In this document: positions 1 to 64,000 of the stretch, one piece after another | Layout of the letters: every line of letters starts with the position of its first letter | Position numbering within the stretch: the stretch's first letter is position 1 | NCBI RefSeq assembly: GCF_947489255.1 | Contig: NZ_CANLCY010000001.1 | Span: 744,001-808,000 of the forward strand | Direction: 5' to 3' | Length of the DNA: 64,000 nt | Origin: an uncultured Microbacterium sp. | GTDB lineage: Bacteria; Actinomycetota; Actinomycetes; Actinomycetales; Microbacteriaceae | Position numbers and translations under genes: made by a program | The notes under the pieces: generated by a model | Told to the model about the DNA's origin: nothing | Database searches by the model: none | What the model saw: the letters and a program-made list of their open reading frames with translations, nothing else

Positions 1-149
1 GCTTCCAGAGCTTCGTCAACGCCCCCGGCACCGCCGACCCCACGCTCGCCTACGTGAGCGAGCGCGGTCAGCCCCGCCCCGCCACGGCCGAGGAGCGCGC
101 CTCGGGCGCGGTCCTCATCGGCGGGACGACACTGGCGGTGCGCTCATGA
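1..149 (+). CDS. nirB: NADH-dependent nitrite reductase large subunit, C-terminal end (partial)
   Basis: Only the last 48 residues are present, read from base 3 to the TGA at 147-149. They contain FVNAP, DPTLAYVSERGQPRPA and a short tail, which matches the extreme C-terminus of siroheme/[4Fe-4S] assimilatory nitrite reductase large subunits. NirB reduces nitrite to ammonium with NADH in the cytoplasm. The stop overlaps the nirD start (ATGA), and siroheme synthesis genes follow directly, which fits this identity. The catalytic part lies outside the window, so the call rests on tail similarity and context. Confidence 0.85.
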   Translation, partial: FQSFVNAPGTADPTLAYVSERGQPRPATAEERASGAVLIGGTTLAVRS

Positions 150-586
150 CGATCCTGGAGACCATGATGATGGATGCCGAGACCCCGGCCATCACACCCG
201 GTTGCGTGCCCGCGCCGGCCGAGGTCGCGGGGGCCGTCCCGGAGGGGTGGACCCGCATCTGCCGCGTCGACGACCTGCTCGTCGAGCGCGGGGCGGCCGC
301 CCTCGTCGACGGTCGCCAGATCGCGCTGTTCCGCACCTACGACGGGCGCCTGTTCGCCATCGACCAGATCGATCCCTTCAGCGGCGCGGCGATCCTGTCG
401 CGCGGGATCGTCGGGGATCGCGGGGGAGTGCCGACCGTGGCATCCCCGATGTACAAGCAGGTATTCGACCTGCGTACCGGCCTGTGTCTCGACACGCAGG
501 GCAAGGAACCGTTGAGCGTCCGGGTGCACCCGGTCGCGGTGACCGACGGCATCGTGTTCGTCCGCATCCAAGGAGACCCCCGATGA
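146..586 (+). CDS. nirD: Nitrite reductase small subunit NirD
   Basis: This 146-aa protein has a Rieske-like fold subunit of NADH nitrite reductase at about residues 35-140. The Cys/His cluster ligands of true Rieske proteins are absent: SPMYKQVFDLRTGLC stands where the second ligand pair would be. This is normal for NirD. About 35 extra residues precede the domain compared with typical 105-115 aa family members. The ATG overlaps the nirB stop and its own stop overlaps the next ATG, so translation is probably coupled through nirB-nirD-cobA. Confidence 0.93.
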   Translation: MTILETMMMDAETPAITPGCVPAPAEVAGAVPEGWTRICRVDDLLVERGAAALVDGRQIALFRTYDGRLFAIDQIDPFSGAAILSRGIVGDRGGVPTVASPMYKQVFDLRTGLCLDTQGKEPLSVRVHPVAVTDGIVFVRIQGDPR

Positions 587-1845
587 TCGCTCTCGCAGGA
601 CTCGACCTCGCCGACCGTCTCGTCGTCTGCGTCGGCGGCGGTGCCGTCGCCGAGAAGCGCATCGCTCGCCTTCGTGCCGCCGGCGCCCGCGTGCGCCTGG
701 TCGCCCCGGTCGCCACCGCGGGACTCACGGCGCTCGCCGCCGCGGGCGACATCGAGTGGCACGCGCGCTCCTTCGCTTCCGAAGACCTCGACGACGCCTG
801 GTTCTGCCATACGGCGACCGGGTCGGCTTCCGTCGACGCGGCGGTCGTCGAGGCCGCCGAGGCGCGCCGGGTGTGGTGCGTCAACGCCGGGCACGGGGGA
901 AAGGGCACCGCGCGCCTGGCCGCCGAGACCACGAGCGGCGACGTCATGGTCGGCGTCGTCTCGACCGCGGGCGCCGACCCCCGCCGCACCGTCGCCGTGC
1001 GCGACGCCATCGCTCAGCGCCTCGCCGAAGGCGCCCTTCCGCTCCGCCGCCGACGTCGTCCGCTTGTGGGGAGCGTGGCGCTCGTCGGCGGCGGCCCCGG
1101 CCCCATCGACCTGATGACCGTCCGCGCCCGGGCCCTGCTCGCCGAGGCCGACGTCGTCGTGCACGACCGCCTCGGGCCCACCGGGGTGCTCGCCGAGCTC
1201 GGCGACGATGTCGAGCTCGTCGACGTGGGCAAGCGTCCGCATCATCACCCGGTGCCCCAGGATGAGATCAACGCGATCCTCGTCGACCGGGCGGCCCGTG
1301 GCCTGCGCGTGGTGCGGCTGAAAGGCGGCGACCCCTTCGTCTACGGGCGCGGCGGTGAAGAGGTCATCGCGTGCCGTGCCGCCGGCATCCCGGTGGAGGT
1401 CGTGCCCGGCATCTCGAGCGCGATCGCGGTGCCCGCGGCCGCGGGTGTGCCGGTGACCCACCGAGGCGTCGCCGGTACCCTTCATGTTGTGAACGGTCAG
1501 GAGCACCCCGGCGAGGCGACCCTGGCGGCGCTGCGCGACGACCGCGCCACCGTCGTGGCGTTGATGGGCGTGAGCGCGCTTCCCCGTTTCACCGCGGCAG
1601 CCCTCGCGGCGGGTGCGCCGGCGTCGCGCCCCGTCGCCTTCGTCGAGAACGGCCACACCCCGGCGCAGCGCACGATCCGCACGACTCTCGGAACGGCCGT
1701 CCGGGATGCCGAGGCGCAGGGCCTCGCCAATCCCGCGGTGCTCGTGTTCGGCGACGTCGCTCGCGCCGATCTGCTCCTCCCGCAGCCGGCCGCCGACGTC
1801 GCCGTCGAGCCTCTCGCAGCGGCGCGCGCCCAGGTCATCGGGTGA
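583..1845 (+). CDS. cobA: Siroheme synthase-type uroporphyrinogen-III C-methyltransferase (fused)
   Basis: The 420-aa protein has two parts. Residues 1 to about 150 resemble the NAD-binding precorrin-2 dehydrogenase/ferrochelatase domain (VVCVGGGAVAEKR near the N-terminus). From about residue 165 there is a SAM-dependent uroporphyrinogen-III methyltransferase (VALVGGGPGPIDLMTVRA, VRLKGGDPFVYGRGGEE, VVPGISSAIAVPAAAGVPVTHRG). It would make precorrin-2 and oxidise it to sirohydrochlorin, en route to the siroheme of NirB. The ATG at 583 overlaps the nirD stop. It could equally be named cysG-like; an active chelatase function in the N-domain is uncertain because a separate chelatase follows two genes later. 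Confidence 0.92.
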   Translation: MIALAGLDLADRLVVCVGGGAVAEKRIARLRAAGARVRLVAPVATAGLTALAAAGDIEWHARSFASEDLDDAWFCHTATGSASVDAAVVEAAEARRVWCVNAGHGGKGTARLAAETTSGDVMVGVVSTAGADPRRTVAVRDAIAQRLAEGALPLRRRRRPLVGSVALVGGGPGPIDLMTVRARALLAEADVVVHDRLGPTGVLAELGDDVELVDVGKRPHHHPVPQDEINAILVDRAARGLRVVRLKGGDPFVYGRGGEEVIACRAAGIPVEVVPGISSAIAVPAAAGVPVTHRGVAGTLHVVNGQEHPGEATLAALRDDRATVVALMGVSALPRFTAAALAAGAPASRPVAFVENGHTPAQRTIRTTLGTAVRDAEAQGLANPAVLVFGDVARADLLLPQPAADVAVEPLAAARAQVIG

Positions 1846-2981
1846 CGGCACCGCGTCGCACGATCAGCACGGTGCTCCAGGGGTGCACCGTGCTGCTTCC
1901 CGTCGACCGGCGGTCGGGGGAGTTGTCGGCCGCGCTCGAACGACACGGCGCGCGCGTGCGCGTGGCCCCGGCGCTGACGATCGTGCCCCACGTCGATGAC
2001 GAGGAGCTCATCGCGCAGACCCGGACTCTCGTCGACGACCCACCCGACGTCGTCGTCGCCACCACCGGCGTGGGGTTTCGCGCCTGGATGGAGACGGCCG
2101 ACGAGGCGGGACTCCACGACGCCCTCGCTCCCGTGCTCGACGCCGCGCGCATCGTCGCGCGCGGGCCCAAGGCACGCGGGTCGATCCAGCAAGCGGGCTT
2201 CGACGCCGACTGGGTGGCCGAGAGCGAGACCTCGGCGGAGCTGCGCGACTTCCTCGTCGCCGAGGGCGTCGACGGACTTCACGTCGCGGTCCAGCACCAC
2301 GGCTCGGGTGCCGACGGCCTCGACGAAGCCTTCGAGGCCGCCGGGGCGCGCGTGACGAGCCTGACGATCTACCGGTGGGGGCCGCCGCCCGACCCCGAGG
2401 TCGTCGCGGCGTCGACGCAGCAGGTCGCGCGCGGAGAGATCGACGCAGTGCTCTTCACCTCGGCACCCGCGGCCCGCGAATGGATCCTCGCCGCCCAGCG
2501 GGCCGAGGCGCTCGAGGGAGTGGCATCCCGTACGGCGCGGGGGCAGGTGCTCGTCGCCGCCGTCGGTCCCATCACCGCGGGGCCCCTGATCGAGGCGGGG
2601 ATCATCCCCCTCGTTCCCGACCGCGGGCGCCTCGGGGCGCTCGTACGCGCCGTGGTGACGCACTACGGCGGACCCGACGCCCCCCTCATCCCGACCACGG
2701 CCGGCCGGCTCGGCATCCGCTCCGCGGGGATCGTGCTCGATGGGACGTTCACCCCTCTGCCCCGCACGGGGGTGGAGATTCTGCGCGCCCTGGCGATGCA
2801 GCCCGGGGCCGTCGTCACGCGCGCCGACCTGGTCGCGGTGTTGACGAACGCGGGGGCGTCGGCTCACGCGGTGGAGGTCGCGGTGGCCCGAACGCGCGAG
2901 GCGTTGGGCGGCACCGACCTGATCCGCACGGTCTACAAGCGTGGCTATCGGCTGGACGTAATCGACCAGGAGGATTCGTGA
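1842..2981 (+). CDS. hemD: Uroporphyrinogen-III synthase fused to an OmpR-type winged helix
   Basis: The 379-aa protein starts at a GTG overlapping the cobA stop. Residues 1 to about 265 fit the HemD fold, which cyclises hydroxymethylbilane to uroporphyrinogen III. Residues about 285-375 form a response-regulator-type winged helix (EILRALAMQPGAVVTRADL, then VEVAVARTREALGG and IRTVYKRGYRL). Such HemD-DNA-binding fusions are known in actinobacteria and are sometimes annotated as regulators of nitrite reductase genes. The protein therefore may be a tetrapyrrole enzyme, a heme-pathway-derived regulator, or both. Its place inside the nir/siroheme run supports a role in nitrite assimilation. Confidence 0.9.
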   Translation: MTAPRRTISTVLQGCTVLLPVDRRSGELSAALERHGARVRVAPALTIVPHVDDEELIAQTRTLVDDPPDVVVATTGVGFRAWMETADEAGLHDALAPVLDAARIVARGPKARGSIQQAGFDADWVAESETSAELRDFLVAEGVDGLHVAVQHHGSGADGLDEAFEAAGARVTSLTIYRWGPPPDPEVVAASTQQVARGEIDAVLFTSAPAAREWILAAQRAEALEGVASRTARGQVLVAAVGPITAGPLIEAGIIPLVPDRGRLGALVRAVVTHYGGPDAPLIPTTAGRLGIRSAGIVLDGTFTPLPRTGVEILRALAMQPGAVVTRADLVAVLTNAGASAHAVEVAVARTREALGGTDLIRTVYKRGYRLDVIDQEDS

Positions 2982-3664
2982 CCGCTGTGCTCATCGCGTG
3001 CGCCCACGGGACGCGCTTCGAAGAAGGACGCGTCGTCGTCCGCGAGTTGCTCGACATCCTGCGCGCCACCGCCCCCGACGACGTCGAGGTGCTCGAGGCC
3101 TACGTCGACGTGCACGGGCCGTTCGTCGCCGACGTGGTGGAGGAGGCCCGCGAACGCACGTCCGACATCGTGATCGTGCCGCTGCTGCTGTCGACGGGGT
3201 ACCACACCGAGGTCGACCTGCAAGAGGCAGCGGACGGCCTCCCCGTCGCCGGGCCCCTCGGCCCGCACCGGCTGCTCGCCGAGATCCTCGCCGACCGTGT
3301 CCGCGACGCGGGAGCCGGGCCCGACGACACGGTCATCCTCGCGGCCGCCGGTTCCACGCGCCCCGGCGCGGTGGTCGACGTCGAGGGCATGGCGGCGATG
3401 ATGGCGGATGCCGGAGTGCAGGGCCCCGTCGTCGCGGCGTACGCCGCGGCCTCCGAGCCGCGGATTCCCGACGCCGTGGCGGCGGCGCGGGCCGACGGAC
3501 GGCGAACGGTCGCGGCGAGCTACGTGCTCGCGCCCGGGCATTTCTCGCGCGTCATCGAGAGCGCGGGTGCCGATCTGACCTCGGCCCCGATCGGCGCGGA
3601 CCCGCGCGTGGCCACCGTGGTGTGGGAGCGGTGGCGCGAGGCCCGCGGCGGCGACTCGTCCTGA
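2978..3664 (+). CDS. Sirohydrochlorin chelatase, CbiX/SirB type
   Basis: The 228-aa protein begins with VLIACAHGTRFEEGR, the chelatase AHGTR motif with its metal-binding His, and repeats a similar half later (VILAAAGSTRPGA). This is the two-domain arrangement of long CbiX/SirB proteins. It inserts Fe2+ (or Co2+) into sirohydrochlorin and finishes siroheme for NirB. The GTG start overlaps the previous stop (GTGA). It is the last gene of the rightward run; the convergent electron-transfer gene ends 30 bp away at 3695. Confidence 0.92.
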   Translation: MTAVLIACAHGTRFEEGRVVVRELLDILRATAPDDVEVLEAYVDVHGPFVADVVEEARERTSDIVIVPLLLSTGYHTEVDLQEAADGLPVAGPLGPHRLLAEILADRVRDAGAGPDDTVILAAAGSTRPGAVVDVEGMAAMMADAGVQGPVVAAYAAASEPRIPDAVAAARADGRRTVAASYVLAPGHFSRVIESAGADLTSAPIGADPRVATVVWERWREARGGDSS

Positions 3665-3694
3665 GCGCCGAGCCCGCCCGCCCGGGGTGGGCGC

Positions 3695-5297
3695 TCACGC
3701 CGGGACGGTCTCGCGGGCCAGCAGCTCGGTGATCCGGCCGACGCACCCGCCGCAGCCGGTGCCGGCACGGGTGGACGCCTTGACGCAGGCGATCGTGGGC
3801 TCTCCGGCCGTGGCGGCCTCGCGGATCGCGCCCGCGCTCACGCCGTTGCACCAGCACACGGTGGCGTCGGCGGCGAAGGGGTCGGCGACGACGGCCATCC
3901 CGGCGTCGGGCGCGTCGAGCCGGAGCAGCGCCGAGCGGTCGGCGGGGAGCTCCGAGCCGCGTTCGAACAGCAGCGTCAGTTCCGCGCCGGTGCGCGGCAT
4001 CCCGACCGCGACGAAGCCGGTCAGCACGCCCCCGACGGTGACGAGCTTGACGTAGGCACCCCGCGCGGGGTCCGCCCAGATCGTGACCTGGGGGCCGTGG
4101 CATCCGGGGGCGTGCGCGAAGGGGTCGGCGTCGACGTCTCCGCCGGCCACGACGTCGACGCCCTCGGCCTTGAGCATGACGACACCGGGGCGCTCGACCG
4201 GCACCGGAACAGGGGATGCCGCAGCGAAACCGTTCGCGCTCCCCGGTGCCGCCGCAGCGACGCCCGTCGACAGCAGCGCGGCAAGGCGGTCGGCCTGGCG
4301 CCAGCCCGGTCCGACGAGCCCGCTCGGGCCCCCGGGGACTCGGCCGTGGGAGTCGGCATCCGCCGGGTCGGCGACGTGCGCGCAGTCGCCGATCGCGAAG
4401 ACGTCGGGGTCGGTCCACGAGCGCGAGGAGCCGTCGACGAGGATCCCCGTCGAGATCGCCAGGCCCGCGAGCGATGCCACCTCCGTCCGCGCCGCGACCC
4501 CGCACGACAGCACGAGCAGGTCTCCCGCGAGCACCTTGCCGTCGGCGCACACGAGGCCGTCGAACCACGCGTGTCCGTGGTCGTCGTGGCGGAGGAGGAG
4601 GCTCTCGGCCCGCGCGTGGTGCGCCATCTCCACCCCGACCGCGGTAGCGGATGAGGCCAGCACTCGCCCGCCGTTCTCGTCGAGCGTCCGATTCATCGGG
4701 GCGGCGGAGTGGTACGCCACCACCACTTCGGCTCCGGCCTCGGCGGCGGCCAGCGCGAGCTCCATCCCGAGCACTCCCGCGCCCAGCACGACGATTCGCT
4801 GCCCGGCCGAGACGGCCGCGCGTACGTTCTCCGCGTCGGCGAGGTCGCGCAGGGCGACGACGCCGCGGGGCAGCGGCGCGCCGCCGAGGTCGAGGTTGTC
4901 GGGGGCTGTCGAGACGGACGCGCGGTCGCGACGCGCGCGCTCCATCCCGGCGAGTGTCGGGACGTTCGCGCGGGCGCCGGTCGCGAGCACGAGCCGGTCG
5001 TAGTCGAGAGGGATGCCATCGTGCAGGCGCACGACTCGGCGGTGACGGTCGACGCCCACCACCGTCGTCGCAAGATGGAACCGCACGCCGGCTTGTTCGG
5101 CGACGCGTCGGTCGTCCATGTCGAGGCCCGCGCGGTCGGTGCGGCCGACCGCGTACTCGGCGAGCAGGACGCGGTTGTAGACGTCGTGGGGCTCGGCGCC
5201 TACGACGGTGAGGTCGATGCGCCCGTCGCGGACCGCGGGCAGCAGCCCGTCGATCAGCCGCGCCCCGACGGGGCCGTAGCCCACCAGCACCACACGC

Positions 5298-5305
<8 letters not shown>
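3695..5305 (-). CDS. FAD-dependent oxidoreductase with C-terminal BFD [2Fe-2S] domain, nitrate reductase electron-transfer partner
   Basis: The 536-aa protein opens with a Rossmann FAD motif (VVLVGYGPVGARL) and has a second NAD-binding site (IVVLGAGVLGMELA, about residues 155-170). It ends in a bacterioferritin-associated-ferredoxin-like domain with C484-x-C486 and C518-GG-C521. This layout matches the N-terminal half of NADH nitrite reductases and the electron-transfer subunits of assimilatory nitrate reductases (NasB/NasC types). Its start lies 8 nt inside the end of nasA, so it is probably co-translated and passes NADH electrons to NasA. The BFD domain, often fused to NasA itself, is carried here by the partner. 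Confidence 0.88.
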
Positions 5306-7463
<2,158 letters not shown>

Positions 7464-7468
7464 GGTCG

Positions 7469-8857
7469 TCAGATCCGGGTGCCGGTCTTCTTCGCCATCC
7501 GCAGGTAGACCCCGGCGGTGAGGGCGAGGAAGGCGACGTACGCCAGGGCGAACCAGCCGAGGGCGGGGGTGTACGAGCCGAACGTCGTCTTCGAGAAGCC
7601 GAGCAGCTGCGGGATGAAGAACCCGCCGTACGCGCCGATCGCCGAGACGAGGCCGAGGGCGGCGGCGGCCTTGCGCTGCGCGCCGATCCCGTTGTTCGAG
7701 CGAAGGGCGAAGATCGTCGGGATCATGCGGTACGTCGAGCCGTTGCCCATGCCGGCGGCGGCGAACAGCACCAGGAAGCAGAGCAGGAATACCGCGAAGT
7801 TCTGCATCGGCAGGGTCAGGATCACGCCCAGGATGCCGAGACCCATCACCGTGAACGCGCCCATCGTGATGACGGTGCCGCCGAAGCGGTCGGCGAGCTT
7901 GCCGCCGTAGGGGCGGGCGAGCGACCCGACGAGGGCACCCAGGAAGGCGAGGGTGACGGTCGCGGTGCCGATCGCGATCCCCTTGAAGTCGGGGAACGTG
8001 TCGGCGAGGAGCTTCGGGAAGACGCCGGCGAAGCCGATGAACGAGCCGAAGGTGCCGATGTAGAGGACGGCCATGATCCACAGGTGCGGCTCTTTCAGAG
8101 CGGCGAGGGATGCCGTGATGTCGGCCTTGGCGCTGGAGAGGTTGTCCATGCGGAAGTACGCACCGACCATGGCGACGAGGATCAGCGGCACCCAGATGAG
8201 ACCCGCGAGCGGCAGGTTGAGGGTCGCGGCGGCGCCGACGGTGATGACGATCGGCACGACGAACTGCGCGACCGAGGCGCCGAGGTTGCCGCCGGCGGCG
8301 TTGAGTCCGAGCGCGTATCCCTTCTGCGCGGCGGGGTAGAAGAACGTGATGTTGGCCATGGAGCTTGCGAAGTTGCCGCCGCCGAAACCGGCGAACGCGG
8401 CGATCAGCAGCAGAAGGCCGAACGGGGTCGCGGGGTTCGACACCGCGATGGCGAGGCCGATGCTCGGGATGAGCAGCAGACCCGCGGAGACGATCGTCCA
8501 GTTGCGACCGCCGAAGCGCGGAACCATGAACGTGTAGGGGATGCGCAGCGTCGCGCCCACCAGGCTCGGCATCGAGATGAGCCAGAAGATCTCACCCGTC
8601 GAGAGCTGGAAGCCCGCCGTGGGCAGCGAGACGACGACGACCGACCACAGCTGCCAGACGACGAACCCGAGGAACTCGGCGAAGATCGACCACCGCAGGT
8701 TGCGGGAGGCGATGGCCTTGCCCTCGTTGGCCCACTGGGTGGCGTTCTCGGGGTTCCAGTTGTCGATCCAGCGGCCGGGGCGGTGTTGTAGCTCCGCTAC
8801 TTCTGTTGCGGCCGCGGGCGGCGTTGCGGTTTCGGGGCGCGGGTCGGTGACGGTCAC
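7469..8857 (-). CDS. narK: MFS nitrate/nitrite transporter NarK
   Basis: The 462-aa protein has about 12 hydrophobic helices. Its two family-typical glycine-rich stretches are GFGGGNFASSMANITFFYP in the first half and a matching GMGNGSTYRMIP in the second, the nitrate signatures of NarK/NrtP carriers. It imports nitrate and/or exports nitrite across the cytoplasmic membrane. I chose GTG 8857 because GGAGG lies 5 nt upstream (GGAGGACTCC then GTG); a longer reading lacks this. It is first in the leftward operon with nasA. GlnR-like sites lie upstream at about 8970-9029. Confidence 0.94.
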   Translation of the reverse strand: MTVTDPRPETATPPAAATEVAELQHRPGRWIDNWNPENATQWANEGKAIASRNLRWSIFAEFLGFVVWQLWSVVVVSLPTAGFQLSTGEIFWLISMPSLVGATLRIPYTFMVPRFGGRNWTIVSAGLLLIPSIGLAIAVSNPATPFGLLLLIAAFAGFGGGNFASSMANITFFYPAAQKGYALGLNAAGGNLGASVAQFVVPIVITVGAAATLNLPLAGLIWVPLILVAMVGAYFRMDNLSSAKADITASLAALKEPHLWIMAVLYIGTFGSFIGFAGVFPKLLADTFPDFKGIAIGTATVTLAFLGALVGSLARPYGGKLADRFGGTVITMGAFTVMGLGILGVILTLPMQNFAVFLLCFLVLFAAAGMGNGSTYRMIPTIFALRSNNGIGAQRKAAAALGLVSAIGAYGGFFIPQLLGFSKTTFGSYTPALGWFALAYVAFLALTAGVYLRMAKKTGTRI

Positions 8858-9013
8858 GGAGTCCTCCGGTGGGCGATGCGGGGGAGGTGCAGCGCCTCGC
8901 ATGGGCGGGGCGTGATCGCCAGCGTAGGGAGGAGGGGTTTCCCGGGGACGCGTGCCCGGGGGCGGGGAGGTAACGAGTGGCTCACCCGCGGTGGGGTGGG
9001 GGGAGAGGGGGAG

Positions 9014-9029
9014 TTTACGTGGGCGTTAC
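9014..9029 (-). promoter_or_regulatory. GlnR-like box upstream of narK
   Basis: The + strand reads TTTAC-6 nt-GTTAC, so toward narK it reads GTAAC-6 nt-GTAAA. This fits the actinobacterial GlnR consensus (GTNAC-N6-GTNAC type) with one mismatch. A weaker copy (GTAAC-6 nt-CTCAC on +) lies at 8970-8985, its centre 44 bp away, twice the 22-bp phasing typical of GlnR arrays. GlnR activates nitrate/nitrite genes in several actinobacteria; binding here is inferred. Confidence 0.5.
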
Positions 9030-9357
9030 ACGGGTCGGTATAACAACGGTGTGGATGTCGACGGCTCGACCGCATGGTTGAGACATCTCCGGTTATCGGT
9101 GCCGGGCGGCGTCCGCTTGGAACGGGTGCGGTACTCCACGCAGGGTCATGAACACAATGCCTATCTGCGTGGCCAGTACGAGGTGGTCCTCCTGTTGACG
9201 CTTAATGCCCGCCTGCTGGCCCCTGCGGTCCTGCGAAATTCGCAGAACCATCGCACCGGGTGGACTGGGGACGGCATGTGCCTGGTCGCAGCCGATCTGC
9301 ATAACGTCGGGTAGCGCTGTGAGTCGTCGCAGACGGGCGGTACCACATGGGATCTTT

Positions 9358-9374
9358 GACACGCCTAGCGTGTC
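9358..9374. promoter_or_regulatory. Perfect inverted repeat upstream of the 815-aa gene
   Basis: GACACGC-CTA-GCGTGTC is a 7-bp perfect inverted repeat with a 3-nt centre, 78 bp before the start at 9452. The sequence TTGACA (9356-9361) overlaps its left arm and could be a -35 element, but I see no good -10 at the right distance. It may be an operator or a weak hairpin. Confidence 0.35.
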
Positions 9375-9451
9375 GAAGTGGCTGAAACTGGGGCGCGGCT
9401 TGACTTAGCACTACCACGCCGAGACGTTGCGGCGGACTGGAAGGGACGGGC

Positions 9452-11899
9452 ATGGTCGGGGCTGGAGCGAGTGGGGGCTCGGCACGGTTGGGGCGAGTGC
9501 TTGGTGATATCGATGTCGAGGACTTCGGGGACCCGGCGCAAGAACTGTCTCTATTCTCTGGCTGCGAGTCCGTCGCGGACGTGCGGTCAGTTCTGCGCGG
9601 GCAGGTGGAGCTTGAGACTTCAGCGATGCTCGACCTTGTTGCGGAGGCGGACGCGTTCGATGTAATCGAGCTGATGCGGATGCGTGAGTTCCCCCCGGTT
9701 CCTGATCCTCGAGTGACTATGCCAGGTGGTTCTGCGTTGGCCGTGGAGTTGGTCGCTGCCATGCTGCTCTCTCGTTCTAGTCGGAAGCCGAGCGATGTCC
9801 CGCGTGAGGAGACTCGTCCGCACGAGAAGATCGAGGAACTGCACGTACGTGCCAAGCGTCTTGCGCGGCTGGCGACGTACCGGCAGCAGTACGAGGCCTA
9901 CCTCAGCGAGCATGTGCTGGCGCGTCTTGCGTCGGAGTACCAGGGTGCCGTGCTGAACATTCGCAATCTTCAGTACGACCACATCCGAGACGAGCAGGAG
10001 CGTCGTCTCTTCCAGCATCCCGTGGTCGAAGGACTCATGATTCAGTACCTGGGCTACGGATACGACGACGTGGTGGGGGTCCGTGATGCGCTGAAAGCTA
10101 CTTCCGCAGATCGGATGACGAGTCTCCGTGATGAGACCGGCGACATCATGCTCGAATACCAGGGGGTCGCCCCGGAAGAAATGCCAGAACAAGTGATCGC
10201 CCGTTTCAGGGAAGCGATGATCGACTTCATTTTTCTGCCCGGGGAGCGGGCGACGATCCGCGCCAGCGAACTTGCTGAGGCTGGACTGCTAGACGAAGCC
10301 AACGTTCTCACCGTCCTGAACTCGTACTCGCAAGTCTTTGACGATTCGATCTCGGCGGGGACGAGAGTCTTCGATCTCCTCACGGCCACCAACCCGTTCC
10401 TGATGACTCCGCTCATTGCGGACGGCGCAGGCGGCTTTGTTTCTACGGTGAACGACCCAGGGCTCGACTCGCTGCGTCGTGTACTTGAGCGAGCACTCGC
10501 GCCGCACGCGTCCGACATGCGGCGCTACGATCAGCGGGCTCGGCAATCGGTGAGCGAGGGCCTTGCTATCGCAAGTCTTGAACGTGTTCTTGGGTGTGCG
10601 GCGCTTCATTCGGGATTCCCGTACTACGCGCCGAAGAAAGGACGGAGCGAGACTGAGCTCGACGCCGGATGCGACGACGTGAACCTCGTAGCGGACCGCG
10701 TCGAGGGAGACGGTCTCTTCTTGGTCGACGACGTCGCGATCGTTGTCGAGGTGAAGGCGAAGTCCGTCGCAAGTCAGTCTCGACGTGGCGACGTTCGCAG
10801 ACTTGAATCCGATCTGAAGGCGACAGTCGGCGACGCAAACAATCAAGCCGTGCGACTGCAACGACTGATCGAACTGAACGGAGGCGTCTGGCTCACGCCG
10901 GACTCATGGCTAGACCTGTCGCAGGTCCGCGAGGTGCGTTCGGTCATCGTCTTACTGGACGATGTCGGTCCGCTCGGTGTCGCCATCGGAGATCTTCAGG
11001 CTGCTGGACTGCTCGCCGAGCGGCGGCCTCCGTGGGTTGCGTCATTGCATGATCTGATGGTGATCGCGGAGATCTGCGATCGGCCCAGTGAGTTTCTTCT
11101 GTATCTGCGACGCCGGACTGACAGCGGAGTCGCGACGTTCTACCGCGGGGCCGATGAACTCGATCTCTTCATGTTGTTCCTCGGCGGAGACCTATACGTC
11201 GACGATGATCCGGACGAAGTGCGGCGTGAACATGTGTCCGTCCCTCCAGCGAAGGCGCGGGTCAGAAGGCGGCGCGACGAGAGCGCAGTCGGGACGATGG
11301 TTGCCGATCACTGCCAACCGCTGAGCGAGTGGTACCTGCGTGATCAGATTCCCGAGTTTGAACCGCAACCCGCGAAACCATCTTTCAACATTGCCCAGGA
11401 GATCGTCCCGATCGTCGATGCGATCGCTGACCTGGGCGAGCCCGGCTGGTTACGCTGCACCACCGATCTGCTCGGCCTTGCCGGTGAAACGCAGACACGG
11501 CTTGCGAAAGCCATCCGAGAGTGTTGTCGGAGGACCTCCGCGGACGGCAGCTACCACGACATGCTTATGTCCTTCGCGGGCATGTGGGGGCATCCCACCG
11601 TGTTTGTTGGAGTAGCTCCAATGATCGGGAACAGCCTCGCCTTCCGCGCTCAGTTGTCTCAGTATGTGCGGGTCAAGGGGTACCAGCTGCAATCGGATCG
11701 CGCGTACGGTCTGCTTTTCAGTGCGGAAGAGGATCTTCTCGAGTTCATCTACCTGACGAATCCTCCGGGTTCCGATTCGGGTCTCGACCGATTGATAGAA
11801 GAGATGGGCCTGCAGCCTGTCGGGCGAGGCAGCAGGCCCACCCCGCCGTCTGCGCGTCGCCCAACGAAAAGGCTGCGTGGGAAGAAGAAGCGCCGCTAG
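9452..11899 (+). CDS. 815-aa protein of unknown function with PD-(D/E)xK nuclease-like motif
   Basis: I do not recognise the whole protein. Residues about 395-480 look like a restriction-endonuclease-fold core: acidic SETELD, then D420, D426/D427, a run of hydrophobics and E433-V-K435 (VVEVKAK). The remainder is mostly helical, without membrane segments, and the C-terminus is strongly basic (KRLRGKKKRR). Codon use is less GC-biased than in neighbours, and the gene stands alone between the nitrate genes and an FNT channel, so acquisition by transfer is likely. A nuclease role, for example in defence, is inferred from the motif only. The ATG at 9452 is the first in frame after a weak purine-rich stretch. 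Confidence 0.7.
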   Translation: MVGAGASGGSARLGRVLGDIDVEDFGDPAQELSLFSGCESVADVRSVLRGQVELETSAMLDLVAEADAFDVIELMRMREFPPVPDPRVTMPGGSALAVELVAAMLLSRSSRKPSDVPREETRPHEKIEELHVRAKRLARLATYRQQYEAYLSEHVLARLASEYQGAVLNIRNLQYDHIRDEQERRLFQHPVVEGLMIQYLGYGYDDVVGVRDALKATSADRMTSLRDETGDIMLEYQGVAPEEMPEQVIARFREAMIDFIFLPGERATIRASELAEAGLLDEANVLTVLNSYSQVFDDSISAGTRVFDLLTATNPFLMTPLIADGAGGFVSTVNDPGLDSLRRVLERALAPHASDMRRYDQRARQSVSEGLAIASLERVLGCAALHSGFPYYAPKKGRSETELDAGCDDVNLVADRVEGDGLFLVDDVAIVVEVKAKSVASQSRRGDVRRLESDLKATVGDANNQAVRLQRLIELNGGVWLTPDSWLDLSQVREVRSVIVLLDDVGPLGVAIGDLQAAGLLAERRPPWVASLHDLMVIAEICDRPSEFLLYLRRRTDSGVATFYRGADELDLFMLFLGGDLYVDDDPDEVRREHVSVPPAKARVRRRRDESAVGTMVADHCQPLSEWYLRDQIPEFEPQPAKPSFNIAQEIVPIVDAIADLGEPGWLRCTTDLLGLAGETQTRLAKAIRECCRRTSADGSYHDMLMSFAGMWGHPTVFVGVAPMIGNSLAFRAQLSQYVRVKGYQLQSDRAYGLLFSAEEDLLEFIYLTNPPGSDSGLDRLIEEMGLQPVGRGSRPTPPSARRPTKRLRGKKKRR

Positions 11900-12306
11900 C
11901 GCGGAGAGAATCGCAAAATCCCGGCCGTCATGCCTCCATGGTGCCGGTGACTCCCTCAGTATCTGTGACTCGGTGCTGCTTCGAGTCAGTGCTGTTCGCT
12001 CAGCAGCCGCTGCGCTGAGCGCCCGATCCAGATAAAAGCTGCAGGGCGCTTCGTCTCGCAGCAGAGCGTCAAGCTCGCCACTGTCTGATCGAGGGCAGTA
12101 GTGCGCAGATCACGGCGCGGCGGAACGACAGGGACGTCCAACGCCGAGCGAGGTCGGACGGGTGGAGTGCGAGTACCCGGAGTTGGCTGTGAACGGTGAG
12201 GTCGCGGGCGTCTCTGCCGTATCAACATGAGGCCGCTCACGCAGGCGGGTTGTGCGGCATCCCCGCATCAGTAACGGTGAGGCATGAACACACGACGAGC
12301 GCACCC
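11900..12306. other. Gene-free stretch after the 815-aa gene
   Basis: About 400 bases without a supported gene. The hairpin CGCTCAGC / GCTGAGCG (11997-12021, 9-nt loop) could terminate the upstream gene but has no T-run. Short open frames on the minus strand show no start signals or domain features. The composition returns to the window norm toward 12300. Confidence 0.5.
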
Positions 12307-13110
12307 GTGAGCGACGACCGCCGACGCCAGATCGGCGACTCCGACGAGGTCGTCGAAGACGAACTGGCCGAATCCTTCGACGCGACCATCACGGAGGGCG
12401 CGGAGCGACTCAACAGGCCGTGGCGCATCGTCCTGATCACCGGCTTCTTCGGCGGCCTCGAGGTGGGGTTGGGGGTCGCCGCCTACCTCGCGGTGCTGCA
12501 CCAGACGGGGGATCACCTCCTCGCAGGCCTGGCGTTCAGCGCGGGGTTGATCGCGCTGTTCCTCGCGCACAGCGAGCTGTTCACCGAGAACTTCCTCATG
12601 CCTATCGCCGCCCTCGTCGCGCGAGAGGGCACGATCTGGCAACTGGCGCGTCTATGGGGCGGAACCCTCGTGGCGAACCTCGTCGGCGGGTGGGTGTTCA
12701 TGGGGTTGCTCACCACCGCGTTCCCCGAGTGGCACGACACGCTCGCCGAGTCCGCCCACCATTACGTCGATGCTCCGTTCGGGTGGCAGAGCATCGTGCT
12801 CGCCGTGCTGGGCGGGAGCACCATCACGCTGATGACGCGGATGCAGCAGGGCACCCAGTCCGATCCCGCCAAGATCGTCGCGACGATCATCGGAGGTTTC
12901 CTGCTCGCCGGTCTCCAGCTGTTCCACTCGATCCTGGACTCGCTTCTCATCTTCGGAGCGATCCAATCGGGCGCCGACATCACCTACCTGCAGTGGCTGG
13001 GGTGGTTCGGGTACGTGCTGCTCTTCAACGTGCTCGGCGGGCTCTTACTCGTCACGGCTCTTCGTCTGTTGCGCACCAAGGAACTGCTCGAAAAGCGTCG
13101 CGCGGAGTGA
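12307..13110 (+). CDS. Formate/nitrite transporter (FNT) family protein
   Basis: The 267-aa protein has an acidic N-terminus followed by about six hydrophobic helices typical of the pentameric FNT channels (FocA/NirC). Recognisable parts are AGLAFSAGLIALFLAHSELF, GGTLVANLVGGW and FHSILDSLLIFGAI. It would move a small monovalent anion such as formate or nitrite. It lies some 3.4 kb from narK, so nitrite handling is possible but not shown. The start is uncertain: GTG 12307 gives the usual length, GTG 12277 in the same frame adds 10 residues, and neither has a clear ribosome-binding site. Confidence 0.85.
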   Translation: MSDDRRRQIGDSDEVVEDELAESFDATITEGAERLNRPWRIVLITGFFGGLEVGLGVAAYLAVLHQTGDHLLAGLAFSAGLIALFLAHSELFTENFLMPIAALVAREGTIWQLARLWGGTLVANLVGGWVFMGLLTTAFPEWHDTLAESAHHYVDAPFGWQSIVLAVLGGSTITLMTRMQQGTQSDPAKIVATIIGGFLLAGLQLFHSILDSLLIFGAIQSGADITYLQWLGWFGYVLLFNVLGGLLLVTALRLLRTKELLEKRRAE

Positions 13111-13158
13111 CGAGGTTCGCGCCGTCGACCCGAGTCGTCGATCTGTCCCGAGGAGGTC

Positions 13159-14421
13159 TCACCGACTCGCCGTGGTGCGCGTCACTGTTCCCTTCGAACG
13201 CCGCGTGACCACAAGGGCCACAACAGCAACCGCCGCAGACGCGAACATCACAATCGCCAACGGTGCGGCAGTCCCCTCGCCTCCCAAGCTCACCAACGGC
13301 GACACCAGCGCCGCGAGGCCGAACTGCAGGGCTCCGAGCACGGCCGAGGCGCTCCCGGCGATCTGCGGGACGGCGCCGAGCGCCAGGGCGGTCGCATTTC
13401 CGAACACCAGGCCCAGCGACCCGACGGCGGTGAAGAGCGGGACCGTGAGCCAGAAGACCGGCGCCCCGGAGAACACAAGCAGCGCGAAGGCGATCGTCGA
13501 CGCGGTGACCAGTGCGATCCCGAGCGTCAGGACGCTCTCGACCGAGCGGGTGGCGGTGAGCTTCGGCGACAGGGCACTCACGACCACGAGCGCGAGCGCG
13601 TTCAGGCCGAACATCATCCCGTAGCCGACCGTGTCGAGTCCGAGCATGTTCTGGTACAGGAACGGCGAGGCCGAGATGTACGCCATCATCACCGCGAACC
13701 CGAAGGCGAACACGGCCGTGTATCCGAGGAAGGTCCGCGACCGGAGTGCCCGCAGGGGAGATCCGGATGCCACCCGCTCGGCGCGAAGCTCGTCTCGACG
13801 CGAGCGCAGGTGCGTCTCGCGCACCACCACGAGCACGGCGACGAGCATGACGATCGACAGCCCCAGCACGATGGCCAGCAGCCCGCGCCAGCCGATCGGA
13901 CCGGTGAGCACGCCGCCGAGGAGCGGGGCGACGACCGGAGCGACGCCGCCGACGATCATCATGAGCGAGAAAGCGCGCGCAGCGGCCTTGCCGGTCGACA
14001 GGTCTGAGATGACGGCACGGCCGATGACCATGCCCGCGGCCCCGCCGAGACCCTGGAAGAGACGTGCGGCGACGAGCACGGCGACGTTCGGGGCGAAGAC
14101 CGCGACCGCGCTCGCAATGACGCACAGAACGGCTCCGGCCACGAGGGGCGGGACGCGACCGAACCGGTCGGAGAGGGGACCGAAGACGAGCTGCCCGGCG
14201 GTCACGCCGACGAGGAACGCCGTCAGCGTCAGCTGCACGGTCGTGGCCGAGGTCGCGAGCTCGGTGGTCATCTGCGGGAACGCCGGAAGGTAGAGGTCGG
14301 TCGCGAAGGGCGCGACGGCGCTCAGCAGACCGAGCACCAGCAGGAGCGGTGTCGTGATGCCGCTCGATCGAGAGGGGAGGGATGCTGCTGGGGTTCGCAA
14401 GGAATCGGTGTCGGTCGCCAT
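13159..14421 (-). CDS. MFS efflux transporter, Bcr/CflA type
   Basis: The 420-aa protein has 12 predicted helices and the drug-exporter signature GPLSDRFGRVPPLVAG after helix 2, with GRAVISDL and GVAPVVAPLLGG further on. These are typical of Bcr/CflA multidrug:H+ antiporters in the cytoplasmic membrane. The ATG (14421) directly abuts a perfect inverted repeat at 14422-14439. On this strand a TATGCT -10 lies inside that repeat, so the transcript would be nearly leaderless and directly blocked by a bound repressor. The divergent MarR gene is the obvious regulator. Substrate unknown. Confidence 0.9.
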   Translation of the reverse strand: MATDTDSLRTPAASLPSRSSGITTPLLLVLGLLSAVAPFATDLYLPAFPQMTTELATSATTVQLTLTAFLVGVTAGQLVFGPLSDRFGRVPPLVAGAVLCVIASAVAVFAPNVAVLVAARLFQGLGGAAGMVIGRAVISDLSTGKAAARAFSLMMIVGGVAPVVAPLLGGVLTGPIGWRGLLAIVLGLSIVMLVAVLVVVRETHLRSRRDELRAERVASGSPLRALRSRTFLGYTAVFAFGFAVMMAYISASPFLYQNMLGLDTVGYGMMFGLNALALVVVSALSPKLTATRSVESVLTLGIALVTASTIAFALLVFSGAPVFWLTVPLFTAVGSLGLVFGNATALALGAVPQIAGSASAVLGALQFGLAALVSPLVSLGGEGTAAPLAIVMFASAAVAVVALVVTRRSKGTVTRTTASR

Positions 14422-14439
14422 AGTTATGAAAGCATAACT
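14422..14439. promoter_or_regulatory. MarR-type operator in the divergent MFS/MarR promoter
   Basis: AGTTATG-AAAG-CATAACT is a perfect 7-bp inverted repeat in the narrow gap between the divergent genes. On the minus strand TATGCT within it fits a -10 for the exporter. On the plus strand TACAGT (14455-14460) is a -10 for the regulator, with the repeat near its -35. One bound dimer could therefore repress both genes. AT-rich palindromes of this size are typical MarR sites. Confidence 0.75.
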
Positions 14440-14467
14440 GATGTCATCCGGCTGGTACAGTCGGCCC

Positions 14468-14932
14468 GTGGCCCCCGCGATCTCCGACGACGCTCTCGCC
14501 GAGTTCGCCGACGTCGTGATGCGCATCGCGCGCGACATCGATCCGAACGGTCCGCACGCACCCGACATCGTTCCGCTCACCGGAACGGAAGCCCTCGTCA
14601 TGAGATGGGTGCACCACAACCCCGGCGCCTCACCGAGCGCGGTGGCCGCAGCCACGGCGCTGCAGCGCAGCAATTGCAGCGTCGCGCTGAGCTCGCTCGT
14701 CGCGAAGGGCATGATCGAGCGCCAGACCGCCCCGGATGACGCGCGTGTGGTGCGCCTGCGGCCCACCGCCCTGGCGGACGAGAGCGTGCAGAAGCTTCAC
14801 GCCTACTGGGCCGATCGCCTGCGCGTCGCACTCGACGGCGACGACGCCGGGGTCGAGGCGGCGGCCGTCTTGCTCGCGCGCATCGAGGAAGGATTGCGCC
14901 GCGGTGACGCCCTGGAGTCGTCCGCCCGCTGA
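14468..14932 (+). CDS. MarR family transcriptional regulator
   Basis: The 154-aa protein has a winged helix at about residues 35-110 (TGTEALVMRWVHHNPGASPSAVAAATAL, SNCSVALSSLVAKGMIERQ, DDARVVRLRPTALADE) and flanking helices for dimerisation. It probably represses itself and the divergent MFS exporter until a ligand binds. I chose GTG 14468 because TACAGT lies 7 nt upstream, a leaderless arrangement; ATG 14441 in the same frame would add nine residues but abuts the operator. Confidence 0.88.
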   Translation: MAPAISDDALAEFADVVMRIARDIDPNGPHAPDIVPLTGTEALVMRWVHHNPGASPSAVAAATALQRSNCSVALSSLVAKGMIERQTAPDDARVVRLRPTALADESVQKLHAYWADRLRVALDGDDAGVEAAAVLLARIEEGLRRGDALESSAR

Positions 14933-15032
14933 GACTCCGCCCCGGTGTTACGCCCCACTACGCCCCAGATCGCCCGACCCCTCGGCATCCTGTAGCTTCA
15001 TCTCACCAACCCCTCCGAAGGCAGGTGAAGCC

Positions 15033-15290
15033 ATGTCCCGCACGATCTCGTCGACAGTCCACCCGATCCAGCGCTGCATGGCGGCCTCGAACCCGTCTGC
15101 GTGGTGGGACGGCCTCGTCATCGAGGCCGACGGCTCAACCGCGATCGTGGCGCTGCTCGACGGCACCACGGTGCAGCTGCGGATCGTCGGCCCGGCCGTC
15201 GACATGGCGGTGGGGGAGCCCGTGGCGTACCACCCGGTCGCGGAGCTGCTCAGCGCGTCGGCGATCCTCACGACCGCACGCGCCGCATAG
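15033..15290 (+). CDS. Small hypothetical protein (85 aa)
   Basis: I do not recognise this 85-aa protein. It has no signal peptide or membrane helix and reads as a small beta-rich soluble protein (WWDGLVIEADGSTAIVALLDGTTVQLRIVG). The ATG is preceded by AGGTGA at good spacing, and TAGCTT about 35 nt upstream could be its -10. It stands alone between the MarR gene and the copper-binding protein gene. Confidence 0.65.
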   Translation: MSRTISSTVHPIQRCMAASNPSAWWDGLVIEADGSTAIVALLDGTTVQLRIVGPAVDMAVGEPVAYHPVAELLSASAILTTARAA

Positions 15291-15337
15291 CCGAGCGGCC
15301 GCCGACGAAACGTCAGCGGCCGCGCGAAGAACGGAAC

Positions 15338-15739
15338 TCAGGCGGACATCGAGGCCATCATGGCCTCGCACTTCATGACCATGTCGTCGCAGGCCATCGC
15401 GCAGTAGCGGCACATCTCGTCCATGTCGGCGTGTGCGCGGCATTCGGCGGCGCAGGCCTTGCCCATGGTCATGCAGGCGGTCATCATGGCGCTCATCACG
15501 TCCATGTTCATCCCGGCCGGACGCATCATCATGTGCATCGTCGCCTGTGCCATCTCGACCATGTTCGAACACATCGCGCAACAGGTCGCCATCTCGGCGC
15601 CGTGCATCATGTCGCTGCCGGCGCACATCGCCGCGGCCATCGCGCAGGCGTTCAGCGACTGCATGCATTCCTGCATGGCATCCATGTCCATGGTCATCTC
15701 GCCCATGTGCATCGACTTCATCATGGCCATCGTGTCCAT
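15338..15739 (-). CDS. Met/Cys-rich four-helix-bundle copper-binding protein (DUF326-like)
   Basis: The 133-aa protein contains 38 Met and 13 Cys residues, spaced along amphipathic helices (CxxxC-like pairs such as CCAMC and CRYCAMAC). This matches four-helix Cys-rich proteins of the YhjQ/DUF326 and copper-storage (Csp) type that hold many Cu(I) ions. No signal peptide is seen, so it is probably cytosolic. GGGAGA lies about 5 nt before the ATG. There is no copper ATPase or CsoR gene next to it. The Met content is higher than I would expect for the family. Confidence 0.85.
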   Translation of the reverse strand: MDTMAMMKSMHMGEMTMDMDAMQECMQSLNACAMAAAMCAGSDMMHGAEMATCCAMCSNMVEMAQATMHMMMRPAGMNMDVMSAMMTACMTMGKACAAECRAHADMDEMCRYCAMACDDMVMKCEAMMASMSA

Positions 15740-15985
15740 TGCTTCTCCCGTGTGCTCGTCGTGACGGAGGGACCGGATGCCGCGGAGGGACTCCGGCGTA
15801 CCGCGATGCTACGCGGGGTCGCGGCCGCGAGACAGTGCTCACAGCAGGTTGATCGGGTGGTGTAGAGGTACGTGGGCTCCACATCCTTGCCCGGCCGTGC
15901 CCAACGTCAGCGATGCGTGCAACCTCAGCGCGGATCGGTGAATGCCAACGGAGTTCGTGCGCGTCGCGGAGTTTCTGCACGCGGG

Positions 15986-16195
15986 CTACACGATGCGCCG
16001 GAACCTCGGCCCCGAGTAGCCGTCTCGATCGACCGTCCCGGTGAACATCTCGACAGGGCGCACCCAGTAGGAGTAGTCGTCGTAGAGCTTGCGGTAGGAG
16101 ACGAAGACCTCTTCGGTCTCGGAATGCCGGGTCGTTCCGAACACCTCGTATCGCTGTCCCTTGAAGTGTTCGTAGATGCCGGGTTCGACGTTCAT
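15986..16195 (-). CDS. DUF1653 domain protein
   Basis: This 69-aa protein is almost entirely one DUF1653 domain: GIYEHFKGQRYEVFGTTRHSE, the family's 'G.Y.H.KG..Y.V...A.H.E' pattern, then VSYRKLYDDYSYWVRPVEMF. The family is widespread and its function is unknown. The ATG follows a purine-rich GAGGAA region. It appears to be a single-gene unit. Confidence 0.88.
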   Translation of the reverse strand: MNVEPGIYEHFKGQRYEVFGTTRHSETEEVFVSYRKLYDDYSYWVRPVEMFTGTVDRDGYSGPRFRRIV

Positions 16196-16342
16196 GGGCG
16201 TTCCGTTCCTCGCCTCACGGGTGATCGGCGCGAAAGCCGAGTATGCCAGCGGTGCGATGGCCTCGCGCGGGCGTCCCTATTCTTTGCGTTTGCTGAGTGG
16301 CAGACTTCAGTCACACACCGCTGTGACCCGAAGGAGCGGGAG

Positions 16343-16639
16343 ATGTTCTCGCTGCGCCGTTCCGCCAAGGCCCCGACATGGAAGCAGGTCGAGGACGACT
16401 TCGTGATGGGCGCCTGCTCGCGCCGACTGTTCGGGTACATCAGTCGTGACCTCGACGGGGTGTGGACGGCGTTCGACGAAGAAGCCCGTGTCGTCGCCGC
16501 GGGACCGGACCTCGCCGACGTGGCGGAGGCGCTGTGGGCGGGGCACCTCGCGGCGCATGACGAGCAGTGCGAACCCGTGGGCGAGATCCCGTGGTGGCGC
16601 CGAGTCGCGCGCAAGCGCGGGATGCCGGCATCCCCCTGA
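16343..16639 (+). CDS. Hypothetical protein (98 aa)
   Basis: I do not recognise the family. The protein is soluble-looking and acidic in the middle (LDGVWTAFDEEARVVAAGPDLADVAEALWAGHLAAHD), with a basic N-terminus and a WWRRVARKRG tail. AAGGAG lies 6 nt before the ATG, a near-ideal ribosome-binding site, which supports expression and the start chosen. The next gene has its own leaderless promoter. Confidence 0.7.
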   Translation: MFSLRRSAKAPTWKQVEDDFVMGACSRRLFGYISRDLDGVWTAFDEEARVVAAGPDLADVAEALWAGHLAAHDEQCEPVGEIPWWRRVARKRGMPASP

Positions 16640-16744
16640 TCGCGCCCGGCCATCCGCCGGGGTGTGCGTCGTGTCTTCGGCATCCAGAAGCGTGCGGCGC
16701 TCCTCTCGGGGGAGATGCACGACGCGGCCCGTAGACTCCGGCGC

Positions 16745-18160
16745 ATGTCGCGTCCTGTCATCGTCACCGAAACGGGCCCCGTCGGCGGATCGTCCGCCGA
16801 GCGCGTCGAGCGCTACCTCGGCATCCCGTACGCCGCAGCTCCGACCGGGGCGAGACGGTTCGCGCTTCCTGCGCCGGTGGAACCCTGGGATGCCGTGCGC
16901 GAAGCTACGGAGTTCGGTCCGACCTCACCTCAGTCGCCGTATCCGGGCGCGACCGGCGAGCTGTTGGCATCCACGATCATTCCCGGCGACGACGTGCTCA
17001 CCGTCAACGTGTGGCGACCGGAGGATGCCGAGGGCGCGGCCGTCATGCTGTGGTTCCACGGCGGTGCGCTCGAGCGGGGCACGGCGGCGCTCAGCACCTA
17101 CGACGGCACCCCGTTCGCCCGCGACGGCGTCGTGTTCGTCTCGGCCAACTACCGGCTCGGAGCCGAGGGGTTCTCGGTGCTGCCCGACGCGCCGCGCAAC
17201 CTCGGCCTCGCCGACGCCGCGGAGGCGCTGCGCTGGACGCACCGCAACATCGCGCGGTTCGGCGGGGACCCCGCGCGCATCACGATCTTCGGGGAATCCG
17301 CCGGGGGAGCGGTCGTGGCCGCCCTGCTCTCGCGCGACGACCTGCGTCCGTTGATCGCCGGGGCGATCATCGAGTCCGGCCCCCTCGACGCCGAGACTCC
17401 CCAGCGCGCGGCGCGGCCGATCCGCGGGATCGCGCGCGCCCTCGGTGTCGATGCGACGGCGGCGGCGCTGCGCGAGGTCGCGCCGGAGCGGCTCGTGGCG
17501 GCCCGCGACCGACTCGCCGCCCGGTCGACGCCGCTGCGGGGGACCCCCGGCTTCACCGCCGCGATCGACCCCCTGACCCTTCCGGACTCGCCGCGGCGCG
17601 CTCTCGTCACGGCCGATGTTCCCGTGCTGATCGGCACGAATACCGACGAATACCGCCTCTGGTACCCGCCCGCGGCGCTCGCCCGGCTCACGCGGCGCAC
17701 GTACGCCGTCCTAGCGCTCGCGAAACGCCTCCCGCGCGGGGTGTGGGCGGCCTACCGCCGGGCCCTACCGGATGCCTCGGCGGGCGAGATCATCGGGCAG
17801 GTGCTGACCGATCAGATCCTGCGCGCGCCCGCCGTCGAGGTCGCACGCTCCCGCACCGCCCCCACCTTCGTCTACGAGTTCGCGTGGCAGAGCCCGGTGC
17901 GCGACCTGCGCGCGGCGCACGCGCTCGAGATCGGGTTCGTTTTCGATGCCTTGAACGACGCGGCCGGACAGCGGATGACGGGACCCGCCGCCCCGCGGGA
18001 ACTCGCGCAGCGCATGCACGCCGACTGGATCCGCTTCGCCGAGACGGGGGATCCGGGGTGGACCGCCTTCGCGGACGGCGGGCGCGTCCGGCGATACGAC
18101 ACCGTGACGAGCGACGTCGAATTGCCGCGTGCTGAGGCGTTGGCGGCGTTGATGCGCTGA
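16745..18160 (+). CDS. Type-B carboxylesterase/lipase family protein
   Basis: The 471-aa protein has the carboxylesterase fold: an N-terminal YLGIPYAAAPTGARRFALP, the oxyanion region WFHGGAL, and the nucleophile elbow FGESAGG with Ser185. It would hydrolyse carboxylic esters in the cytoplasm; no signal peptide is present. TAGACT lies 7 nt before the ATG at 16745, so the message is probably leaderless. At 471 aa it is slightly shorter than the usual 490-550. The natural substrate is unknown. Confidence 0.88.
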   Translation: MSRPVIVTETGPVGGSSAERVERYLGIPYAAAPTGARRFALPAPVEPWDAVREATEFGPTSPQSPYPGATGELLASTIIPGDDVLTVNVWRPEDAEGAAVMLWFHGGALERGTAALSTYDGTPFARDGVVFVSANYRLGAEGFSVLPDAPRNLGLADAAEALRWTHRNIARFGGDPARITIFGESAGGAVVAALLSRDDLRPLIAGAIIESGPLDAETPQRAARPIRGIARALGVDATAAALREVAPERLVAARDRLAARSTPLRGTPGFTAAIDPLTLPDSPRRALVTADVPVLIGTNTDEYRLWYPPAALARLTRRTYAVLALAKRLPRGVWAAYRRALPDASAGEIIGQVLTDQILRAPAVEVARSRTAPTFVYEFAWQSPVRDLRAAHALEIGFVFDALNDAAGQRMTGPAAPRELAQRMHADWIRFAETGDPGWTAFADGGRVRRYDTVTSDVELPRAEALAALMR

Positions 18161-18201
18161 GTGGAGACCGGCTCGCGATCTCGCGTGCGTCGGGCCGCTC
18201 T

Positions 18202-18663
18202 TCACGTGATCCCCTTCTCCGTGAAGGATGCGGCGAGGTGGGCGTTTCGTCGTGCGATGAGCCGGCGCAGGTACGGCACGAGGATCAGGCGCTCGGCGAT
18301 GATTCCGAAGACGGGCGAGGCCAGGTCGATGGTGTCGGTCATCGTCGTCCCGCCGTCGGGAGTCTCGTCGAACCGGTGCTCGTGCCGGAACGAACGGAAA
18401 GGGCCCTGCGTCTGTTCATCGACGAACCGTGTCGGTTCGTCCATCTCCGAGATGCGAGCGGTCATGGTGAGCCAGATGCCCCCGTGGCGGGCCCGGAACG
18501 TGACCGTGTCGCCGAGCTGCATCGGCCCCTCGGTCACGCCGGCAATGGCGCTCTCCCTGCTGCCGTGCATCGAGGCGACGTGTGCGCCGATGTCGCGCGC
18601 GAGGTCGAACACCGCGGCGGGACTCGCCGCGATGTCGGTTCGAAGGGTGAAACGGGAGGGCAC
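18202..18663 (-). CDS. SRPBCC/START-like family protein
   Basis: The 153-aa protein fits the polyketide cyclase/dehydrase-like SRPBCC fold: FTLRTDIAASPAAVFDLARDI at the start, then GDTVTFRARHGGIWLTMTARI, and a long C-terminal helix. These proteins bind hydrophobic ligands; this one lies next to an esterase and a membrane protein gene and has no clear partner. I chose GTG 18663 because GGAGG lies 8 nt upstream. Confidence 0.82.
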   Translation of the reverse strand: MPSRFTLRTDIAASPAAVFDLARDIGAHVASMHGSRESAIAGVTEGPMQLGDTVTFRARHGGIWLTMTARISEMDEPTRFVDEQTQGPFRSFRHEHRFDETPDGGTTMTDTIDLASPVFGIIAERLILVPYLRRLIARRNAHLAASFTEKGIT

Positions 18664-18752
18664 GACGTCATCCTCCTCGCTTTCGCGTCCGGGTGATCCA
18701 GGGTCGGCGGCGTTGCTCTGACCCCGGCCCCGGCCCGGGCCCGGCTCGCGGC

Positions 18753-19253
18753 TCAGGCGGCGATGCGGATCAGCCCCAGGGCGATCGTGGTGATCCCCGC
18801 CGTCCACAGCGCGATCGCCAGCGCCTGCCAGCCGATCACCCGCGCGGGCGAGACCCCGGTCGAGGTGAGCGCCGCGGCGGTGAACTGGGTGGGCAGCAGC
18901 AGGGGGCCGAGCAGGCTCACCCCGGGCGTCCCGTACCGGTGGTACGCCTTCTCGAACTTCTCTCGACGCGCCGTCGGAGCCTTCGCGGGCGCGCCGCGGC
19001 GGGTCGTGACGGCAGCGCGGACGCGCGAGGTCGCCAGCACGACGACGGCGACGCAGAGGAAGTTGCCGACCGCGCCGGCCAGCGCGGCGATGACCGGGTG
19101 GATGCCGCCGATGATGCCGATCGTGGCGGCGCCCTCTCCCTCGATGAAGGGCACGGCGCCCGCGAGCGCGACGATGAGCGGCTGCACGAGATCGGGCACG
19201 TCGGCGACGAGGCCTTGGAATCCGAGGACGAGATCGGTGACGGGGTTCGACAT
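18753..19253 (-). CDS. Small integral membrane protein, small multidrug-export-like
   Basis: The 166-aa protein has about four hydrophobic helices with a charged cytoplasmic loop in the middle (ARREKFEKAYHRYGTPG). The pattern of acidic EGEGAATIG followed by LLGPLLLPTQF resembles the COG2426 'small multi-drug export' group; transport activity is not established for such proteins. AGGAG lies 5 nt before the ATG. A palindrome shared with the two-component system promoter lies upstream at 19372-19389. Confidence 0.65.
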   Translation of the reverse strand: MSNPVTDLVLGFQGLVADVPDLVQPLIVALAGAVPFIEGEGAATIGIIGGIHPVIAALAGAVGNFLCVAVVVLATSRVRAAVTTRRGAPAKAPTARREKFEKAYHRYGTPGVSLLGPLLLPTQFTAAALTSTGVSPARVIGWQALAIALWTAGITTIALGLIRIAA

Positions 19254-19371
19254 GGAAGCTCCTGGGGGATGAGTCCGCGGGGTGTTCCGCGATGAATCCA
19301 TCCCATCGGCGACGCGCGCACGGCGGCAGTGTTGTGGTGTCACGGCCGCTCGGGACGATGTATCGGTGGGC

Positions 19372-19389
19372 CCCTGACGAATGTCACGG
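19372..19389. promoter_or_regulatory. Imperfect palindrome shared with the two-component system promoter
   Basis: CCCTGAC-GAAT-GTCACGG shares 15 identical consecutive bases (TGACGAATGTCACGG) with the palindrome at 27261-27278. It lies between two divergent small membrane protein genes (18753-19253 minus, 19464-19736 plus). A binding site for the DesR-like regulator encoded at 28452 is the simplest explanation, by inference. Confidence 0.5.
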
Positions 19390-19463
19390 GCGTCGCCGAC
19401 TTTCCTCGGAGGAGCTCGGGCGCGTATCGTCGTCGGTTCATCGCCGCGAGGAGGGGGCATCGC

Positions 19464-19736
19464 ATGGGGGCGTTCGGCTGGATCGAGTGGGTGTTCTGGG
19501 CGGCGATCGCCGTCGGCGTGATCGTGCGGCTCGTCGTCGTTCTGCGTCGACGGGGGAGAAGAGGACGCGAGGCCCTGCGATCGGCCTTCGGTCCGGTCGT
19601 GGACGCGGGTGCCGTGCAATCGGCGGCCTACGGATGGACGCCGTCGTCGTCGACCGATCTGCCCGCCGCCTACGGCACGGTGCAGACGGGCGAGGTTGAC
19701 GACCGCCCGCGCGACCTGCCCGAGCGGCGGGCATAG
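19464..19736 (+). CDS. Small membrane protein (90 aa)
   Basis: The 90-aa protein has one strong transmembrane helix (WIEWVFWAAIAVGVIVRLVVVL, residues about 6-27), followed by a very basic stretch (RRRGRRGREALR) and a soluble tail, so the C-terminus is probably cytoplasmic. GGAGGGG lies upstream of the ATG. The family is not recognised. The shared palindrome about 75 bp upstream suggests control together with the two-component system. Confidence 0.65.
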   Translation: MGAFGWIEWVFWAAIAVGVIVRLVVVLRRRGRRGREALRSAFGPVVDAGAVQSAAYGWTPSSSTDLPAAYGTVQTGEVDDRPRDLPERRA

Positions 19737-19792
19737 CCGATCGATAGGCGCGCGTAGGGCGAGGTCAGGGTGCGCGCTCCACACTCGGCGGC

Positions 19793-20182
19793 ATGACCAC
19801 GATCGACCCCGTCCCGACCACCCCGCCCGCTGACGCGCAGAAGACGCCGGTGAAACGTCGCGTGCCGCTCACGCGCCGCCTCGTCGCCGGCATCGGCGCC
19901 GGTGCGCTCGTCGTCGGCCTGCTCGTCGGGGGCGGCGCCGGTTTCGCGATCGGCAACGCCTCGGGCGCGAACGCGGCGACCTCGGGCACGATGCCCGGAT
20001 TCGGCACCGGCACCCCGCCGCAGATGGGCGGCGAGCGGCCCGACTTCGGCGACGGCACCCCTCCCCAGATGGGCGAGGGCGGTCCCGACGGAACGACCGA
20101 CGGATCCACCGACGGCTCGACGGACGGCTCGACGGACGGCTCGACGGACGGATCGACCGGGGACTCCGGCACCACCAGCTGA
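19793..20182 (+). CDS. Single-pass membrane-anchored low-complexity protein
   Basis: The 129-aa protein has a proline-rich N-terminus, a basic patch (VKRRVPLTRRL), one transmembrane helix (residues about 30-52, LVAGIGAGALVVGLLVGGGAGFAIG) and an extracytoplasmic tail rich in Gly, Thr and Asp. The tail contains two related GTGTPPQMG / DGTPPQMG segments and ends in repeated DGST units. It resembles Gly/Pro-rich surface proteins of actinobacteria with no known function. Confidence 0.6.
   Translation: MTTIDPVPTTPPADAQKTPVKRRVPLTRRLVAGIGAGALVVGLLVGGGAGFAIGNASGANAATSGTMPGFGTGTPPQMGGERPDFGDGTPPQMGEGGPDGTTDGSTDGSTDGSTDGSTDGSTGDSGTTS
20099..20158 (+). repeat. Five 12-bp tandem repeats encoding DGST
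   Basis: Five nearly identical 12-bp units (consensus GACGGCTCGACG) lie in frame and encode DGST repeats in the tail of the preceding protein. The central copies are identical, so the copy number may vary between strains by slippage. Confidence 0.85.
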
Positions 20183-20280
20183 CCGGTCGGGCCACGGCAT
20201 CCTGTCGTCTGTCGGGGATCCGGTGCCACGTGGCAGGGATCGGGCGGCGGGCGAGCGCCGCGCCTCCTACCCTCGGACGC

Positions 20281-20589
20281 ATGATCATCCGCGTCTCGGA
20301 AGCCCACGTCCGCGAAGGGATGCACGAGGAGTTCCTCGCCCGTCTGCACGAGCTCGTGTCGACGTTCCCCGCGACCCATGCCGGGATGGTGCGACACGAG
20401 GTGCTCGTCGACGACGCCGATCCTCGACGCGTGCAGTACGTCAGCGCGTGGGCCGACGCCTCCGCGCTCGTGGGCTACGCGGGTGCCGAGTGGCGCACGC
20501 GTCCCGTCACCTTTCCCGACGAGGAGCGCTTCCTCACCCGCCCGCTCGAGCTGCGGCACTTCGTCACCGTCGACCTCGACCCCGCGTGA
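20281..20589 (+). CDS. Antibiotic biosynthesis monooxygenase-like (ABM/dabb fold) protein
   Basis: The 102-aa protein fits the small alpha/beta-barrel ABM group: MIIRVSEAHVREGMHEEFLARLHELV at the N-terminus, then GMVRHEVLVDDADPRRVQYVSAWAD. Such proteins act as cofactor-free monooxygenases, heme-degrading enzymes or ligand binders; the specific function is unknown. TACCCT lies 7 nt before the ATG, so it is probably leaderless. Confidence 0.75.
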   Translation: MIIRVSEAHVREGMHEEFLARLHELVSTFPATHAGMVRHEVLVDDADPRRVQYVSAWADASALVGYAGAEWRTRPVTFPDEERFLTRPLELRHFVTVDLDPA

Positions 20590-20643
20590 GGCGGGCGGCG
20601 GCGCCATCGACCGGGGGTCTGGCGCGGAGCGCGGGCCGTCCGC

Positions 20644-21306
20644 TCACGTGGCGAGATCGTCCAGCCACGACGATCGCAGACGCAGCGCCCGTTCGACGCC
20701 GGCCAGCACGACGACGACCGTGACCCCCGCATTCGCCGCGGGCGGAAGGGTCAGCGGCGACGTGAACGAGCCGAGGGAGTCGGCGATCAGAGGGATCTGC
20801 GAAAGGGTCGCGAGCAGCTGCGGGACCGCGATGGCCGCCCCGACGATGACGACGGCCAGCGACAGGATGCCGACCACCCGGCTCGCACGCGGATGATCGC
20901 GGTCGAAGGCGGCCCGGCGTCCCTCCGCCGAGCGGGGATGCGGGACCAGCTGACGCTCGTCGCCCACCGCCGGGACGAAGTGGCACCGGCGGAGGCCGAA
21001 GGTGCCGACCGCGACCTCGACGTGACCCCCGGGTACCGCGAACCGCGCGGGCAGGCGCGACACCGAGGCCAGCGCGCCGTCGCGATACAGGCGTGCACGC
21101 ACCGTGCCGTCGGCGTGGTCGCCGAGCTGATGCACGTCGACGGTGAACTCCGTCGCCGAGCCGGTGGCATCCGGTATCGACAGTGACAGCTGCGAGCGGC
21201 TCAGCGCCTGCCACCACCGGAACGGCGCGAGCGGTCGGCCGTCCCCCTCCTTCGCGCGCCGTTCGGCGAGCCGCGCGCGCAGAGAACGGGGGCGCGGGGC
21301 CGTCAC
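20644..21306 (-). CDS. Membrane protein of unknown function (220 aa)
   Basis: The protein has a basic N-terminus, a soluble beta-rich middle (about residues 30-125, LSLSIPDATGSATEFTVDVHQLG) and two C-terminal hydrophobic helices (VVGILSLAVVIVGAAIAVPQLL and ANAGVTVVVVLAGV). The family is not recognised. The GTG start overlaps the stop of a 54-aa reading frame (GTGA), so the two are probably translated together. It lies downstream of the VTC/DUF4956 operon on the same strand, separated from it by a hairpin. Confidence 0.6.
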   Translation of the reverse strand: MTAPRPRSLRARLAERRAKEGDGRPLAPFRWWQALSRSQLSLSIPDATGSATEFTVDVHQLGDHADGTVRARLYRDGALASVSRLPARFAVPGGHVEVAVGTFGLRRCHFVPAVGDERQLVPHPRSAEGRRAAFDRDHPRASRVVGILSLAVVIVGAAIAVPQLLATLSQIPLIADSLGSFTSPLTLPPAANAGVTVVVVLAGVERALRLRSSWLDDLAT

Positions 21307-21467
21307 AGCAGGACCTCGCTGAGGGGGAAGACGAGGTAGCGCTGCAAGACGTCCAGGGCGAACGGGCGACGCCAGAACGGCGTGCGCGCAGTGGTGGAGG
21401 AGGACACGGTCCCATCGCACTCGTATTCGGGGCGAAGCGGCAGTGCCGCGGTGTCACGACGGGGCAT
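21303..21467 (-). CDS. Small protein (54 aa) coupled to the membrane protein gene
   Basis: The reading frame runs from ATG 21467 to a TGA that overlaps the following GTG. It encodes a 54-residue peptide beginning MPRRDTAALPL and ending ALDVLQRYLVFPLSEVLL. The overlap and a protein-like C-terminal half (PFWRRPFALDVLQRYLVF) support it. No clear ribosome-binding site is visible. The function is unknown. Confidence 0.45.
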   Translation of the reverse strand: MPRRDTAALPLRPEYECDGTVSSSTTARTPFWRRPFALDVLQRYLVFPLSEVLL

Positions 21468-21492
21468 GACATCGGTCAGGGGGTGGCACGCG

Positions 21493-21537
21493 CGACGGCC
21501 GCGATCCGAGGGGAGGAACCCCGGGCCGCGGCCGTCG
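21493..21537 (-). terminator. Hairpin downstream of the DUF4353 gene
   Basis: CGACGGCCGCG pairs with CGCGGCCGTCG (11 bp), and the loop contains a further GGGG/CCCC pair. It lies 12-56 bp after the end of the leftward envelope operon. There is no T-run, as is common for actinobacterial terminators. Confidence 0.6.
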
Positions 21538-21548
21538 ATCGTGATGTC

Positions 21549-23120
21549 TCAGCGTCGTCCGCCCATGCCACCTCCCATCCCGCCCGCGATGGCCTCGCCC
21601 GCGGTCGCCGAGGTCGAGGTGCCGTCCACGGTCACCGTGTACGCCTGGCCGTCGGTGATCGCCGACGACGAGAACACGACCGATCCGAAGGTCTTCGTGG
21701 CGGTGTACTCGGCGATGACGGTGCCGGCGGCATCCGTGATCTGCACCGTCGATCCGGCCGAGCCCGACACGGTCGCGGCGAGCCAGCCCTGCCCCGACGA
21801 CTCGTCGGGCGACTCGGCCATGCCGGTGCTCCCGATCGCGACGAGGGTGCCGCCCGTGACGGTGATCCCGCCGTTGGAGTCGAGGGCGCCGTTGTTCTGC
21901 GCGGTGGGTCCGAAGACGGTGACGTCGCCACCGGTCATCTCGATCGTCCCGTTGGAGTCGAGACCGTCGCCGTCGGCGTCGACCACGAGGGTGCCGCCCG
22001 AGATGGCGAGGGTCTCCCCACTGTCCTGCATGCCGCCGCCGCCCATGCCGCCGTCGGTGGAGGCGGTGTTGCCCGAGGCGTTGACGCCGTCGTCGGACGA
22101 CGTGATCCGTGCGACGCCGCCCGCGATGCGGATGTCGGCCGACTCGATCCCCTCGTACGACCGGGTGATCGTCACGTCGCCGCCGGCGATGGCCAGCGCC
22201 GTCTCGGAATGGATGCCGTCATCCTCGGTCGCCAGAGACACGGTGCCCCCGGTGATGACCGCGTCGGTCCACGCGTCGATGCCATCGTCGGCCGCGGTGG
22301 CGTCGATCGTGCCGCCGGCGATCCAGACGTATCCCCGGGTGGCGTCGTCCTCCTGGTCGCTCTTGAGGGCGTCGCCGCCCGCGGTGAGGGTGAGGGTGCC
22401 GTCCTTCACGACGAGCGAGTCCTTGCCGCGGAGGGCGTCGTCGGCGGCATCCACCGTGATCGTGCCGCCGATGATCGCGAGGTCGTCGGTGGCCGAGATG
22501 CCGTCGTTGCCGGTGTCGGTGACCGTCAGCGCCCCGGAGCCGGAGACGGTGAGGTCGCTGTCGGCGTAGATCGCAGCGCTCGCGTCGGCGTCGGCGGAGC
22601 TGGTCGCGGTGACGGAGTTGGTGGAACCGGCGGCCAGGCTGATCGCGACGTCGTCGGCCGTGACCACCTGGATCGCCGAACCCGAGACGTTCTCGATCTC
22701 GGCGCCGTCGAGCACGAGCACCACCTGCGCGTCGTCGGGGGCGGCGACGACCACCTGCCCGTCGAGGGTCCCGGTGAGGCGGTACACCCCGGCGGCCGTG
22801 ACCGTGACGGTCGATCCGTCGACGGTGACCCCCGCCGAGTCGCTCGACGCGGTGGTGCCCGAGAGCGTGATGGTCTCGGCATCCGCGAGGTTCCACTCGT
22901 CGTCGCGCACGACCGTGCCGTCGGCGTTCGCCGAGAGCAGCTCGGCGGCGGCCGCGGGGATCGTGGAGTCGACCTCGGCGATGGTCTCGGTCGTCGAGGT
23001 GACGCTCGATTCCGACGCGGACGAGGTGGTCGCGCCCGGCTGGGCGGTCACGGCGCAGCCGGCGAGCACGAGGCCCGCGAGGGCGAGGGGGAGGGCGAGG
23101 GGGATCAGGCGGCGGCGCAT
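21549..23120 (-). CDS. DUF4353 carbohydrate-binding-like lipoprotein
   Basis: The 523-aa protein has a lipoprotein signal (LALAGLVLAGC, lipobox Cys22), a Ser/Thr-rich linker, then a long repetitive beta-helix-like region made of units such as 'GGTITVDAADDAL', 'GGDVTITRSYEGIES' and 'GGTLVVDADGDGLDS'. This is characteristic of DUF4353, found on cell surfaces with spore-coat CotH-like and VTC-like genes. A C-terminal domain follows, and the protein ends in a Gly/Met-rich GGMGGGMGG tail. AAAGGA lies 6 nt before the ATG. Its start overlaps the 3' end of the VTC gene by 16 nt. Confidence 0.88.
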   Translation of the reverse strand: MRRRLIPLALPLALAGLVLAGCAVTAQPGATTSSASESSVTSTTETIAEVDSTIPAAAAELLSANADGTVVRDDEWNLADAETITLSGTTASSDSAGVTVDGSTVTVTAAGVYRLTGTLDGQVVVAAPDDAQVVLVLDGAEIENVSGSAIQVVTADDVAISLAAGSTNSVTATSSADADASAAIYADSDLTVSGSGALTVTDTGNDGISATDDLAIIGGTITVDAADDALRGKDSLVVKDGTLTLTAGGDALKSDQEDDATRGYVWIAGGTIDATAADDGIDAWTDAVITGGTVSLATEDDGIHSETALAIAGGDVTITRSYEGIESADIRIAGGVARITSSDDGVNASGNTASTDGGMGGGGMQDSGETLAISGGTLVVDADGDGLDSNGTIEMTGGDVTVFGPTAQNNGALDSNGGITVTGGTLVAIGSTGMAESPDESSGQGWLAATVSGSAGSTVQITDAAGTVIAEYTATKTFGSVVFSSSAITDGQAYTVTVDGTSTSATAGEAIAGGMGGGMGGRR

Positions 23121-23947
23121 GGCGTGTCCTTTCGAGCGGCGCGGGCGGGGGAGAGGGATGCCGGTGAGGCGAAGGGGCCCGAGAGCACCCGGGTCCAGCG
23201 GTTGCGGGGGAGGTCGGCGCGCAGCGCCGCCATGCCGGTGGCGTACTTGCTGACGCGCTGCGGACGATGGCCCGCGCGCCAGAGGGCGCGGTCGAGGGCG
23301 CCCGCCTGGCCCGGCGACTTCGTCTCGACGATCGCGAAGCGCGGCAGAGCGAAGCCTCCGCCGTCGGCGGCGATCCATCGCAGGTCGAGGTCGACCGTGG
23401 CGCGAGAGGGGATCGCCCCGGGAAGCAGCAGCGTGGTGCGGCGGTACAGGGTCTGCAGTCGCGCGTCGAGGTCGTCGGCGCGGGCCGGCTCCACCCCGAT
23501 CGCCCCGAGGGCCTCGGCCACGTCGTCGCGGGCCTCGGCCGTGAGCCGGTCGGCGGCGTCGAGGTCGTAGGCGTCGCGGTCCTTGCGGGTGAGGCCGCGG
23601 GCTCCGCGCGTCTTCATCTCCAGGAACGCCGCCCCCGTGTCGAGGTAGGTGCGCGTGCGCAGCTTGAAGCGGCGGCGGCGGCCGTGGGCGGCGAGGCGGA
23701 AGCTCAGCAGATCGGGGGTGTCGAAGTACACCGAGCGGTACGCGAGCTCGCGCTCGCCCTCGATCTCGAGCGCCGCCGGGGCGTCGACGGAGCGCTGGAG
23801 GTCGTGGAGGAGGGATGCCGCGGCATCCATCGGCACGACGTACTTGCGGTCGACGCGGGTGAACAGCGCGGCCTCGGTCGTGAGGGCGTCGAGACCGACC
23901 GCGGGCAGGGCCGCGATGGCGCTCGTGGCGCGGTCGCGGGCGGTCAC
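23105..23947 (-). CDS. VTC domain (polyphosphate polymerase-like) protein
   Basis: The 280-aa protein fits the VTC tunnel domain: RVDRKYVVP near the start, then YRSVYFDTPDLLSFR, RRRRFKLRTRTYLD, FLEMKTRGARGLTRKDR and AIVETKSPG. In yeast this domain makes polyphosphate from ATP; bacterial stand-alone versions are poorly studied. The basic and acidic residues lining the tunnel appear conserved. The GTG start overlaps the DUF4956 stop (GTGA). Confidence 0.9.
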   Translation of the reverse strand: MTARDRATSAIAALPAVGLDALTTEAALFTRVDRKYVVPMDAAASLLHDLQRSVDAPAALEIEGERELAYRSVYFDTPDLLSFRLAAHGRRRRFKLRTRTYLDTGAAFLEMKTRGARGLTRKDRDAYDLDAADRLTAEARDDVAEALGAIGVEPARADDLDARLQTLYRRTTLLLPGAIPSRATVDLDLRWIAADGGGFALPRFAIVETKSPGQAGALDRALWRAGHRPQRVSKYATGMAALRADLPRNRWTRVLSGPFASPASLSPARAARKDTPCAAA

Positions 23948-24594
23948 CGGGAGCCGCCGATCAGGTCGGCGAAGCTCGCCTCGCCGGTGCGGTGGTCGGT
24001 CCTCTCCGTCCCGAGCGTCGGTCGCGATGCGGCGACCGCCGTCGGTGCCGGTCGCACGCGGTAGCGCACGTCGACCAGTGTGGTGTCGTCGACCAGGTCG
24101 AGCTGCTGCACGGTGACGCCGGTCACGTCGGCGCCGAGCAGGCGCTCGAGCTCGGCGCGCAGCTCGGTCTCGTCGGCGATCGCGCGGTCGAGGTGCACCG
24201 TCTGGTGACGGGCCCGCGACAGCACGCGCGGGTGGTCGGCCACGGCGAGCACCGCGACGATGAGTCCGACCAGCAGCAGGGGGGTGGCGAGATCGGCGGC
24301 GGGCAGACCGCAGATGAGGCCGATCGCGAGCGCCGCGAAGTAGTACGCCACCTCGCGCTGCGTGATCTCGCTCGAGCGCAGGCGGATGATCGACAGAACC
24401 CCGAACAGGCCGAGCCCGAGGCCCAGGGCCACCTCGGCGGTGCCGAGCACGGTGGCCACCGCCAGCACGCCGACGTTCACGCCGAGGAAGGCGACGACGA
24501 GGTCGCGCCGACGGTGGCGCTGGAAGTAGACGGCGCTGAGCAGCACGGCGGCGACGAGGTCGGCCGCGGCCAGGATCAGGGCGGTGGTGGTCAT
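23944..24594 (-). CDS. DUF4956 membrane protein
   Basis: The 216-aa protein has four or five N-terminal hydrophobic helices and the conserved FGVLSIIRLRSSEITQREVAYYF segment of DUF4956, followed by a soluble C-terminal domain. DUF4956 genes are nearly always next to VTC-type genes, and the two probably form a membrane-linked polymer-synthesis unit. Its ATG overlaps the stop of the glycosyltransferase gene, and its stop overlaps the VTC start. Confidence 0.9.
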   Translation of the reverse strand: MTTTALILAAADLVAAVLLSAVYFQRHRRRDLVVAFLGVNVGVLAVATVLGTAEVALGLGLGLFGVLSIIRLRSSEITQREVAYYFAALAIGLICGLPAADLATPLLLVGLIVAVLAVADHPRVLSRARHQTVHLDRAIADETELRAELERLLGADVTGVTVQQLDLVDDTTLVDVRYRVRPAPTAVAASRPTLGTERTDHRTGEASFADLIGGSR

Positions 24595-25868
24595 GGAGTG
24601 CTCCTTGCGGGGGTGGGGGAAGAGGGATCGGGGGTTCCGGGGCGGAGGAGGCTGAGCCTGTCGAAGCCTCCGGGGGTGTGGTGGGTGGCGGTCCCTTCGA
24701 CAGGCTCAGGGACCTGGGGTGCGTGCTCAGGAACCTGGGGCGCGGGGCCGGGGACCTGGGGTGCGGGGTCGGGGGCGTCGGGGGCGTCGGGGGTGGGCGG
24801 CGACGGCCGGGGGACCGGAGTGCGCGCCGGGGACCCGGCATCCGTTCGGGGGAAGACGAGGGCGCGCTGCACGCCGTAGCTGAGGACGAACAGCACCCCC
24901 TCGGTCACGACCTTCGCGGGCAGGAGTGCGAGACCGTTGTCGGTGAGGAACGACATCCATGCGATGTTGGATGCCAGCAGCGCGAGGGCCAGGACGCCGT
25001 AGCGGACCGCCTGACCGAGCATCGGCCCCTCGCCGGCGCGGAAGACCACGCGGCGGTTGACGACGAAGTTCGCGGTGGCCGACAGCACGCGGGCGGCGAT
25101 GATCGAGGGCACGAGCCACCCCGTCAGGGCCTGCAGCACGAGCAGCGCCACCGTGTCGACGACGAACGCCGCGAGCGACGACGACGCGAACAACAGCACC
25201 GGCAGCAGCACCCGCAGCGAATCGCGCACGGGGCGGAAGTGGCTCGAGGAATTGCGCTCGAGGTACACCGTGTCGATCGGCACCTCGTGCGCGGCCACGG
25301 CATCCGGTCCCAGGCGCAGCAGCATCCGCTGCTCGTACTCGAAGCCCTCACCCGGGATGCCGAGCACCCAGTCCAGGCGATCCGCGGGGATGCCGCGGAG
25401 CCCGGTCTGCGTGTCGCTGACGCGCCGACCCGTGGCCAGGCGGAACAGCCCCCGGGCTGCGGCGTTGCCCACGCGGCTGCGCAGGGGCACCGCCCCGTCG
25501 AAGCCGCGGACGCCCAGCACGAGCGCGCTGCGCCCATCGGCGGCGTCGGTGCGCAGGGCCTCGGCCACGCGGCAGACGTCGGTGGGCGCGTGCTGCCCGT
25601 CGGCGTCGGCGGTGACCACGTCGGCATCCGGATCGTGGGCGGCGATGTGGGCGAAGCCCGTCTTCAGCGCCGCGCCCTTGCCGCGGTTGTCGGGGTGGGT
25701 GAGCACGCGTGCGCCGGCATCGCCGACCGCGGCGAAGACCGGCTCGAACGACGGCCCGCTGCCGTCGTCGACGACGAGCACCTCGAGGTCGGGGTCGGCG
25801 GCGCGGAGCTCGCGCACGAGCCCCGGCAGGCGCGGGCCCGGCTCGTAGGCGGGGATGAGCACGAACAC
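24591..25868 (-). CDS. Bifunctional family-2 glycosyltransferase/GtrA protein
   Basis: The 425-aa protein joins two domains. Residues 1 to about 225 are a GT-A glycosyltransferase (VLIPAYEPG, VVDDGSG, DADGQH, GFEYEQRMLLRLG), which transfers sugar to a polyprenyl phosphate or similar acceptor. Residues about 225-350 are GtrA-like, with four membrane helices for lipid-linked sugar translocation. The last ~75 residues are low-complexity, with repeated APQVPE units, and are partly encoded by an inverted repeat at 24652-24709. The GTG start lies 3 bp after the glycosidase gene. Confidence 0.88.
   Translation of the reverse strand: MFVLIPAYEPGPRLPGLVRELRAADPDLEVLVVDDGSGPSFEPVFAAVGDAGARVLTHPDNRGKGAALKTGFAHIAAHDPDADVVTADADGQHAPTDVCRVAEALRTDAADGRSALVLGVRGFDGAVPLRSRVGNAAARGLFRLATGRRVSDTQTGLRGIPADRLDWVLGIPGEGFEYEQRMLLRLGPDAVAAHEVPIDTVYLERNSSSHFRPVRDSLRVLLPVLLFASSSLAAFVVDTVALLVLQALTGWLVPSIIAARVLSATANFVVNRRVVFRAGEGPMLGQAVRYGVLALALLASNIAWMSFLTDNGLALLPAKVVTEGVLFVLSYGVQRALVFPRTDAGSPARTPVPRPSPPTPDAPDAPDPAPQVPGPAPQVPEHAPQVPEPVEGTATHHTPGGFDRLSLLRPGTPDPSSPTPARSTP
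24652..24709. repeat. Inverted repeat inside the glycosyltransferase 3' end
   Basis: CTGAGCCTGTCGAAG (24652-24666) and CTTCGACAGGCTCAG (24695-24709) form a perfect 15-bp inverted repeat. The same core recurs in the array at 27041-27198. It is a dispersed REP-like palindrome seen in many high-GC genomes, here translated as the end of the glycosyltransferase (EPVEG and FDRLSLL). Confidence 0.85.
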
Positions 25869-25871
25869 CGC

Positions 25872-26912
25872 TCAGCCCGCCACGTAGAGGATGTCGCTGG
25901 TGGCGCGCTCGCCGCCGTTGGACGGGGAGTTGACCACCTGCCCGTTGAAGTACATGGTCGACGAGCCGCCTCCGTCGAGGTTGTAGGCGGTGGTCGCGCC
26001 GAGCGAGAGCATGATGTCGGCGAGCTCGGGGAGCGTCGCTCCCGCGCTGTAGCCCTCCTGGCGACCGTCGACCACGACGAAGACGAGGTGGTTGTCGTCG
26101 ATCACCCCGACCGCGGTGCGCGGCTGGTCGCCCTGGATCGAGTGGTTGCCGACATTCGTGTCGACCTCGACGCTCTCGATCCCGTCGACGACCTGCCCGC
26201 CCTCGACGATCGCCGGCCCGAAGCTGAGCGTGTTCCAGACCCCGGATGCCAGCAGCTCGGCGGCCGTGGTCTGCGTCTCGTCGTACACCTCGACGTGCCC
26301 GTCGGTGTAGAACGCCAGGCCCTCGCGGGCGCCCTCGTCGCGATACACGACGCCGTTGCGGATCTCGATACCGGTGGAGCGGAAGCCGTAGTAGTCGCCG
26401 TTGATCGCGAAGACCGCGCCGTTGGCCTCGGCGATCTCGCTCGTGGTCTGCGTGATGTTCTCGCCGAACTGGTTGTTGGCGAAGGCGGAGCGCAGCGCGG
26501 TCGCGTCGCTCAGGATGACGTCGGCGACGTAGTACGTGACCGTGCTCGAGCCGGTGCCGGTGGTCATCGTCGCCAGGGTCACCGACGTCGAGCCGTCGTC
26601 GAAGGTGGAATCGGTGATGATCGGCGCGGTGGCGTCGGCGGGCGCGGCTCCGTCGGCGCTGGAGGCGTCGGTGGTCGTCGACACGCTCGAGTGCTCGGCC
26701 TCGTAAGCGGCGACGTCGGTCACCTCGACGTGGGGGATCAGGAAGCGGTCGGCTGCCCACCACGCCGCGCCGCCCGCGCCGAGGACGACGACGAGCCCCG
26801 CCGCCAGGAACGTGCGACGGGCAACCCGGCGGGCGGACGGGGCGCCGGTCGTGCCGACCTCGGGTGCCGGGCCGGACGGGTCGGTTTCGGGGGAGCGGTC
26901 TGCGGGGTGCAT
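25872..26912 (-). CDS. Membrane-anchored phosphodiester glycosidase family protein
   Basis: The 346-aa protein has an N-terminal membrane anchor after a basic patch (ARRTFLAAGLVVVLGAGGAAWWAA), a Ser/Thr/Asp-rich linker and a phosphodiester glycosidase (NAGPA-like) domain from about residue 110. Family motifs are AINGDYYGFRSTGIEIRNG, SFGPAIV, PRTAVGVIDDNHLVFVVVDGR and the terminal YNLDGGGSSTMYFNG. It probably removes or exposes sugars of phosphodiester-linked surface polymers. GGAG lies close to the ATG. It is the first gene of the leftward envelope operon. Confidence 0.88.
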   Translation of the reverse strand: MHPADRSPETDPSGPAPEVGTTGAPSARRVARRTFLAAGLVVVLGAGGAAWWAADRFLIPHVEVTDVAAYEAEHSSVSTTTDASSADGAAPADATAPIITDSTFDDGSTSVTLATMTTGTGSSTVTYYVADVILSDATALRSAFANNQFGENITQTTSEIAEANGAVFAINGDYYGFRSTGIEIRNGVVYRDEGAREGLAFYTDGHVEVYDETQTTAAELLASGVWNTLSFGPAIVEGGQVVDGIESVEVDTNVGNHSIQGDQPRTAVGVIDDNHLVFVVVDGRQEGYSAGATLPELADIMLSLGATTAYNLDGGGSSTMYFNGQVVNSPSNGGERATSDILYVAG

Positions 26913-27040
26913 GGCTCCAGAGAAGGCGCCCCGCCCTCACCGCGCCTGGGGCGGTCCCTATCCGCCGCCAAGAAGAGCTATGCGAGGGCGATGAGTTATC
27001 GAGCCGGACGTGGGGAGCGACGCGCGAGCGGGGCTCCGGT

Positions 27041-27198
27041 CCGTCGACAGGCTCAGGGACCTGCGGCGGGTTTCGGTCCCTTCGGCAGGCTCAGGGACCT
27101 GCGGCGGGCTGCGGTCCCTTCGACAGGCTCAGGGACCGCGGCGGGTTTCGGTTCCTTCGACAGGCTCAGGGACCTGCGGCGGGTTTCGGTCCCGTCAC
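27041..27198. repeat. Four-copy 38-bp tandem repeat array
   Basis: Four copies of a roughly 38-bp unit containing CGACAGGCTCAGGGACCTG are spaced 38, 38 and 37 bp apart. All have the same orientation. The core is the same as in the inverted repeat at 24652-24709. The array lies between the glycosidase gene and the two-component system promoter and has no coding features. Confidence 0.9.
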
Positions 27199-27260
27199 CC
27201 CGCTCGCAGCCGCGAGGTGGCTGAGCTCGTCGGAGCCACCGGGGGATGGCTCCGCCCCAC

Positions 27261-27278
27261 CCGTGACGAATGTCACGG
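27261..27278. promoter_or_regulatory. Perfect palindrome at the histidine kinase promoter
   Basis: CCGTGAC-GAAT-GTCACGG is a perfect 7-bp inverted repeat ending 3 nt before the probable -10. The 15-base core recurs at 19375-19389. Its location suggests autoregulation by the DesR-like response regulator two genes on. Confidence 0.6.
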
Positions 27279-27281
27279 CCG

Positions 27282-27287
27282 TACAGT
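27282..27287 (+). promoter_or_regulatory. -10 element of a leaderless promoter
   Basis: TACAGT is followed by 7 nt and then the GTG of the kinase, so transcription would start at or next to the first codon. The same TACAGT spacing occurs before the MarR gene start at 14468. Confidence 0.6.
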
Positions 27288-27294
27288 GGCCCGG

Positions 27295-28455
27295 GTGAGC
27301 ACACCCACCGCCGCCTACGCCCGCGACGTGCGCGTCACGTGGTGGTACACCGCGTCGTCGATCCTGTTCCTCCACGTCTTCGCGGCCCTCATCTGGTCGC
27401 TCGCGGTGTTCGTCGGTGGCACCCCGGCCGCCCTCGTGCTGAATCTGGCCGGGGTCGCCGGGTCGACGGCATCCGCCGTGCTGCTGCTCGTGCGCTATCG
27501 CCGCGAGCCCCTCGGCGACGCCGACGACACCGCCCGCCGCCCCATGTGGCCGCTCGTCGCGCTCGGGATCGCCGCGGCGGCCGCGATGGGCGTGTCGGCC
27601 GGGTCGGTGCTGCTCGGCGTCGGTTTCGCCGCGCAGACGCTGTGTCTCGTGCGATGGCCCGGCGGGGTGCGCCTCCGACTCGCGGTGCTGTCGATCGTGG
27701 TGATCGTCGTGGTGTGGTTCGTCGACGCGATCCGCGTGAACCCGCAGGGGTACATCGCGGTCTTCACGCTGCCGTTCTTCGTCGCCCTGCTTCCGGTGCT
27801 GACGGCGACTTCGCTGTGGTGGTGGGACATCGTGCGCGAACTCGACCGCGCCCGCCGCGCCGAGGGACGACTCGCCGCCGCCCAGGAACGCCTGCGGCTC
27901 GCGGGCGACCTGCACGACCTGCAGGGCCATCACCTGCAGGTCATCGCCCTGCAGCTCGAGCTCGCCGAGAAGATGATGACGCGCGACCCCGAGGCCGCGG
28001 TCGAGCAGGTGCGCGCGGCGCGCGTGAGCGTCGACGACGCCCGCCGCGGCACCCGCGACCTCGCGGCGCGTTTCCGCGGAGTGCCGCTGCCCGACGAACT
28101 CGCCAACGCCGCCGACCTGCTTCGCGCCGCCGGTCTCACCGTCGAGCTGCTCGTCGACACCGCCGCCGACCGCGCCCCCGCCGACGTGCTCGGCCCGATC
28201 GTGCGGGAGTCCACCACGAACGTGCTCAAGCACGGCGGCGGGATCTCGGCATCCCTCTCCCTCTCCCGACACGAGGGGGCGTGGGTGCTCGTCGTCGACA
28301 ACGATTCGCGCGGCGCGGCGTCTCCCGTCGGCGACGGCGCGGGGCTCTCCGGGATCGCAGAGCGGGTGGGAGCGGTGGGGGGAACCATGGATGCCACCCG
28401 CCTCGACGATCGCTTCCGCCTCACCGTCCGTGTTCCCGAGGGGGTCTCCGCATGA
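27295..28455 (+). CDS. Sensor histidine kinase, NarL/DesK type
   Basis: The 386-aa kinase has about five N-terminal membrane helices (residues about 12-180), then a HisKA_3 phosphoacceptor domain with His207 (LHDLQGHHLQVIALQLELAEKM) and a HATPase domain (ESTTNVLKHG, GAGLSGIAERVGAVGG). The small membrane-embedded sensor without an extracellular domain is like DesK and LiaS, which sense the membrane. Its GTG is leaderless, and its stop overlaps the regulator ATG. Confidence 0.92.
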   Translation: MSTPTAAYARDVRVTWWYTASSILFLHVFAALIWSLAVFVGGTPAALVLNLAGVAGSTASAVLLLVRYRREPLGDADDTARRPMWPLVALGIAAAAAMGVSAGSVLLGVGFAAQTLCLVRWPGGVRLRLAVLSIVVIVVVWFVDAIRVNPQGYIAVFTLPFFVALLPVLTATSLWWWDIVRELDRARRAEGRLAAAQERLRLAGDLHDLQGHHLQVIALQLELAEKMMTRDPEAAVEQVRAARVSVDDARRGTRDLAARFRGVPLPDELANAADLLRAAGLTVELLVDTAADRAPADVLGPIVRESTTNVLKHGGGISASLSLSRHEGAWVLVVDNDSRGAASPVGDGAGLSGIAERVGAVGGTMDATRLDDRFRLTVRVPEGVSA

Positions 28456-29054
28456 TCCGCGTGCTCATCGCCGACGACGAGGACATGATCCGTACCGCCC
28501 TCGCCGCGCTCCTGCGCCTGGAGGACGACCTCGAGGTCGTGGCCGAGTGCCGCGACGGCGAGACTGCGCTCGCCGAGGCCGAGCGACTGCGCCCCGACGT
28601 GTGCCTGCTCGACCTCGAGATGCCCGGACTCGACGGCGTCGACACCGCGGCCCGCATCCGCCGACGCGTGCCCGCGCGCTGCGTGATCGTCACGCGCCAC
28701 GCCCGGCCCGGGGTGCTGCGGAGGGCGTTGAGCGCCGGAGTCGACGGGTTCCTGCCGAAGTCCCGGCCGGCGGATGACGTGGCCGCGGTCATCCGCGAGG
28801 TCGCGGCCGGGCGCCGCTACGTCGACCCCGAGATCGCCGCGGACGCACTCAGCGACGAACGCAGCCCCCTCACCGACCGCGAGCTCGACGTGCTGCGGGC
28901 GGGGGCGCGGGGCGAGACGGTCGCCGAGATCGCGGCGGCGCTGCACCTGTCGGCGGGAACGGTGCGCAACCACGTCTCGTCGGTGCTCGGAAAGCTCGGG
29001 CTCGCGAGTCGTCAGCAGGCGACGATCCACGCGCGCGAGCGGGGGTGGATCTGA
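28452..29054 (+). CDS. NarL/DesR-type response regulator
   Basis: The 200-aa protein has a receiver domain (acidic D8/D9, phosphoacceptor D54 in LLDLEMPGLDG) and a C-terminal LuxR-type helix-turn-helix (LTDRELDVLRAGARGETVAEIAAALHLSAGTVRNHVSSVLGKL). It is the partner of the overlapping kinase gene. The palindromes at 27261 and 19372 are likely targets by inference. Confidence 0.93.
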   Translation: MIRVLIADDEDMIRTALAALLRLEDDLEVVAECRDGETALAEAERLRPDVCLLDLEMPGLDGVDTAARIRRRVPARCVIVTRHARPGVLRRALSAGVDGFLPKSRPADDVAAVIREVAAGRRYVDPEIAADALSDERSPLTDRELDVLRAGARGETVAEIAAALHLSAGTVRNHVSSVLGKLGLASRQQATIHARERGWI

Positions 29055-29596
29055 GGGTCGACGGGGATGAAGGGGTGCGGTTCGCCTCGTCCGCCGATGC
29101 GGGCGCGATCGAGCGGATCGAGAACGATGCCGACCGTCTGCTCATCGACCGCCTCGCCCCCGCGGACTGGCCCGCCGCGGAGGCGGGTACCGCACGCGTG
29201 GCGGGGCCGGGGTTCGTTCTCGTCGCAGTGGGCGAAGGGGGCACGGTCGTCGGATTCGCGCACGTCACGGAGGTCGCGGGACTGTGTCATCTCGAACAGT
29301 TGTCCGTCGATCCCATGTCTTCACGCCGCGGCTGGGGCCGGCGGCTGCTGGTCGCCGCGATGCGGGTGGCCCGAGAGCGTGCCCACGAGCGGATGACGCT
29401 TCGTACCTATGCGGACGTCCCGTGGAACGCCCCCTTCTACGCCGCCGCGGGCTTCGTCGAGGAGGCCCCCGTCACCGCTTTCCACCGCGGATTGGTCGAC
29501 GTCGAGCGTCGGCTCGGGCTCGATGCTCGCGGTCGGCGGGTGCAGATAGCGGTGGATCTGACGCGGCGGCCGGGGTCCCGCGCAGCAGTGAGCTGA
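29045..29596 (+). CDS. GNAT family N-acetyltransferase
   Basis: The protein (183 aa from GTG 29045) has GNAT motifs: VLVAVGEGGTVVGFAHVTEV, the acetyl-CoA binding region LSVDPMSSRRGWGRRLL, and NAPFYAAAGFVEE. The substrate is unknown. The start is uncertain: GTG 29045 overlaps the regulator stop by 10 nt, while GTG 29075 in the same frame would give 173 aa and leaves the domain intact. It probably belongs to the same transcript as the two-component system. Confidence 0.82.
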   Translation: MDLRVDGDEGVRFASSADAGAIERIENDADRLLIDRLAPADWPAAEAGTARVAGPGFVLVAVGEGGTVVGFAHVTEVAGLCHLEQLSVDPMSSRRGWGRRLLVAAMRVARERAHERMTLRTYADVPWNAPFYAAAGFVEEAPVTAFHRGLVDVERRLGLDARGRRVQIAVDLTRRPGSRAAVS

Positions 29597-29728
29597 CTCG
29601 TGGTCACGCGCCGGGCGCATCGCCCCTTCGGACCCCCCGCGAAATGAGTGGGCCGGACACGGCAGAGACGGCGAAATCCTTCTCGCTGCCGACCCCCGGA
29701 CGGCCGACCGGCCCCGAGGCCGAACCGC

Positions 29729-30157
29729 TCACCGGACGGCGTGCAGGAACTGCTCCTGCCCCAGCCGCGGACGCGAGGAGGCGATGCCCCGCATGCGCGT
29801 GACGTGACTCTCCGCGAAGACGCGGAGCAGCTTGACGCTGACGCCGAGCTCCTCGGCGAGTTCGGCTCCGCTCAGTCCGATGGCCTCGAGCTGAGCGAGA
29901 CGCCCGGGGTCGATGAGGATCCGGGCGGCGAAGACGTCGGCGGCGGCCTCGGCTTCGAGGTCGCCGGCTCCGCGATGATCGTGGAAGGCGTGTCCGAGTT
30001 CGTGCGCGATCACGCATGAACGTTCGACGGGAGTGAGTCGGGCGTCGTAGACGACTCGGCGTCGTTCGTGGTCGTAGAAGCCTCGGTACGGCTCGGGCAG
30101 GTGGGCTTCGCAGACGCTCACGCCCAGCTGACGTGCGATGCGCAGGAGTTCCGTCAC
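29729..30157 (-). CDS. ImmA/IrrE family metallo-endopeptidase
   Basis: The 142-aa protein carries the zinc protease motif HELGH (H52, H56 counted from GTG 30157) and a downstream EAEAAADVFAARIL helix with the third ligand. ImmA cleaves the phage-type repressor of ICEBs1 and IrrE cleaves DdrO, in both cases an XRE protein encoded next door. Here the XRE gene precedes it, and a TTGA overlap (TTG 30169) or the GGGGA-preceded GTG 30157 could serve as start. It probably inactivates the neighbouring repressor. Confidence 0.88.
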   Translation of the reverse strand: MTELLRIARQLGVSVCEAHLPEPYRGFYDHERRRVVYDARLTPVERSCVIAHELGHAFHDHRGAGDLEAEAAADVFAARILIDPGRLAQLEAIGLSGAELAEELGVSVKLLRVFAESHVTRMRGIASSRPRLGQEQFLHAVR

Positions 30158-30165
30158 CGTTCCCC

Positions 30166-30588
30166 TCAATCCGTCGCGGCGATCCGATCGTCGGTGTTGG
30201 CGGCGTCGCGTCGACCAGGAGCGACGTGGCCGAGATAGATCACGGCGTCCGCTTCCTCGAGGGTACGAGGGGGTTCCGACACCGACGCGAGGAGCTTCTG
30301 CAGACCGTCTTGTGGACTGCTCGGACCCGTCCGTCCGTCTGCGCCGTAGTCCTGCAGGGCCATGTCGACGATGTCCCGCGCGGAGACCCGGAGGGCGGCG
30401 GCGATGCGCTCGAGCTCGGAGACCGTCGTCTCGTTCACCCCGTCTTCGCGTCGTTTCAGGTTGGACAGAGGGATGCCGGTGCGGGCGGCGAGCGTCTCCC
30501 TGTTGAGATCGCGTCGCGCCCGCGCACTCCGGATCGCGGCACCCAGATGTTTGTCGAACGGGTGCGGCGTCTTTCTCGTGCGAGCCAT
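30166..30588 (-). CDS. XRE family transcriptional regulator
   Basis: The 140-aa protein has an N-terminal helix-turn-helix at about residues 15-70 (LGAAIRSARARRDLNRETLAARTGIPLSNLKRREDG, VSELERIAAALRVS). The C-terminal 70 residues are less ordered, probably including the region the ImmA-like protease acts on. ATG 30588 fits a leaderless start: TACGCT lies 6 nt upstream. It is divergent from the biosynthetic operon, with a palindrome between them. Confidence 0.86.
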   Translation of the reverse strand: MARTRKTPHPFDKHLGAAIRSARARRDLNRETLAARTGIPLSNLKRREDGVNETTVSELERIAAALRVSARDIVDMALQDYGADGRTGPSSPQDGLQKLLASVSEPPRTLEEADAVIYLGHVAPGRRDAANTDDRIAATD

Positions 30589-30632
30589 GTGCTCAGCGTA
30601 GGGGAGTGGCTCGTCGCGATGAGCGGGTGAAA

Positions 30633-30666
30633 TGGCTTGAGGAAGCCAAAAATGACTGGCTAGCAT
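30633..30666 (+). promoter_or_regulatory. Promoter with palindromic operator at the head of the biosynthetic operon
   Basis: TTGAGG (30637-30642), an 18-bp spacer and TAGCAT (30661-30666) form a good promoter, with ATG 30673 following after 6 nt. The -35 is embedded in the palindrome TGGCTT-GAGG-AAGCCA (30633-30648). A further half site TGGCT recurs at 30657, 24 bp from the first. The XRE protein encoded 45 bp to the left is the likely ligand. Confidence 0.6.
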
Positions 30667-30672
30667 TCACAC

Positions 30673-30894
30673 ATGCGCACAAATCGGCGATCAAACGCCT
30701 CGTTCGAGCACGGCCACGCCGAGGTCGGGCGAGGGGCCGACGCCGAGCTCCGAACGGCGGACATGCCCGTCCGGGAGTTCCTCGCGGAGGGGGCGCGGAG
30801 GGGGCTGACCACCGATCGGATGTTCCCGAGCCAGGGCACGTGCGCCACCGCCGTCCCCGGCCGGGATGCGTGCCCGATCTCGCGAGGCGACTGA
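30673..30894 (+). CDS. Possible leaderless small ORF (73 aa) at the operon head
   Basis: The ATG lies exactly 6 nt after TAGCAT, so the transcript would start at it. Third codon positions are mostly G or C, as expected for a gene in this genome. The protein has no recognised family. It is charged in the middle (VREFLAEGARRGLTTDRMF) and has two Cys in the last 19 residues (TCATAVPGRDAC). It could be a real small protein, a precursor peptide, or only a long leader of the operon. There is no homology evidence. Confidence 0.4.
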   Translation: MRTNRRSNASFEHGHAEVGRGADAELRTADMPVREFLAEGARRGLTTDRMFPSQGTCATAVPGRDACPISRGD

Positions 30895-30970
30895 TGCCGG
30901 TGCCCTCGCGCGCGGCGCGACCGCCGGTCCTCGGTCTCTTGTCACACCCCATAGCGAGCGGGAGCTCATC

Positions 30971-31870
30971 ATGTCCATTCAGGTGAAACACCTCCGCAAG
31001 AGCTACGGCACGTTCGAGGCCGTTCGAGATCTGTCCTTCGATGTACCCACGGGGTCGCTTTTCGCGTTCCTCGGAGCGAACGGCGCAGGCAAGAGCACCA
31101 CGATCGGCTGCATCACGACGGTCCTGCGTCCGACCTCCGGCACGATCCAGGTGCAGGACCGTGACGCGGTGGAAGACCCGTACGGGGTCCGAGAGGTGAT
31201 CGGCGCCGTCTTCCAGCAATCGCTCCTGGACCCGCTGTTGTCCGTCCGAGAGAACCTGGCGATCAGAGCGGGCTTCTACGGGCTACGGCGGCGCGAGGCC
31301 TCGGCGAGGATCGGCGAGCTGGCGGAGCTCGTCGGCCTCGAAGACTTCCTGGATCGTCGATACGGCGTGCTCTCGGGCGGACAGAAGCGCCGAGCCGACA
31401 TCGCGCGCGCGATCGTCCACCGCCCGAGCGTCGTCTTCCTCGACGAGCCCACCGCGGGCCTCGACCCCCAGTCGCGCGAGCAGATCTGGTCGGCGATCGG
31501 CCAGCTGCGCACAGACCACTCGACGACCGTCTTCCTCACGACCCACTACATGGAGGAGACCGAACGGGCCGATCAGGTGTGCATCATCTCCGAGGGACGG
31601 ATCATGGCCGAGGGAACTCCGGCCCACCTCCGGTCCTCCTTCAGCCGCAGCGTGCTGACCGTACGTACGCCCGACGTCTCGTCTTTCCTGGCCGAGTGCG
31701 ACGCGCGGGACGTCGTCGGCGAGCACAGCGGCGACGTCGTGCGCGTACCCGTCGACCGGGTGGAGCAGGCGAGGGAGCTCATCCAGGCGCCACAGGTCAC
31801 CGACTTCGAGTTCCGCCACGGAACGATGGACGACGTCTTCCTGAACGTGACCGGAGGGCGGGCGGCATGA
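30971..31870 (+). CDS. ABC exporter ATP-binding protein, DrrA type
   Basis: The 299-aa protein has Walker A GANGAGKST (residues 35-43), Q-loop VFQQSLLDP, signature LSGGQKRR and Walker B VVFLDEPTAGLD, plus the C-terminal extension of the DrrA/NodI exporter group. It powers the membrane protein encoded next. GGGAG precedes the ATG at good spacing. The permease ATG overlaps its stop. By position it is probably the exporter of the product of the operon. Confidence 0.93.
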   Translation: MSIQVKHLRKSYGTFEAVRDLSFDVPTGSLFAFLGANGAGKSTTIGCITTVLRPTSGTIQVQDRDAVEDPYGVREVIGAVFQQSLLDPLLSVRENLAIRAGFYGLRRREASARIGELAELVGLEDFLDRRYGVLSGGQKRRADIARAIVHRPSVVFLDEPTAGLDPQSREQIWSAIGQLRTDHSTTVFLTTHYMEETERADQVCIISEGRIMAEGTPAHLRSSFSRSVLTVRTPDVSSFLAECDARDVVGEHSGDVVRVPVDRVEQARELIQAPQVTDFEFRHGTMDDVFLNVTGGRAA

Positions 31871-32745
31871 GAACGGTCTCGATCCTCACGGGCCGCAATC
31901 TGCGCCTGTTCTTCCGCGACCGCGCCGGGGTGTTCTTCTCCCTCCTGTCCGCGCTGATCCTCATCGCGCTGTATGCGCTCTTCCTCGGGAATCTGCAGGT
32001 CGACAATCTGACGAAGCGCTTTCCGAACGCGGAGACCGGGGACATCCACTGGTTCGTGAATGCGTGGGTGTTCGCCGGGATCACCATGATCACGACCCTG
32101 ACGACGGCATTGGCCGCCCTGGCGGTCTTCGTCGACGACCGAGCGACCGGACGCTTCGGCGACTTCCTGGTGTCGCCCATCCGCCGCGTCGAGCTCATCC
32201 TGGGGTACCTTCTGTCGAGTTTTCTCATCTCGCTCGCCATGACCCTGGTCATCCTGGTCGTCGGGCAGGTCTACCTCCTCACGCAGGGCGATTCGATGAT
32301 GACCGCGAGCGAGGCGGGGGAGACGCTCGGATACGTCGCTCTGTCGAGCCTGGCCTTCGCGGCGTTGTCGAGCTTCGTCGTCACCTTCTTGCGCAGTTCC
32401 GGCGCTTTCGCGGCGCTGTCGACCGTGGTGGGAACCGTCATCGGCTTCCTCGCAGGGGCGTACATCCCCGTGGGCACGCTCCCGGACGCCATCGTGAACG
32501 GCATCAATGCGCTCCCGTTCGCGCAGTCGGCGATGCTGATCCGCGAGCCCATGACCGCGCAGGCGCTGACAGCACTCGCCGGCGACACCGGTCCGGCGGT
32601 CGACGCGGTCAAGACGTTCTACGGCATCTCGGCGAAGGTCGGCGACTTCGATGTCACGGCGAGCCTCGCAGCCGGCGTCCTGGTCGCGGTCTTCGTCGTG
32701 TTCGCTGCCCTGGGGGCGCGTCAGCTTGCTCGGCGGATCCGCTGA
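31867..32745 (+). CDS. ABC-2 type exporter permease
   Basis: The 292-aa protein has six predicted membrane helices and ABC-2 motifs (DRAGVFFSLLSALILIALYALFLG, then DFLVSPIRRVELILGYLLSSFL). It pairs with the preceding ATPase to export a hydrophobic small molecule. Its ATG overlaps the ATPase stop, and the last base of its own stop is the first base of the next ATG (TGATG), so translation is coupled into the malonyltransferase. Confidence 0.92.
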   Translation: MRTVSILTGRNLRLFFRDRAGVFFSLLSALILIALYALFLGNLQVDNLTKRFPNAETGDIHWFVNAWVFAGITMITTLTTALAALAVFVDDRATGRFGDFLVSPIRRVELILGYLLSSFLISLAMTLVILVVGQVYLLTQGDSMMTASEAGETLGYVALSSLAFAALSSFVVTFLRSSGAFAALSTVVGTVIGFLAGAYIPVGTLPDAIVNGINALPFAQSAMLIREPMTAQALTALAGDTGPAVDAVKTFYGISAKVGDFDVTASLAAGVLVAVFVVFAALGARQLARRIR

Positions 32746-33653
32746 TGCGCGGGACCTTTCTCGCGGTCCCCGGCCAGGGGAGTCAGACCCAGGGAATGGG
32801 AAGACAGCTCGTCGCTCGGCACCCCGCCGCACGAGCGACCTTCGATGAATCCGTGGACGCGCTCGGTTTCGACATGCGGGAGGTGATGTGGGGCACCTCC
32901 GCCGATGCCCTGACGGCGACCGAGTACGCCCAGCCCGCCATCGTTCTGCTCGCCGTCGCTGCGATGCGGGCGTGGCAGGCCGTGTCTCGCCCTCCCGCCG
33001 ATGTGCGATGGGTCACGGGCCACAGCGTCGGGGCGCTCGCCGCGGCGATCGCCGCGGAATCCCTCACCTTCGTCGACGGCATCCGGCTCGCGCGCGCCCG
33101 GGGTCAGCTGATGGGTTCGGCCCCGGGCGCGGGGGCCATGCTCGCCGTCGCGGTCACCTCCGACCGGGCTCGCGACGACGTCGCCCGCGCCGCTTCATCG
33201 TCGGGGCTGGACATCGCCTGCATCAACAGCGCGCGGCAGATCGTGCTCTCCGGAGCGCGAGAAGCGATATCCGAAGCGCGAGCGCGATTCGGCTCGCGCT
33301 GTCGTCTCCTCGACGTGAGCCACGGGTTCCACTCCTCGCTCATGGATCCGATCGTCGAGCGATGGGCCTCGGAAGTGGCGGCCCTGCCGTTCCGCGAGCC
33401 GCGCACGCCGTTGCTCTCGGCCCTCTCCGGGCGACTCCTCCATACAGCCGACGAGATCGAAAAGGACGTGCGAAGTGGAGTTCGTGAAACCGTGAGATGG
33501 GATCTGGTCACCGCGGTCGCGAACGAGAGCGGATGCCGTGCCGTCATCCTCGGCAACGGTCACACTCTGACTCGTCTATGGCGGGGGGAGGCCGTCGCGA
33601 ACGGCGCGACTATCGTCGACGACGGCTTCCGGAACGCAGCTCATGCAGCCTGA
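32745..33653 (+). CDS. Malonyl-CoA:ACP transacylase-like acyltransferase
   Basis: The 302-aa protein is a FabD-like acyltransferase with N-terminal VPGQGSQTQGMG, the nucleophile Ser94 in GHSVG, and His196 (GFHSS). It would load malonyl, or a related extender, onto the ACP of this operon. A family member near sucCD-type housekeeping genes would sit with fabF/acpP; here it is inside a specialised cluster. The ketoreductase ATG overlaps its 3' end by 11 nt. Confidence 0.9.
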   Translation: MRGTFLAVPGQGSQTQGMGRQLVARHPAARATFDESVDALGFDMREVMWGTSADALTATEYAQPAIVLLAVAAMRAWQAVSRPPADVRWVTGHSVGALAAAIAAESLTFVDGIRLARARGQLMGSAPGAGAMLAVAVTSDRARDDVARAASSSGLDIACINSARQIVLSGAREAISEARARFGSRCRLLDVSHGFHSSLMDPIVERWASEVAALPFREPRTPLLSALSGRLLHTADEIEKDVRSGVRETVRWDLVTAVANESGCRAVILGNGHTLTRLWRGEAVANGATIVDDGFRNAAHAA

Positions 33654-34380
33654 GCGGAGCGTCGTCGTCACGGGTGGTTCCCGGGGAATCGGCCGAGCGT
33701 GCGTCGAGACGCTCGCCGACGCGGGATGGCACGTCGTCGTGGTCTTCCGACGTGCCGTTGACGAAGCCGCGGAAGTCGTGCGGACCGTGGCGGACCGAGG
33801 GGGCTCTGCGTCGGCCGTGCAAGCCGATGTGGCATCTGAGGAGGATGTTCGAGAGCTGTTCCGAACTGTCCGCGCCGAGCATCCTCGGCTCGCGGGAGTC
33901 GTGTCGAACGCCGGAGTGACGCGTGACGGACTCACGCCGATGATGTCCCTCGCGACATGGAACGCCGTCGTCGAGACGAACCTCACGAGTTCGTTCCTGG
34001 TCGCCAGAGAGTCGCTGAAGGCGATGCGTCGGACCGGGGGATCCCTGGTCTTCATGAGCTCCGTGTCCGGCTTGCGCGGCCAGGTGGGGCAGGCTAACTA
34101 CTCCGCCAGCAAGGGGGCGGTGAATGCGATGACCCGGGCGCTCGCGCGGGAGGGTGCGGCGGTCGGCATTCGCGTCAATGCGGTCGCCCCTGGCTTCACG
34201 GACACGGACATGGTCCGTCGGATGCCGCGCGGGGATCTTGCGCGACTCGTCGACGCGGTACCCCTTCGCCGGATGGCGCAACCGCGCGAAGTGGCATCCC
34301 TCGCCCGCTTCCTTCTCAGTGATGACGCCTCGTACATCACCGGACAGATCATCTCGGTCGACGGCGGATTGACCGCCTGA
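33643..34380 (+). CDS. 3-oxoacyl-ACP reductase (FabG-like SDR)
   Basis: The 245-aa short-chain dehydrogenase has the NADPH motif TGGSRGIG, a catalytic Ser140-Tyr153-Lys157 triad (FMSSVSG, NYSASKG) and the terminal GQIISVDGG. It would reduce the beta-keto group of ACP-bound intermediates to a hydroxyl. No partner reductase for enoyl groups is present, which fits a polyene rather than a fully saturated product. Confidence 0.93.
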   Translation: MQPERSVVVTGGSRGIGRACVETLADAGWHVVVVFRRAVDEAAEVVRTVADRGGSASAVQADVASEEDVRELFRTVRAEHPRLAGVVSNAGVTRDGLTPMMSLATWNAVVETNLTSSFLVARESLKAMRRTGGSLVFMSSVSGLRGQVGQANYSASKGAVNAMTRALAREGAAVGIRVNAVAPGFTDTDMVRRMPRGDLARLVDAVPLRRMAQPREVASLARFLLSDDASYITGQIISVDGGLTA

Positions 34381-34402
34381 GACCTGCCCACGGAGAGTGA
34401 AC

Positions 34403-34687
34403 ATGGACTACCAAGAAGTGACGCAGCGTGCCATCGCCCGACGGGCGTTGAACGATCGAGTCAAAGAATTGATCGCCGAGGGGCTGGGGCTACACATCGC
34501 CGCGACGCTCATCGATGACGACCAGCCCCTCTTCGGACGTGGGCTCGAACTGGACTCGCTGGACACGCTCGAGATCGTGAGTCTGATCGACGAGAACTTC
34601 GGCGTCTACATCACCGACGACGACACCTTCGTTTTCGGTTCGATCAACGCCATCGCCGACTTCATCGAACAGGCGCGAGTGCCGTGA
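34403..34687 (+). CDS. Acyl carrier protein
   Basis: The 94-aa acidic protein has the phosphopantetheine site D51-S52-L (LELDSLDTLEIV) and the usual four-helix layout. It is somewhat divergent from primary-metabolism ACPs and has a 15-residue N-terminal extension. GGAGAG precedes ATG 34403; a GTG two codons upstream is less likely. Its stop overlaps the start of the dehydratase gene. The PPTase at the end of the operon is the probable activator. Confidence 0.92.
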   Translation: MDYQEVTQRAIARRALNDRVKELIAEGLGLHIAATLIDDDQPLFGRGLELDSLDTLEIVSLIDENFGVYITDDDTFVFGSINAIADFIEQARVP

Positions 34688-35130
34688 GCGCACGACGTGG
34701 TGCCGCGCTCGAGCCCGGTGAGATCGCCCGGCGGCTTCCCCACCGGCATCCCTTCCTGCTGCTCGATCGTGTCGACGACCTCGAGGTCGGTATCTCCGGC
34801 GTCGGAACCAAGAACGTTTCCATCTCCGATCCGGTTTTCGCCGGCCACTTCCCCGACAACCCGATCTACCCGGGCGTCCATATGGTCGAGGTCGCCGCGC
34901 AGCTGTGCGGGCTCATCGGCTCGTCCGACGAGCAGGGGCCGGTTCTGGGGTATCTGGCGTCGATCAAGCGGTTCAAGTTCCTCGCGCTGGTCGTCCCGGG
35001 CGACCAGATGAAGATCACGGCGCGAGCCGGCGCATCCATCGGCGCGCTGACCGAGTTTGCCGTCGAGATCACCGTCGCCGGCAGAGTCGTCGCGAGCGGT
35101 GTTCTCGCGATCGCCCGGGCCGCGGTCTGA
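34684..35130 (+). CDS. FabZ-like 3-hydroxyacyl-ACP dehydratase
   Basis: The 148-aa hotdog-fold protein has LPHRHPFLLLDRV, the catalytic His55 (GHFPDNPIYPG) and Glu69 fourteen residues later (HMVEVAAQ), the same spacing as FabZ. It dehydrates hydroxyacyl-ACP to enoyl-ACP. With no enoyl reductase in the operon, repeated cycles would leave conjugated double bonds. The GTG start overlaps the ACP stop (GTGA). Confidence 0.92.
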   Translation: MSARRGAALEPGEIARRLPHRHPFLLLDRVDDLEVGISGVGTKNVSISDPVFAGHFPDNPIYPGVHMVEVAAQLCGLIGSSDEQGPVLGYLASIKRFKFLALVVPGDQMKITARAGASIGALTEFAVEITVAGRVVASGVLAIARAAV

Positions 35131-35139
35131 GAGCGCCCC

Positions 35140-37185
35140 GTGACCGCCGAGATCCGTGAACTCACCGCGCAGGACGACCTCGACCGCGTTGCCGAGTTCT
35201 TCGCCCGGAATGCCTATGGCCCGCCGAGTGGTGCCCTGACGGGAGCATGGCTCGGAGGCGTGTTCCGCGAGCGCGGTGTGCGTCTCTTCCTGGTCGCGGA
35301 GGAGCGCGGCAAGATCGTCGCGACCATCGGTTACGCGGCGATGTCGGGACGTCGGGTGGCCCCGGCGGGTCAGCTCTTCGCGGGGATGTTCGTGATCGCG
35401 CCGAGCCATCGGACGGGCATGCTGGCGGGGCGCCTTTTCACCGATTCCTTCGACCGATTGGTCGCCTCAGGAGTCCGGGGTCTGCGTGTCGAGGTCGACC
35501 CGGCGAACACCCGCGCGTTTCCTCTTTACGTCCGTGTGGGGTTCAGAGCCCTCGACGGGATGACCCCGGATGAGGACGGTTACGTCGAGCTCGTCAGTGT
35601 GCTCCCCGGGGTGACGGCTGATCTGATGAACAATGCGGCCACCTGGACAGGTCGATCGCTCGGTGGGGGTCAGCGCAACTGGCGCTCCATCCGGAGCTCC
35701 CGCGCACAATCCGTCAACAGTGGAATCGTCCGCCGTCCGAAGGGCGTCGACGCGATCCGCTACGAGTTCGAGCTTCCCGGCCTCTTCGTCAGCGCGACCG
35801 GCCGTGTGAACGACGCCGCGCTTCTGGCACTCTCTGTGAACGATTCCCCGGCACCGGGTTTCGTGCCGCCGGATGACAACGACGGTGCGCATCGCACCCA
35901 TGTCACGAGGTCGAGGGCGGTCGGGGACTTCACGGTGGCCGTCGATGACCGAGGTGCCCTCGTCGTCTCGCATCCGGCTCACCTCGGTCCCGTTGTCGCC
36001 GACCCGCATCCGGTCGCAGGGGCGTCGGCCGCGGGTCCGCGGCGACCGCTCTCGCGTCCCGTGGTGGTCGACATGGCTGTCGACAGCTGGCGCATCGACG
36101 ACGGCGACGTGGAGCGCGTCGTGGAGTTCCTCCCGTCCGGGGTACGGGTGACAGCGACGAGTCGGGACGCGAGCGAGGTGGTGAGTTACCCCCGCCTGGG
36201 GTTGCGCGTCGCGCACCTCACTCTCCTGCGCGACGGCACGGAGGTGCACTCCGCCCACGCTGTGCGCGGGCGGTGGCCCGTCGATCGCGTGGACTTCGAG
36301 GCGGCCGCTGACGCGACGAGCTCTTGGCCGGCCGATGGCGCTGAGGTCGTCTGGAGCGACGGACTTTCGGGAATCACCGTTGCGGCGACGCGTCTTCGGG
36401 GACGAAGGATACGGCTCGAGGGAGGGCACCTGGTCCGCCTTTCGGGCGAGGGGACGGCGGGGTACGACCTGGCGTTGACGGCGGCCGCGCGCTCCGCCTT
36501 CGAATGGACGGAAAGCGACTGTCGAGTGATCGACACGTGGCGGCGCTCGCGGCGCGCCCTGGCCGACGTCATCCGCACGACGACGGACGCAGGAACGCTC
36601 ACGGTGGCGCCGGACGCCGGGCTCGTGGAGTGGACTCGCGACAGCCTCACCGTGGTGTCGTCGCCGTTCCCCTCCCGGCGGTCGATCGGTCCACTCACGA
36701 CAGTCTCGACGGCGCTCTGGGTGTGCGCACAACCGGATCGCACGGATGGCGATCGAGGTGCGGTGTGGCCGACGGACGACGCCCGGGTCCCCTTTCAGGC
36801 GGGCGGAGAATGCGACGAGGCGGGATGGTCCCTGGTGACGTTCGAGGGAACCACCGATCTGGGCCTGCGGGTGAGCGCCCGCGCCGAGGAACGCAAGCAG
36901 GAGGCCGTCGTCTTCCTGATGCTCGCCAAGGTGAAGCGGGTCGCGGTCGCAGACGCGGCGGGTGGGCGGGTCGACCTGGATGTGTCCCCGGGACCGTGGC
37001 GCACGTGGACGCGGGAAGCGGGTTTCCACATGGACCAGGGGTGGCTTCACCTCGCACCCGTGTGCGGAGCCTCTCCCGAGATTCTGATCCGCTCCACCCC
37101 GCAGGGCGTGCTGATCGCCGCCTACTCGCGACTCTCCTCGAAGCCCACGGCGACGGTGTGGCGCTTCCGGTGGGAGGCGTCATGA
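35140..37185 (+). CDS. GNAT-like domain fused to a large beta-rich domain of unknown function
   Basis: The 681-aa protein begins with a GNAT-like domain (residues about 1-155, FAGMFVIAPSHRTGMLAGRLF and NTRAFPLYVRVGFRAL). About 520 residues follow with many short beta-strand-like segments, Trp-rich spots and no membrane helix or signal peptide. I do not recognise the second part; it resembles carbohydrate-active beta-sandwich proteins only in a general way. It overlaps the next gene (ATGA) and starts 10 bp after the dehydratase gene, so it belongs to the pathway. It may acylate the carrier-bound chain, by inference. Confidence 0.75.
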   Translation: MTAEIRELTAQDDLDRVAEFFARNAYGPPSGALTGAWLGGVFRERGVRLFLVAEERGKIVATIGYAAMSGRRVAPAGQLFAGMFVIAPSHRTGMLAGRLFTDSFDRLVASGVRGLRVEVDPANTRAFPLYVRVGFRALDGMTPDEDGYVELVSVLPGVTADLMNNAATWTGRSLGGGQRNWRSIRSSRAQSVNSGIVRRPKGVDAIRYEFELPGLFVSATGRVNDAALLALSVNDSPAPGFVPPDDNDGAHRTHVTRSRAVGDFTVAVDDRGALVVSHPAHLGPVVADPHPVAGASAAGPRRPLSRPVVVDMAVDSWRIDDGDVERVVEFLPSGVRVTATSRDASEVVSYPRLGLRVAHLTLLRDGTEVHSAHAVRGRWPVDRVDFEAAADATSSWPADGAEVVWSDGLSGITVAATRLRGRRIRLEGGHLVRLSGEGTAGYDLALTAAARSAFEWTESDCRVIDTWRRSRRALADVIRTTTDAGTLTVAPDAGLVEWTRDSLTVVSSPFPSRRSIGPLTTVSTALWVCAQPDRTDGDRGAVWPTDDARVPFQAGGECDEAGWSLVTFEGTTDLGLRVSARAEERKQEAVVFLMLAKVKRVAVADAAGGRVDLDVSPGPWRTWTREAGFHMDQGWLHLAPVCGASPEILIRSTPQGVLIAAYSRLSSKPTATVWRFRWEAS

Positions 37186-37244
37186 CCGCGGTCGTCCCCT
37201 TCGCAGACGCAGACAACTCGACCGACGACCTTTCAAGGAGAATC

Positions 37245-38225
37245 ATGTCCACGAGCTCGGAGTACTTCTCGCTTCGTCGAACCGCGGGCGCCTACGCGCG
37301 CGGCACGACCATCCATTCGATCGGAGGTGCGGGCCGCGGCGCCCTTCTGTCGCACGTCATCGCCCGGCCGACCGAGTTCGCCCAACCAGGATCGGTCGTC
37401 GACTCGCTCGTGCTCGATGACGATGGCCGGGTCGTGGACTTCGTGCTCGCCGTTCTCGATGAGGACCGCACCCTCGTGATTTCGGAGCATCGCCCGGATG
37501 CCGGCGAGGACATGCGCGCGGTCGCGCTCTCGCTCGGAATCCACGATGTGACGGTCGACGTCCTCACCGGCTGGGGAGTCCTCGCCATCGAGGGCCCCCG
37601 CTCGTGGGAAGTCGTCGGTGGACTCGCCGCAGACGATATCGCGACCCTGCTCCTGAACGAATGGCAGCCCGTCGAGATCCCGGGGGCGTCGGTCGCGCTT
37701 CTCGCGCGAACCGGCACGACGGCCGAGTACGGGTACGTCGTCGTCGCAAATGTGGGCCCGGGAGTGCTCATGGACGTTTTCCGGCCCCGACTGGCCCAGG
37801 TCGGGGGTGCATTCGTCGGCCCCGAGGCTCTCCTCCGGGCGCGGATCGAGGTGAACCATCCGGTGGTGCCCGACCAGTTCGACGGCATCACCGTGCCCGA
37901 GGCGGGGGCCGGGTGGGCGGCGGGTGTCGGTCGCGAAGACCCGTACCGTGGAGCCGGTCACGCCGTCCCGCCTGAACGCCGACTCGTTGCCGTTCGAGCG
38001 ACCCGTTCCCTCGAGCGTGGAAGCGCGGTCGAGGCCGGCGGGGTGACGGTGGGTCGCATCCATCTCTGCGCGGCCGATATCGACGGCGAGGGCGGCTATG
38101 CCCTCGCCCTGCTCGATACCCCCTTCGACGTCCCCGGGCTGGAGCTGACCGCCGACGGTCGGACGATCCGAACAGTGTCGCGGCCGGCGGTCCAGCCCGT
38201 CTCCTGGACCGAGACCATCGGATGA
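37245..38225 (+). CDS. GcvT-like folate-binding (aminomethyltransferase-fold) protein
   Basis: The 326-aa protein fits the GcvT/YgfZ/DmdA fold (EYFSLRRTAGAYARG at the start, then VLAIEGPRSWEVV, TGTTAEYGYVVVA, and the C-terminal RLVAVRATR and GGVTVGRI barrel). GcvT family enzymes transfer one-carbon units to or from tetrahydrofolate. A role in C1 transfer within this pathway is inferred. I chose ATG 37245 because AAGGAG lies 5 nt upstream; ATG 37182 in the same frame overlaps the previous stop and would add 21 residues. Confidence 0.8.
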   Translation: MSTSSEYFSLRRTAGAYARGTTIHSIGGAGRGALLSHVIARPTEFAQPGSVVDSLVLDDDGRVVDFVLAVLDEDRTLVISEHRPDAGEDMRAVALSLGIHDVTVDVLTGWGVLAIEGPRSWEVVGGLAADDIATLLLNEWQPVEIPGASVALLARTGTTAEYGYVVVANVGPGVLMDVFRPRLAQVGGAFVGPEALLRARIEVNHPVVPDQFDGITVPEAGAGWAAGVGREDPYRGAGHAVPPERRLVAVRATRSLERGSAVEAGGVTVGRIHLCAADIDGEGGYALALLDTPFDVPGLELTADGRTIRTVSRPAVQPVSWTETIG

Positions 38226-40624
38226 TCGCCTCCGACGTCGTCGTCACCGGGGTCGGGTTGCTCGCGGCTGTCGGCCTCGACGCCCAGCGAAGCTGGGCCG
38301 CCATCACAGCAGGTTCTTCCGGCATCTCCCGTGTGACGTCGGTCGACGCCGACGGCTTCATCTCGCAACTCGCGGGGGAACTGCCCGGGGGTTCCGACTG
38401 GAAGGCCACTGTGCCGCGCCGAGCCGGGCGGGGTAGGGTCGACCGATGCCATGCCATGGCGCTTGATGCGACCGAGGAGGCCGTCGCCGGTGCCCGTCTC
38501 GCGGCGGCCGACTATGCACCGGAGCGCGTGGGCATCTCGTTCGGTACATCGTTGGGTGGCGCACGCTCCGGTGAGGCCTTTCACCGCCAGTGGCTCGAAG
38601 AGGGGTTGCGACGTGCGGACGCGAGCCTCCTCCGCCAATATCCTCTCCATTCGGTCGCGGACTACATCGCGGAGCAATTCGGCTACACCGGACCTCGAAC
38701 TGTGCAGTCGAATGCATGCGCTGCGGGGGCGGTCGCCATTGCCTACGGCGTGGAACTCATCGAGAGCGGGCACGCGGATGTCGTGATCGCGGGAGGGGTC
38801 GATCCTCTCGCCTACTTCTCGTTCGGCGGCTTTTCCTGCCTCGAGGCGCTGGACCCCCTGCACTGCGCCCCGTACACGCGCAGCAGCGGTCTCAACCTCG
38901 GCGAGGGGGCCGGCGTCGTCGTGCTCGAGAGGCGGGCTGCGGCGCAGGCGCGCGGCATCCCCGTTCTCGCCGTGGTCCGGGGCTATGGCCTCAGCGCGGA
39001 CGCGCACCACCCCACCGCTCCGGATCCCACCGGGCGGGGTGCGCTTCGCGCGATGAGAGCCGCGCTCGACATGGGCGGATTGTCGCCCGACGATGTCGAC
39101 TACGTGAACGGACACGGCACGGGCACACCCGCGAACGACAGCACGGAGACGCGGGCCATCGCTCAGCTGCGTCCGTCCGACCCGCCTCCCCTCAGCTCCA
39201 CCAAGTCGATGATCGGGCACACGCTCGGCGCTGCCGGAGCCGTGGAAGCGGTCACGGCCGTGCTCGCGCTTCGTGACAGCGTGTTCCCCCCGACGGTCGT
39301 TCCGCCCGATGCGATGGACGCGCCGCATGGCCTCGATATCGTCCCCGCGGCTGGACGAACGGGTGCTTTGTCAGCGGCGCTGTCCAACTCCTTCGCGTTC
39401 GGCGGCAACAACGCATCCCTTCTGCTCACCCGCGACGACCCCGCTGCTCGGGGGGAGTCGTCTGCGTCGACGGAGCGCCCCGTCGTCATCACCGGTACCG
39501 CAGCCATCGCGGCGGATGCGAAAGACTCGGCCGACGTGCGAGCCCTCCTCCGGGCGTGGAAGCCGGCGTACGGAACGCAACGGGTCACGCTGGAGGGCTA
39601 TGGCGATTTCCCGGTTGCGGAGATCCCGGAAAAGCACCTCACGCGCGGTGTGAACCCGCAGATGCTGCGACGCATCGACAATCTCGGACGCCGAGCCGCG
39701 GTCGTGGTGGCGGACCTGCTGCGCGAGCGCAAGCTGAGCCGCGACGAAGCCTCGCGGACGGGGCTGATTTTCGCCACCGGAACGGGCCCCCTGTCCACGG
39801 TGGAGGCCTTTCAGAGAGAACTCATCCAGACAGGGTCCGGCAACACGCGTCTCTTCCCGAATACCGTGATGAACGCGGCCGGTGGCCACGTCGCCCTGCT
39901 CAACAGGCTTCAGGGACCCACGGCCACGATCTGCGCGGGCGGGACGTCCGGCATCTCCGCGCTTCACTTCGCCACCCGTCTGATCCAGCGCGGAGCGGCG
40001 GACCGGATGATGGTGCTCTCGGCGGACGAGGCGCCCGTGGCGATGCTGGCGGCGCACGCGCGTATCGATGGATTCCTCTCGCGGGAACGCTGTCTCCCGT
40101 TCCGGAACTCGGGCAAGGTCTTCGGCGGAGCCGGCGTGGCCGTTCTTCTGGAGGCGGCCGCGACGGCTCCGCAGGAAAAGACGATGGGATGGATCGAGGG
40201 ATTCGGCATGACCGGGGACGCGAGTGGCCCGGGACGACTCGAGGCCTCGAGCGACGGCTGGTCGCGGTCGTTCCGGAGTGCTCTGGTCGACGCAGGAGTC
40301 GCCGCGTGCGACGTGGACGTCGTCGTCTCGGCGGCGTGCGGTCGCGCTGCGATCGACGACACCGAGACGACGGCGGTCCGGGATGCCGGTCTGAGTTCGG
40401 CCGTCCTCTCGGCACCCAAGGAGATCTTCGGCGACGCGGGGGCCTCGTCGGCGTTGCTCGGTGTCGCTCACGCGCTCTGGATGAGCGAGGAGACGGACGA
40501 CGGCGCCCTCGATCGAAAAGCGCGAGCGAGCCCGGGCCGTTCACTACCGAGGCGGGCGATCGTCTCGTCGTACGAGGTGGGAGGCAGCTATCAGTCCGTC
40601 GTCGTTCGGTCTCGCGACGCCTGA
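38222..40624 (+). CDS. Fused ketosynthase and chain-length-factor-like protein
   Basis: The 800-aa protein is two FabF-like domains in one chain. Domain 1 (residues 1 to about 405) has the active triad Cys166 (SNACAAGAVA), His298 (NGHGTGT) and His333 (KSMIGHTLGAAGA). Domain 2 (about 420-800) keeps the fold but not the triad: the Cys position is Gly574 (CAGGTSG), the GHGTGT is ACGRAA, and the last GH is GD. This matches a KS-CLF heterodimer of type II polyketide synthases, here in one polypeptide. It would build the chain on the ACP. The ATG overlaps the GcvT-like stop. Confidence 0.88.
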   Translation: MIASDVVVTGVGLLAAVGLDAQRSWAAITAGSSGISRVTSVDADGFISQLAGELPGGSDWKATVPRRAGRGRVDRCHAMALDATEEAVAGARLAAADYAPERVGISFGTSLGGARSGEAFHRQWLEEGLRRADASLLRQYPLHSVADYIAEQFGYTGPRTVQSNACAAGAVAIAYGVELIESGHADVVIAGGVDPLAYFSFGGFSCLEALDPLHCAPYTRSSGLNLGEGAGVVVLERRAAAQARGIPVLAVVRGYGLSADAHHPTAPDPTGRGALRAMRAALDMGGLSPDDVDYVNGHGTGTPANDSTETRAIAQLRPSDPPPLSSTKSMIGHTLGAAGAVEAVTAVLALRDSVFPPTVVPPDAMDAPHGLDIVPAAGRTGALSAALSNSFAFGGNNASLLLTRDDPAARGESSASTERPVVITGTAAIAADAKDSADVRALLRAWKPAYGTQRVTLEGYGDFPVAEIPEKHLTRGVNPQMLRRIDNLGRRAAVVVADLLRERKLSRDEASRTGLIFATGTGPLSTVEAFQRELIQTGSGNTRLFPNTVMNAAGGHVALLNRLQGPTATICAGGTSGISALHFATRLIQRGAADRMMVLSADEAPVAMLAAHARIDGFLSRERCLPFRNSGKVFGGAGVAVLLEAAATAPQEKTMGWIEGFGMTGDASGPGRLEASSDGWSRSFRSALVDAGVAACDVDVVVSAACGRAAIDDTETTAVRDAGLSSAVLSAPKEIFGDAGASSALLGVAHALWMSEETDDGALDRKARASPGRSLPRRAIVSSYEVGGSYQSVVVRSRDA

Positions 40625-40640
40625 GGGTCTGAAAGCGGCG

Positions 40641-41174
40641 GTGTGGTCCGTCGAGGCCCGTCCCTCTCCAACCGACGCGCTCGGCCGATTGCTCGAACCG
40701 TCTGCTTCACGCGTCCTGCGAGAGATCGTGAAGGTGACGCCTTGCGAGGGTGGAGGGCGTTGTAGACCCCACGCCGCGGCGAGCGGACGGTGGGTGTGTC
40801 CGGGATGCGGAATGCACTGGAGTACAACGGCAACTCCGGGTCGTGCGATGGTCAGTCGATCCGCGTTCCCCTGCGGCATCGACGTCGAGCGGACCGACCG
40901 TCAGCGGCCTGCCGCTTTCCGCGCCGCGAGTCGGTGGTGCGCATCGCCCATCCGCAGCGCTCGACAATGGACTCAAGCCGAGGCGATCTGGAAGGCCACC
41001 CGTCCCGTGCCCCTCCTCGGGGTCGACCTCATCCCGATTCCCTTCGCGACGGGCTCGGGGTGGCAGCTCAGCGCCGACGTATCCTGGTGGGTTCACTCAT
41101 CCGAGTCGAACGGAGGCTACGTCTGGTCGCTGGCGGTGTCGCGCCGATCTCGCGCGATGCTCTCCGGGGAGTGA
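40641..41174 (+). CDS. 4'-Phosphopantetheinyl transferase
   Basis: The 177-aa protein has the Sfp-type metal and CoA motifs GIDVE (D81, E83) and WTQAEAIWKAT (W110, E114, K118). It would convert the apo-ACP of this operon to the holo form. The N-terminal third is divergent and unusually rich in Cys. The GTG start lacks a good ribosome-binding site and lies 16 bp after the synthase gene, so it is probably read through from it. It is the last gene of the operon. Confidence 0.8.
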   Translation: MWSVEARPSPTDALGRLLEPSASRVLREIVKVTPCEGGGRCRPHAAASGRWVCPGCGMHWSTTATPGRAMVSRSAFPCGIDVERTDRQRPAAFRAASRWCASPIRSARQWTQAEAIWKATRPVPLLGVDLIPIPFATGSGWQLSADVSWWVHSSESNGGYVWSLAVSRRSRAMLSGE

Positions 41175-41279
41175 GGTGCGCTCCCCGCCCATCTCACCCA
41201 TGGATGAAGGTGGCGCGGGGGAATCGCGGAATGAACGGCGTGAGGCGAGGCGACGAGGGGGAACGAGATGAGCAGTCCC

Positions 41280-41324
41280 TAGCATCCGGGTATGCGGCAA
41301 TCCACTTCGGCTCTCCTCCCATGA
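41280..41324 (+). promoter_or_regulatory. Leaderless promoter and 10-codon upstream ORF
   Basis: TAGCAT (41280-41285) is followed after 6 nt by ATG 41292, the same geometry as at 30661-30673. This ATG opens a ten-codon frame (MRQSTSALLP) whose TGA overlaps the ATG at 41321 (ATGA). A ribosome translating it would end exactly on the start of the membrane protein gene. Confidence 0.5.
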
Positions 41325-41998
41325 CTGCACGACCGCAGCCCCCCGGGCGGGATCTGCTCGATGACGGAGGTCGACTGAGTGCGCAGTATCGCGTCGCGGC
41401 GTGGCTCGTGATCGCGCAGGGAGCGGTGATGGAGGTCGGAGCCTTCCTCGCAATGCCGGTCCTCGTCATGCTGGACGTAGACGAGAGCGGAATCGGCGAA
41501 CACTTCCACTTCGCCTTGCGATACTTCCAAGACAACCTCTATCTCCTCATGGTCATGAGCGGGATTTTCGGCGTCCTTCGGGTTCTCGGGGGTGTCGGTA
41601 TTCTTCGGAACCGTTTATGGGGTCTCGTCGTGACTGCGGTGATGTGCCTCGTCACCCTCGTTCTCATGATCTTCATGCTCCCGGCGGGCATCGCCGATGG
41701 CCTGCTGTCGGGCGGGGCCCTCGTGCTCATCGTCGTCTCGTGGTGCGGGCAGCGTCCTCTGCCGGGGCGAAAGGTTGCCGAGGGCTGCGGGGGCGGTGCC
41801 CCGGCGACCGGCCAACAGGGCTCGACGCCCGGGGGCCTCTCGCCGAAGCGGTCATCTCGTGCCTCACGGCGCGGCTCAAAAAACGAACCTCGCAGGCCGA
41901 AGCGACGTGGTGCGCTGGGCGGAGTCCGGAGAAGTGAGCCGGCGCGGCCAAGGCGGAGCGAGCGGACGGATCAGGTCACGACGCGGGCGGGCACGTGA
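41321..41998 (+). CDS. Integral membrane protein of unknown function
   Basis: The 225-aa protein has four hydrophobic helices between residues about 20 and 145 (VAAWLVIAQGAVMEVGAFLAMPVLVML, YLLMVMSGIFGVLRVLGGVG, WGLVVTAVMCLVTLVLMIFMLPAG, LLSGGALVLIVVSWCG). The C-terminal 75 residues are basic, low in complexity and probably disordered. I do not recognise the family. It lies after the biosynthetic operon but has its own promoter and a short upstream frame. Confidence 0.65.
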   Translation: MTARPQPPGRDLLDDGGRLSAQYRVAAWLVIAQGAVMEVGAFLAMPVLVMLDVDESGIGEHFHFALRYFQDNLYLLMVMSGIFGVLRVLGGVGILRNRLWGLVVTAVMCLVTLVLMIFMLPAGIADGLLSGGALVLIVVSWCGQRPLPGRKVAEGCGGGAPATGQQGSTPGGLSPKRSSRASRRGSKNEPRRPKRRGALGGVRRSEPARPRRSERTDQVTTRAGT

Positions 41999-42134
41999 GC
42001 GCGAACTCGATTGTCGCGTCGCACTGCTCACACCTCGCTCCCGCCGGCACAGCGGCATCCGCACCCCCTCCCATCGAAGGGACAAGGGTCGGGCGGTTTC
42101 ACCCCCGTCCGGTAGGGTGGACGCTTGGCACAGA

Positions 42135-42152
42135 TCTCTTGATATCAAGAGA
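42135..42152. promoter_or_regulatory. Perfect palindrome upstream of sucC
   Basis: TCTCTTGATATCAAGAGA is an 18-bp perfect palindrome, 45 bp before the sucC start. It is AT-rich in an otherwise GC-rich region. It is probably an operator of a dimeric regulator controlling sucCD; I cannot name the regulator. Confidence 0.65.
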
Positions 42153-42196
42153 CTTTCGCCTCCTCCCACCACCGATCGCCCAGCGAAGGATTGTCC

Positions 42197-43360
42197 GTGG
42201 ATCTCTACGAGTACCAGGCACGTGATCTGTTCGAAAAGTACGAGGTGCCGGTGCTCGCCGGCATCATCGCCGACACCCCTGAGGAGGCGAAGGCGGCCGC
42301 TGAGAAGCTCGGTGGTGTCGTCGTCGTCAAGGCTCAGGTCAAGACCGGAGGCCGCGGCAAAGCCGGCGGCGTGAAGGTCGCGAAGAACCCCGACGAGGCG
42401 TTCGAGGCGGCCCAGGCCATCCTCGGTCTCGACATCAAGGGTCACGTCGTCAAGCGCGTCATGGTCGCCGCCGGCGCCCGCATCGCCAAGGAGTTCTACT
42501 TCTCGGTGCTGCTCGACCGCGCCAACCGCTCTTACCTCTCGCTCTCCAGCGTCGAGGGCGGCATGGAGATCGAGGAGCTCGCCGTCGAGCGTCCCGAGGC
42601 GCTCGCCCGCGTCGAGGTCGACCCGCTCGAGGGCATCACCCCCGAGAAGGCCCTCGAGATCGCCAAGGCCGCGAAGTTCGACGACGAGCTGGCGCCCAAG
42701 GTCGCCGACGTGTTCGTGAAGCTCTTCAACGTCTACAAGGGCGAGGACGCCACTCTCGTCGAGGTGAACCCGCTCATCCAGAGCGAAGACGGCGACATCA
42801 TCGCCCTCGACGGCAAGGTCTCGCTCGACGAGAACGCCGGCTTCCGTCACCCCGAGCACGAAGAGCTCGAAGACAGGGACGCCGCCGACCCGCTCGAGGC
42901 CAAGGCCAAGCAGCACGACCTCAACTACGTCAAGCTCGACGGTCAGGTCGGCATCATCGGCAACGGCGCGGGCCTGGTCATGTCGACCCTCGACGTCGTC
43001 GCCTACGCCGGTGAGAAGCACGGCGGCGTCAAGCCCGCCAACTTCCTCGACATCGGTGGCGGCGCCTCGGCGACCGTCATGGCCGCCGGCCTCGACGTCA
43101 TCCTCGGCGACGAGCAGGTCAAGAGCGTCTTCGTCAACGTCTTCGGCGGCATCACCTCGTGCGTCGCCGTGGCCGAGGGCATCGTGAAGGCCCTCGAGAT
43201 CCTGGGCGACACCGCGACCAAGCCGCTGGTCGTCCGCCTCGACGGAAACCAGGTCGAAGAGGGTCGCGAGATCCTCGCCGCCGCCAACCACCCGCTCGTC
43301 ACTCTCGCCGCCGGTATGGACGAGGGCGCCGACAAGGCCGCCGAACTGGCCAACGCGTAA
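42197..43360 (+). CDS. sucC: Succinyl-CoA synthetase beta subunit (ADP-forming)
   Basis: The 387-aa protein has an ATP-grasp fold at the N-terminus ([38 protein letters not shown]) and the C-terminal ligase domain with [13 protein letters not shown] and the FVNVFGGIT motif. With SucD it interconverts succinyl-CoA and succinate, with ATP formation, in the TCA cycle. I chose GTG 42197 because AAGGA lies 6 nt upstream. sucD follows after 19 bp. Confidence 0.97.
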
Positions 43361-43379
43361 GGGATAGGGACAGAGAGAA

Positions 43380-44282
43380 ATGTCGATCTACCTCAACAAG
43401 GACTCCAAGGTCATCGTCCAGGGCATCACCGGCGGCGAAGGCACGAAGCACACCGCCCTCATGCTCAAGGCCGGCACGCAGGTCGTCGGTGGCGTGAACG
43501 CCCGCAAGGCCGGCACCACGGTCACCCACAAGGACGCCGCCGGCAACGACGTCGAGCTCCCCGTCTACGCCTCGGTCGAAGAGGCCATGCGCGAGACCGG
43601 CGCCGACGTGTCGATCGCGTTCGTGCCCCCCGCCTTCACGAAGGATGCGATGGTCGAGGCCATCGACGCCGAGATCCCCCTCCTCGTCGTGATCACCGAG
43701 GGTGTGCCCGTCGGCGACACCGCCGAGGCGTGGGCGTACGCGAAGTCGAAGGGCGAGAAGACCCGCATCATCGGCCCGAACTGCCCCGGCATCATCACGC
43801 CTGGCGAGGCCCTCGTGGGCATCACCCCCGCGAACATCACCGGCAAGGGCCCGATCGGCCTCGTGTCGAAGTCGGGCACCCTGACCTACCAGATGATGTT
43901 CGAGCTGCGCGACCTCGGCTTCTCGACCGCCATCGGCATCGGCGGCGACCCGGTCATCGGCACCACGCACATCGACGCCCTCGCGGCGTTCGAGGCCGAC
44001 CCCGAGACCAAGGCCATCGTCATGATCGGTGAGATCGGCGGAGACGCCGAAGAGCGCGCCGCCGACTTCATCAAGGCCAACGTCACCAAGCCGGTCGTCG
44101 GCTACGTCGCGGGCTTCACCGCTCCCGAGGGCAAGACGATGGGCCACGCCGGCGCCATCGTGTCCGGCTCGGCCGGTACCGCTCAGGCGAAGAAGCAGGC
44201 CCTCGAGGCCGCCGGCGTCAAGGTCGGCAAGACGCCGTCCGAGACCGCGTCGCTGATGCGCGAGATCATCGAAGCGCTCTGA
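43380..44282 (+). CDS. sucD: Succinyl-CoA synthetase alpha subunit
   Basis: The 300-aa protein has the CoA-binding Rossmann start ([19 protein letters not shown]) and the phosphorylated His256 in GHAGAIVSG, the catalytic intermediate. It pairs with SucC. It is followed by a strong hairpin terminator at 44297-44324. Confidence 0.97.
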
Positions 44283-44296
44283 CGTTCCGCTTCTGA

Positions 44297-44324
44297 GGGC
44301 CCGGATGCCACGGCATCCGGGCCC
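44297..44324 (+). terminator. Terminator of sucCD
   Basis: GGGCCCGGATGCC pairs with GGCATCCGGGCCC (13 bp, 2-nt loop) and is followed by TTT. It lies 15 bp after the sucD stop. Confidence 0.9.
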
Positions 44325-44559
44325 TTTCGCGTGCCCGGGGCCGCGCTTCCGGTGCCCGCGCGACGGTCCGCCACCCGCGCAGGACCGCAGGCTCCCGCGG
44401 CCACCGCGGCGGCTGGGCGGCCGACGGGCGAAGCCCGGCGCCGAGATGACCCGGGTCTTCCGAGACCGCCCGCGGGTCGTCGCCATGGCGGGTCATCCGG
44501 GGAATCTCGGGTCTTCTCGCCGTTCGGGGCGCGGCGCGCCACCGCGGCAGCGACGAGAA

Positions 44560-44589
44560 GGGGCCCGGATGCCGTGGCATCCGGGCCCC
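44560..44589 (-). terminator. Terminator of the NCS2 permease gene
   Basis: GGGGCCCGGATGCC pairs with GGCATCCGGGCCCC (14 bp, 2-nt loop). On the minus strand it is followed by TTCTCG. It is nearly the same sequence as the sucCD terminator and lies 15 bp after the permease stop. Confidence 0.88.
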
Positions 44590-44604
44590 TCCAACGCACG
44601 ACGC

Positions 44605-46056
44605 TCAGCCGAGCAGCGCCTCCACCGGACCGCGGGCGAAGAAGATGACGAAGCCGGCGGCGACGATCCACAGCAGCGGGCTCACCCGGCGGGCGCGGCC
44701 GGACAGCGCCTGGATCAGCACCCAGCTGACGAAGCCCGCGCCGATGCCGTTGGCGATCGAGTACGTCAGGGGCATGACGGTGACGGTGAGGAACACCGGG
44801 ATCAGCACCGACATGTCGCTCAGGTCGACGTGGCGGATCTGGGCCATCATCAGCGCACCGACGATGACCAGGGCCGCGGCGGCGATCTCGGTCGGGACGA
44901 TGCTCGTCAGCGGCGTGAAGAACATCGCGAGCAGGAACAGTCCACCGGTCACGACATTCGCCAGGCCCGTGCGCGCGCCCTCGCCGATGCCGGAGCCCGA
45001 CTCGATGAACACCGTGTTCGACGACGACGAGGTGGCGCCTCCGGCCACGGCGCCGATGCCCTCGATGACCAGCGCCGAACGCAGGCGCGGGAAGGTGCCG
45101 TCGGGGGCGGCGAGGCCCGCCTCGCGCGAGAGGCCGGTCATCGTGCCCATCGCGTCGAAGAAGTTCGTGAACACGAGCGTGAAGACGAGCATGAGGGCGG
45201 CGAGGGCGCCGATCCGGCCGAAGGATCCGGCGAGGTCGACCTGACCGACGAGCGACAGGTCGGGCAGGCTCACCCACTGCGACGGCAGCGTCGGCACGCT
45301 CAGGCCCCAGCCGCCGGGGTTGCCGTCGGCCTTGGCGCCGAGGCCCATGATCGCCTCGACGATCACGGCGATCACCGTTCCGGAGAGAAGACCGATCAAC
45401 AGGGCGGCCTTGACCTTGCGCACCAGCAGCACGGCGGTGATGACGAGGGTCAGCACGAACAGGGCCGTGGGGATCGTCGCGATCGACCCGCCGACGCCCA
45501 GGCCGACCGGCGGCGAGTTCAGGCCGGTCGAGGTGACGAGGCCGCTGTCGACGAAGCCGATGAAGGCGATGAACAGGCCGATGCCGACGGTGATCGCGGT
45601 CTTCAGGGCCAGGGGCACGGCTTCGAAGATCATGCGGCGCAGGCCCGTGACGGCGAGCAGCACGATGATGAGGCCGTTGATGACGACCAGGCCCATCGCC
45701 TCGGGCCAGGTGACCTCGCCGACGATGCCGACGGCGAGGAACGAGTTGATGCCCAGGCCCGCGGCGAAGGCGAACGGCATCCGCGTCACCAGACCGAACA
45801 GCATGGTCATCACACCCGCAGTGAGGGCGGTCACCGCAGCGACCTGCGGGAACCCGAGGGCGTTGCCGGACACGTCGGGGGTGCCCGACAGGATGATCGG
45901 ATTCAGGATGACGATGTACGCCATCGTCACGAACGTGACGACGCCGCCGCGCACCTCGGCGCTCACGGTGGAGCCGCGGGCGGTGATCTCGAAGAACCGG
46001 TCGAGACGGTTCTTCGGGGCGGGGGCGGCGGTGGTCTCGGGAGCGGAAGCGCTCAT
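44605..46056 (-). CDS. NCS2 family purine permease, AzgA type
   Basis: The 483-aa membrane protein has about 12-14 helices. AzgA-type motifs are FVTMAYIVILNPIILSG near the N-terminus, AAGLGINSFLAVGIVG and TNFFDAMGTMTGL. It imports guanine, hypoxanthine or adenine with protons. GGAG precedes the ATG at 46056. The purine synthesis genes purN and purH lie 2-3 kb away, though on the other strand. Confidence 0.92.
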   Translation of the reverse strand: MSASAPETTAAPAPKNRLDRFFEITARGSTVSAEVRGGVVTFVTMAYIVILNPIILSGTPDVSGNALGFPQVAAVTALTAGVMTMLFGLVTRMPFAFAAGLGINSFLAVGIVGEVTWPEAMGLVVINGLIIVLLAVTGLRRMIFEAVPLALKTAITVGIGLFIAFIGFVDSGLVTSTGLNSPPVGLGVGGSIATIPTALFVLTLVITAVLLVRKVKAALLIGLLSGTVIAVIVEAIMGLGAKADGNPGGWGLSVPTLPSQWVSLPDLSLVGQVDLAGSFGRIGALAALMLVFTLVFTNFFDAMGTMTGLSREAGLAAPDGTFPRLRSALVIEGIGAVAGGATSSSSNTVFIESGSGIGEGARTGLANVVTGGLFLLAMFFTPLTSIVPTEIAAAALVIVGALMMAQIRHVDLSDMSVLIPVFLTVTVMPLTYSIANGIGAGFVSWVLIQALSGRARRVSPLLWIVAAGFVIFFARGPVEALLG

Positions 46057-46135
46057 GAAGGCTCCAGGAAACAGGGGAGGAAACAGGGGGAGGGGTCTGG
46101 ACCGGAGGGGGAGACGCCGACGTATCGTGTGAGCT

Positions 46136-46573
46136 ATGTCACTCTCAGGAGAGTATCTACCCAGCACCAGCGAATGGGCCCGCCAGCAGGCGGAGACGTT
46201 CGAAGCCACGGGGGGCAAGGAGTCCGCCGACATGCGGGGCGTTCCCATCATCGTCCTCACCACCGTCGGCGCCAAAACGGGCGGCCTGCGCAAGACCGCC
46301 CTCATGCGCGTCGAGCACGACGGCAAGTACGCCGTCGTGGCATCCAAGGGCGGTGCTCCGGAGCATCCCGCGTGGTTCTACAACCTCGTGAAGAACCCCC
46401 GCGTGGCCCTCCAGGACGGCGACGTGAAGAAGGAGTACGACGCGCACCAGGCCGAGGGTGCCGAGCGCGAGGAGTGGTGGGGCTACGCGACCGAGGTCTG
46501 GCCCGACTACGACGAGTACCAGAAGAAGACCGAGCGGCGCATCGAGCTGTTCGTCCTCGAGCCGGTCGACTGA
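46136..46573 (+). CDS. Deazaflavin (F420)-dependent nitroreductase-like protein
   Basis: The 145-aa protein belongs to the Ddn-type split-barrel family: [58 protein letters not shown]. These reduce nitro compounds or quinones with reduced F420, common in actinobacteria. TATCGT lies 7 nt before the ATG, so the message is probably leaderless. The substrate is unknown. Confidence 0.9.
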
Positions 46574-46599
46574 GTCCCCGGGGACTGAGCCGTCCCCCT

Positions 46600-46656
46600 C
46601 GAGCGTCCACGACTCTCCGCTGCGCCGCGCGGGATGCGGCGTGTCGTGGACGTTCG
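46600..46656. repeat. Inverted repeat, REP-like
   Basis: CGAGCGTCCACGAC (46600-46613) and GTCGTGGACGTTCG (46643-46656) pair at 13 of 14 positions around a 29-nt GC-rich centre. It lies 27 bp after the nitroreductase-like gene and could act as its terminator. The loop itself can pair further. Confidence 0.7.
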
Positions 46657-46750
46657 ACACTGCTGAGCGCCGCGGACCCCCTCGTGCACACGCATCGCCG
46701 CCGCGCCTCAGCGGCGCTCCGGGGCGGCGCGGGTAGGGTCGCACTCGCCC

Positions 46751-48223
46751 ATGCATCGTCTCCTCGTCGCCCTCCTGGCCGCTCTCGACGCCGTCCTGGC
46801 CGCCGCGGGCGGCATCGCCGTCGTGCTCGCCCCCCTCACCCTGCTGTGGGTCTTCGGGTTGGGAGCCCCCGACTGGGGCGCGCTGTGGCCGGCCTCGGCG
46901 GCCGTCTGGCATCTCGGACATCTCGTCCCCGTGACGGTGACCCTGCCCGACGCGTACCTCGCCGCCACCGGCATCGACCCGTCGTTCGCCACCTTCACCC
47001 TCTCGCTCGCCCCGTTGGCGTTCGCCGCCTTCACGGCCCTCTTCGCCGCCCGGTCGGGCGTCCGCGCGGGGGAGGCCGGCGCAGCACTCACCGGCTGGCT
47101 GTCGGGATCACTGGTGTTCACCGGGGTGGCCAGCATCGTCGCGCTCACCGCGAACGCCGACCTCGTGGCATCCGAGACGTGGCTCGCCATCCTGCTGCCG
47201 GCGCTGCTGTTCCTCGTCCCGTCGTTCATCGGGGCGGTCATCGGTGCCTGGCGGGTGGGCGATGACGGACCCGTCGACGCCGTCCGCGATCGGATCGAAC
47301 GGATGCCGGCCGCCTGGGCGCCCGTGCCCGGCCTCGTGCTGCGCGGGCTCGCTCTCACCACGCTCGGCCTCGTCGCCGTCGGCGGCGTGGTCGTGGTCGC
47401 CGGTCTCATCGCGCGATCGACCCAGGTGATCGGGCTCTACCAGGCCAGCAACGCCGACGGCATCGGCGCGACCGTCATCGCCCTCGGCCAGCTCGTCTAC
47501 CTGCCGACCCTCGTGCTGTGGGCGGTCGCCTTCACGGCGGGGCCGGGGTTCGCGCTCGGCACCGACACCGCCGTCACGCCCGCCGCGACGCAGGTCGGTG
47601 CGCTCCCCGGCATCCCGGTGCTGGGCGCGGTGCCCGACTCGACGTCGTCGTGGCTTCTGCTGCTCGTGCTGCTGCCGGTGGGCGTCGGTGCGCTGACCGG
47701 GTGGATCCTGCGATCGCGGATGCCGTCGACCGTCGAACCCGAACCGCTCGCGCCGCGTCTGGTCGTGGCCCTCGCCGTCGCGGTGCTGACCGGTGGGGTC
47801 GGCGCGCTCGCCGCGCTGGCCTCCGCCGGGGCGATCGGGCCCGGACGGCTCGCCGACACGGGCCCGCAGCCCGGTCCGCTGGCCCTGGCGCTCGGGCTCG
47901 AGGTGCTGGTCGGGCTGGCGATCCTTCTGCTGAGCCCGCGTTTCGGCGCCGGCTCCGATCACGCCGAGGTCTCCGCCCCGCGTCGCGACGACTCTCCGGC
48001 GTTCTCGTTCACGCCGCGCGAACAGGTGCCGTTCGACCGCGACGAGCACGCGACGGGTCCCACCCCGGCCGTGTCGGCCCCCGGCACCGGGATCGCGCAC
48101 GACGTGTGGCCCCGCGCCTACGGCGGACCCGACGACGCCGACACCTCCGCCGTCGACGACGAGGTGCGGGCGCGCATCCGCGCCGCCTGGGCCGAGCCGG
48201 GCGACGACGAACACCGCCGCTGA
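46751..48223 (+). CDS. DUF6350 family membrane protein
   Basis: The 490-aa protein has about ten hydrophobic helices (LLVALLAALDAVLAAAGGIAVVLAPLTLLWVFG onward) and an acidic, disordered C-terminal tail. DUF6350 genes lie directly before purN and purH in many actinobacteria, as here; the function is unknown. TAGGGT 12 nt before the ATG is a probable -10. Confidence 0.88.
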   Translation: MHRLLVALLAALDAVLAAAGGIAVVLAPLTLLWVFGLGAPDWGALWPASAAVWHLGHLVPVTVTLPDAYLAATGIDPSFATFTLSLAPLAFAAFTALFAARSGVRAGEAGAALTGWLSGSLVFTGVASIVALTANADLVASETWLAILLPALLFLVPSFIGAVIGAWRVGDDGPVDAVRDRIERMPAAWAPVPGLVLRGLALTTLGLVAVGGVVVVAGLIARSTQVIGLYQASNADGIGATVIALGQLVYLPTLVLWAVAFTAGPGFALGTDTAVTPAATQVGALPGIPVLGAVPDSTSSWLLLLVLLPVGVGALTGWILRSRMPSTVEPEPLAPRLVVALAVAVLTGGVGALAALASAGAIGPGRLADTGPQPGPLALALGLEVLVGLAILLLSPRFGAGSDHAEVSAPRRDDSPAFSFTPREQVPFDRDEHATGPTPAVSAPGTGIAHDVWPRAYGGPDDADTSAVDDEVRARIRAAWAEPGDDEHRR

Positions 48224-48424
48224 GCCGAGCCCGAGATACGCGCGGAGCGGCTCCGTCGTCTCGCGCTGCGTCGAGGCCGTGCGCCCCGGCGCGCCACGGG
48301 CACCCATCGGAACCTGCCCGCACCGGCCCCGCGCCCGCGCTCGGCGGGGTCTCCCGGAACCCGCCCTCGCGAGCCCGGCGCCCGGGCTCGGCGGGCTCCG
48401 GCGCACCTGCGTAGACTGACCTCC

Positions 48425-49024
48425 GTGCTCACGGTCGCCGTCCTCATCTCCGGCGCCGGCTCCAACCTCCGCGCCCTGCTCGAGGCGGCTGCCGCCCCCG
48501 ACTTCCCGGCGCGCGTGGTCGCGGTCGGTGCCGATCGCGAGGCCGAGGGCTTCGCGCACGCCGAGCACTTCGGCATCCCGACCTTCCTCGTTCCCTTCCG
48601 CTCGTTCGCGACGCGCGAGGAGTGGGGGGCGGAACTCGGTGAGCAGCTCGCCGTCTGGAACCCCGACCTCGTCGTGCTCAGCGGCATGATGCGCCTGCTG
48701 CCGGCCGACCTCGTCGCCGCGTGGGAGCCGCGCATCATCAACACCCACCCCGCCTACCTGCCCGAGTTCCCCGGTGCGCACGGTGTGCGCGACGCGCTCG
48801 CCGCGGGCGTCGAGCAGACGGGGGCGAGCGTCATCGTCGTCGACTCCGGCGTCGACACCGGCCCGATCCTCGCCCAGGAGCGCATCCCCGTGCTCCCCGG
48901 CGACGACGAAGACAGCCTCCACGAGCGCATCAAGCCCGTCGAACGACGACTGCTGATCGACGTGGTGCGCCGCATCGCCGAGGGCGACCTCGACCTCGCC
49001 GCCTCGGCATCCCGAACCGCCTGA
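48425..49024 (+). CDS. purN: Phosphoribosylglycinamide formyltransferase
   Basis: The 199-aa protein has [17 protein letters not shown], the catalytic N-x-H region [17 protein letters not shown] and the Asp in [13 protein letters not shown]. It transfers a formyl group from 10-formyl-THF to GAR in purine synthesis. TAGACT lies 8 nt before GTG 48425, so a leaderless start is likely. purH follows after 67 bp. Confidence 0.97.
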
Positions 49025-49091
49025 TTTGACCATGCGGCGGGTGCTCGTCCGCCGCGATCGAACCCGACTCGAGACACAGGAGCCGAACGCC

Positions 49092-50702
49092 ATGGCCGGA
49101 CCCCGACACGACCCCGCCGACTACCGCCCCCGCGATGTCGTCCCGATCCGGCGCGCGCTGGTGTCGGTGAGCGACAAGACCGGTCTTCTCGCCCTCGGTG
49201 AAGCCCTCGCCGCCGCCGGTGTCGAGATCGTCTCGACCGGCGGCTCGGCCACGCTGCTGCGCGACGCCGGGTACGAGGTCACCGACGTCTCCGCCGTGAC
49301 CGGGTTCCCCGAGTCTCTCGACGGACGCGTGAAGACGCTGCACCCGAACGTTCACGCGGGCCTGCTCGCCGACCTGCGCCTCGCCTCGCACGAGGCGCAG
49401 CTGGGCGAGCTCGGCATCCGTCCCTTCGAGCTCGTGGTCGTGAACCTCTACCCGTTCGTCGAGACCGTGGCATCCGGAGCCGAGGGCGACGACGTGGTCG
49501 AGCAGATCGACATCGGCGGCCCCGCGATGGTGCGCGCGTCGGCGAAGAACCACGCCAACGTCGCCATCGTCGTCTCGCCCGAGTCGTACCCCGCGATCAT
49601 CGACGCCCTGCAGACCCAGGGCGGAACGAACCTCGTGCAGCGCCGCGAGCTCGCGGCCCGTGCGTTCTCGCACACCGCCGCGTACGACACGGCGGTGTCG
49701 ACGTGGTTCGCCGAGGGGACGCTCGGCGACGACATCGATCTGCCCGCGCACCTGACGATTCAGGCCGAGCGCCTGTCGACCCTGCGCTACGGCGAGAACT
49801 CGCACCAGCGCGCGGCGATCTACACGCGCGTCGGCGGACACGGCATCGCCCAGGCCACGCAGCTGCAGGGCAAGGAGATGTCGTACAACAACTACGTCGA
49901 CGCCGATGCGGCGCTTCGCGCGGCCTTCGACATGGTCAAGCCCGCCGTCGCGATCATCAAGCACGCGAACCCCTGCGGCATCGCCGTCGCCGCTCCCAAC
50001 GCCCTCGACCCGATCGCCTCGGCGCACCTGCGCGCGCACGAGTGCGACCCCGTCTCGGCGTTCGGCGGCGTGATCGCGGCCAACCGCACCGTGACGCTGA
50101 AGATGGCCGAGAACCTGCGCGACATCTTCACCGAGGTAATCATCGCCCCCGACTTCGAGCCCGAGGCGCTCGAGGTGTTCAAGCTGAAGAAGAACCTGCG
50201 CGTGCTGCAGCTGCCCACCGACTGGCAGCAGGAGCGCATGGACGTGCGCCTGGTGTCGGGCGGCCTGCTGCTGCAGGATGCCGACCGCTTCCCCGACGAC
50301 ATCGAGTCGGTCGCGAAGAACTGGGAACTCGTCTCGGGCGAGCGTCCCGCCGAGGCCGACATGGAGAGCCTGATCTTCGCGTGGAAGTCGTGCCGCGCCG
50401 TGAAGTCCAACGCCATCGTGCTCGCCCAGGCCTCGGCCACGGTCGGCATCGGCATGGGCCAGGTCAACCGCGTCGACTCGTGCCGTCTCGCCGTCGAGCG
50501 TGCGGGCGACCGCGCCCGCGGTTCGATCGCGGCATCCGACGCGTTCTTCCCCTTCGCCGACGGCCCGCAGGTGCTGATCGACGCGGGCATCTCGGCGATC
50601 ATCCAGCCCGGAGGTTCGGTGCGGGATGCCGAGGTCGTCGACGCCGCGCGCGCGGCCGGTGTGACGATGTTCTTCACGGGGGAGCGTCACTTCTTCCACT
50701 GA
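49092..50702 (+). CDS. purH: Bifunctional AICAR transformylase/IMP cyclohydrolase
   Basis: The 536-aa protein has the cyclohydrolase (MGS-like) domain ([58 protein letters not shown]) followed by the transformylase domain ([32 protein letters not shown]). It catalyses the last two steps to IMP. I chose ATG 49092 with AGGAG 9 nt upstream; a longer reading from a TTG lacks family sequence. A 12-bp hairpin follows at 50715. Confidence 0.97.
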
Positions 50703-51046
50703 CGCGCACTCCTCGACGCCGCCGCAGCCTCGGTTGCGGCGGCGTCGTCGTGTTCGCGCCGCCGCGCGGGGCGGTGCTCGGCGGTGGCGTTGTTCGGGGG
50801 TGGCGTTGTTCGGGGTCGGTGCGCGGCGGGCCGGCGGTGCTCGGTCGGGTTCGGGGCGGCTTTCCCCGGTTGGGGCGGGCGAATCACGCCCCAAGCGAAC
50901 GAACGCGCCCCGAACCCGAGCCCGCCGCCCGAGGGAGAGCAACGGAACGCACGGAGCAGCGACCTGAGGTCGCCTTCGAGCGAGGGATGCCACGCGACGG
51001 CGAGTGGACCGCGCGACGCGGCAGCGCGAACCCGCAGAGTGAGCGG
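50703..51046. other. Intergenic region after purH
   Basis: No gene is supported in these 344 bases. They contain the purH hairpin (50715-50746) and a two-copy 16-bp direct repeat (TGGCGTTGTTCGGGG at 50785 and 50801). The rest is GC-rich and non-coding in appearance. Confidence 0.6.
50715..50746 (+). terminator. Hairpin after purH
   Basis: GACGCCGCCGCA pairs with TGCGGCGGCGTC (12 bp, 8-nt loop), 12 bp after the purH stop. No T-run follows, which is usual for this group. Confidence 0.8.
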
Positions 51047-51997
51047 ATGCAGACAGTGCCCGGTTCCGTGACCCGCGGCGGCCTCGTGTGGGGAGGCGTC
51101 GGGGTGCTCGCGTTCTCGTTCACCGTGATCTTCACCCGCATCGCCGTCGCGCAGCTCGATCCGCTGTTCGTCGGCGCCGGGCGTGCGGTGGTCGCCGCCG
51201 CGATCGCCGGGGTCGCCCTCGCGGTCACCCGGTCGCGGCGGCCCACACGGGGTCAGGCGGCGCGACTCGCGATCGTCGGCGGGGGAGTGGTGCTGGGCTT
51301 CCCGCTGCTGACGTCGCTCGCGCTGACCTCGGCGCCGGCGAGTCACGGCGCCGTCGTCATCGCCGTCCTCCCGGCCGCCACCGCGGTGGCCGCGGTCGTG
51401 CGCACGCGCGAGAGGCCGGGCCGGGGATTCTGGATCGCCGCCGTCATCGGGGCGGTCGTCGCGGTGGCGTTCGCCCTCGCCGGGGGATCCGGCGGCCTGC
51501 ACGTGTCGGACCTGCTGCTCCTCGGTGCCGTCGCGGCCGCGGCCGTCGGGTACGCGGAAGGCGGGGTGCTGTCGCGCGAACTCGGCGCCTGGCAGACGAT
51601 CTCGTGGGCCCTGGTGCTGTCGAGCCCGGTGATGGTGGGCCTGACCGCCTTCTCCGCCCTGCGCACGCCGGTCGCCGCCGATCCGGTCGCGTGGGGCTCG
51701 TTCGCTTACCTGGCCGTCGTCAGCATGTTCCTCGGCTTCGTCGCCTGGTACCGCGGACTCGCCATCGGGCCGATGGCCCGCGTCAGCCAGCTGCAGCTCG
51801 CTCAACCGGTGCTCTCACTCGCGTGGGCGGCTCTGCTGCTCGGGGAGCAGCTGAGCGTCCTGACCGTCGTGGGGGGTCTCGCGGTGATCGCGTGCGCGGC
51901 GATCGCCGTGACGGTCCGTCAGCGCTCGTCCACACCCACGAGCACGCCGCCTCGTGGCGTGAGCGGTGCTCCTGCGCTCACGCACTCATCCCGGTGA
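51047..51997 (+). CDS. EamA/DMT family transporter
   Basis: The 316-aa protein has ten hydrophobic helices in two EamA repeats (WGGVGVLAFSFTVIFTRIAVAQLDPLFVGAGRAVVAA, and AVVSMFLGFVAWYRGLAIGPMARVSQLQLAQPVLS). Such transporters export amino acids or metabolites; the substrate is unknown. The ATG at 51047 lacks a strong ribosome-binding site. The C-terminus is a short disordered tail. Confidence 0.85.
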   Translation: MQTVPGSVTRGGLVWGGVGVLAFSFTVIFTRIAVAQLDPLFVGAGRAVVAAAIAGVALAVTRSRRPTRGQAARLAIVGGGVVLGFPLLTSLALTSAPASHGAVVIAVLPAATAVAAVVRTRERPGRGFWIAAVIGAVVAVAFALAGGSGGLHVSDLLLLGAVAAAAVGYAEGGVLSRELGAWQTISWALVLSSPVMVGLTAFSALRTPVAADPVAWGSFAYLAVVSMFLGFVAWYRGLAIGPMARVSQLQLAQPVLSLAWAALLLGEQLSVLTVVGGLAVIACAAIAVTVRQRSSTPTSTPPRGVSGAPALTHSSR

Positions 51998-52054
51998 GCT
52001 CCGCTCGCGCGCGCATCTCGACGAGCCTCGCCCGCGCGACGGCTCGCGCTGCGC

Positions 52055-52570
52055 TCACGCACTCATCTCGATGAGCTTCGCGACGGTGTTGTTGTTCCGC
52101 GCGGTGCCGACGACGCCGAGACGCTTCTCGAACCATCCGGCCTGCAGCTTCGACCCGCCGATCCCCTCCGGATACCACACGAAGACCTCGCGGTCGTCGA
52201 GCAGCGCTTCTTCGGGAATGCCGTGTGGCAGCTCGAGCGGTGTCGTCGGCGCGCGGTCGAGGAAGACCGTCTGCACCCACCGCCCCTCGGCCGCATCGGC
52301 CCAGGGGTTGCGCGCCCGTGCATCGGCGAATTCGCGGTGCGTGCGCACGATGACGGGCAGATCGAAACCGAAGGCACCCCGAACCGTGTCGCGGATCACC
52401 ATCGCGAGGTCGTCGGGGGAGCGACCGCCGTCGTCGAGCACGAGGTTGCCGGCCACCTGCAGCGTCTCGACCTCTGCCAGACCGGCGGATGCCAGCGCCT
52501 CGCGCAGCGCCGGCATCTTCAGGGCCGTGGGACCGCCGACCCCGCGGATGAGCGCGACGATGCGTGACAT
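52055..52570 (-). CDS. DUF1697 family protein
   Basis: The 171-aa protein fits DUF1697: MSRIVALIRGVGGPTALKMPALREALASAGLAEVETLQVAGNLVLD, then VIVRTHREFADARARNPW and the terminal GTARNNNTVAKLIEM. The function is unknown. TAGGGT lies 6 nt before the ATG on this strand, so a leaderless start is likely. Confidence 0.9.
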   Translation of the reverse strand: MSRIVALIRGVGGPTALKMPALREALASAGLAEVETLQVAGNLVLDDGGRSPDDLAMVIRDTVRGAFGFDLPVIVRTHREFADARARNPWADAAEGRWVQTVFLDRAPTTPLELPHGIPEEALLDDREVFVWYPEGIGGSKLQAGWFEKRLGVVGTARNNNTVAKLIEMSA

Positions 52571-52657
52571 GGTGCGACCCTATGCCGGAGACGGCCGATG
52601 CGGCAGCCCTGCGGCGTAGGTGTCGGGGCTGTCGGACGCCTTCACTGCCTGCCCCGT

Positions 52658-52800
52658 CACCGTCGCTCGCGCACCGCGCCCGGGTCGTGGCTCACCGTCG
52701 CCTGCGGGTTGCGCTTGGGGCGTGGCTCACCGTCGCCTGTGCACCGTGCTCGGCTCGCGGTTCACCGTCGCCTGCGAGCCGCGCTCCGGTCGCGGCTCAC
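52658..52800. repeat. 35-bp tandem repeats at the end of the flavoprotein gene
   Basis: CACCGTCGCCTG or a close variant recurs at 52658, 52693, 52728 and 52763, with the start of a fifth at 52798, exactly 35 bp apart. The unit is imperfect. The last copy supplies the stop codon of the flavoprotein gene (52797-52799), so the repeat abuts the coding region. Confidence 0.8.
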
Positions 52801-54224
52801 GCCGAATCGCGGCCCAGGGTCTCGAGCAACCGCAGCCACACCTCGCTGACCGTCGGGTACGACGGCACCGCGTGCCAGAGACGCTTCACGGGCACTTCGC
52901 CGACGACGGCGATCGTCGCGGAGTGCAGCAGCTCGGCGATGTCGGGGCCGACGAAGGTCGCCCCCACGAGCACGCCCCGGTCGAGGTCGACGATCGCGCG
53001 GGCCTTGCCGACGTAGGCGTCGGACTGCTCGCTGGAGCCGGCGATGCTCGCCAGGTCGTAGTCGAGCACCTTCACGTTCAGGCCCCGGTCTTCGGCTTTC
53101 GCTGCGGTGAGACCGACGGATGCCACCTCGGGATCGGTGAACGTGACCTGCGGCACCGCGTCGTGGTCGGCGGTGGCGACGTGTGCGCCCCACGGGGCGT
53201 CGTCGACCTCGTCGCCCTGCGCGCGCGCCGCGATCACATCGCCCGCGGCCCGCGCCTGGTACTTGCCCTGGTGGGTCAGGAGCGCACGGTGGTTGACGTC
53301 TCCGACCGCGTACAGCCAGTCCGAACCCCGCACGCGGAGGGTGTCGTCGACGTCGATCCACTCGCCGGGGGTGAGGCCGACGGCATCCAGCCCGAGATCA
53401 TCGGTGCGCGGGACGCGTCCGGTCGCGACGAGCACCTCGTCGGCGGTGACGGTCGTGCCGTCGGAGAGCTCGAGCACGACGCGGTCGTCGTCGTCGCGAT
53501 GCGCCGAGGTGGCATCCGCCCCCGTCTTCACGGTCGCCCCGCGGTCGCGGAGGGACGACGCGACCAGCTCGCCGGCGAACGGCTCGTTCCCGCCCAGCAG
53601 ACCGGAGCGCGCGATGATCGTGACCTGTGCGCCGAGGCTCTGGAACGCCGTGGCCATCTCGGCGCCGACGACCCCGCCGCCGATGATGGCCAGCGAGCCG
53701 GGGATCTGCTCCACGGCGGTCGCCTCGCGGCTGGTCCAGGGCGAGACGCCGGCGAGGCCGGGGATGTCGGGGAGGAGCGCCGCCGAGCCCGTGCACACCG
53801 CGACCGCGTGGCGCGCGACGAGATCGGTCGTCGAGCCGTCGGCGGCGGTGACGCTCACGGTCTTCTCGCCGGTGAGGCGCCCGTGTCCGCGGACGAGGTC
53901 GATGCCGGCCCCCTGCAGCCACTGCACCTGGCCCGAGTCATCCCAGTTGCTCGTCATCGTGTCGCGGCGCCGCAGAACCGCGGCCACGTCGAGATCGCCC
54001 GTGACCGCCTGCTTCGCACCGTCGACGTCGCGCGCCGCACGCAGGGCCGCGCCACTGCGCAGCAGCGCCTTCGACGGCATGCACGCCCAGTAGGAGCACT
54101 CGCCGCCGACGAGCTCGGACTCCACGATGGCGGCGGTGAGGCCGGCCTGCACGGCGCGGTCGGCGACGTTCTCGCCCACGGGGCCCGCGCCGATGACGAT
54201 CAGGTCGTATTCGCGTTCGCTCAT
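52797..54224 (-). CDS. Class I pyridine nucleotide-disulfide oxidoreductase
   Basis: The 475-aa protein has the FAD motif VIGAGPVGENVA, the redox pair C43-SYWA-C48 (GGECSYWACMPSK), the NAD motif IIGGGVVGAEMATAF, and the C-terminal dimerisation domain with HAVPSYPTVSEV (active His-Glu). It resembles dihydrolipoamide dehydrogenases and mercuric reductase-like enzymes; no lipoyl complex genes are adjacent, so the partner is unknown. It is probably a NAD(P)H-dependent disulfide reductase. Confidence 0.88.
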   Translation of the reverse strand: MSEREYDLIVIGAGPVGENVADRAVQAGLTAAIVESELVGGECSYWACMPSKALLRSGAALRAARDVDGAKQAVTGDLDVAAVLRRRDTMTSNWDDSGQVQWLQGAGIDLVRGHGRLTGEKTVSVTAADGSTTDLVARHAVAVCTGSAALLPDIPGLAGVSPWTSREATAVEQIPGSLAIIGGGVVGAEMATAFQSLGAQVTIIARSGLLGGNEPFAGELVASSLRDRGATVKTGADATSAHRDDDDRVVLELSDGTTVTADEVLVATGRVPRTDDLGLDAVGLTPGEWIDVDDTLRVRGSDWLYAVGDVNHRALLTHQGKYQARAAGDVIAARAQGDEVDDAPWGAHVATADHDAVPQVTFTDPEVASVGLTAAKAEDRGLNVKVLDYDLASIAGSSEQSDAYVGKARAIVDLDRGVLVGATFVGPDIAELLHSATIAVVGEVPVKRLWHAVPSYPTVSEVWLRLLETLGRDSA

Positions 54225-54385
54225 GCCCTCACGCTAGCGACGGCCTCCGACATCGGGGAGGGGTTGCGGTGGGCGGTGCGGGATCGGTCGGTTCGGTGCG
54301 CGCACGGTGGCTTCGGGGCCCTGCACCGGAGTCGGATTCGTTCTGCACCCCGCACTCTTCTCTCGTGCGCGATCGCTCCGGAGTC

Positions 54386-54436
54386 TTGACGCCGTGACCT
54401 GAACCGGTTTAGAGTTTCGTTACTAAACCGGTTCAG
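54386..54436 (+). promoter_or_regulatory. LacI-controlled promoter with two palindromic operators
   Basis: TTGACG (54386-54391) and TAGAGT (54410-54415) are 18 bp apart. Operator O1 CTGAACCGGTTTAG (54399-54412) overlaps the -10, and O2 CTAAACCGGTTCAG (54423-54436) lies just downstream. O1 and O2 are exact reverse complements, and each is near-palindromic around the CCGG centre typical of LacI-family sites. They are probably bound by the regulator encoded next. Confidence 0.85.
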
Positions 54437-54462
54437 GAACAGCCCACACGACGGAGTGACGG

Positions 54463-55488
54463 ATGACGAACGACACGCGACCCACCATCGCCGATGTCGC
54501 GCGCCGCGCCGGCGTGAGCAAGGGCCTCGTCTCGTTCGCCCTGAACGGTCGGCCGGGCGTCTCCGCGGACACCCGTGAGCGCATCCTCACCGTCGCCGCC
54601 GACATGGGCTGGAGCCCCAGCCTGCGTGCCCGTTCGTTGAGCGTCGGTCGCGCCTTCGCGTGCGGTCTCGTCATCGGTCGCAGTCCCGACGTCATCGCCG
54701 CGGACCCCTTCTTCCCGTCGTTCATCGCGGGCGTCGAGGATGAATTCTCCGTCTCGGGCCAGGTGCTCGTGCTCGCGGCCGCCACCCCCGGCCGCCACGA
54801 GGAGGAGACCTACCGCGGACTCGCGGCCGACCGCCGCGTGGACGGCGTGATCCTGTCCGACCTCCGCGCCGACGATCCGCGCATCGAGCTCGTCTCGGGC
54901 CTCGGCATCGCCGCGGTGACCCTCGGCGTCCCCGATATCGACAGCCCCTTCACCTCGGTCTCGGTCGATGACGGAGCCGGCATCCGGCTCGCGGTCGATC
55001 ACCTCGCCGACCTCGGGCACACCGACATCGCGCACGTCGCGGGCCCGTTCGCGATGCTGCACGGACGCCACCGCGCGGCCGCGTTCGAAGACGCGGCGCG
55101 AGCGCGTGGCATCCGTGCCCGTACCGTCGAGACCGACTTCAGCGCGGCCGACGGGGCGCGGGCCACCACGGCCCTGCTCGACGCCGAGGTCCCGCCCACG
55201 GCGATCGTGTACTCGAACGACAACATGGCTGTCGCGGGGCTCGGCACGGCGCAGCGCCGCGGCCTGTCGGTGCCTCGCGACCTCTCGATCACCGGGTTCG
55301 ACGACACCGAACTCGGCCGGCACCTGTTCCCCGCCCTCACGAGCGTCTCCACCGACGCGCGGGGCTGGGGAGCGGCCGCGGCCCGCGCTCTGCTGCAGGC
55401 CATCGCCGGGGCCGTGCCCGAGGCGCTCGCCCTCGCCGACCCGGAACTGTGCGTGCGCGACTCCACCGCGCCCCCGTCCCGAAGCTGA
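54463..55488 (+). CDS. LacI family transcriptional regulator
   Basis: The 341-aa protein has an N-terminal LacI helix-turn-helix (TIADVARRAGVSKGLVSFALNGRPGVSADTRERIL) and a periplasmic-binding-like sugar-sensing domain. It probably represses itself and the sugar cluster downstream until an inducer sugar binds. The ATG is 26 bp past O2. The importer genes follow on the same strand 38 bp later. Confidence 0.93.
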   Translation: MTNDTRPTIADVARRAGVSKGLVSFALNGRPGVSADTRERILTVAADMGWSPSLRARSLSVGRAFACGLVIGRSPDVIAADPFFPSFIAGVEDEFSVSGQVLVLAAATPGRHEEETYRGLAADRRVDGVILSDLRADDPRIELVSGLGIAAVTLGVPDIDSPFTSVSVDDGAGIRLAVDHLADLGHTDIAHVAGPFAMLHGRHRAAAFEDAARARGIRARTVETDFSAADGARATTALLDAEVPPTAIVYSNDNMAVAGLGTAQRRGLSVPRDLSITGFDDTELGRHLFPALTSVSTDARGWGAAAARALLQAIAGAVPEALALADPELCVRDSTAPPSRS

Positions 55489-55526
55489 CACCCGCGGGCC
55501 CCCGCCCGCCCCACAAGGAGGAAGAC

Positions 55527-56810
55527 ATGCGACGACGCATTCTCGCCACAGCAGTAGCCGCCACCGGCATCCTCGCCCTCTCCGCGTGCAGCGGGGGCGG
55601 TGGCGCAGCATCCGGAATGGATGCCAAGGGCCCCATCACCATCTGGTACTCCAACAACGAGGCGGAGATCGCGTGGGGTCAGCAGATGGTCGAGGCGTGG
55701 AACGCCGACCACCCCGACGAGCAGATCACGGCTCAGGAGATCCCGGCCGGATCGTCGAGCGAAGAAGTCATCGGTGCCGCGATCACCGCCGGCAACGCCC
55801 CATGCCTGGTGTTCAACACCTCGCCCGCGGCGGTCCCCGGATTCCAGCGTCAGGGCGGCCTGGTGAACCTGTCGGACTTCCCCGACGGCGAGCAGTACAT
55901 CACCGAGCGCAGCGGCGACCTCGCCGACCAGTACCGCTCCGACGACGGCGGCTTCTATCAGCTGCCGTGGAAGAGCAACCCGGTGATGATCTTCTACAAC
56001 AAGGACCTCTTCGCCCAGGCCGGCCTCGACGCCGAGAACCCGCAGCTGTCGACGTACGACGAGTTCCTCGCCACCTCGCAGAAGCTGAAGGCGGCGGGCG
56101 TCTCGGACTACGCCATCAACCCGGCGCCCACGAGCGAGTTCTTCCAGTCGTGGTTCGACTTCTACCCCTTGTACGCCGCGCAGACCGGCGGGAAGCAGCT
56201 CGTCGAGGACGGCAAGGCCACCTTCAACGACGCCGACGGTCAGGCCGTCGCCGACTTCTGGCGCACGATCTACACCGACGGGCTCGCCGGCAACGAGCAG
56301 TACCAGGGCGACGCATTCGCCGACGGAAAGGCCGCGATGGCCATCGTCGGGCCGTGGGCCGTGTCGGTCTACAAGGACAAGGTCAATTGGGGCTCGGTCC
56401 CCGTGCCGACCGAGGAGGGCACCTCGACCGACCAGACGTGGACCTTCAGCGACGCGAAGAACGTCGGCCTGTTCACCGCGTGCCAGAACAAGGGCACCGC
56501 GTGGGAGGTGCTGAAGTTCGCCACCAGCCAGGAGCAGGACGGCACCTGGCTCGAGGAGACGGGCCAGATGCCGTTGCGCACCGACCTGACCACCACCTAC
56601 TCCGACTACTTCAGCGCCAACCCGGCCTACCAGCAGTTCGGCGACCAGGCCGCCCGCACCGTCGAGGTGCCCAACGTCGTCAGCTCGGTCGAGATCTGGC
56701 AGGCGTTCCGCGACGAGTACTCCAAAGCGGTCATCTTCGGCGAAGAGGACGTGGACACCTTCCTCTCCAACGCCCAGCAGCAGATCGACCAGCTCGCGGC
56801 GGGGAAGTGA
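55527..56810 (+). CDS. ABC sugar importer, solute-binding lipoprotein
   Basis: The 427-aa protein has a lipoprotein signal peptide (ILATAVAATGILALSAC, lipobox Cys21), then a family-1 extracellular solute-binding domain (ITIWYSNNEAEIAWGQQMVEAWN, GGFYQLPWKSNPVMIFYNKDLF). It captures oligosaccharides for the two permeases that follow. AAGGAGG precedes ATG 55527. By context the ligand is a mannoside or similar glycan; no ATPase gene is present, so a shared MsiK-type ATPase is likely. Confidence 0.92.
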   Translation: MRRRILATAVAATGILALSACSGGGGAASGMDAKGPITIWYSNNEAEIAWGQQMVEAWNADHPDEQITAQEIPAGSSSEEVIGAAITAGNAPCLVFNTSPAAVPGFQRQGGLVNLSDFPDGEQYITERSGDLADQYRSDDGGFYQLPWKSNPVMIFYNKDLFAQAGLDAENPQLSTYDEFLATSQKLKAAGVSDYAINPAPTSEFFQSWFDFYPLYAAQTGGKQLVEDGKATFNDADGQAVADFWRTIYTDGLAGNEQYQGDAFADGKAAMAIVGPWAVSVYKDKVNWGSVPVPTEEGTSTDQTWTFSDAKNVGLFTACQNKGTAWEVLKFATSQEQDGTWLEETGQMPLRTDLTTTYSDYFSANPAYQQFGDQAARTVEVPNVVSSVEIWQAFRDEYSKAVIFGEEDVDTFLSNAQQQIDQLAAGK

Positions 56811-56811
56811 G

Positions 56812-57786
56812 ATGACCGCCGATCTCACCCGCACGCCCGGTCGGACCGGGGGCGACCCCGGCCGGTCCGGTCGTGCGGGGGGAGCGGGGGATGCCGGTAA
56901 GGCGCGGCGCCGCCTCCTCGGGGCGCAGCCGCTCGGCATCCTGTTCTCCGCGCCGTACCTGATCTTCATCGCGGTCGTCTTCGCGTATCCGATCGTGTTC
57001 GCGGTGTGGATGTCGTTCCACGACTACTTCTTCACCGCCCCTGGCGCGCAGGTCGAACGGCCGTTCGTCGGCCTCGACAACTACGTCACCGCCCTCAGCG
57101 ACCCGGCCGTCTGGCGGTCGTTCGGCAACGTCGGGATCTTCCTGCTCATCAACGTCCCGCTGACGGTCGTGCTCTCGATCGTGCTGGCCACGGCCTTGGA
57201 CCGGGTGGTGCGGGCTCGCGCGTTCTTCCGCGTGGCGTTCTACGTGCCCTACGTCACGGCGTCCGTCGCGGTGGTCGCGGTGTGGCTGTTCCTGTTCTCG
57301 AACGACGGGCTGATCAACAACACCCTCGGTCCGCTCGCACCGACACCGTCGTGGTTGGTCAACTCGGCGCTCGCGATGCCCACGATCGCGCTGTTCGTGA
57401 CGTGGAAGGGTCTGGGGTTCTACATCCTGCTGTACCTCGCCGCCCTCCAGAACGTCCCGCGCGAGCTGTACGAGTCGGTCGCGGTCGACGGCGGCGGGCG
57501 CCTGCGCCAGTTCTTCTCGGTGACCGTCCCGGGCGTGCGCCCCGCGACGTTCCTCGTGGTGCTGCTCGCGACGATCACCGGCGCCAACCTCTTCACCGAG
57601 CCCTACCTGCTCACCAACGGCGGCGGCCCCAACGGGGCATCGACCTCGCCCGTGCTGCTGATCTACCAGAAGGGCATCGAGCAGCAGAACCCCGACGTGG
57701 CCGCGGCCATCGGCGTGGTGCTGATCGTATTCGTGCTGATCATCGCGGCGCTCCAGCGCCGGTTCGTGGGGAGGGAGGAATCATGA
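56812..57786 (+). CDS. ABC sugar importer permease (MalF-like)
   Basis: The 324-aa protein has six helices and the EAA loop (ELYESVAVDGGGRLRQFFSVTVPGVRP) that contacts the ATPase. The N-terminus is basic and Gly-rich, about 35 residues. It starts right after the binding protein stop and overlaps the next permease by 4 nt (ATGA). Confidence 0.92.
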   Translation: MTADLTRTPGRTGGDPGRSGRAGGAGDAGKARRRLLGAQPLGILFSAPYLIFIAVVFAYPIVFAVWMSFHDYFFTAPGAQVERPFVGLDNYVTALSDPAVWRSFGNVGIFLLINVPLTVVLSIVLATALDRVVRARAFFRVAFYVPYVTASVAVVAVWLFLFSNDGLINNTLGPLAPTPSWLVNSALAMPTIALFVTWKGLGFYILLYLAALQNVPRELYESVAVDGGGRLRQFFSVTVPGVRPATFLVVLLATITGANLFTEPYLLTNGGGPNGASTSPVLLIYQKGIEQQNPDVAAAIGVVLIVFVLIIAALQRRFVGREES

Positions 57787-58610
57787 GGACCAAGGTCGTC
57801 ACGTACGGCGTGCTGACGCTCGGCGCCCTGGCATTCCTGTTCCCGTTCTACTACATGGTCGTCGGCTCGCTGCAGACGAGCCCCGACACCTCGATCGCGG
57901 GCGCGTTCCCGCACCCGTCGAACCTGACGGTCGAGAATTACACGGCGATCGACGGACGGATCAACCTGCTGAAGGGCCTCGTCAACTCGGGGATCTTCAC
58001 CGGGGGAGTGATCCTCGGCACCATCGTGTTCGGGGTGCTCGCCGGATACGCGCTGGCGGTGCTGAAATGGAGAGGCCGCTCGGCGACGTTCGCCCTCGTG
58101 CTGCTGGTGCAGGTGATCCCGTTCCAGCTGCTGATGATCCCGCTGTACGTCATGATCGCGCGCGACTACGGCCTCAGCGACAGCTACCTCGGCATGATCC
58201 TGCCGTTCTTCATCAACTCGACCGCGGTCGTGATCTTCCGGCAGTACTTCCTGCAGCTGCCGAAGGAGTTGTTCGATGCCGCGCGGATCGACGGCGCGAA
58301 CGAGTTCCGGCTGCTGTGGAGCGTCGCCCTGCCGCTCGTGCGTCCTGCGCTGCTCACGGCGGTTCTGCTGACCTTCATCGGTCCGTGGAACGAGTTCCTG
58401 TGGCCCTTCCTCATCACGAAGGACGCCACCATGCAGCCGCTCGCGGTGTCGCTGGCGAACTTCATCTCGACCATCGCAGCCTCCACGACCAATCCCTTCG
58501 GCGCGATGATGGCCGGCGCCGTCGTGCTCGCCGCCCCCGCGGTGGCGCTGTTCCTGATCTTCCAGCGCTACTTCACCTCCAATGACCTCGGATCCGGAGT
58601 GAAAGGATGA
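57783..58610 (+). CDS. ABC sugar importer permease (MalG-like)
   Basis: The 275-aa protein has six helices and the EAA loop (ELFDAARIDGANEFRLLWSVALPLVRP). It forms the importer with the preceding permease. Its start overlaps the previous gene and its stop overlaps the GH130 start, so the four genes form one coupled operon. Confidence 0.92.
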   Translation: MRTKVVTYGVLTLGALAFLFPFYYMVVGSLQTSPDTSIAGAFPHPSNLTVENYTAIDGRINLLKGLVNSGIFTGGVILGTIVFGVLAGYALAVLKWRGRSATFALVLLVQVIPFQLLMIPLYVMIARDYGLSDSYLGMILPFFINSTAVVIFRQYFLQLPKELFDAARIDGANEFRLLWSVALPLVRPALLTAVLLTFIGPWNEFLWPFLITKDATMQPLAVSLANFISTIAASTTNPFGAMMAGAVVLAAPAVALFLIFQRYFTSNDLGSGVKG

Positions 58611-59680
58611 CAATGACCCCCGAATCCCCCGTCCCTTACCGCCTCACACGTGTGGGTGTGGTGATGACCCCCGAGCCCGGCAACGCCGACGAAGCCGAGG
58701 GCGTGCTCAACCCGGCCTCGGGCCGCGGCCCGGACGGCGAGCTCTACCTGCTGCCGCGTCTGGTCGCCGAGGGCAACGTCTCGCGCGTGGGCCTGGCCCG
58801 CGTCGTCGTCGAGGACGGCATCCCCGTCTCCGTCGAGCGCGAGGGCGTCGTGCTCGAGCCCGACCGCGGGTGGGAGCGCGGCGCCGACAACGCCGGCACC
58901 GAAGACCCGCGCACGACGTGGATCGAGGCCCTGGGCCTGCACGTCATGACATACGTCGCCTACGGCCCGCTCGGTCCGCGTACGGCCGTGGCCGTGTCGG
59001 ACGACCTCCGCGAGTGGCGACGCCTGGGCCCGGTTCTGTTCCGCTACCAGGACGACCTCGACATGGACCTAAACCTGTTCCACAACAAGGACACGGTCTT
59101 CTTCCCCGAGACGGTCACGGCCCCCGACGGCAGCGAGGCGTTCGCGGTTCTGCACCGACCCATGTGGGACCTCGGCGAGACCAAGCCCGGACAGGGCGTG
59201 CGGGTGCCGGCCGGCCTCGAGGACGAGCGGCAGTCCATCTGGATCAGCTACGTGCCCGTGGCATCCGTTCGCGACGACCTCGCGAACCTCGCGCTGTGGG
59301 AGCAGCACCGGTTCGTCGCGGGACCTGCGTTCCCGTTCGAGGCGGTGAAGATCGGCGGGGGACCGCCGCCGTTGCGCATCCCCGAGGGCTGGCTCGTGCT
59401 GCACCACGGCGTGACCGGCGTGATCGACAGCGCGTTCTCGCAGCAGCAGAAGGTGAACTACGCCGCGGGAGCCCTGATCCTGGATGCCGACGACCCCAGC
59501 CGCGTGATCGCCCGGACGCCCGAGCCGCTGCTGGCGCCCGAGACCGACGACGAGCGAAGCGGCATCGTGCCCAACGTCGTCTTCCCGACCGCGATCGAGG
59601 AGATCGACGGCCGCCACTTCGTGTTCTACGGCATGGCCGACTCGAAGATCGGCGTCGCCCTGCTCGAGCGCACCGACTGA
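58607..59680 (+). CDS. GH130 family glycoside phosphorylase
   Basis: The 357-aa protein has the five-bladed propeller of GH130 with NPASGRGPDGELYLLPRL and the catalytic region GTEDPR (Asp100). GH130 enzymes cleave beta-mannosides by phosphorolysis to mannose 1-phosphate; the exact linkage is not readable here. No signal peptide, so it acts on the imported sugar in the cytoplasm. ATG 58607 overlaps the permease stop; ATG 58613 is also possible. Confidence 0.88.
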   Translation: MTMTPESPVPYRLTRVGVVMTPEPGNADEAEGVLNPASGRGPDGELYLLPRLVAEGNVSRVGLARVVVEDGIPVSVEREGVVLEPDRGWERGADNAGTEDPRTTWIEALGLHVMTYVAYGPLGPRTAVAVSDDLREWRRLGPVLFRYQDDLDMDLNLFHNKDTVFFPETVTAPDGSEAFAVLHRPMWDLGETKPGQGVRVPAGLEDERQSIWISYVPVASVRDDLANLALWEQHRFVAGPAFPFEAVKIGGGPPPLRIPEGWLVLHHGVTGVIDSAFSQQQKVNYAAGALILDADDPSRVIARTPEPLLAPETDDERSGIVPNVVFPTAIEEIDGRHFVFYGMADSKIGVALLERTD

Positions 59681-59779
59681 GCCCCCCCCGTCGCGACCCC
59701 CGCGGGATGGTCGCCTCCACCGCCAGGCGGAGGGGCTGCCCGCGGGGGTCGCGCTCACCCCCATCGAAAGGATCCCCCC

Positions 59780-61804
59780 ATGAACGCACGATGGAGTGCG
59801 CGCGTCACGGCCGTCGTCGGTGCCACCGCCCTCGCCGTCCCACTCACGGCGGCGCCCGCCACCGCGGGCCCCCTCACCGCGGGACCACGCGCTGTGGCAT
59901 CGACGGATGCCGCTGCGGTGCCGGTGACGAACCTCGACCACCTCGACTTCCTCCTCGACGAGGTCACCCCTCCTGCGAACGTCGCCGGCCATTCGACCTA
60001 CCGGCTGGAGGAGGAGCCCACCCTGGTCGCCCCGTGGACCTACGCTGACGCACGCGATGGGGGGACGTTCCAGAGGGTGGGCGGTGGGCCGCTCGACCCG
60101 ACGACCGGCGACTGGGGTCAGGGCGCGTTCAATGCCGACGACACCACCCGCGCCGCGGTCGTCTACACGCGCCACTGGGAGCTGACCGGAGACGCCGACA
60201 GTCGTGAGAAGGCGTACGAACTCCTGCGCACGGTCGCCTATCACCAGAGCACCGTAGGCCCCTCCGCCGGAAACGTCGTGCTCTGGATGCAACCGGACGG
60301 CGAATTGAACCCCTCGGCCGAACCCGTCGAACTGCCCGACCCCTCCGACTCCGGGCCCAGCTATTGGACCGCCCGCACCATCTGGGCCCTGGGGGAGGGC
60401 TACGCCGCCTTCGTCGACGACGACCCCGAGTTCGCGGCGTTCCTCGAAGACCGACTTGCGCTCTCGCGCGGCGCGATCGAGCGCGACGTGCTGTCGAACT
60501 ACGGGCGATACGTTTCCGCGGACGGCGTGCGCGTGCCCGCGTGGTTGATCGTTGACGGAGCCGACGCCTCCGCCGAAGCGGTGCTGGGGCTCGCCGCGGC
60601 CGTGAGAGCGGGCGACGAGAGCTCGGCCACTGCGGCGCGTCAGCTCGCAGAGGGCGTGGCGGCCATGGCATCCGGGAGCGCCCGCCAGTGGCCCTACGGG
60701 GCCGTGCTGCCCTGGGCGCAGTCGCCCGCGATGTGGCACGCGTGGGGTGCGCAGATGCCCGCGGCACTGGCCGTGGCCGGCGACCTGTTCGACGACGACG
60801 CCCTCCTGAGGCCGGCGATCGCGGATGCCACGGGATTCACCACCACGCTGCTCACGGCCGGCGGGCCCGACAACGGCTGGTACCCGAGTCCCACCGACCG
60901 GGTTCAGATCGCCTACGGGGCGGACTCGCGCGTGCAATCGCTGCTCGCCCTCGCCGACGCGACGGGCTCGTCCGCGTTCACAGAACTCGCGGGCCTGCAG
61001 GCGGCGTGGTTCTTCGGCGCCAATCACGCCGGAGCGCAGATGTACGACCCCGCCACCGGGGTGACCTTCGACGGGCTGCAGCCCGACGGCACGATCAACC
61101 GCAACAGCGGGGCGGAGTCGACCATCCACGGCCTCCTGACGGCGTTGGCCCTGGACGCCCATCCCGCGGTGGCGCTGCGCGCCACCGCGCTGACCACGGT
61201 GGAGTCGCGCGTCGGCCTCGAGTACGTCGAGGCGGAGGACGCCGCCCGCACCGACGGCACGGTCTTCACCCCGACGTCGTCGTGGACCGGGGAGTCGAGC
61301 TGGTCGGGCGACGGTCTCACCCTCGCGCCGAAGCAGAGCGCGACCTGGGACATCGGGAGCTCTGACACGCGCCGCTGGGTGGAACCGGTGGTGTGGAGCA
61401 CCCCGGGGGCGCAGACGCACTCAAGCTGGCGCGGAGGGGGATCCCTTCGACTCGCGGGCCCCGAGCAGGGGATCTCACCCGCTCCGGGGGCGCTCCTCCC
61501 CGCCGCCCTGACCGCTCCCGTGAACGGCTCGGAGGTGAGCGTGCGCGTGCAACGCGGCACGCTGGCGCTGGACGGTCTGATCGTGCGTCCCTGGATCTCT
61601 CGAGTCGTCATCGGCGGCGATGCGCGGGGCGAGTTGGTGCACTCCAGTGCCCCCGGGGCGCAGCCCACGACGATCGGCGCCGACGGCGTCGCCTCGACCG
61701 TCGACGTCTACGACGCCTCGGGTTCACTCGTGCGCACGACGTCGGCGAACGGTGCGGTCACGGTCGTGGTGCCGGCGGGCGGGTTCGCCGTCGCGACGGG
61801 CTGA
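59780..61804 (+). CDS. Secreted protein with helical-barrel-like core
   Basis: The 674-aa protein has a cleavable signal peptide (VTAVVGATALAVPLTAAPATAGP). Residues about 50-480 show repeated paired helices with aromatic-rich ends (ARTIWALGEGYAAF, SPAMWHAWGAQMPAALAVAGDLF, RVQSLLALADATG), as in (alpha/alpha)6 barrels of glycosidases. The C-terminal 200 residues are beta-rich. I do not recognise the family. By location it could degrade an extracellular glycan for the importer next door. Confidence 0.72.
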   Translation: MNARWSARVTAVVGATALAVPLTAAPATAGPLTAGPRAVASTDAAAVPVTNLDHLDFLLDEVTPPANVAGHSTYRLEEEPTLVAPWTYADARDGGTFQRVGGGPLDPTTGDWGQGAFNADDTTRAAVVYTRHWELTGDADSREKAYELLRTVAYHQSTVGPSAGNVVLWMQPDGELNPSAEPVELPDPSDSGPSYWTARTIWALGEGYAAFVDDDPEFAAFLEDRLALSRGAIERDVLSNYGRYVSADGVRVPAWLIVDGADASAEAVLGLAAAVRAGDESSATAARQLAEGVAAMASGSARQWPYGAVLPWAQSPAMWHAWGAQMPAALAVAGDLFDDDALLRPAIADATGFTTTLLTAGGPDNGWYPSPTDRVQIAYGADSRVQSLLALADATGSSAFTELAGLQAAWFFGANHAGAQMYDPATGVTFDGLQPDGTINRNSGAESTIHGLLTALALDAHPAVALRATALTTVESRVGLEYVEAEDAARTDGTVFTPTSSWTGESSWSGDGLTLAPKQSATWDIGSSDTRRWVEPVVWSTPGAQTHSSWRGGGSLRLAGPEQGISPAPGALLPAALTAPVNGSEVSVRVQRGTLALDGLIVRPWISRVVIGGDARGELVHSSAPGAQPTTIGADGVASTVDVYDASGSLVRTTSANGAVTVVVPAGGFAVATG

Positions 61805-62092
61805 AGAAGGGGCGTCGGACACACGCGGCCCCGGCCGGGTCATGCGGGTCCCCGCCGGGGACGTGCGGGTGCCCGGTCGGGGCTGCGGGTTCAACCGGGT
61901 CGCCGCTCGACCGTGGTCGTGGCCGCGACCCGGTGGCGGCCGCGCGGAGTCGGTGACCGCGACGGTCGTGCCCCGCGATCGCCGGGACACCGCGTGCGTT
62001 CGGGATCCGCGTGAGCAGACGTCCGGCCCGCCGCCACGGCCGTGTCCGATTTCCGCCAGCCGATGTCGGAGGTCGGTGGCAGGGTGGATGCC

Positions 62093-63901
62093 ATGACCCC
62101 CACCACCGCCGACGCACCGGGCTTCACCGAGCGCTACCGCGTGATCCAGTCGCGCGACCGCCGCTTCGACGGGCAGTTCGTCACGGCCGTGCGCTCGACG
62201 GGCATCTACTGCCGTCCGAGCTGTCCCGCGCGCACCCCGAAGGAAGAGAACGTCACCTTCTACGCCACCTCCGCCGCCGCCCACGAGGCGGGCTACCGCG
62301 CGTGCAAGAGGTGTCTGCCCGAGGCCGCTCCGGGTTCGCCCCTGTGGGACGTCCGGGGCGACGTCGTGGCGCGCGCCATGCGCCTCATCGCCGACGGCGT
62401 GGTCGACCGCGAGGGCGTTCCGGGCTTGGCGCGCCGTCTCGGCTACTCTTCGCGCCACCTCACGCGACTGCTCTCCGCCGAGCTCGGCGCGGGCCCCCTC
62501 GCGCTCGCGCGGGCCCATCGCGCCCACACCGCGCGGGCCCTGCTGGTGGGCACCGACCTGTCGTCGGCCGACGTGGCCTTCTCCGCCGGGTTCTCCAGCA
62601 TCCGTCAGTTCAGCGAGACCATCGGCGAGGTCTTCGGCATGACGCCCAGCGCGTTGCGCTCCCGCCGTTCCGCCGCCACGCGCACCGAGGTGGCGGCGGG
62701 CGAGATCGACCTGGCGCTGCCGGTGCGGGGGCCCATCGACACGGTCGGGCTCTTCGGGTGGATGCGCGCCCACGCGATCCCCGGCGTCGAGGAGGGCGAC
62801 GATCGGTCGTTCGCACGGGTGGTGCGCCTGCCCGGCGGGCCCGCCTGGTTCGAGGTGCGCCGCGCCGACGACGACAGACTGCGCCTGCGCGCGCGGCTGA
62901 CTGCGCTCGCCGACCTCGGCACGCTCATCGCACGGGTCAGGCGCTTGTTCGACCTCGACGCCGATCCGCTCGCGATCGACGACGCCCTGGCTCGGCATCC
63001 CGAGCTCGCTTCCGCGGTCGCGGCGATCCCCGGCGTCCGCGTGCCGGGGGCGATGGATGCCGACGAGATGCTGCTGCGTGCCATGATCGGCCAGCAGATC
63101 AGCGTCGCCTCGGCCCGAACTATGCAGGGGCGGCTCGCCGCGGAGCTCGGCGAGCCCGCGAGCGTGGCTCCCGAGCCGATGACGCTTTTCCCTCCGCCGG
63201 CGGTGATCGCCGAGCGCGGACTCGAGGTGCTGCGCGGACCGGCGGCGCGCATGCGCGCCATCGTCGAGGCAGCCGGGGCCCTGGCCGACGGATCGCTCGA
63301 GATCGGGCCCGGCGACGACGGCGCCGAGCAGAGGGAGCGGCTGCTCGCGATGCGGGGGATCGGTCCGTGGACGGCTGACTACGTGCGCATGCGCGTCCTC
63401 GGCGACCCCGACGTGCTCCTCCCCGGCGACGTCGCGGCGCGCGCCGGCGCGGCGCAGCTCGGCCTGCCCTCCGACCCCGCCGGATTCACCGCGTGGTCGC
63501 AGCGCCTGGCTCCGTGGCGCAGCTACGCGATGGCGCACTACTGGTACGCCGCGCCGGTGACCCAGGCGTGGCGCTCTCCCGCCGAGACGGCGGCCGCTGC
63601 GGCGGTCGCCCGGCCGAGCCGCCGCGCGGCGGTGGTCGACGTCGTCGCGAACGACGTCGTCGCCGCGGTCGACGACCACGCCACCGCCCCGGATGCCCCC
63701 GCCGCTTCGCGCGGCGCGCCCGCAGCGCCCACGCCGCGCGGCTCCCACGCCACCGCAGCCCGCCACCAGGCAGCCGCCCCCGCATCACCGGTCGCTGCGG
63801 CATCGGTCTCTGCGGGCGCCGTGCCCGCGGCGACCGCCCCCGCGACGCTCCGGCCCGCACCGACCACGCTCCCCGACGCAGAAAGCGAGACCCCCGCATG
63901 A
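62093..63901 (+). CDS. Ada-type regulator fused to AlkA DNA-3-methyladenine glycosylase
   Basis: The 602-aa protein has the Ada zinc-binding domain (C40, C44, C71, C74 in [10 protein letters not shown] and ACKRC), an AraC-type helix-turn-helix (residues about 95-185), and an AlkA domain with HhH-GPD motif ([15 protein letters not shown], then LPGDVAAR with catalytic Asp). It repairs alkylated bases and activates its own regulon. About 100 Ala/Pro-rich residues follow the catalytic domain, probably disordered. I chose ATG 62093; CAGGGT 7 nt upstream fits a leaderless start. The next gene is coupled (ATGA). Confidence 0.9.
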
Positions 63902-64000
63902 CCACGGCCACCCTGCAATTCGTCGACACTCCCGACGGCGCCTTCGCGATCCTCGCCGACGCCGACGATCGCGTGATCGTCTCGGGGTGGACCGACGACC
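63898..64000 (+). CDS. Methylated-DNA-[protein]-cysteine S-methyltransferase, N-terminal end (partial)
   Basis: The first 34 codons read [30 protein letters not shown], which fits the N-terminal domain of Ogt-type methyltransferases. The catalytic PCHR region is beyond the window edge. The ATG overlaps the Ada/AlkA stop, and such pairs often act together in alkylation repair. Confidence 0.75.

Follow-up and report, generated by a model that had tools for sequence, protein, structure and literature searches.

Introduction

Highly reducing type II polyketide synthases (PKSs) of the ishigamide type pair a ketosynthase (KS) with a partner that lacks the active Cys (Iga11-Iga12), and have a separate ketoreductase (KR), dehydratase (DH) and acyl carrier protein (ACP). 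The cispentacin (Amc) and coronafacic acid (Cfa) systems have a discrete pair resembling a KS and chain-length factor (CLF), an ACP and a DH-like enzyme, and yield a non-aromatic product; almost all clusters of this type carry AmcB, F, G and H homologs, according to PMC10698177. A polyketide operon for which we found no characterisation, carried by the Priestia megaterium plasmids pBM500 and pBMG6, is ordered malonyltransferase (MAT)-KR-ACP-DH-GcvT-KS/CLF.

Here we describe an operon in a 64,000-nucleotide stretch of DNA from an uncultured Microbacterium sp. (hereafter the window; contig NZ_CANLCY010000001.1, positions 744,001 to 808,000). It shares the enzyme complement of the ishigamide type, the core gene order of the Priestia operon, and the ABC-2 exporter architecture of the daunorubicin exporter DrrAB. 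We hold, with about even confidence, that it encodes a complete reducing type II PKS enzyme set for a predicted unsaturated (polyenoyl) ACP-bound chain. A GcvT-like protein likely modifies this chain, a GNAT fusion protein likely passes it to a polar acceptor, and an ABC pair is the likely exporter.

Results

The operon encodes a reducing type II PKS with intact active sites

Ten genes on the plus strand occupy 30971..41174 of the window (Table 1). The initial annotation described them as overlapping or nearly abutting, and the coordinates agree: the nine junctions comprise five overlaps of 4-11 bases, three gaps of 9-16 bases and one gap of 59 bases, the last preceding the GcvT-like gene if that gene starts at 37245. 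This start is the most likely one, because AAGGAG lies four bases 5' of the ATG at 37245 and many GcvT relatives are about 326 aa long. All ten genes are under purifying selection (dN/dS 0.10-0.27).

Table 1. Features of the operon, with positions in the window.
Feature	Position	Strand	Evidence
ABC exporter ATPase (DrrA-like)	30971..31870	+	PF00005 113.7 bits; TIGR01188 DrrA 268.6 bits, below cut-off 312.45
ABC-2 exporter permease	31867..32745	+	PF01061 (ABC2_membrane) 50.9 bits
Malonyltransferase (MAT)	32742..33653	+	PF00698 (Acyl_transf_1) 123.5 bits; GHSVG and His kept
Ketoreductase (FabG-like)	33643..34380	+	PF13561 211.2 bits; TIGR01830 254.0 bits, below cut-off; NF009466 FabG 228.7 bits, above cut-off 222
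Acyl carrier protein	34397..34687	+	PF00550 (PP-binding) 35.9 bits; LDSLD motif
Dehydratase (FabZ-like)	34684..35130	+	NF000582 FabZ 121.1 bits, above cut-off 113; catalytic His and Glu kept
GNAT acyltransferase domain (aa 1-165) and two predicted galactose-mutarotase-like domains (aa about 250-450, 466-681)	35140..37185	+	
GcvT-like protein	37245..38225 (alternative start 37182)	+	Pfam GCV_T
Ketosynthase half, fused KS-CLF	38222..39451	+	TIGR03150 FabF 419.9 bits (whole protein), below cut-off; Cys-His-His kept in 16/16 rows
Chain-length-factor half, fused KS-CLF	39452..40624	+	Second ketoacyl-synthase unit; Gly at active-site Cys place
Putative phosphopantetheinyl transferase (PPTase)	40641..41174	+	ACPS 15.9 bits, cut-off 25; GIDVE and EAxxKA motifs; same place in six relatives

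The functional names given initially agree with the Pfam families, except that the PPTase match falls below its cut-off; the putative identity of this protein rests on its motifs and on a matching gene at the same place in six relatives. The catalytic residues reported as intact are so in a motif comparison across loci: Ser and His of the MAT (15/15 rows), and Ser, Tyr and Lys of the KR, Asp-Ser of the ACP, His and Glu of the DH and Cys-His-His of the KS (16/16 rows each), with GIDVE and EAxxKA present in the PPTase. The KS-CLF is a single 800-aa frame with two ketoacyl-synt units (Pfam). Highly reducing type II PKSs require a KS with Cys-His-His beside a Cys-less CLF, and the window has this pair, Gly replacing the active Cys in its CLF half (locus L156 has Cys at that place). 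They also require discrete KR, DH and ACP with no separate enoyl reductase, which is what the ten scanned proteins contain. The reductase matches PF13561, described in Pfam as enoyl-ACP reductase; its best NCBIfam match, below cut-off, is a 3-oxoacyl-ACP reductase, and we therefore see no separate enoyl reductase. Thioesterase, aromatase and cyclase families are likewise missing from the matches listed for the ten proteins (Pfam and NCBIfam; the best 25 NCBIfam matches for three proteins), as first reported. Structure chain 6kxd_A, which we take to be Iga11-Iga12, matches the KS half at 198.8 bits, and many FabF chains score higher. PADLOC gave no match for the three operon proteins tested.

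A GcvT-like gene accompanies one group of KS-CLFs in two phyla

The initial annotation had named an absence of conserved neighbourhood in relatives as an outcome that would refute it; instead, seven relatives share the gene order, which together with the gene set supports its reading of a reducing type II PKS operon with exporter. The core, including the GcvT-like gene, recurs in other actinobacteria and on the Priestia plasmids. All 13 loci retrieved from genomes other than the window's with GcvT matches at E<=1e-37 have an adjoining KS-CLF, against neither of the two next-ranked loci used as controls. In all loci compared, the GcvT-like gene immediately precedes the KS-CLF. In a KS tree (2 of 95 loci gave no KS row, and no characterised polyene KS was included), the GcvT-linked KSs fall on one side of a branch (18/18 rows, 16 without near-copies; support 95/60), a grouping that depends on the root, has one support value of only 60, and includes the composition-flagged L160 and L161 near the long-branched L162. 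Pairwise identities of KS-CLF and GcvT correlate across 16 loci (r=0.97; 0/2000 permutations as high), which could come in part from species descent. By this comparison the GcvT-like protein has diverged in step with the PKS core, and we rejected a chance neighbourhood on the parallel divergence and conserved order.

Judged from these sequences, one KS-CLF group, present in Actinomycetota and Bacillota, regularly includes the GcvT-like protein. The initial view that the GcvT-like and GNAT components are foreign to such pathways thus does not stand, since the GNAT fusion is also present in all seven gene-order relatives, in L150 and L190, and beside a different reducing PKS. Loci L151-L156 have the GcvT-like gene and no GNAT fusion, so release must differ there. 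A DUF6365 gene, present in five of the seven relatives, is absent from the window; against solved structures DUF6365 gave one chance-level match.

The GcvT-like protein lacks the catalytic Asp of ordinary T-proteins

The GcvT-like protein has the T-protein fold; of 56 GcvT matches, 30 entered the sequence alignment. The catalytic Asp of T-protein, presumably the second Asp of the DD pair, is absent from all 16 PKS-linked GcvTs, where Phe, Leu, Val, Thr, Ile, Gln or Glu takes its place, and present in all 20 ordinary GcvTs for which a score was obtained (trimming removed 25 of the 45 canonical loci). Ordinary GcvTs also have an LRxE motif, whose Arg only 6/16 PKS-linked GcvTs retain. With both residues affected, folate chemistry may be lost, and it is plausible, if short of an even chance, that the protein acts as a chain-binding partner, an isomerase or a KS-CLF scaffold with no one-carbon transfer; its invariable place directly upstream of the KS-CLF would suit a physical partner. 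Against such a loss, the EGP and RxGxTxE motifs are tightly conserved, and two homologs outside the 16 PKS-linked rows, P0092 (a Bacillus thuringiensis record) and P0096, retain the Asp; the group may therefore descend from a folate enzyme. A folate-contacting Glu is conserved in 16/16 and, matched by motif, would be the counterpart of SesA E189, for which PMC5547118 describes a role in folate contact. According to the same source, every BrdA protein retains E189, but D95 occurs in some of them only, so this Asp is not universal among THF-dependent relatives; some BrdA enzymes without it belong to a set described as THF-dependent (PMC5547118).

We also consider a carrier-protein-directed one-carbon transferase, a suggestion that is possible but rather doubtful. 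The GcvT-like protein would have exchanged H-protein, with its lipoyl arm, for an ACP and its phosphopantetheine arm, and would add a folate-borne carbon to the growing polyketide or remove one. We know of no polyketide synthase with carrier-protein-directed one-carbon tailoring, which on this reading Actinomycetota and Bacillota would have in common. A Pfam scan of the ten proteins found no GcvH or GcvP in the operon. The host genome has a separate GcvT, adjoining frames whose translated starts resemble GcvH and GcvP, and there is a third GCV_T match besides; on these genes and the operon protein's own motifs we rejected a simple duplicate of the housekeeping gene.

The GNAT fusion is a candidate release enzyme

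The N-terminal domain of the fusion matches the Pfam GNAT family and has a GNAT fold, and the "beta" part is predicted to form two galactose-mutarotase-like domains. The best 50 Foldseek rows are all GNAT proteins; the mutarotase-like domains rest on fewer rows, from a second search, and their sequences have no convincing relation to each other. GNATs have the acetyl-CoA P-loop consensus [Q/R]xxGx[G/A], which is met at the P-loop in 0/24 sequences, the one regex match (P0014) lying upstream of it (alignment A2, 23 of 34 matches included). The departed P-loop suggests an unusual donor; acyl-ACP in that role goes beyond the P-loop data.

Loading GNAT domains exist in modular PKSs, and this precedent and the non-canonical P-loop would both fit a fusion that starts the chain by decarboxylative loading and does not release it. 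We think this unlikely: PKS cores of the same group occur without the GNAT (L151-L156, L160), so it is not needed for chain start there, and next to another, distinct reducing PKS the fusion again accompanies this exporter, which suits a late step. In L150, moreover, the core and GNAT fusion are in line with SbnA and SbnB (both above cut-off), which make diaminopropionate, an amine. For the genome of the window itself a diaminopropionate acceptor was rejected on a search for SbnA, in which no match reached cut-off, and a Pfam scan of the ten operon genes found none evident for amine or sugar synthesis. Transfer by the fusion would likely attach the chain to a polar partner, and this chemistry would be new.

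Distribution and exporter genes bear on the kind of product

The enzymes resemble those of fatty acid synthesis, and the predicted carbohydrate-type domains would suit a glycolipid, so a membrane or cell-wall lipid flipped by the ABC pair, with no diffusible metabolite, has to be weighed. We regard it as improbable on account of the patchy distribution: a full-length KS-CLF occurs in 2/295 genus genomes, own included, by a genus scan in which, as in the gene-order scan, three candidates were scored in each genome, so that distant KS-CLFs could have escaped it. A third genus match (G213) covers the KS part only, at 40%, with one internal stop. A permease copy of at least 65% identity occurs in 10/295 genus genomes, own included (one of the ten partial). 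In six congeners the exporter pair stands at the same chromosomal place without PKS genes, which also speaks against a lipid, as a stand-alone pair would fit immunity to a secreted compound.

A system of the cispentacin or coronafacic acid type, with a five-membered ring product, is very improbable and was rejected, since the matches to AmcF (256.0 bits, cut-off 325), AmcE (67.1, 140) and AmcB (28.3, 80) all fall below cut-off, the DH exceeds that of NF000582 FabZ, and the matches listed include none named AmcG or AmcH (models so named may not exist). A flexirubin-like identity was rejected on the FlxB reductase (224.6 bits, cut-off 340).

Discussion

We propose the following pathway. Iterative cycles of KS-CLF, KR and DH without enoyl reduction would leave conjugated double bonds, and from this we infer a polyene product. 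The GcvT-like protein may bind the ACP at its phosphopantetheine arm, much as T-protein binds H-protein at its lipoyl arm, and may carry a single carbon between folate and the ACP-bound chain. GNAT-mediated release would then replace the thioesterase of the Priestia version, the acceptor, sugar-like or otherwise polar, would be bound by the predicted mutarotase-like domains, and the ABC pair would export the product. To our knowledge, no product is known for any member of this group.

In the open-access literature we found no characterised cluster that has these genes, and none of the matches listed there combined GcvT, glycine cleavage or aminomethyltransferase with a type II PKS. Our comparison defines, among reducing type II PKSs, a group spanning two phyla whose core regularly includes a relative of folate enzymes. 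In Microbacteriaceae this core is joined by a GNAT protein for which sugar-enzyme folds are predicted. Were the GcvT-like protein to transfer one-carbon units, polyketides could be branched or trimmed without S-adenosylmethionine. The ten-gene operon and its plasmid-borne relatives in Priestia megaterium make the question directly testable.

Set against known systems, the operon differs from each. Its KS and CLF form one polypeptide, unlike Iga11-Iga12, and the GcvT-like and GNAT fusion genes are extra. Compared with T-protein and its THF-dependent relatives, among them the demethylases LigM, DmdA, BrdA and SesA, its GcvT-like protein lacks the catalytic Asp, has EGP in place of QGP, and sits in a PKS operon. 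Scores below the AmcB, AmcE and AmcF cut-offs set it apart from the Amc and Cfa systems, and DrrAB, too, differs by model score (DrrB 36.6 bits against a cut-off of 223.05; DrrA in Table 1). The Priestia operon shares the core order, but has a thioesterase, an SDR and an MFS transporter, and lacks the GNAT fusion and the ABC pair.

Organization of the operon

The operon lies in a 3.53-Mb genome and is flanked by a response regulator gene on one side and by sucCD on the other. It encodes a reducing type II polyketide synthase (PKS) together with an exporter. The GNAT fusion, a GNAT domain with two predicted galactose-mutarotase-like domains, is 681 aa long, and the fused ketosynthase and chain-length factor (KS-CLF) is 800 aa long, with Microbacterium enclense as its best named match in a similarity search (84%). 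Five of the nine junctions between genes are overlaps of 4 to 11 bases and three are gaps of 9 to 16 bases; the ninth, 5' of the gene for the GcvT-like protein (a T-protein fold), is a 59-base gap if translation begins at 37245. This start has AAGGAG four bases upstream and gives a protein of 326 aa, the length found in many relatives. A scan of 30500-42300 for sigma-70-type promoter patterns gave no hit, which is of little weight for a high-GC actinobacterium.

Operon and neighboring features of the window
Feature	Position	Strand	Content
Operon, ten genes	30971-41174	+	ABC ATPase, ABC-2 permease, malonyltransferase (MAT), ketoreductase (KR), ACP, FabZ-like dehydratase (DH), GNAT fusion, GcvT-like, KS-CLF, PPTase
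HTH regulator + ImmA-like peptidase gene	29729-30666	-	Adjoins the operon
38-base repeat array	27031-27196		4.2 copies
Further copy of the repeat	24683-24714		About 2.3 kb upstream of the array

The HTH/ImmA-like gene is also found next to other contents of the same chromosomal slot (L175 and L187, loci of congeners), and is thus not tied to the PKS. The 38-base repeat had 0 matches in 100 shuffles.

Conservation of the gene set

In alignments of the window and its relatives, the ACP Ser, the KS Cys-His-His, the DH His and Glu, and the KR Ser, Tyr and Lys were each present in 16/16 rows, and the MAT Ser and His in 15/15; PPTase motifs were identifiable, though varied, in the 7 rows found. Against the M. 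enclense locus (L007), dN/dS ranged from 0.10 to 0.27 across the ten genes. The gene order is common to seven relatives (L007 and L144-L149) from four genera, including the window's own, with the PPTase not recognised in L148; L157, which duplicates the L007 locus, was left out of this count. Five of the seven (L144-L146, L148, and L149) also have a DUF6365 gene, placed after the GNAT gene and before that for GcvT; the window has none.

Members of the GcvT/KS-CLF subfamily are rare. At E below 1e-90, taken as a strong match, GcvT was found in 7 of the 398 genomes of the family, and 2 of the 295 genomes of the genus have the KS-CLF in full length; each count includes the window's own genome. 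In a class sample of 394 genomes, seven others had a GcvT match at E<=1e-37. Outside the window's genome, all loci with a match at that threshold (13/13) had a KS-CLF beside the GcvT gene, and the next-ranked matches, used as controls (L158 and L159), had none (0/2). All loci compared have the GcvT-like gene immediately before KS-CLF. In the DNA compared for 75 loci picked by KS-CLF similarity, only L007 had a GcvT of the operon kind, so this protein is not a general KS-CLF companion. L190, from the only other genome in which the GNAT profile was found among 297 of the order, has matches to KR, ACP, DH, GNAT fusion, GcvT, and KS/CLF, arranged in this sequence. One cluster (L150, L173) combines a GcvT-GNAT-KS/CLF core with genes for diaminopropionate synthesis and for an adenylation enzyme and with a lantibiotic-dehydratase N-terminal protein that stands alone.

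In a different phylum (Bacillota), two plasmids of Priestia megaterium, pBMG6 and pBM500, have SDR, thioesterase, PPTase, MAT, KR, ACP, FabZ, GcvT-like, fused KS-CLF, small protein, and MFS transporter genes, all in one direction. Of the two, only pBM500 has an annotated gene for a small GNAT protein, at a greater distance upstream.

Parallel divergence of KS-CLF and GcvT

In a KS tree of 94 rows, all 18 GcvT-linked rows, which include near-copies (L007 with L157, L160 with L161) and two rows flagged for composition (L160 and L161), fall on one side of a branch with support 95/60; to be a clade, this side must exclude the root. Of 200 bootstrap trees, 94% required just a single change in GcvT linkage, and none of 500 label shuffles gave a change count as low. 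The fused KS-CLF of a Streptomyces plasmid adjoins the GcvT-linked group (98/93).

Pairwise identities of KS-CLF and GcvT were correlated at 0.971 over 16 loci, and correlations of 0.94 to 0.97 were obtained for KR, DH, and ACP (16 loci), MAT (15), and GNAT (9); 0/2000 permutations reached any of these values. The correlations fit inheritance as a unit, to which species descent alone would contribute too.

Contents of the same slot in congeners

The slot upstream of sucCD holds other contents in congeners. In six (G006, G016, G020, G171, G233, and G267; loci L176, L179-L182, and L185), it holds the ABC pair without PKS matches. The permease is 73-94% identical to the window's, and the pair is broken in G267 (L185). 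Such a pair looks like immunity without production. In G007 (L175, about 1834-8349), an ABC pair accompanies putative SagB/TOMM-type genes, judged from translated starts only; hence biosynthetic clusters may have a hotspot here. In G150 and G073 (L183, L184, and L187), another kind of reducing PKS is represented by KS-, KR-, and DH-like genes, near which lie the ABC pair and a GNAT fusion that shares 35% identity with that of the window; exporter and GNAT fusion may therefore be a module serving two PKSs. G150, the sole annotated one of the two, also has amine-oxidase-type flavoenzyme, RPE65-type carotenoid oxygenase, and MacB-like genes.

Proposed pathway and relation to known systems

The comparisons establish gene content, gene order, selection, and parallel divergence of the operon; every reaction of the scheme that we consider most likely is inferred. 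MAT would load malonyl onto ACP, the fused KS-CLF would carry out condensation, and KR and DH would reduce and dehydrate in every round. The chain would remain unsaturated because the operon has no enoyl reductase. The GcvT-like protein would work on the ACP-bound chain; if its conserved Glu has the same meaning as elsewhere, this would be a step with a folate-borne one-carbon unit. A polar acceptor would receive the chain through the GNAT fusion, and export would fall to the ABC pair.

In the open-access literature searched, we found no paper on GcvT, glycine cleavage, or aminomethyltransferase with a type II PKS. The PKS chassis itself is of an already known kind. An unsaturated chain is a feature of the type II PKS polyene subgroup, as described in a paper on cispentacin (Amc) and coronafacic acid type PKS-like clusters (PMC10698177).
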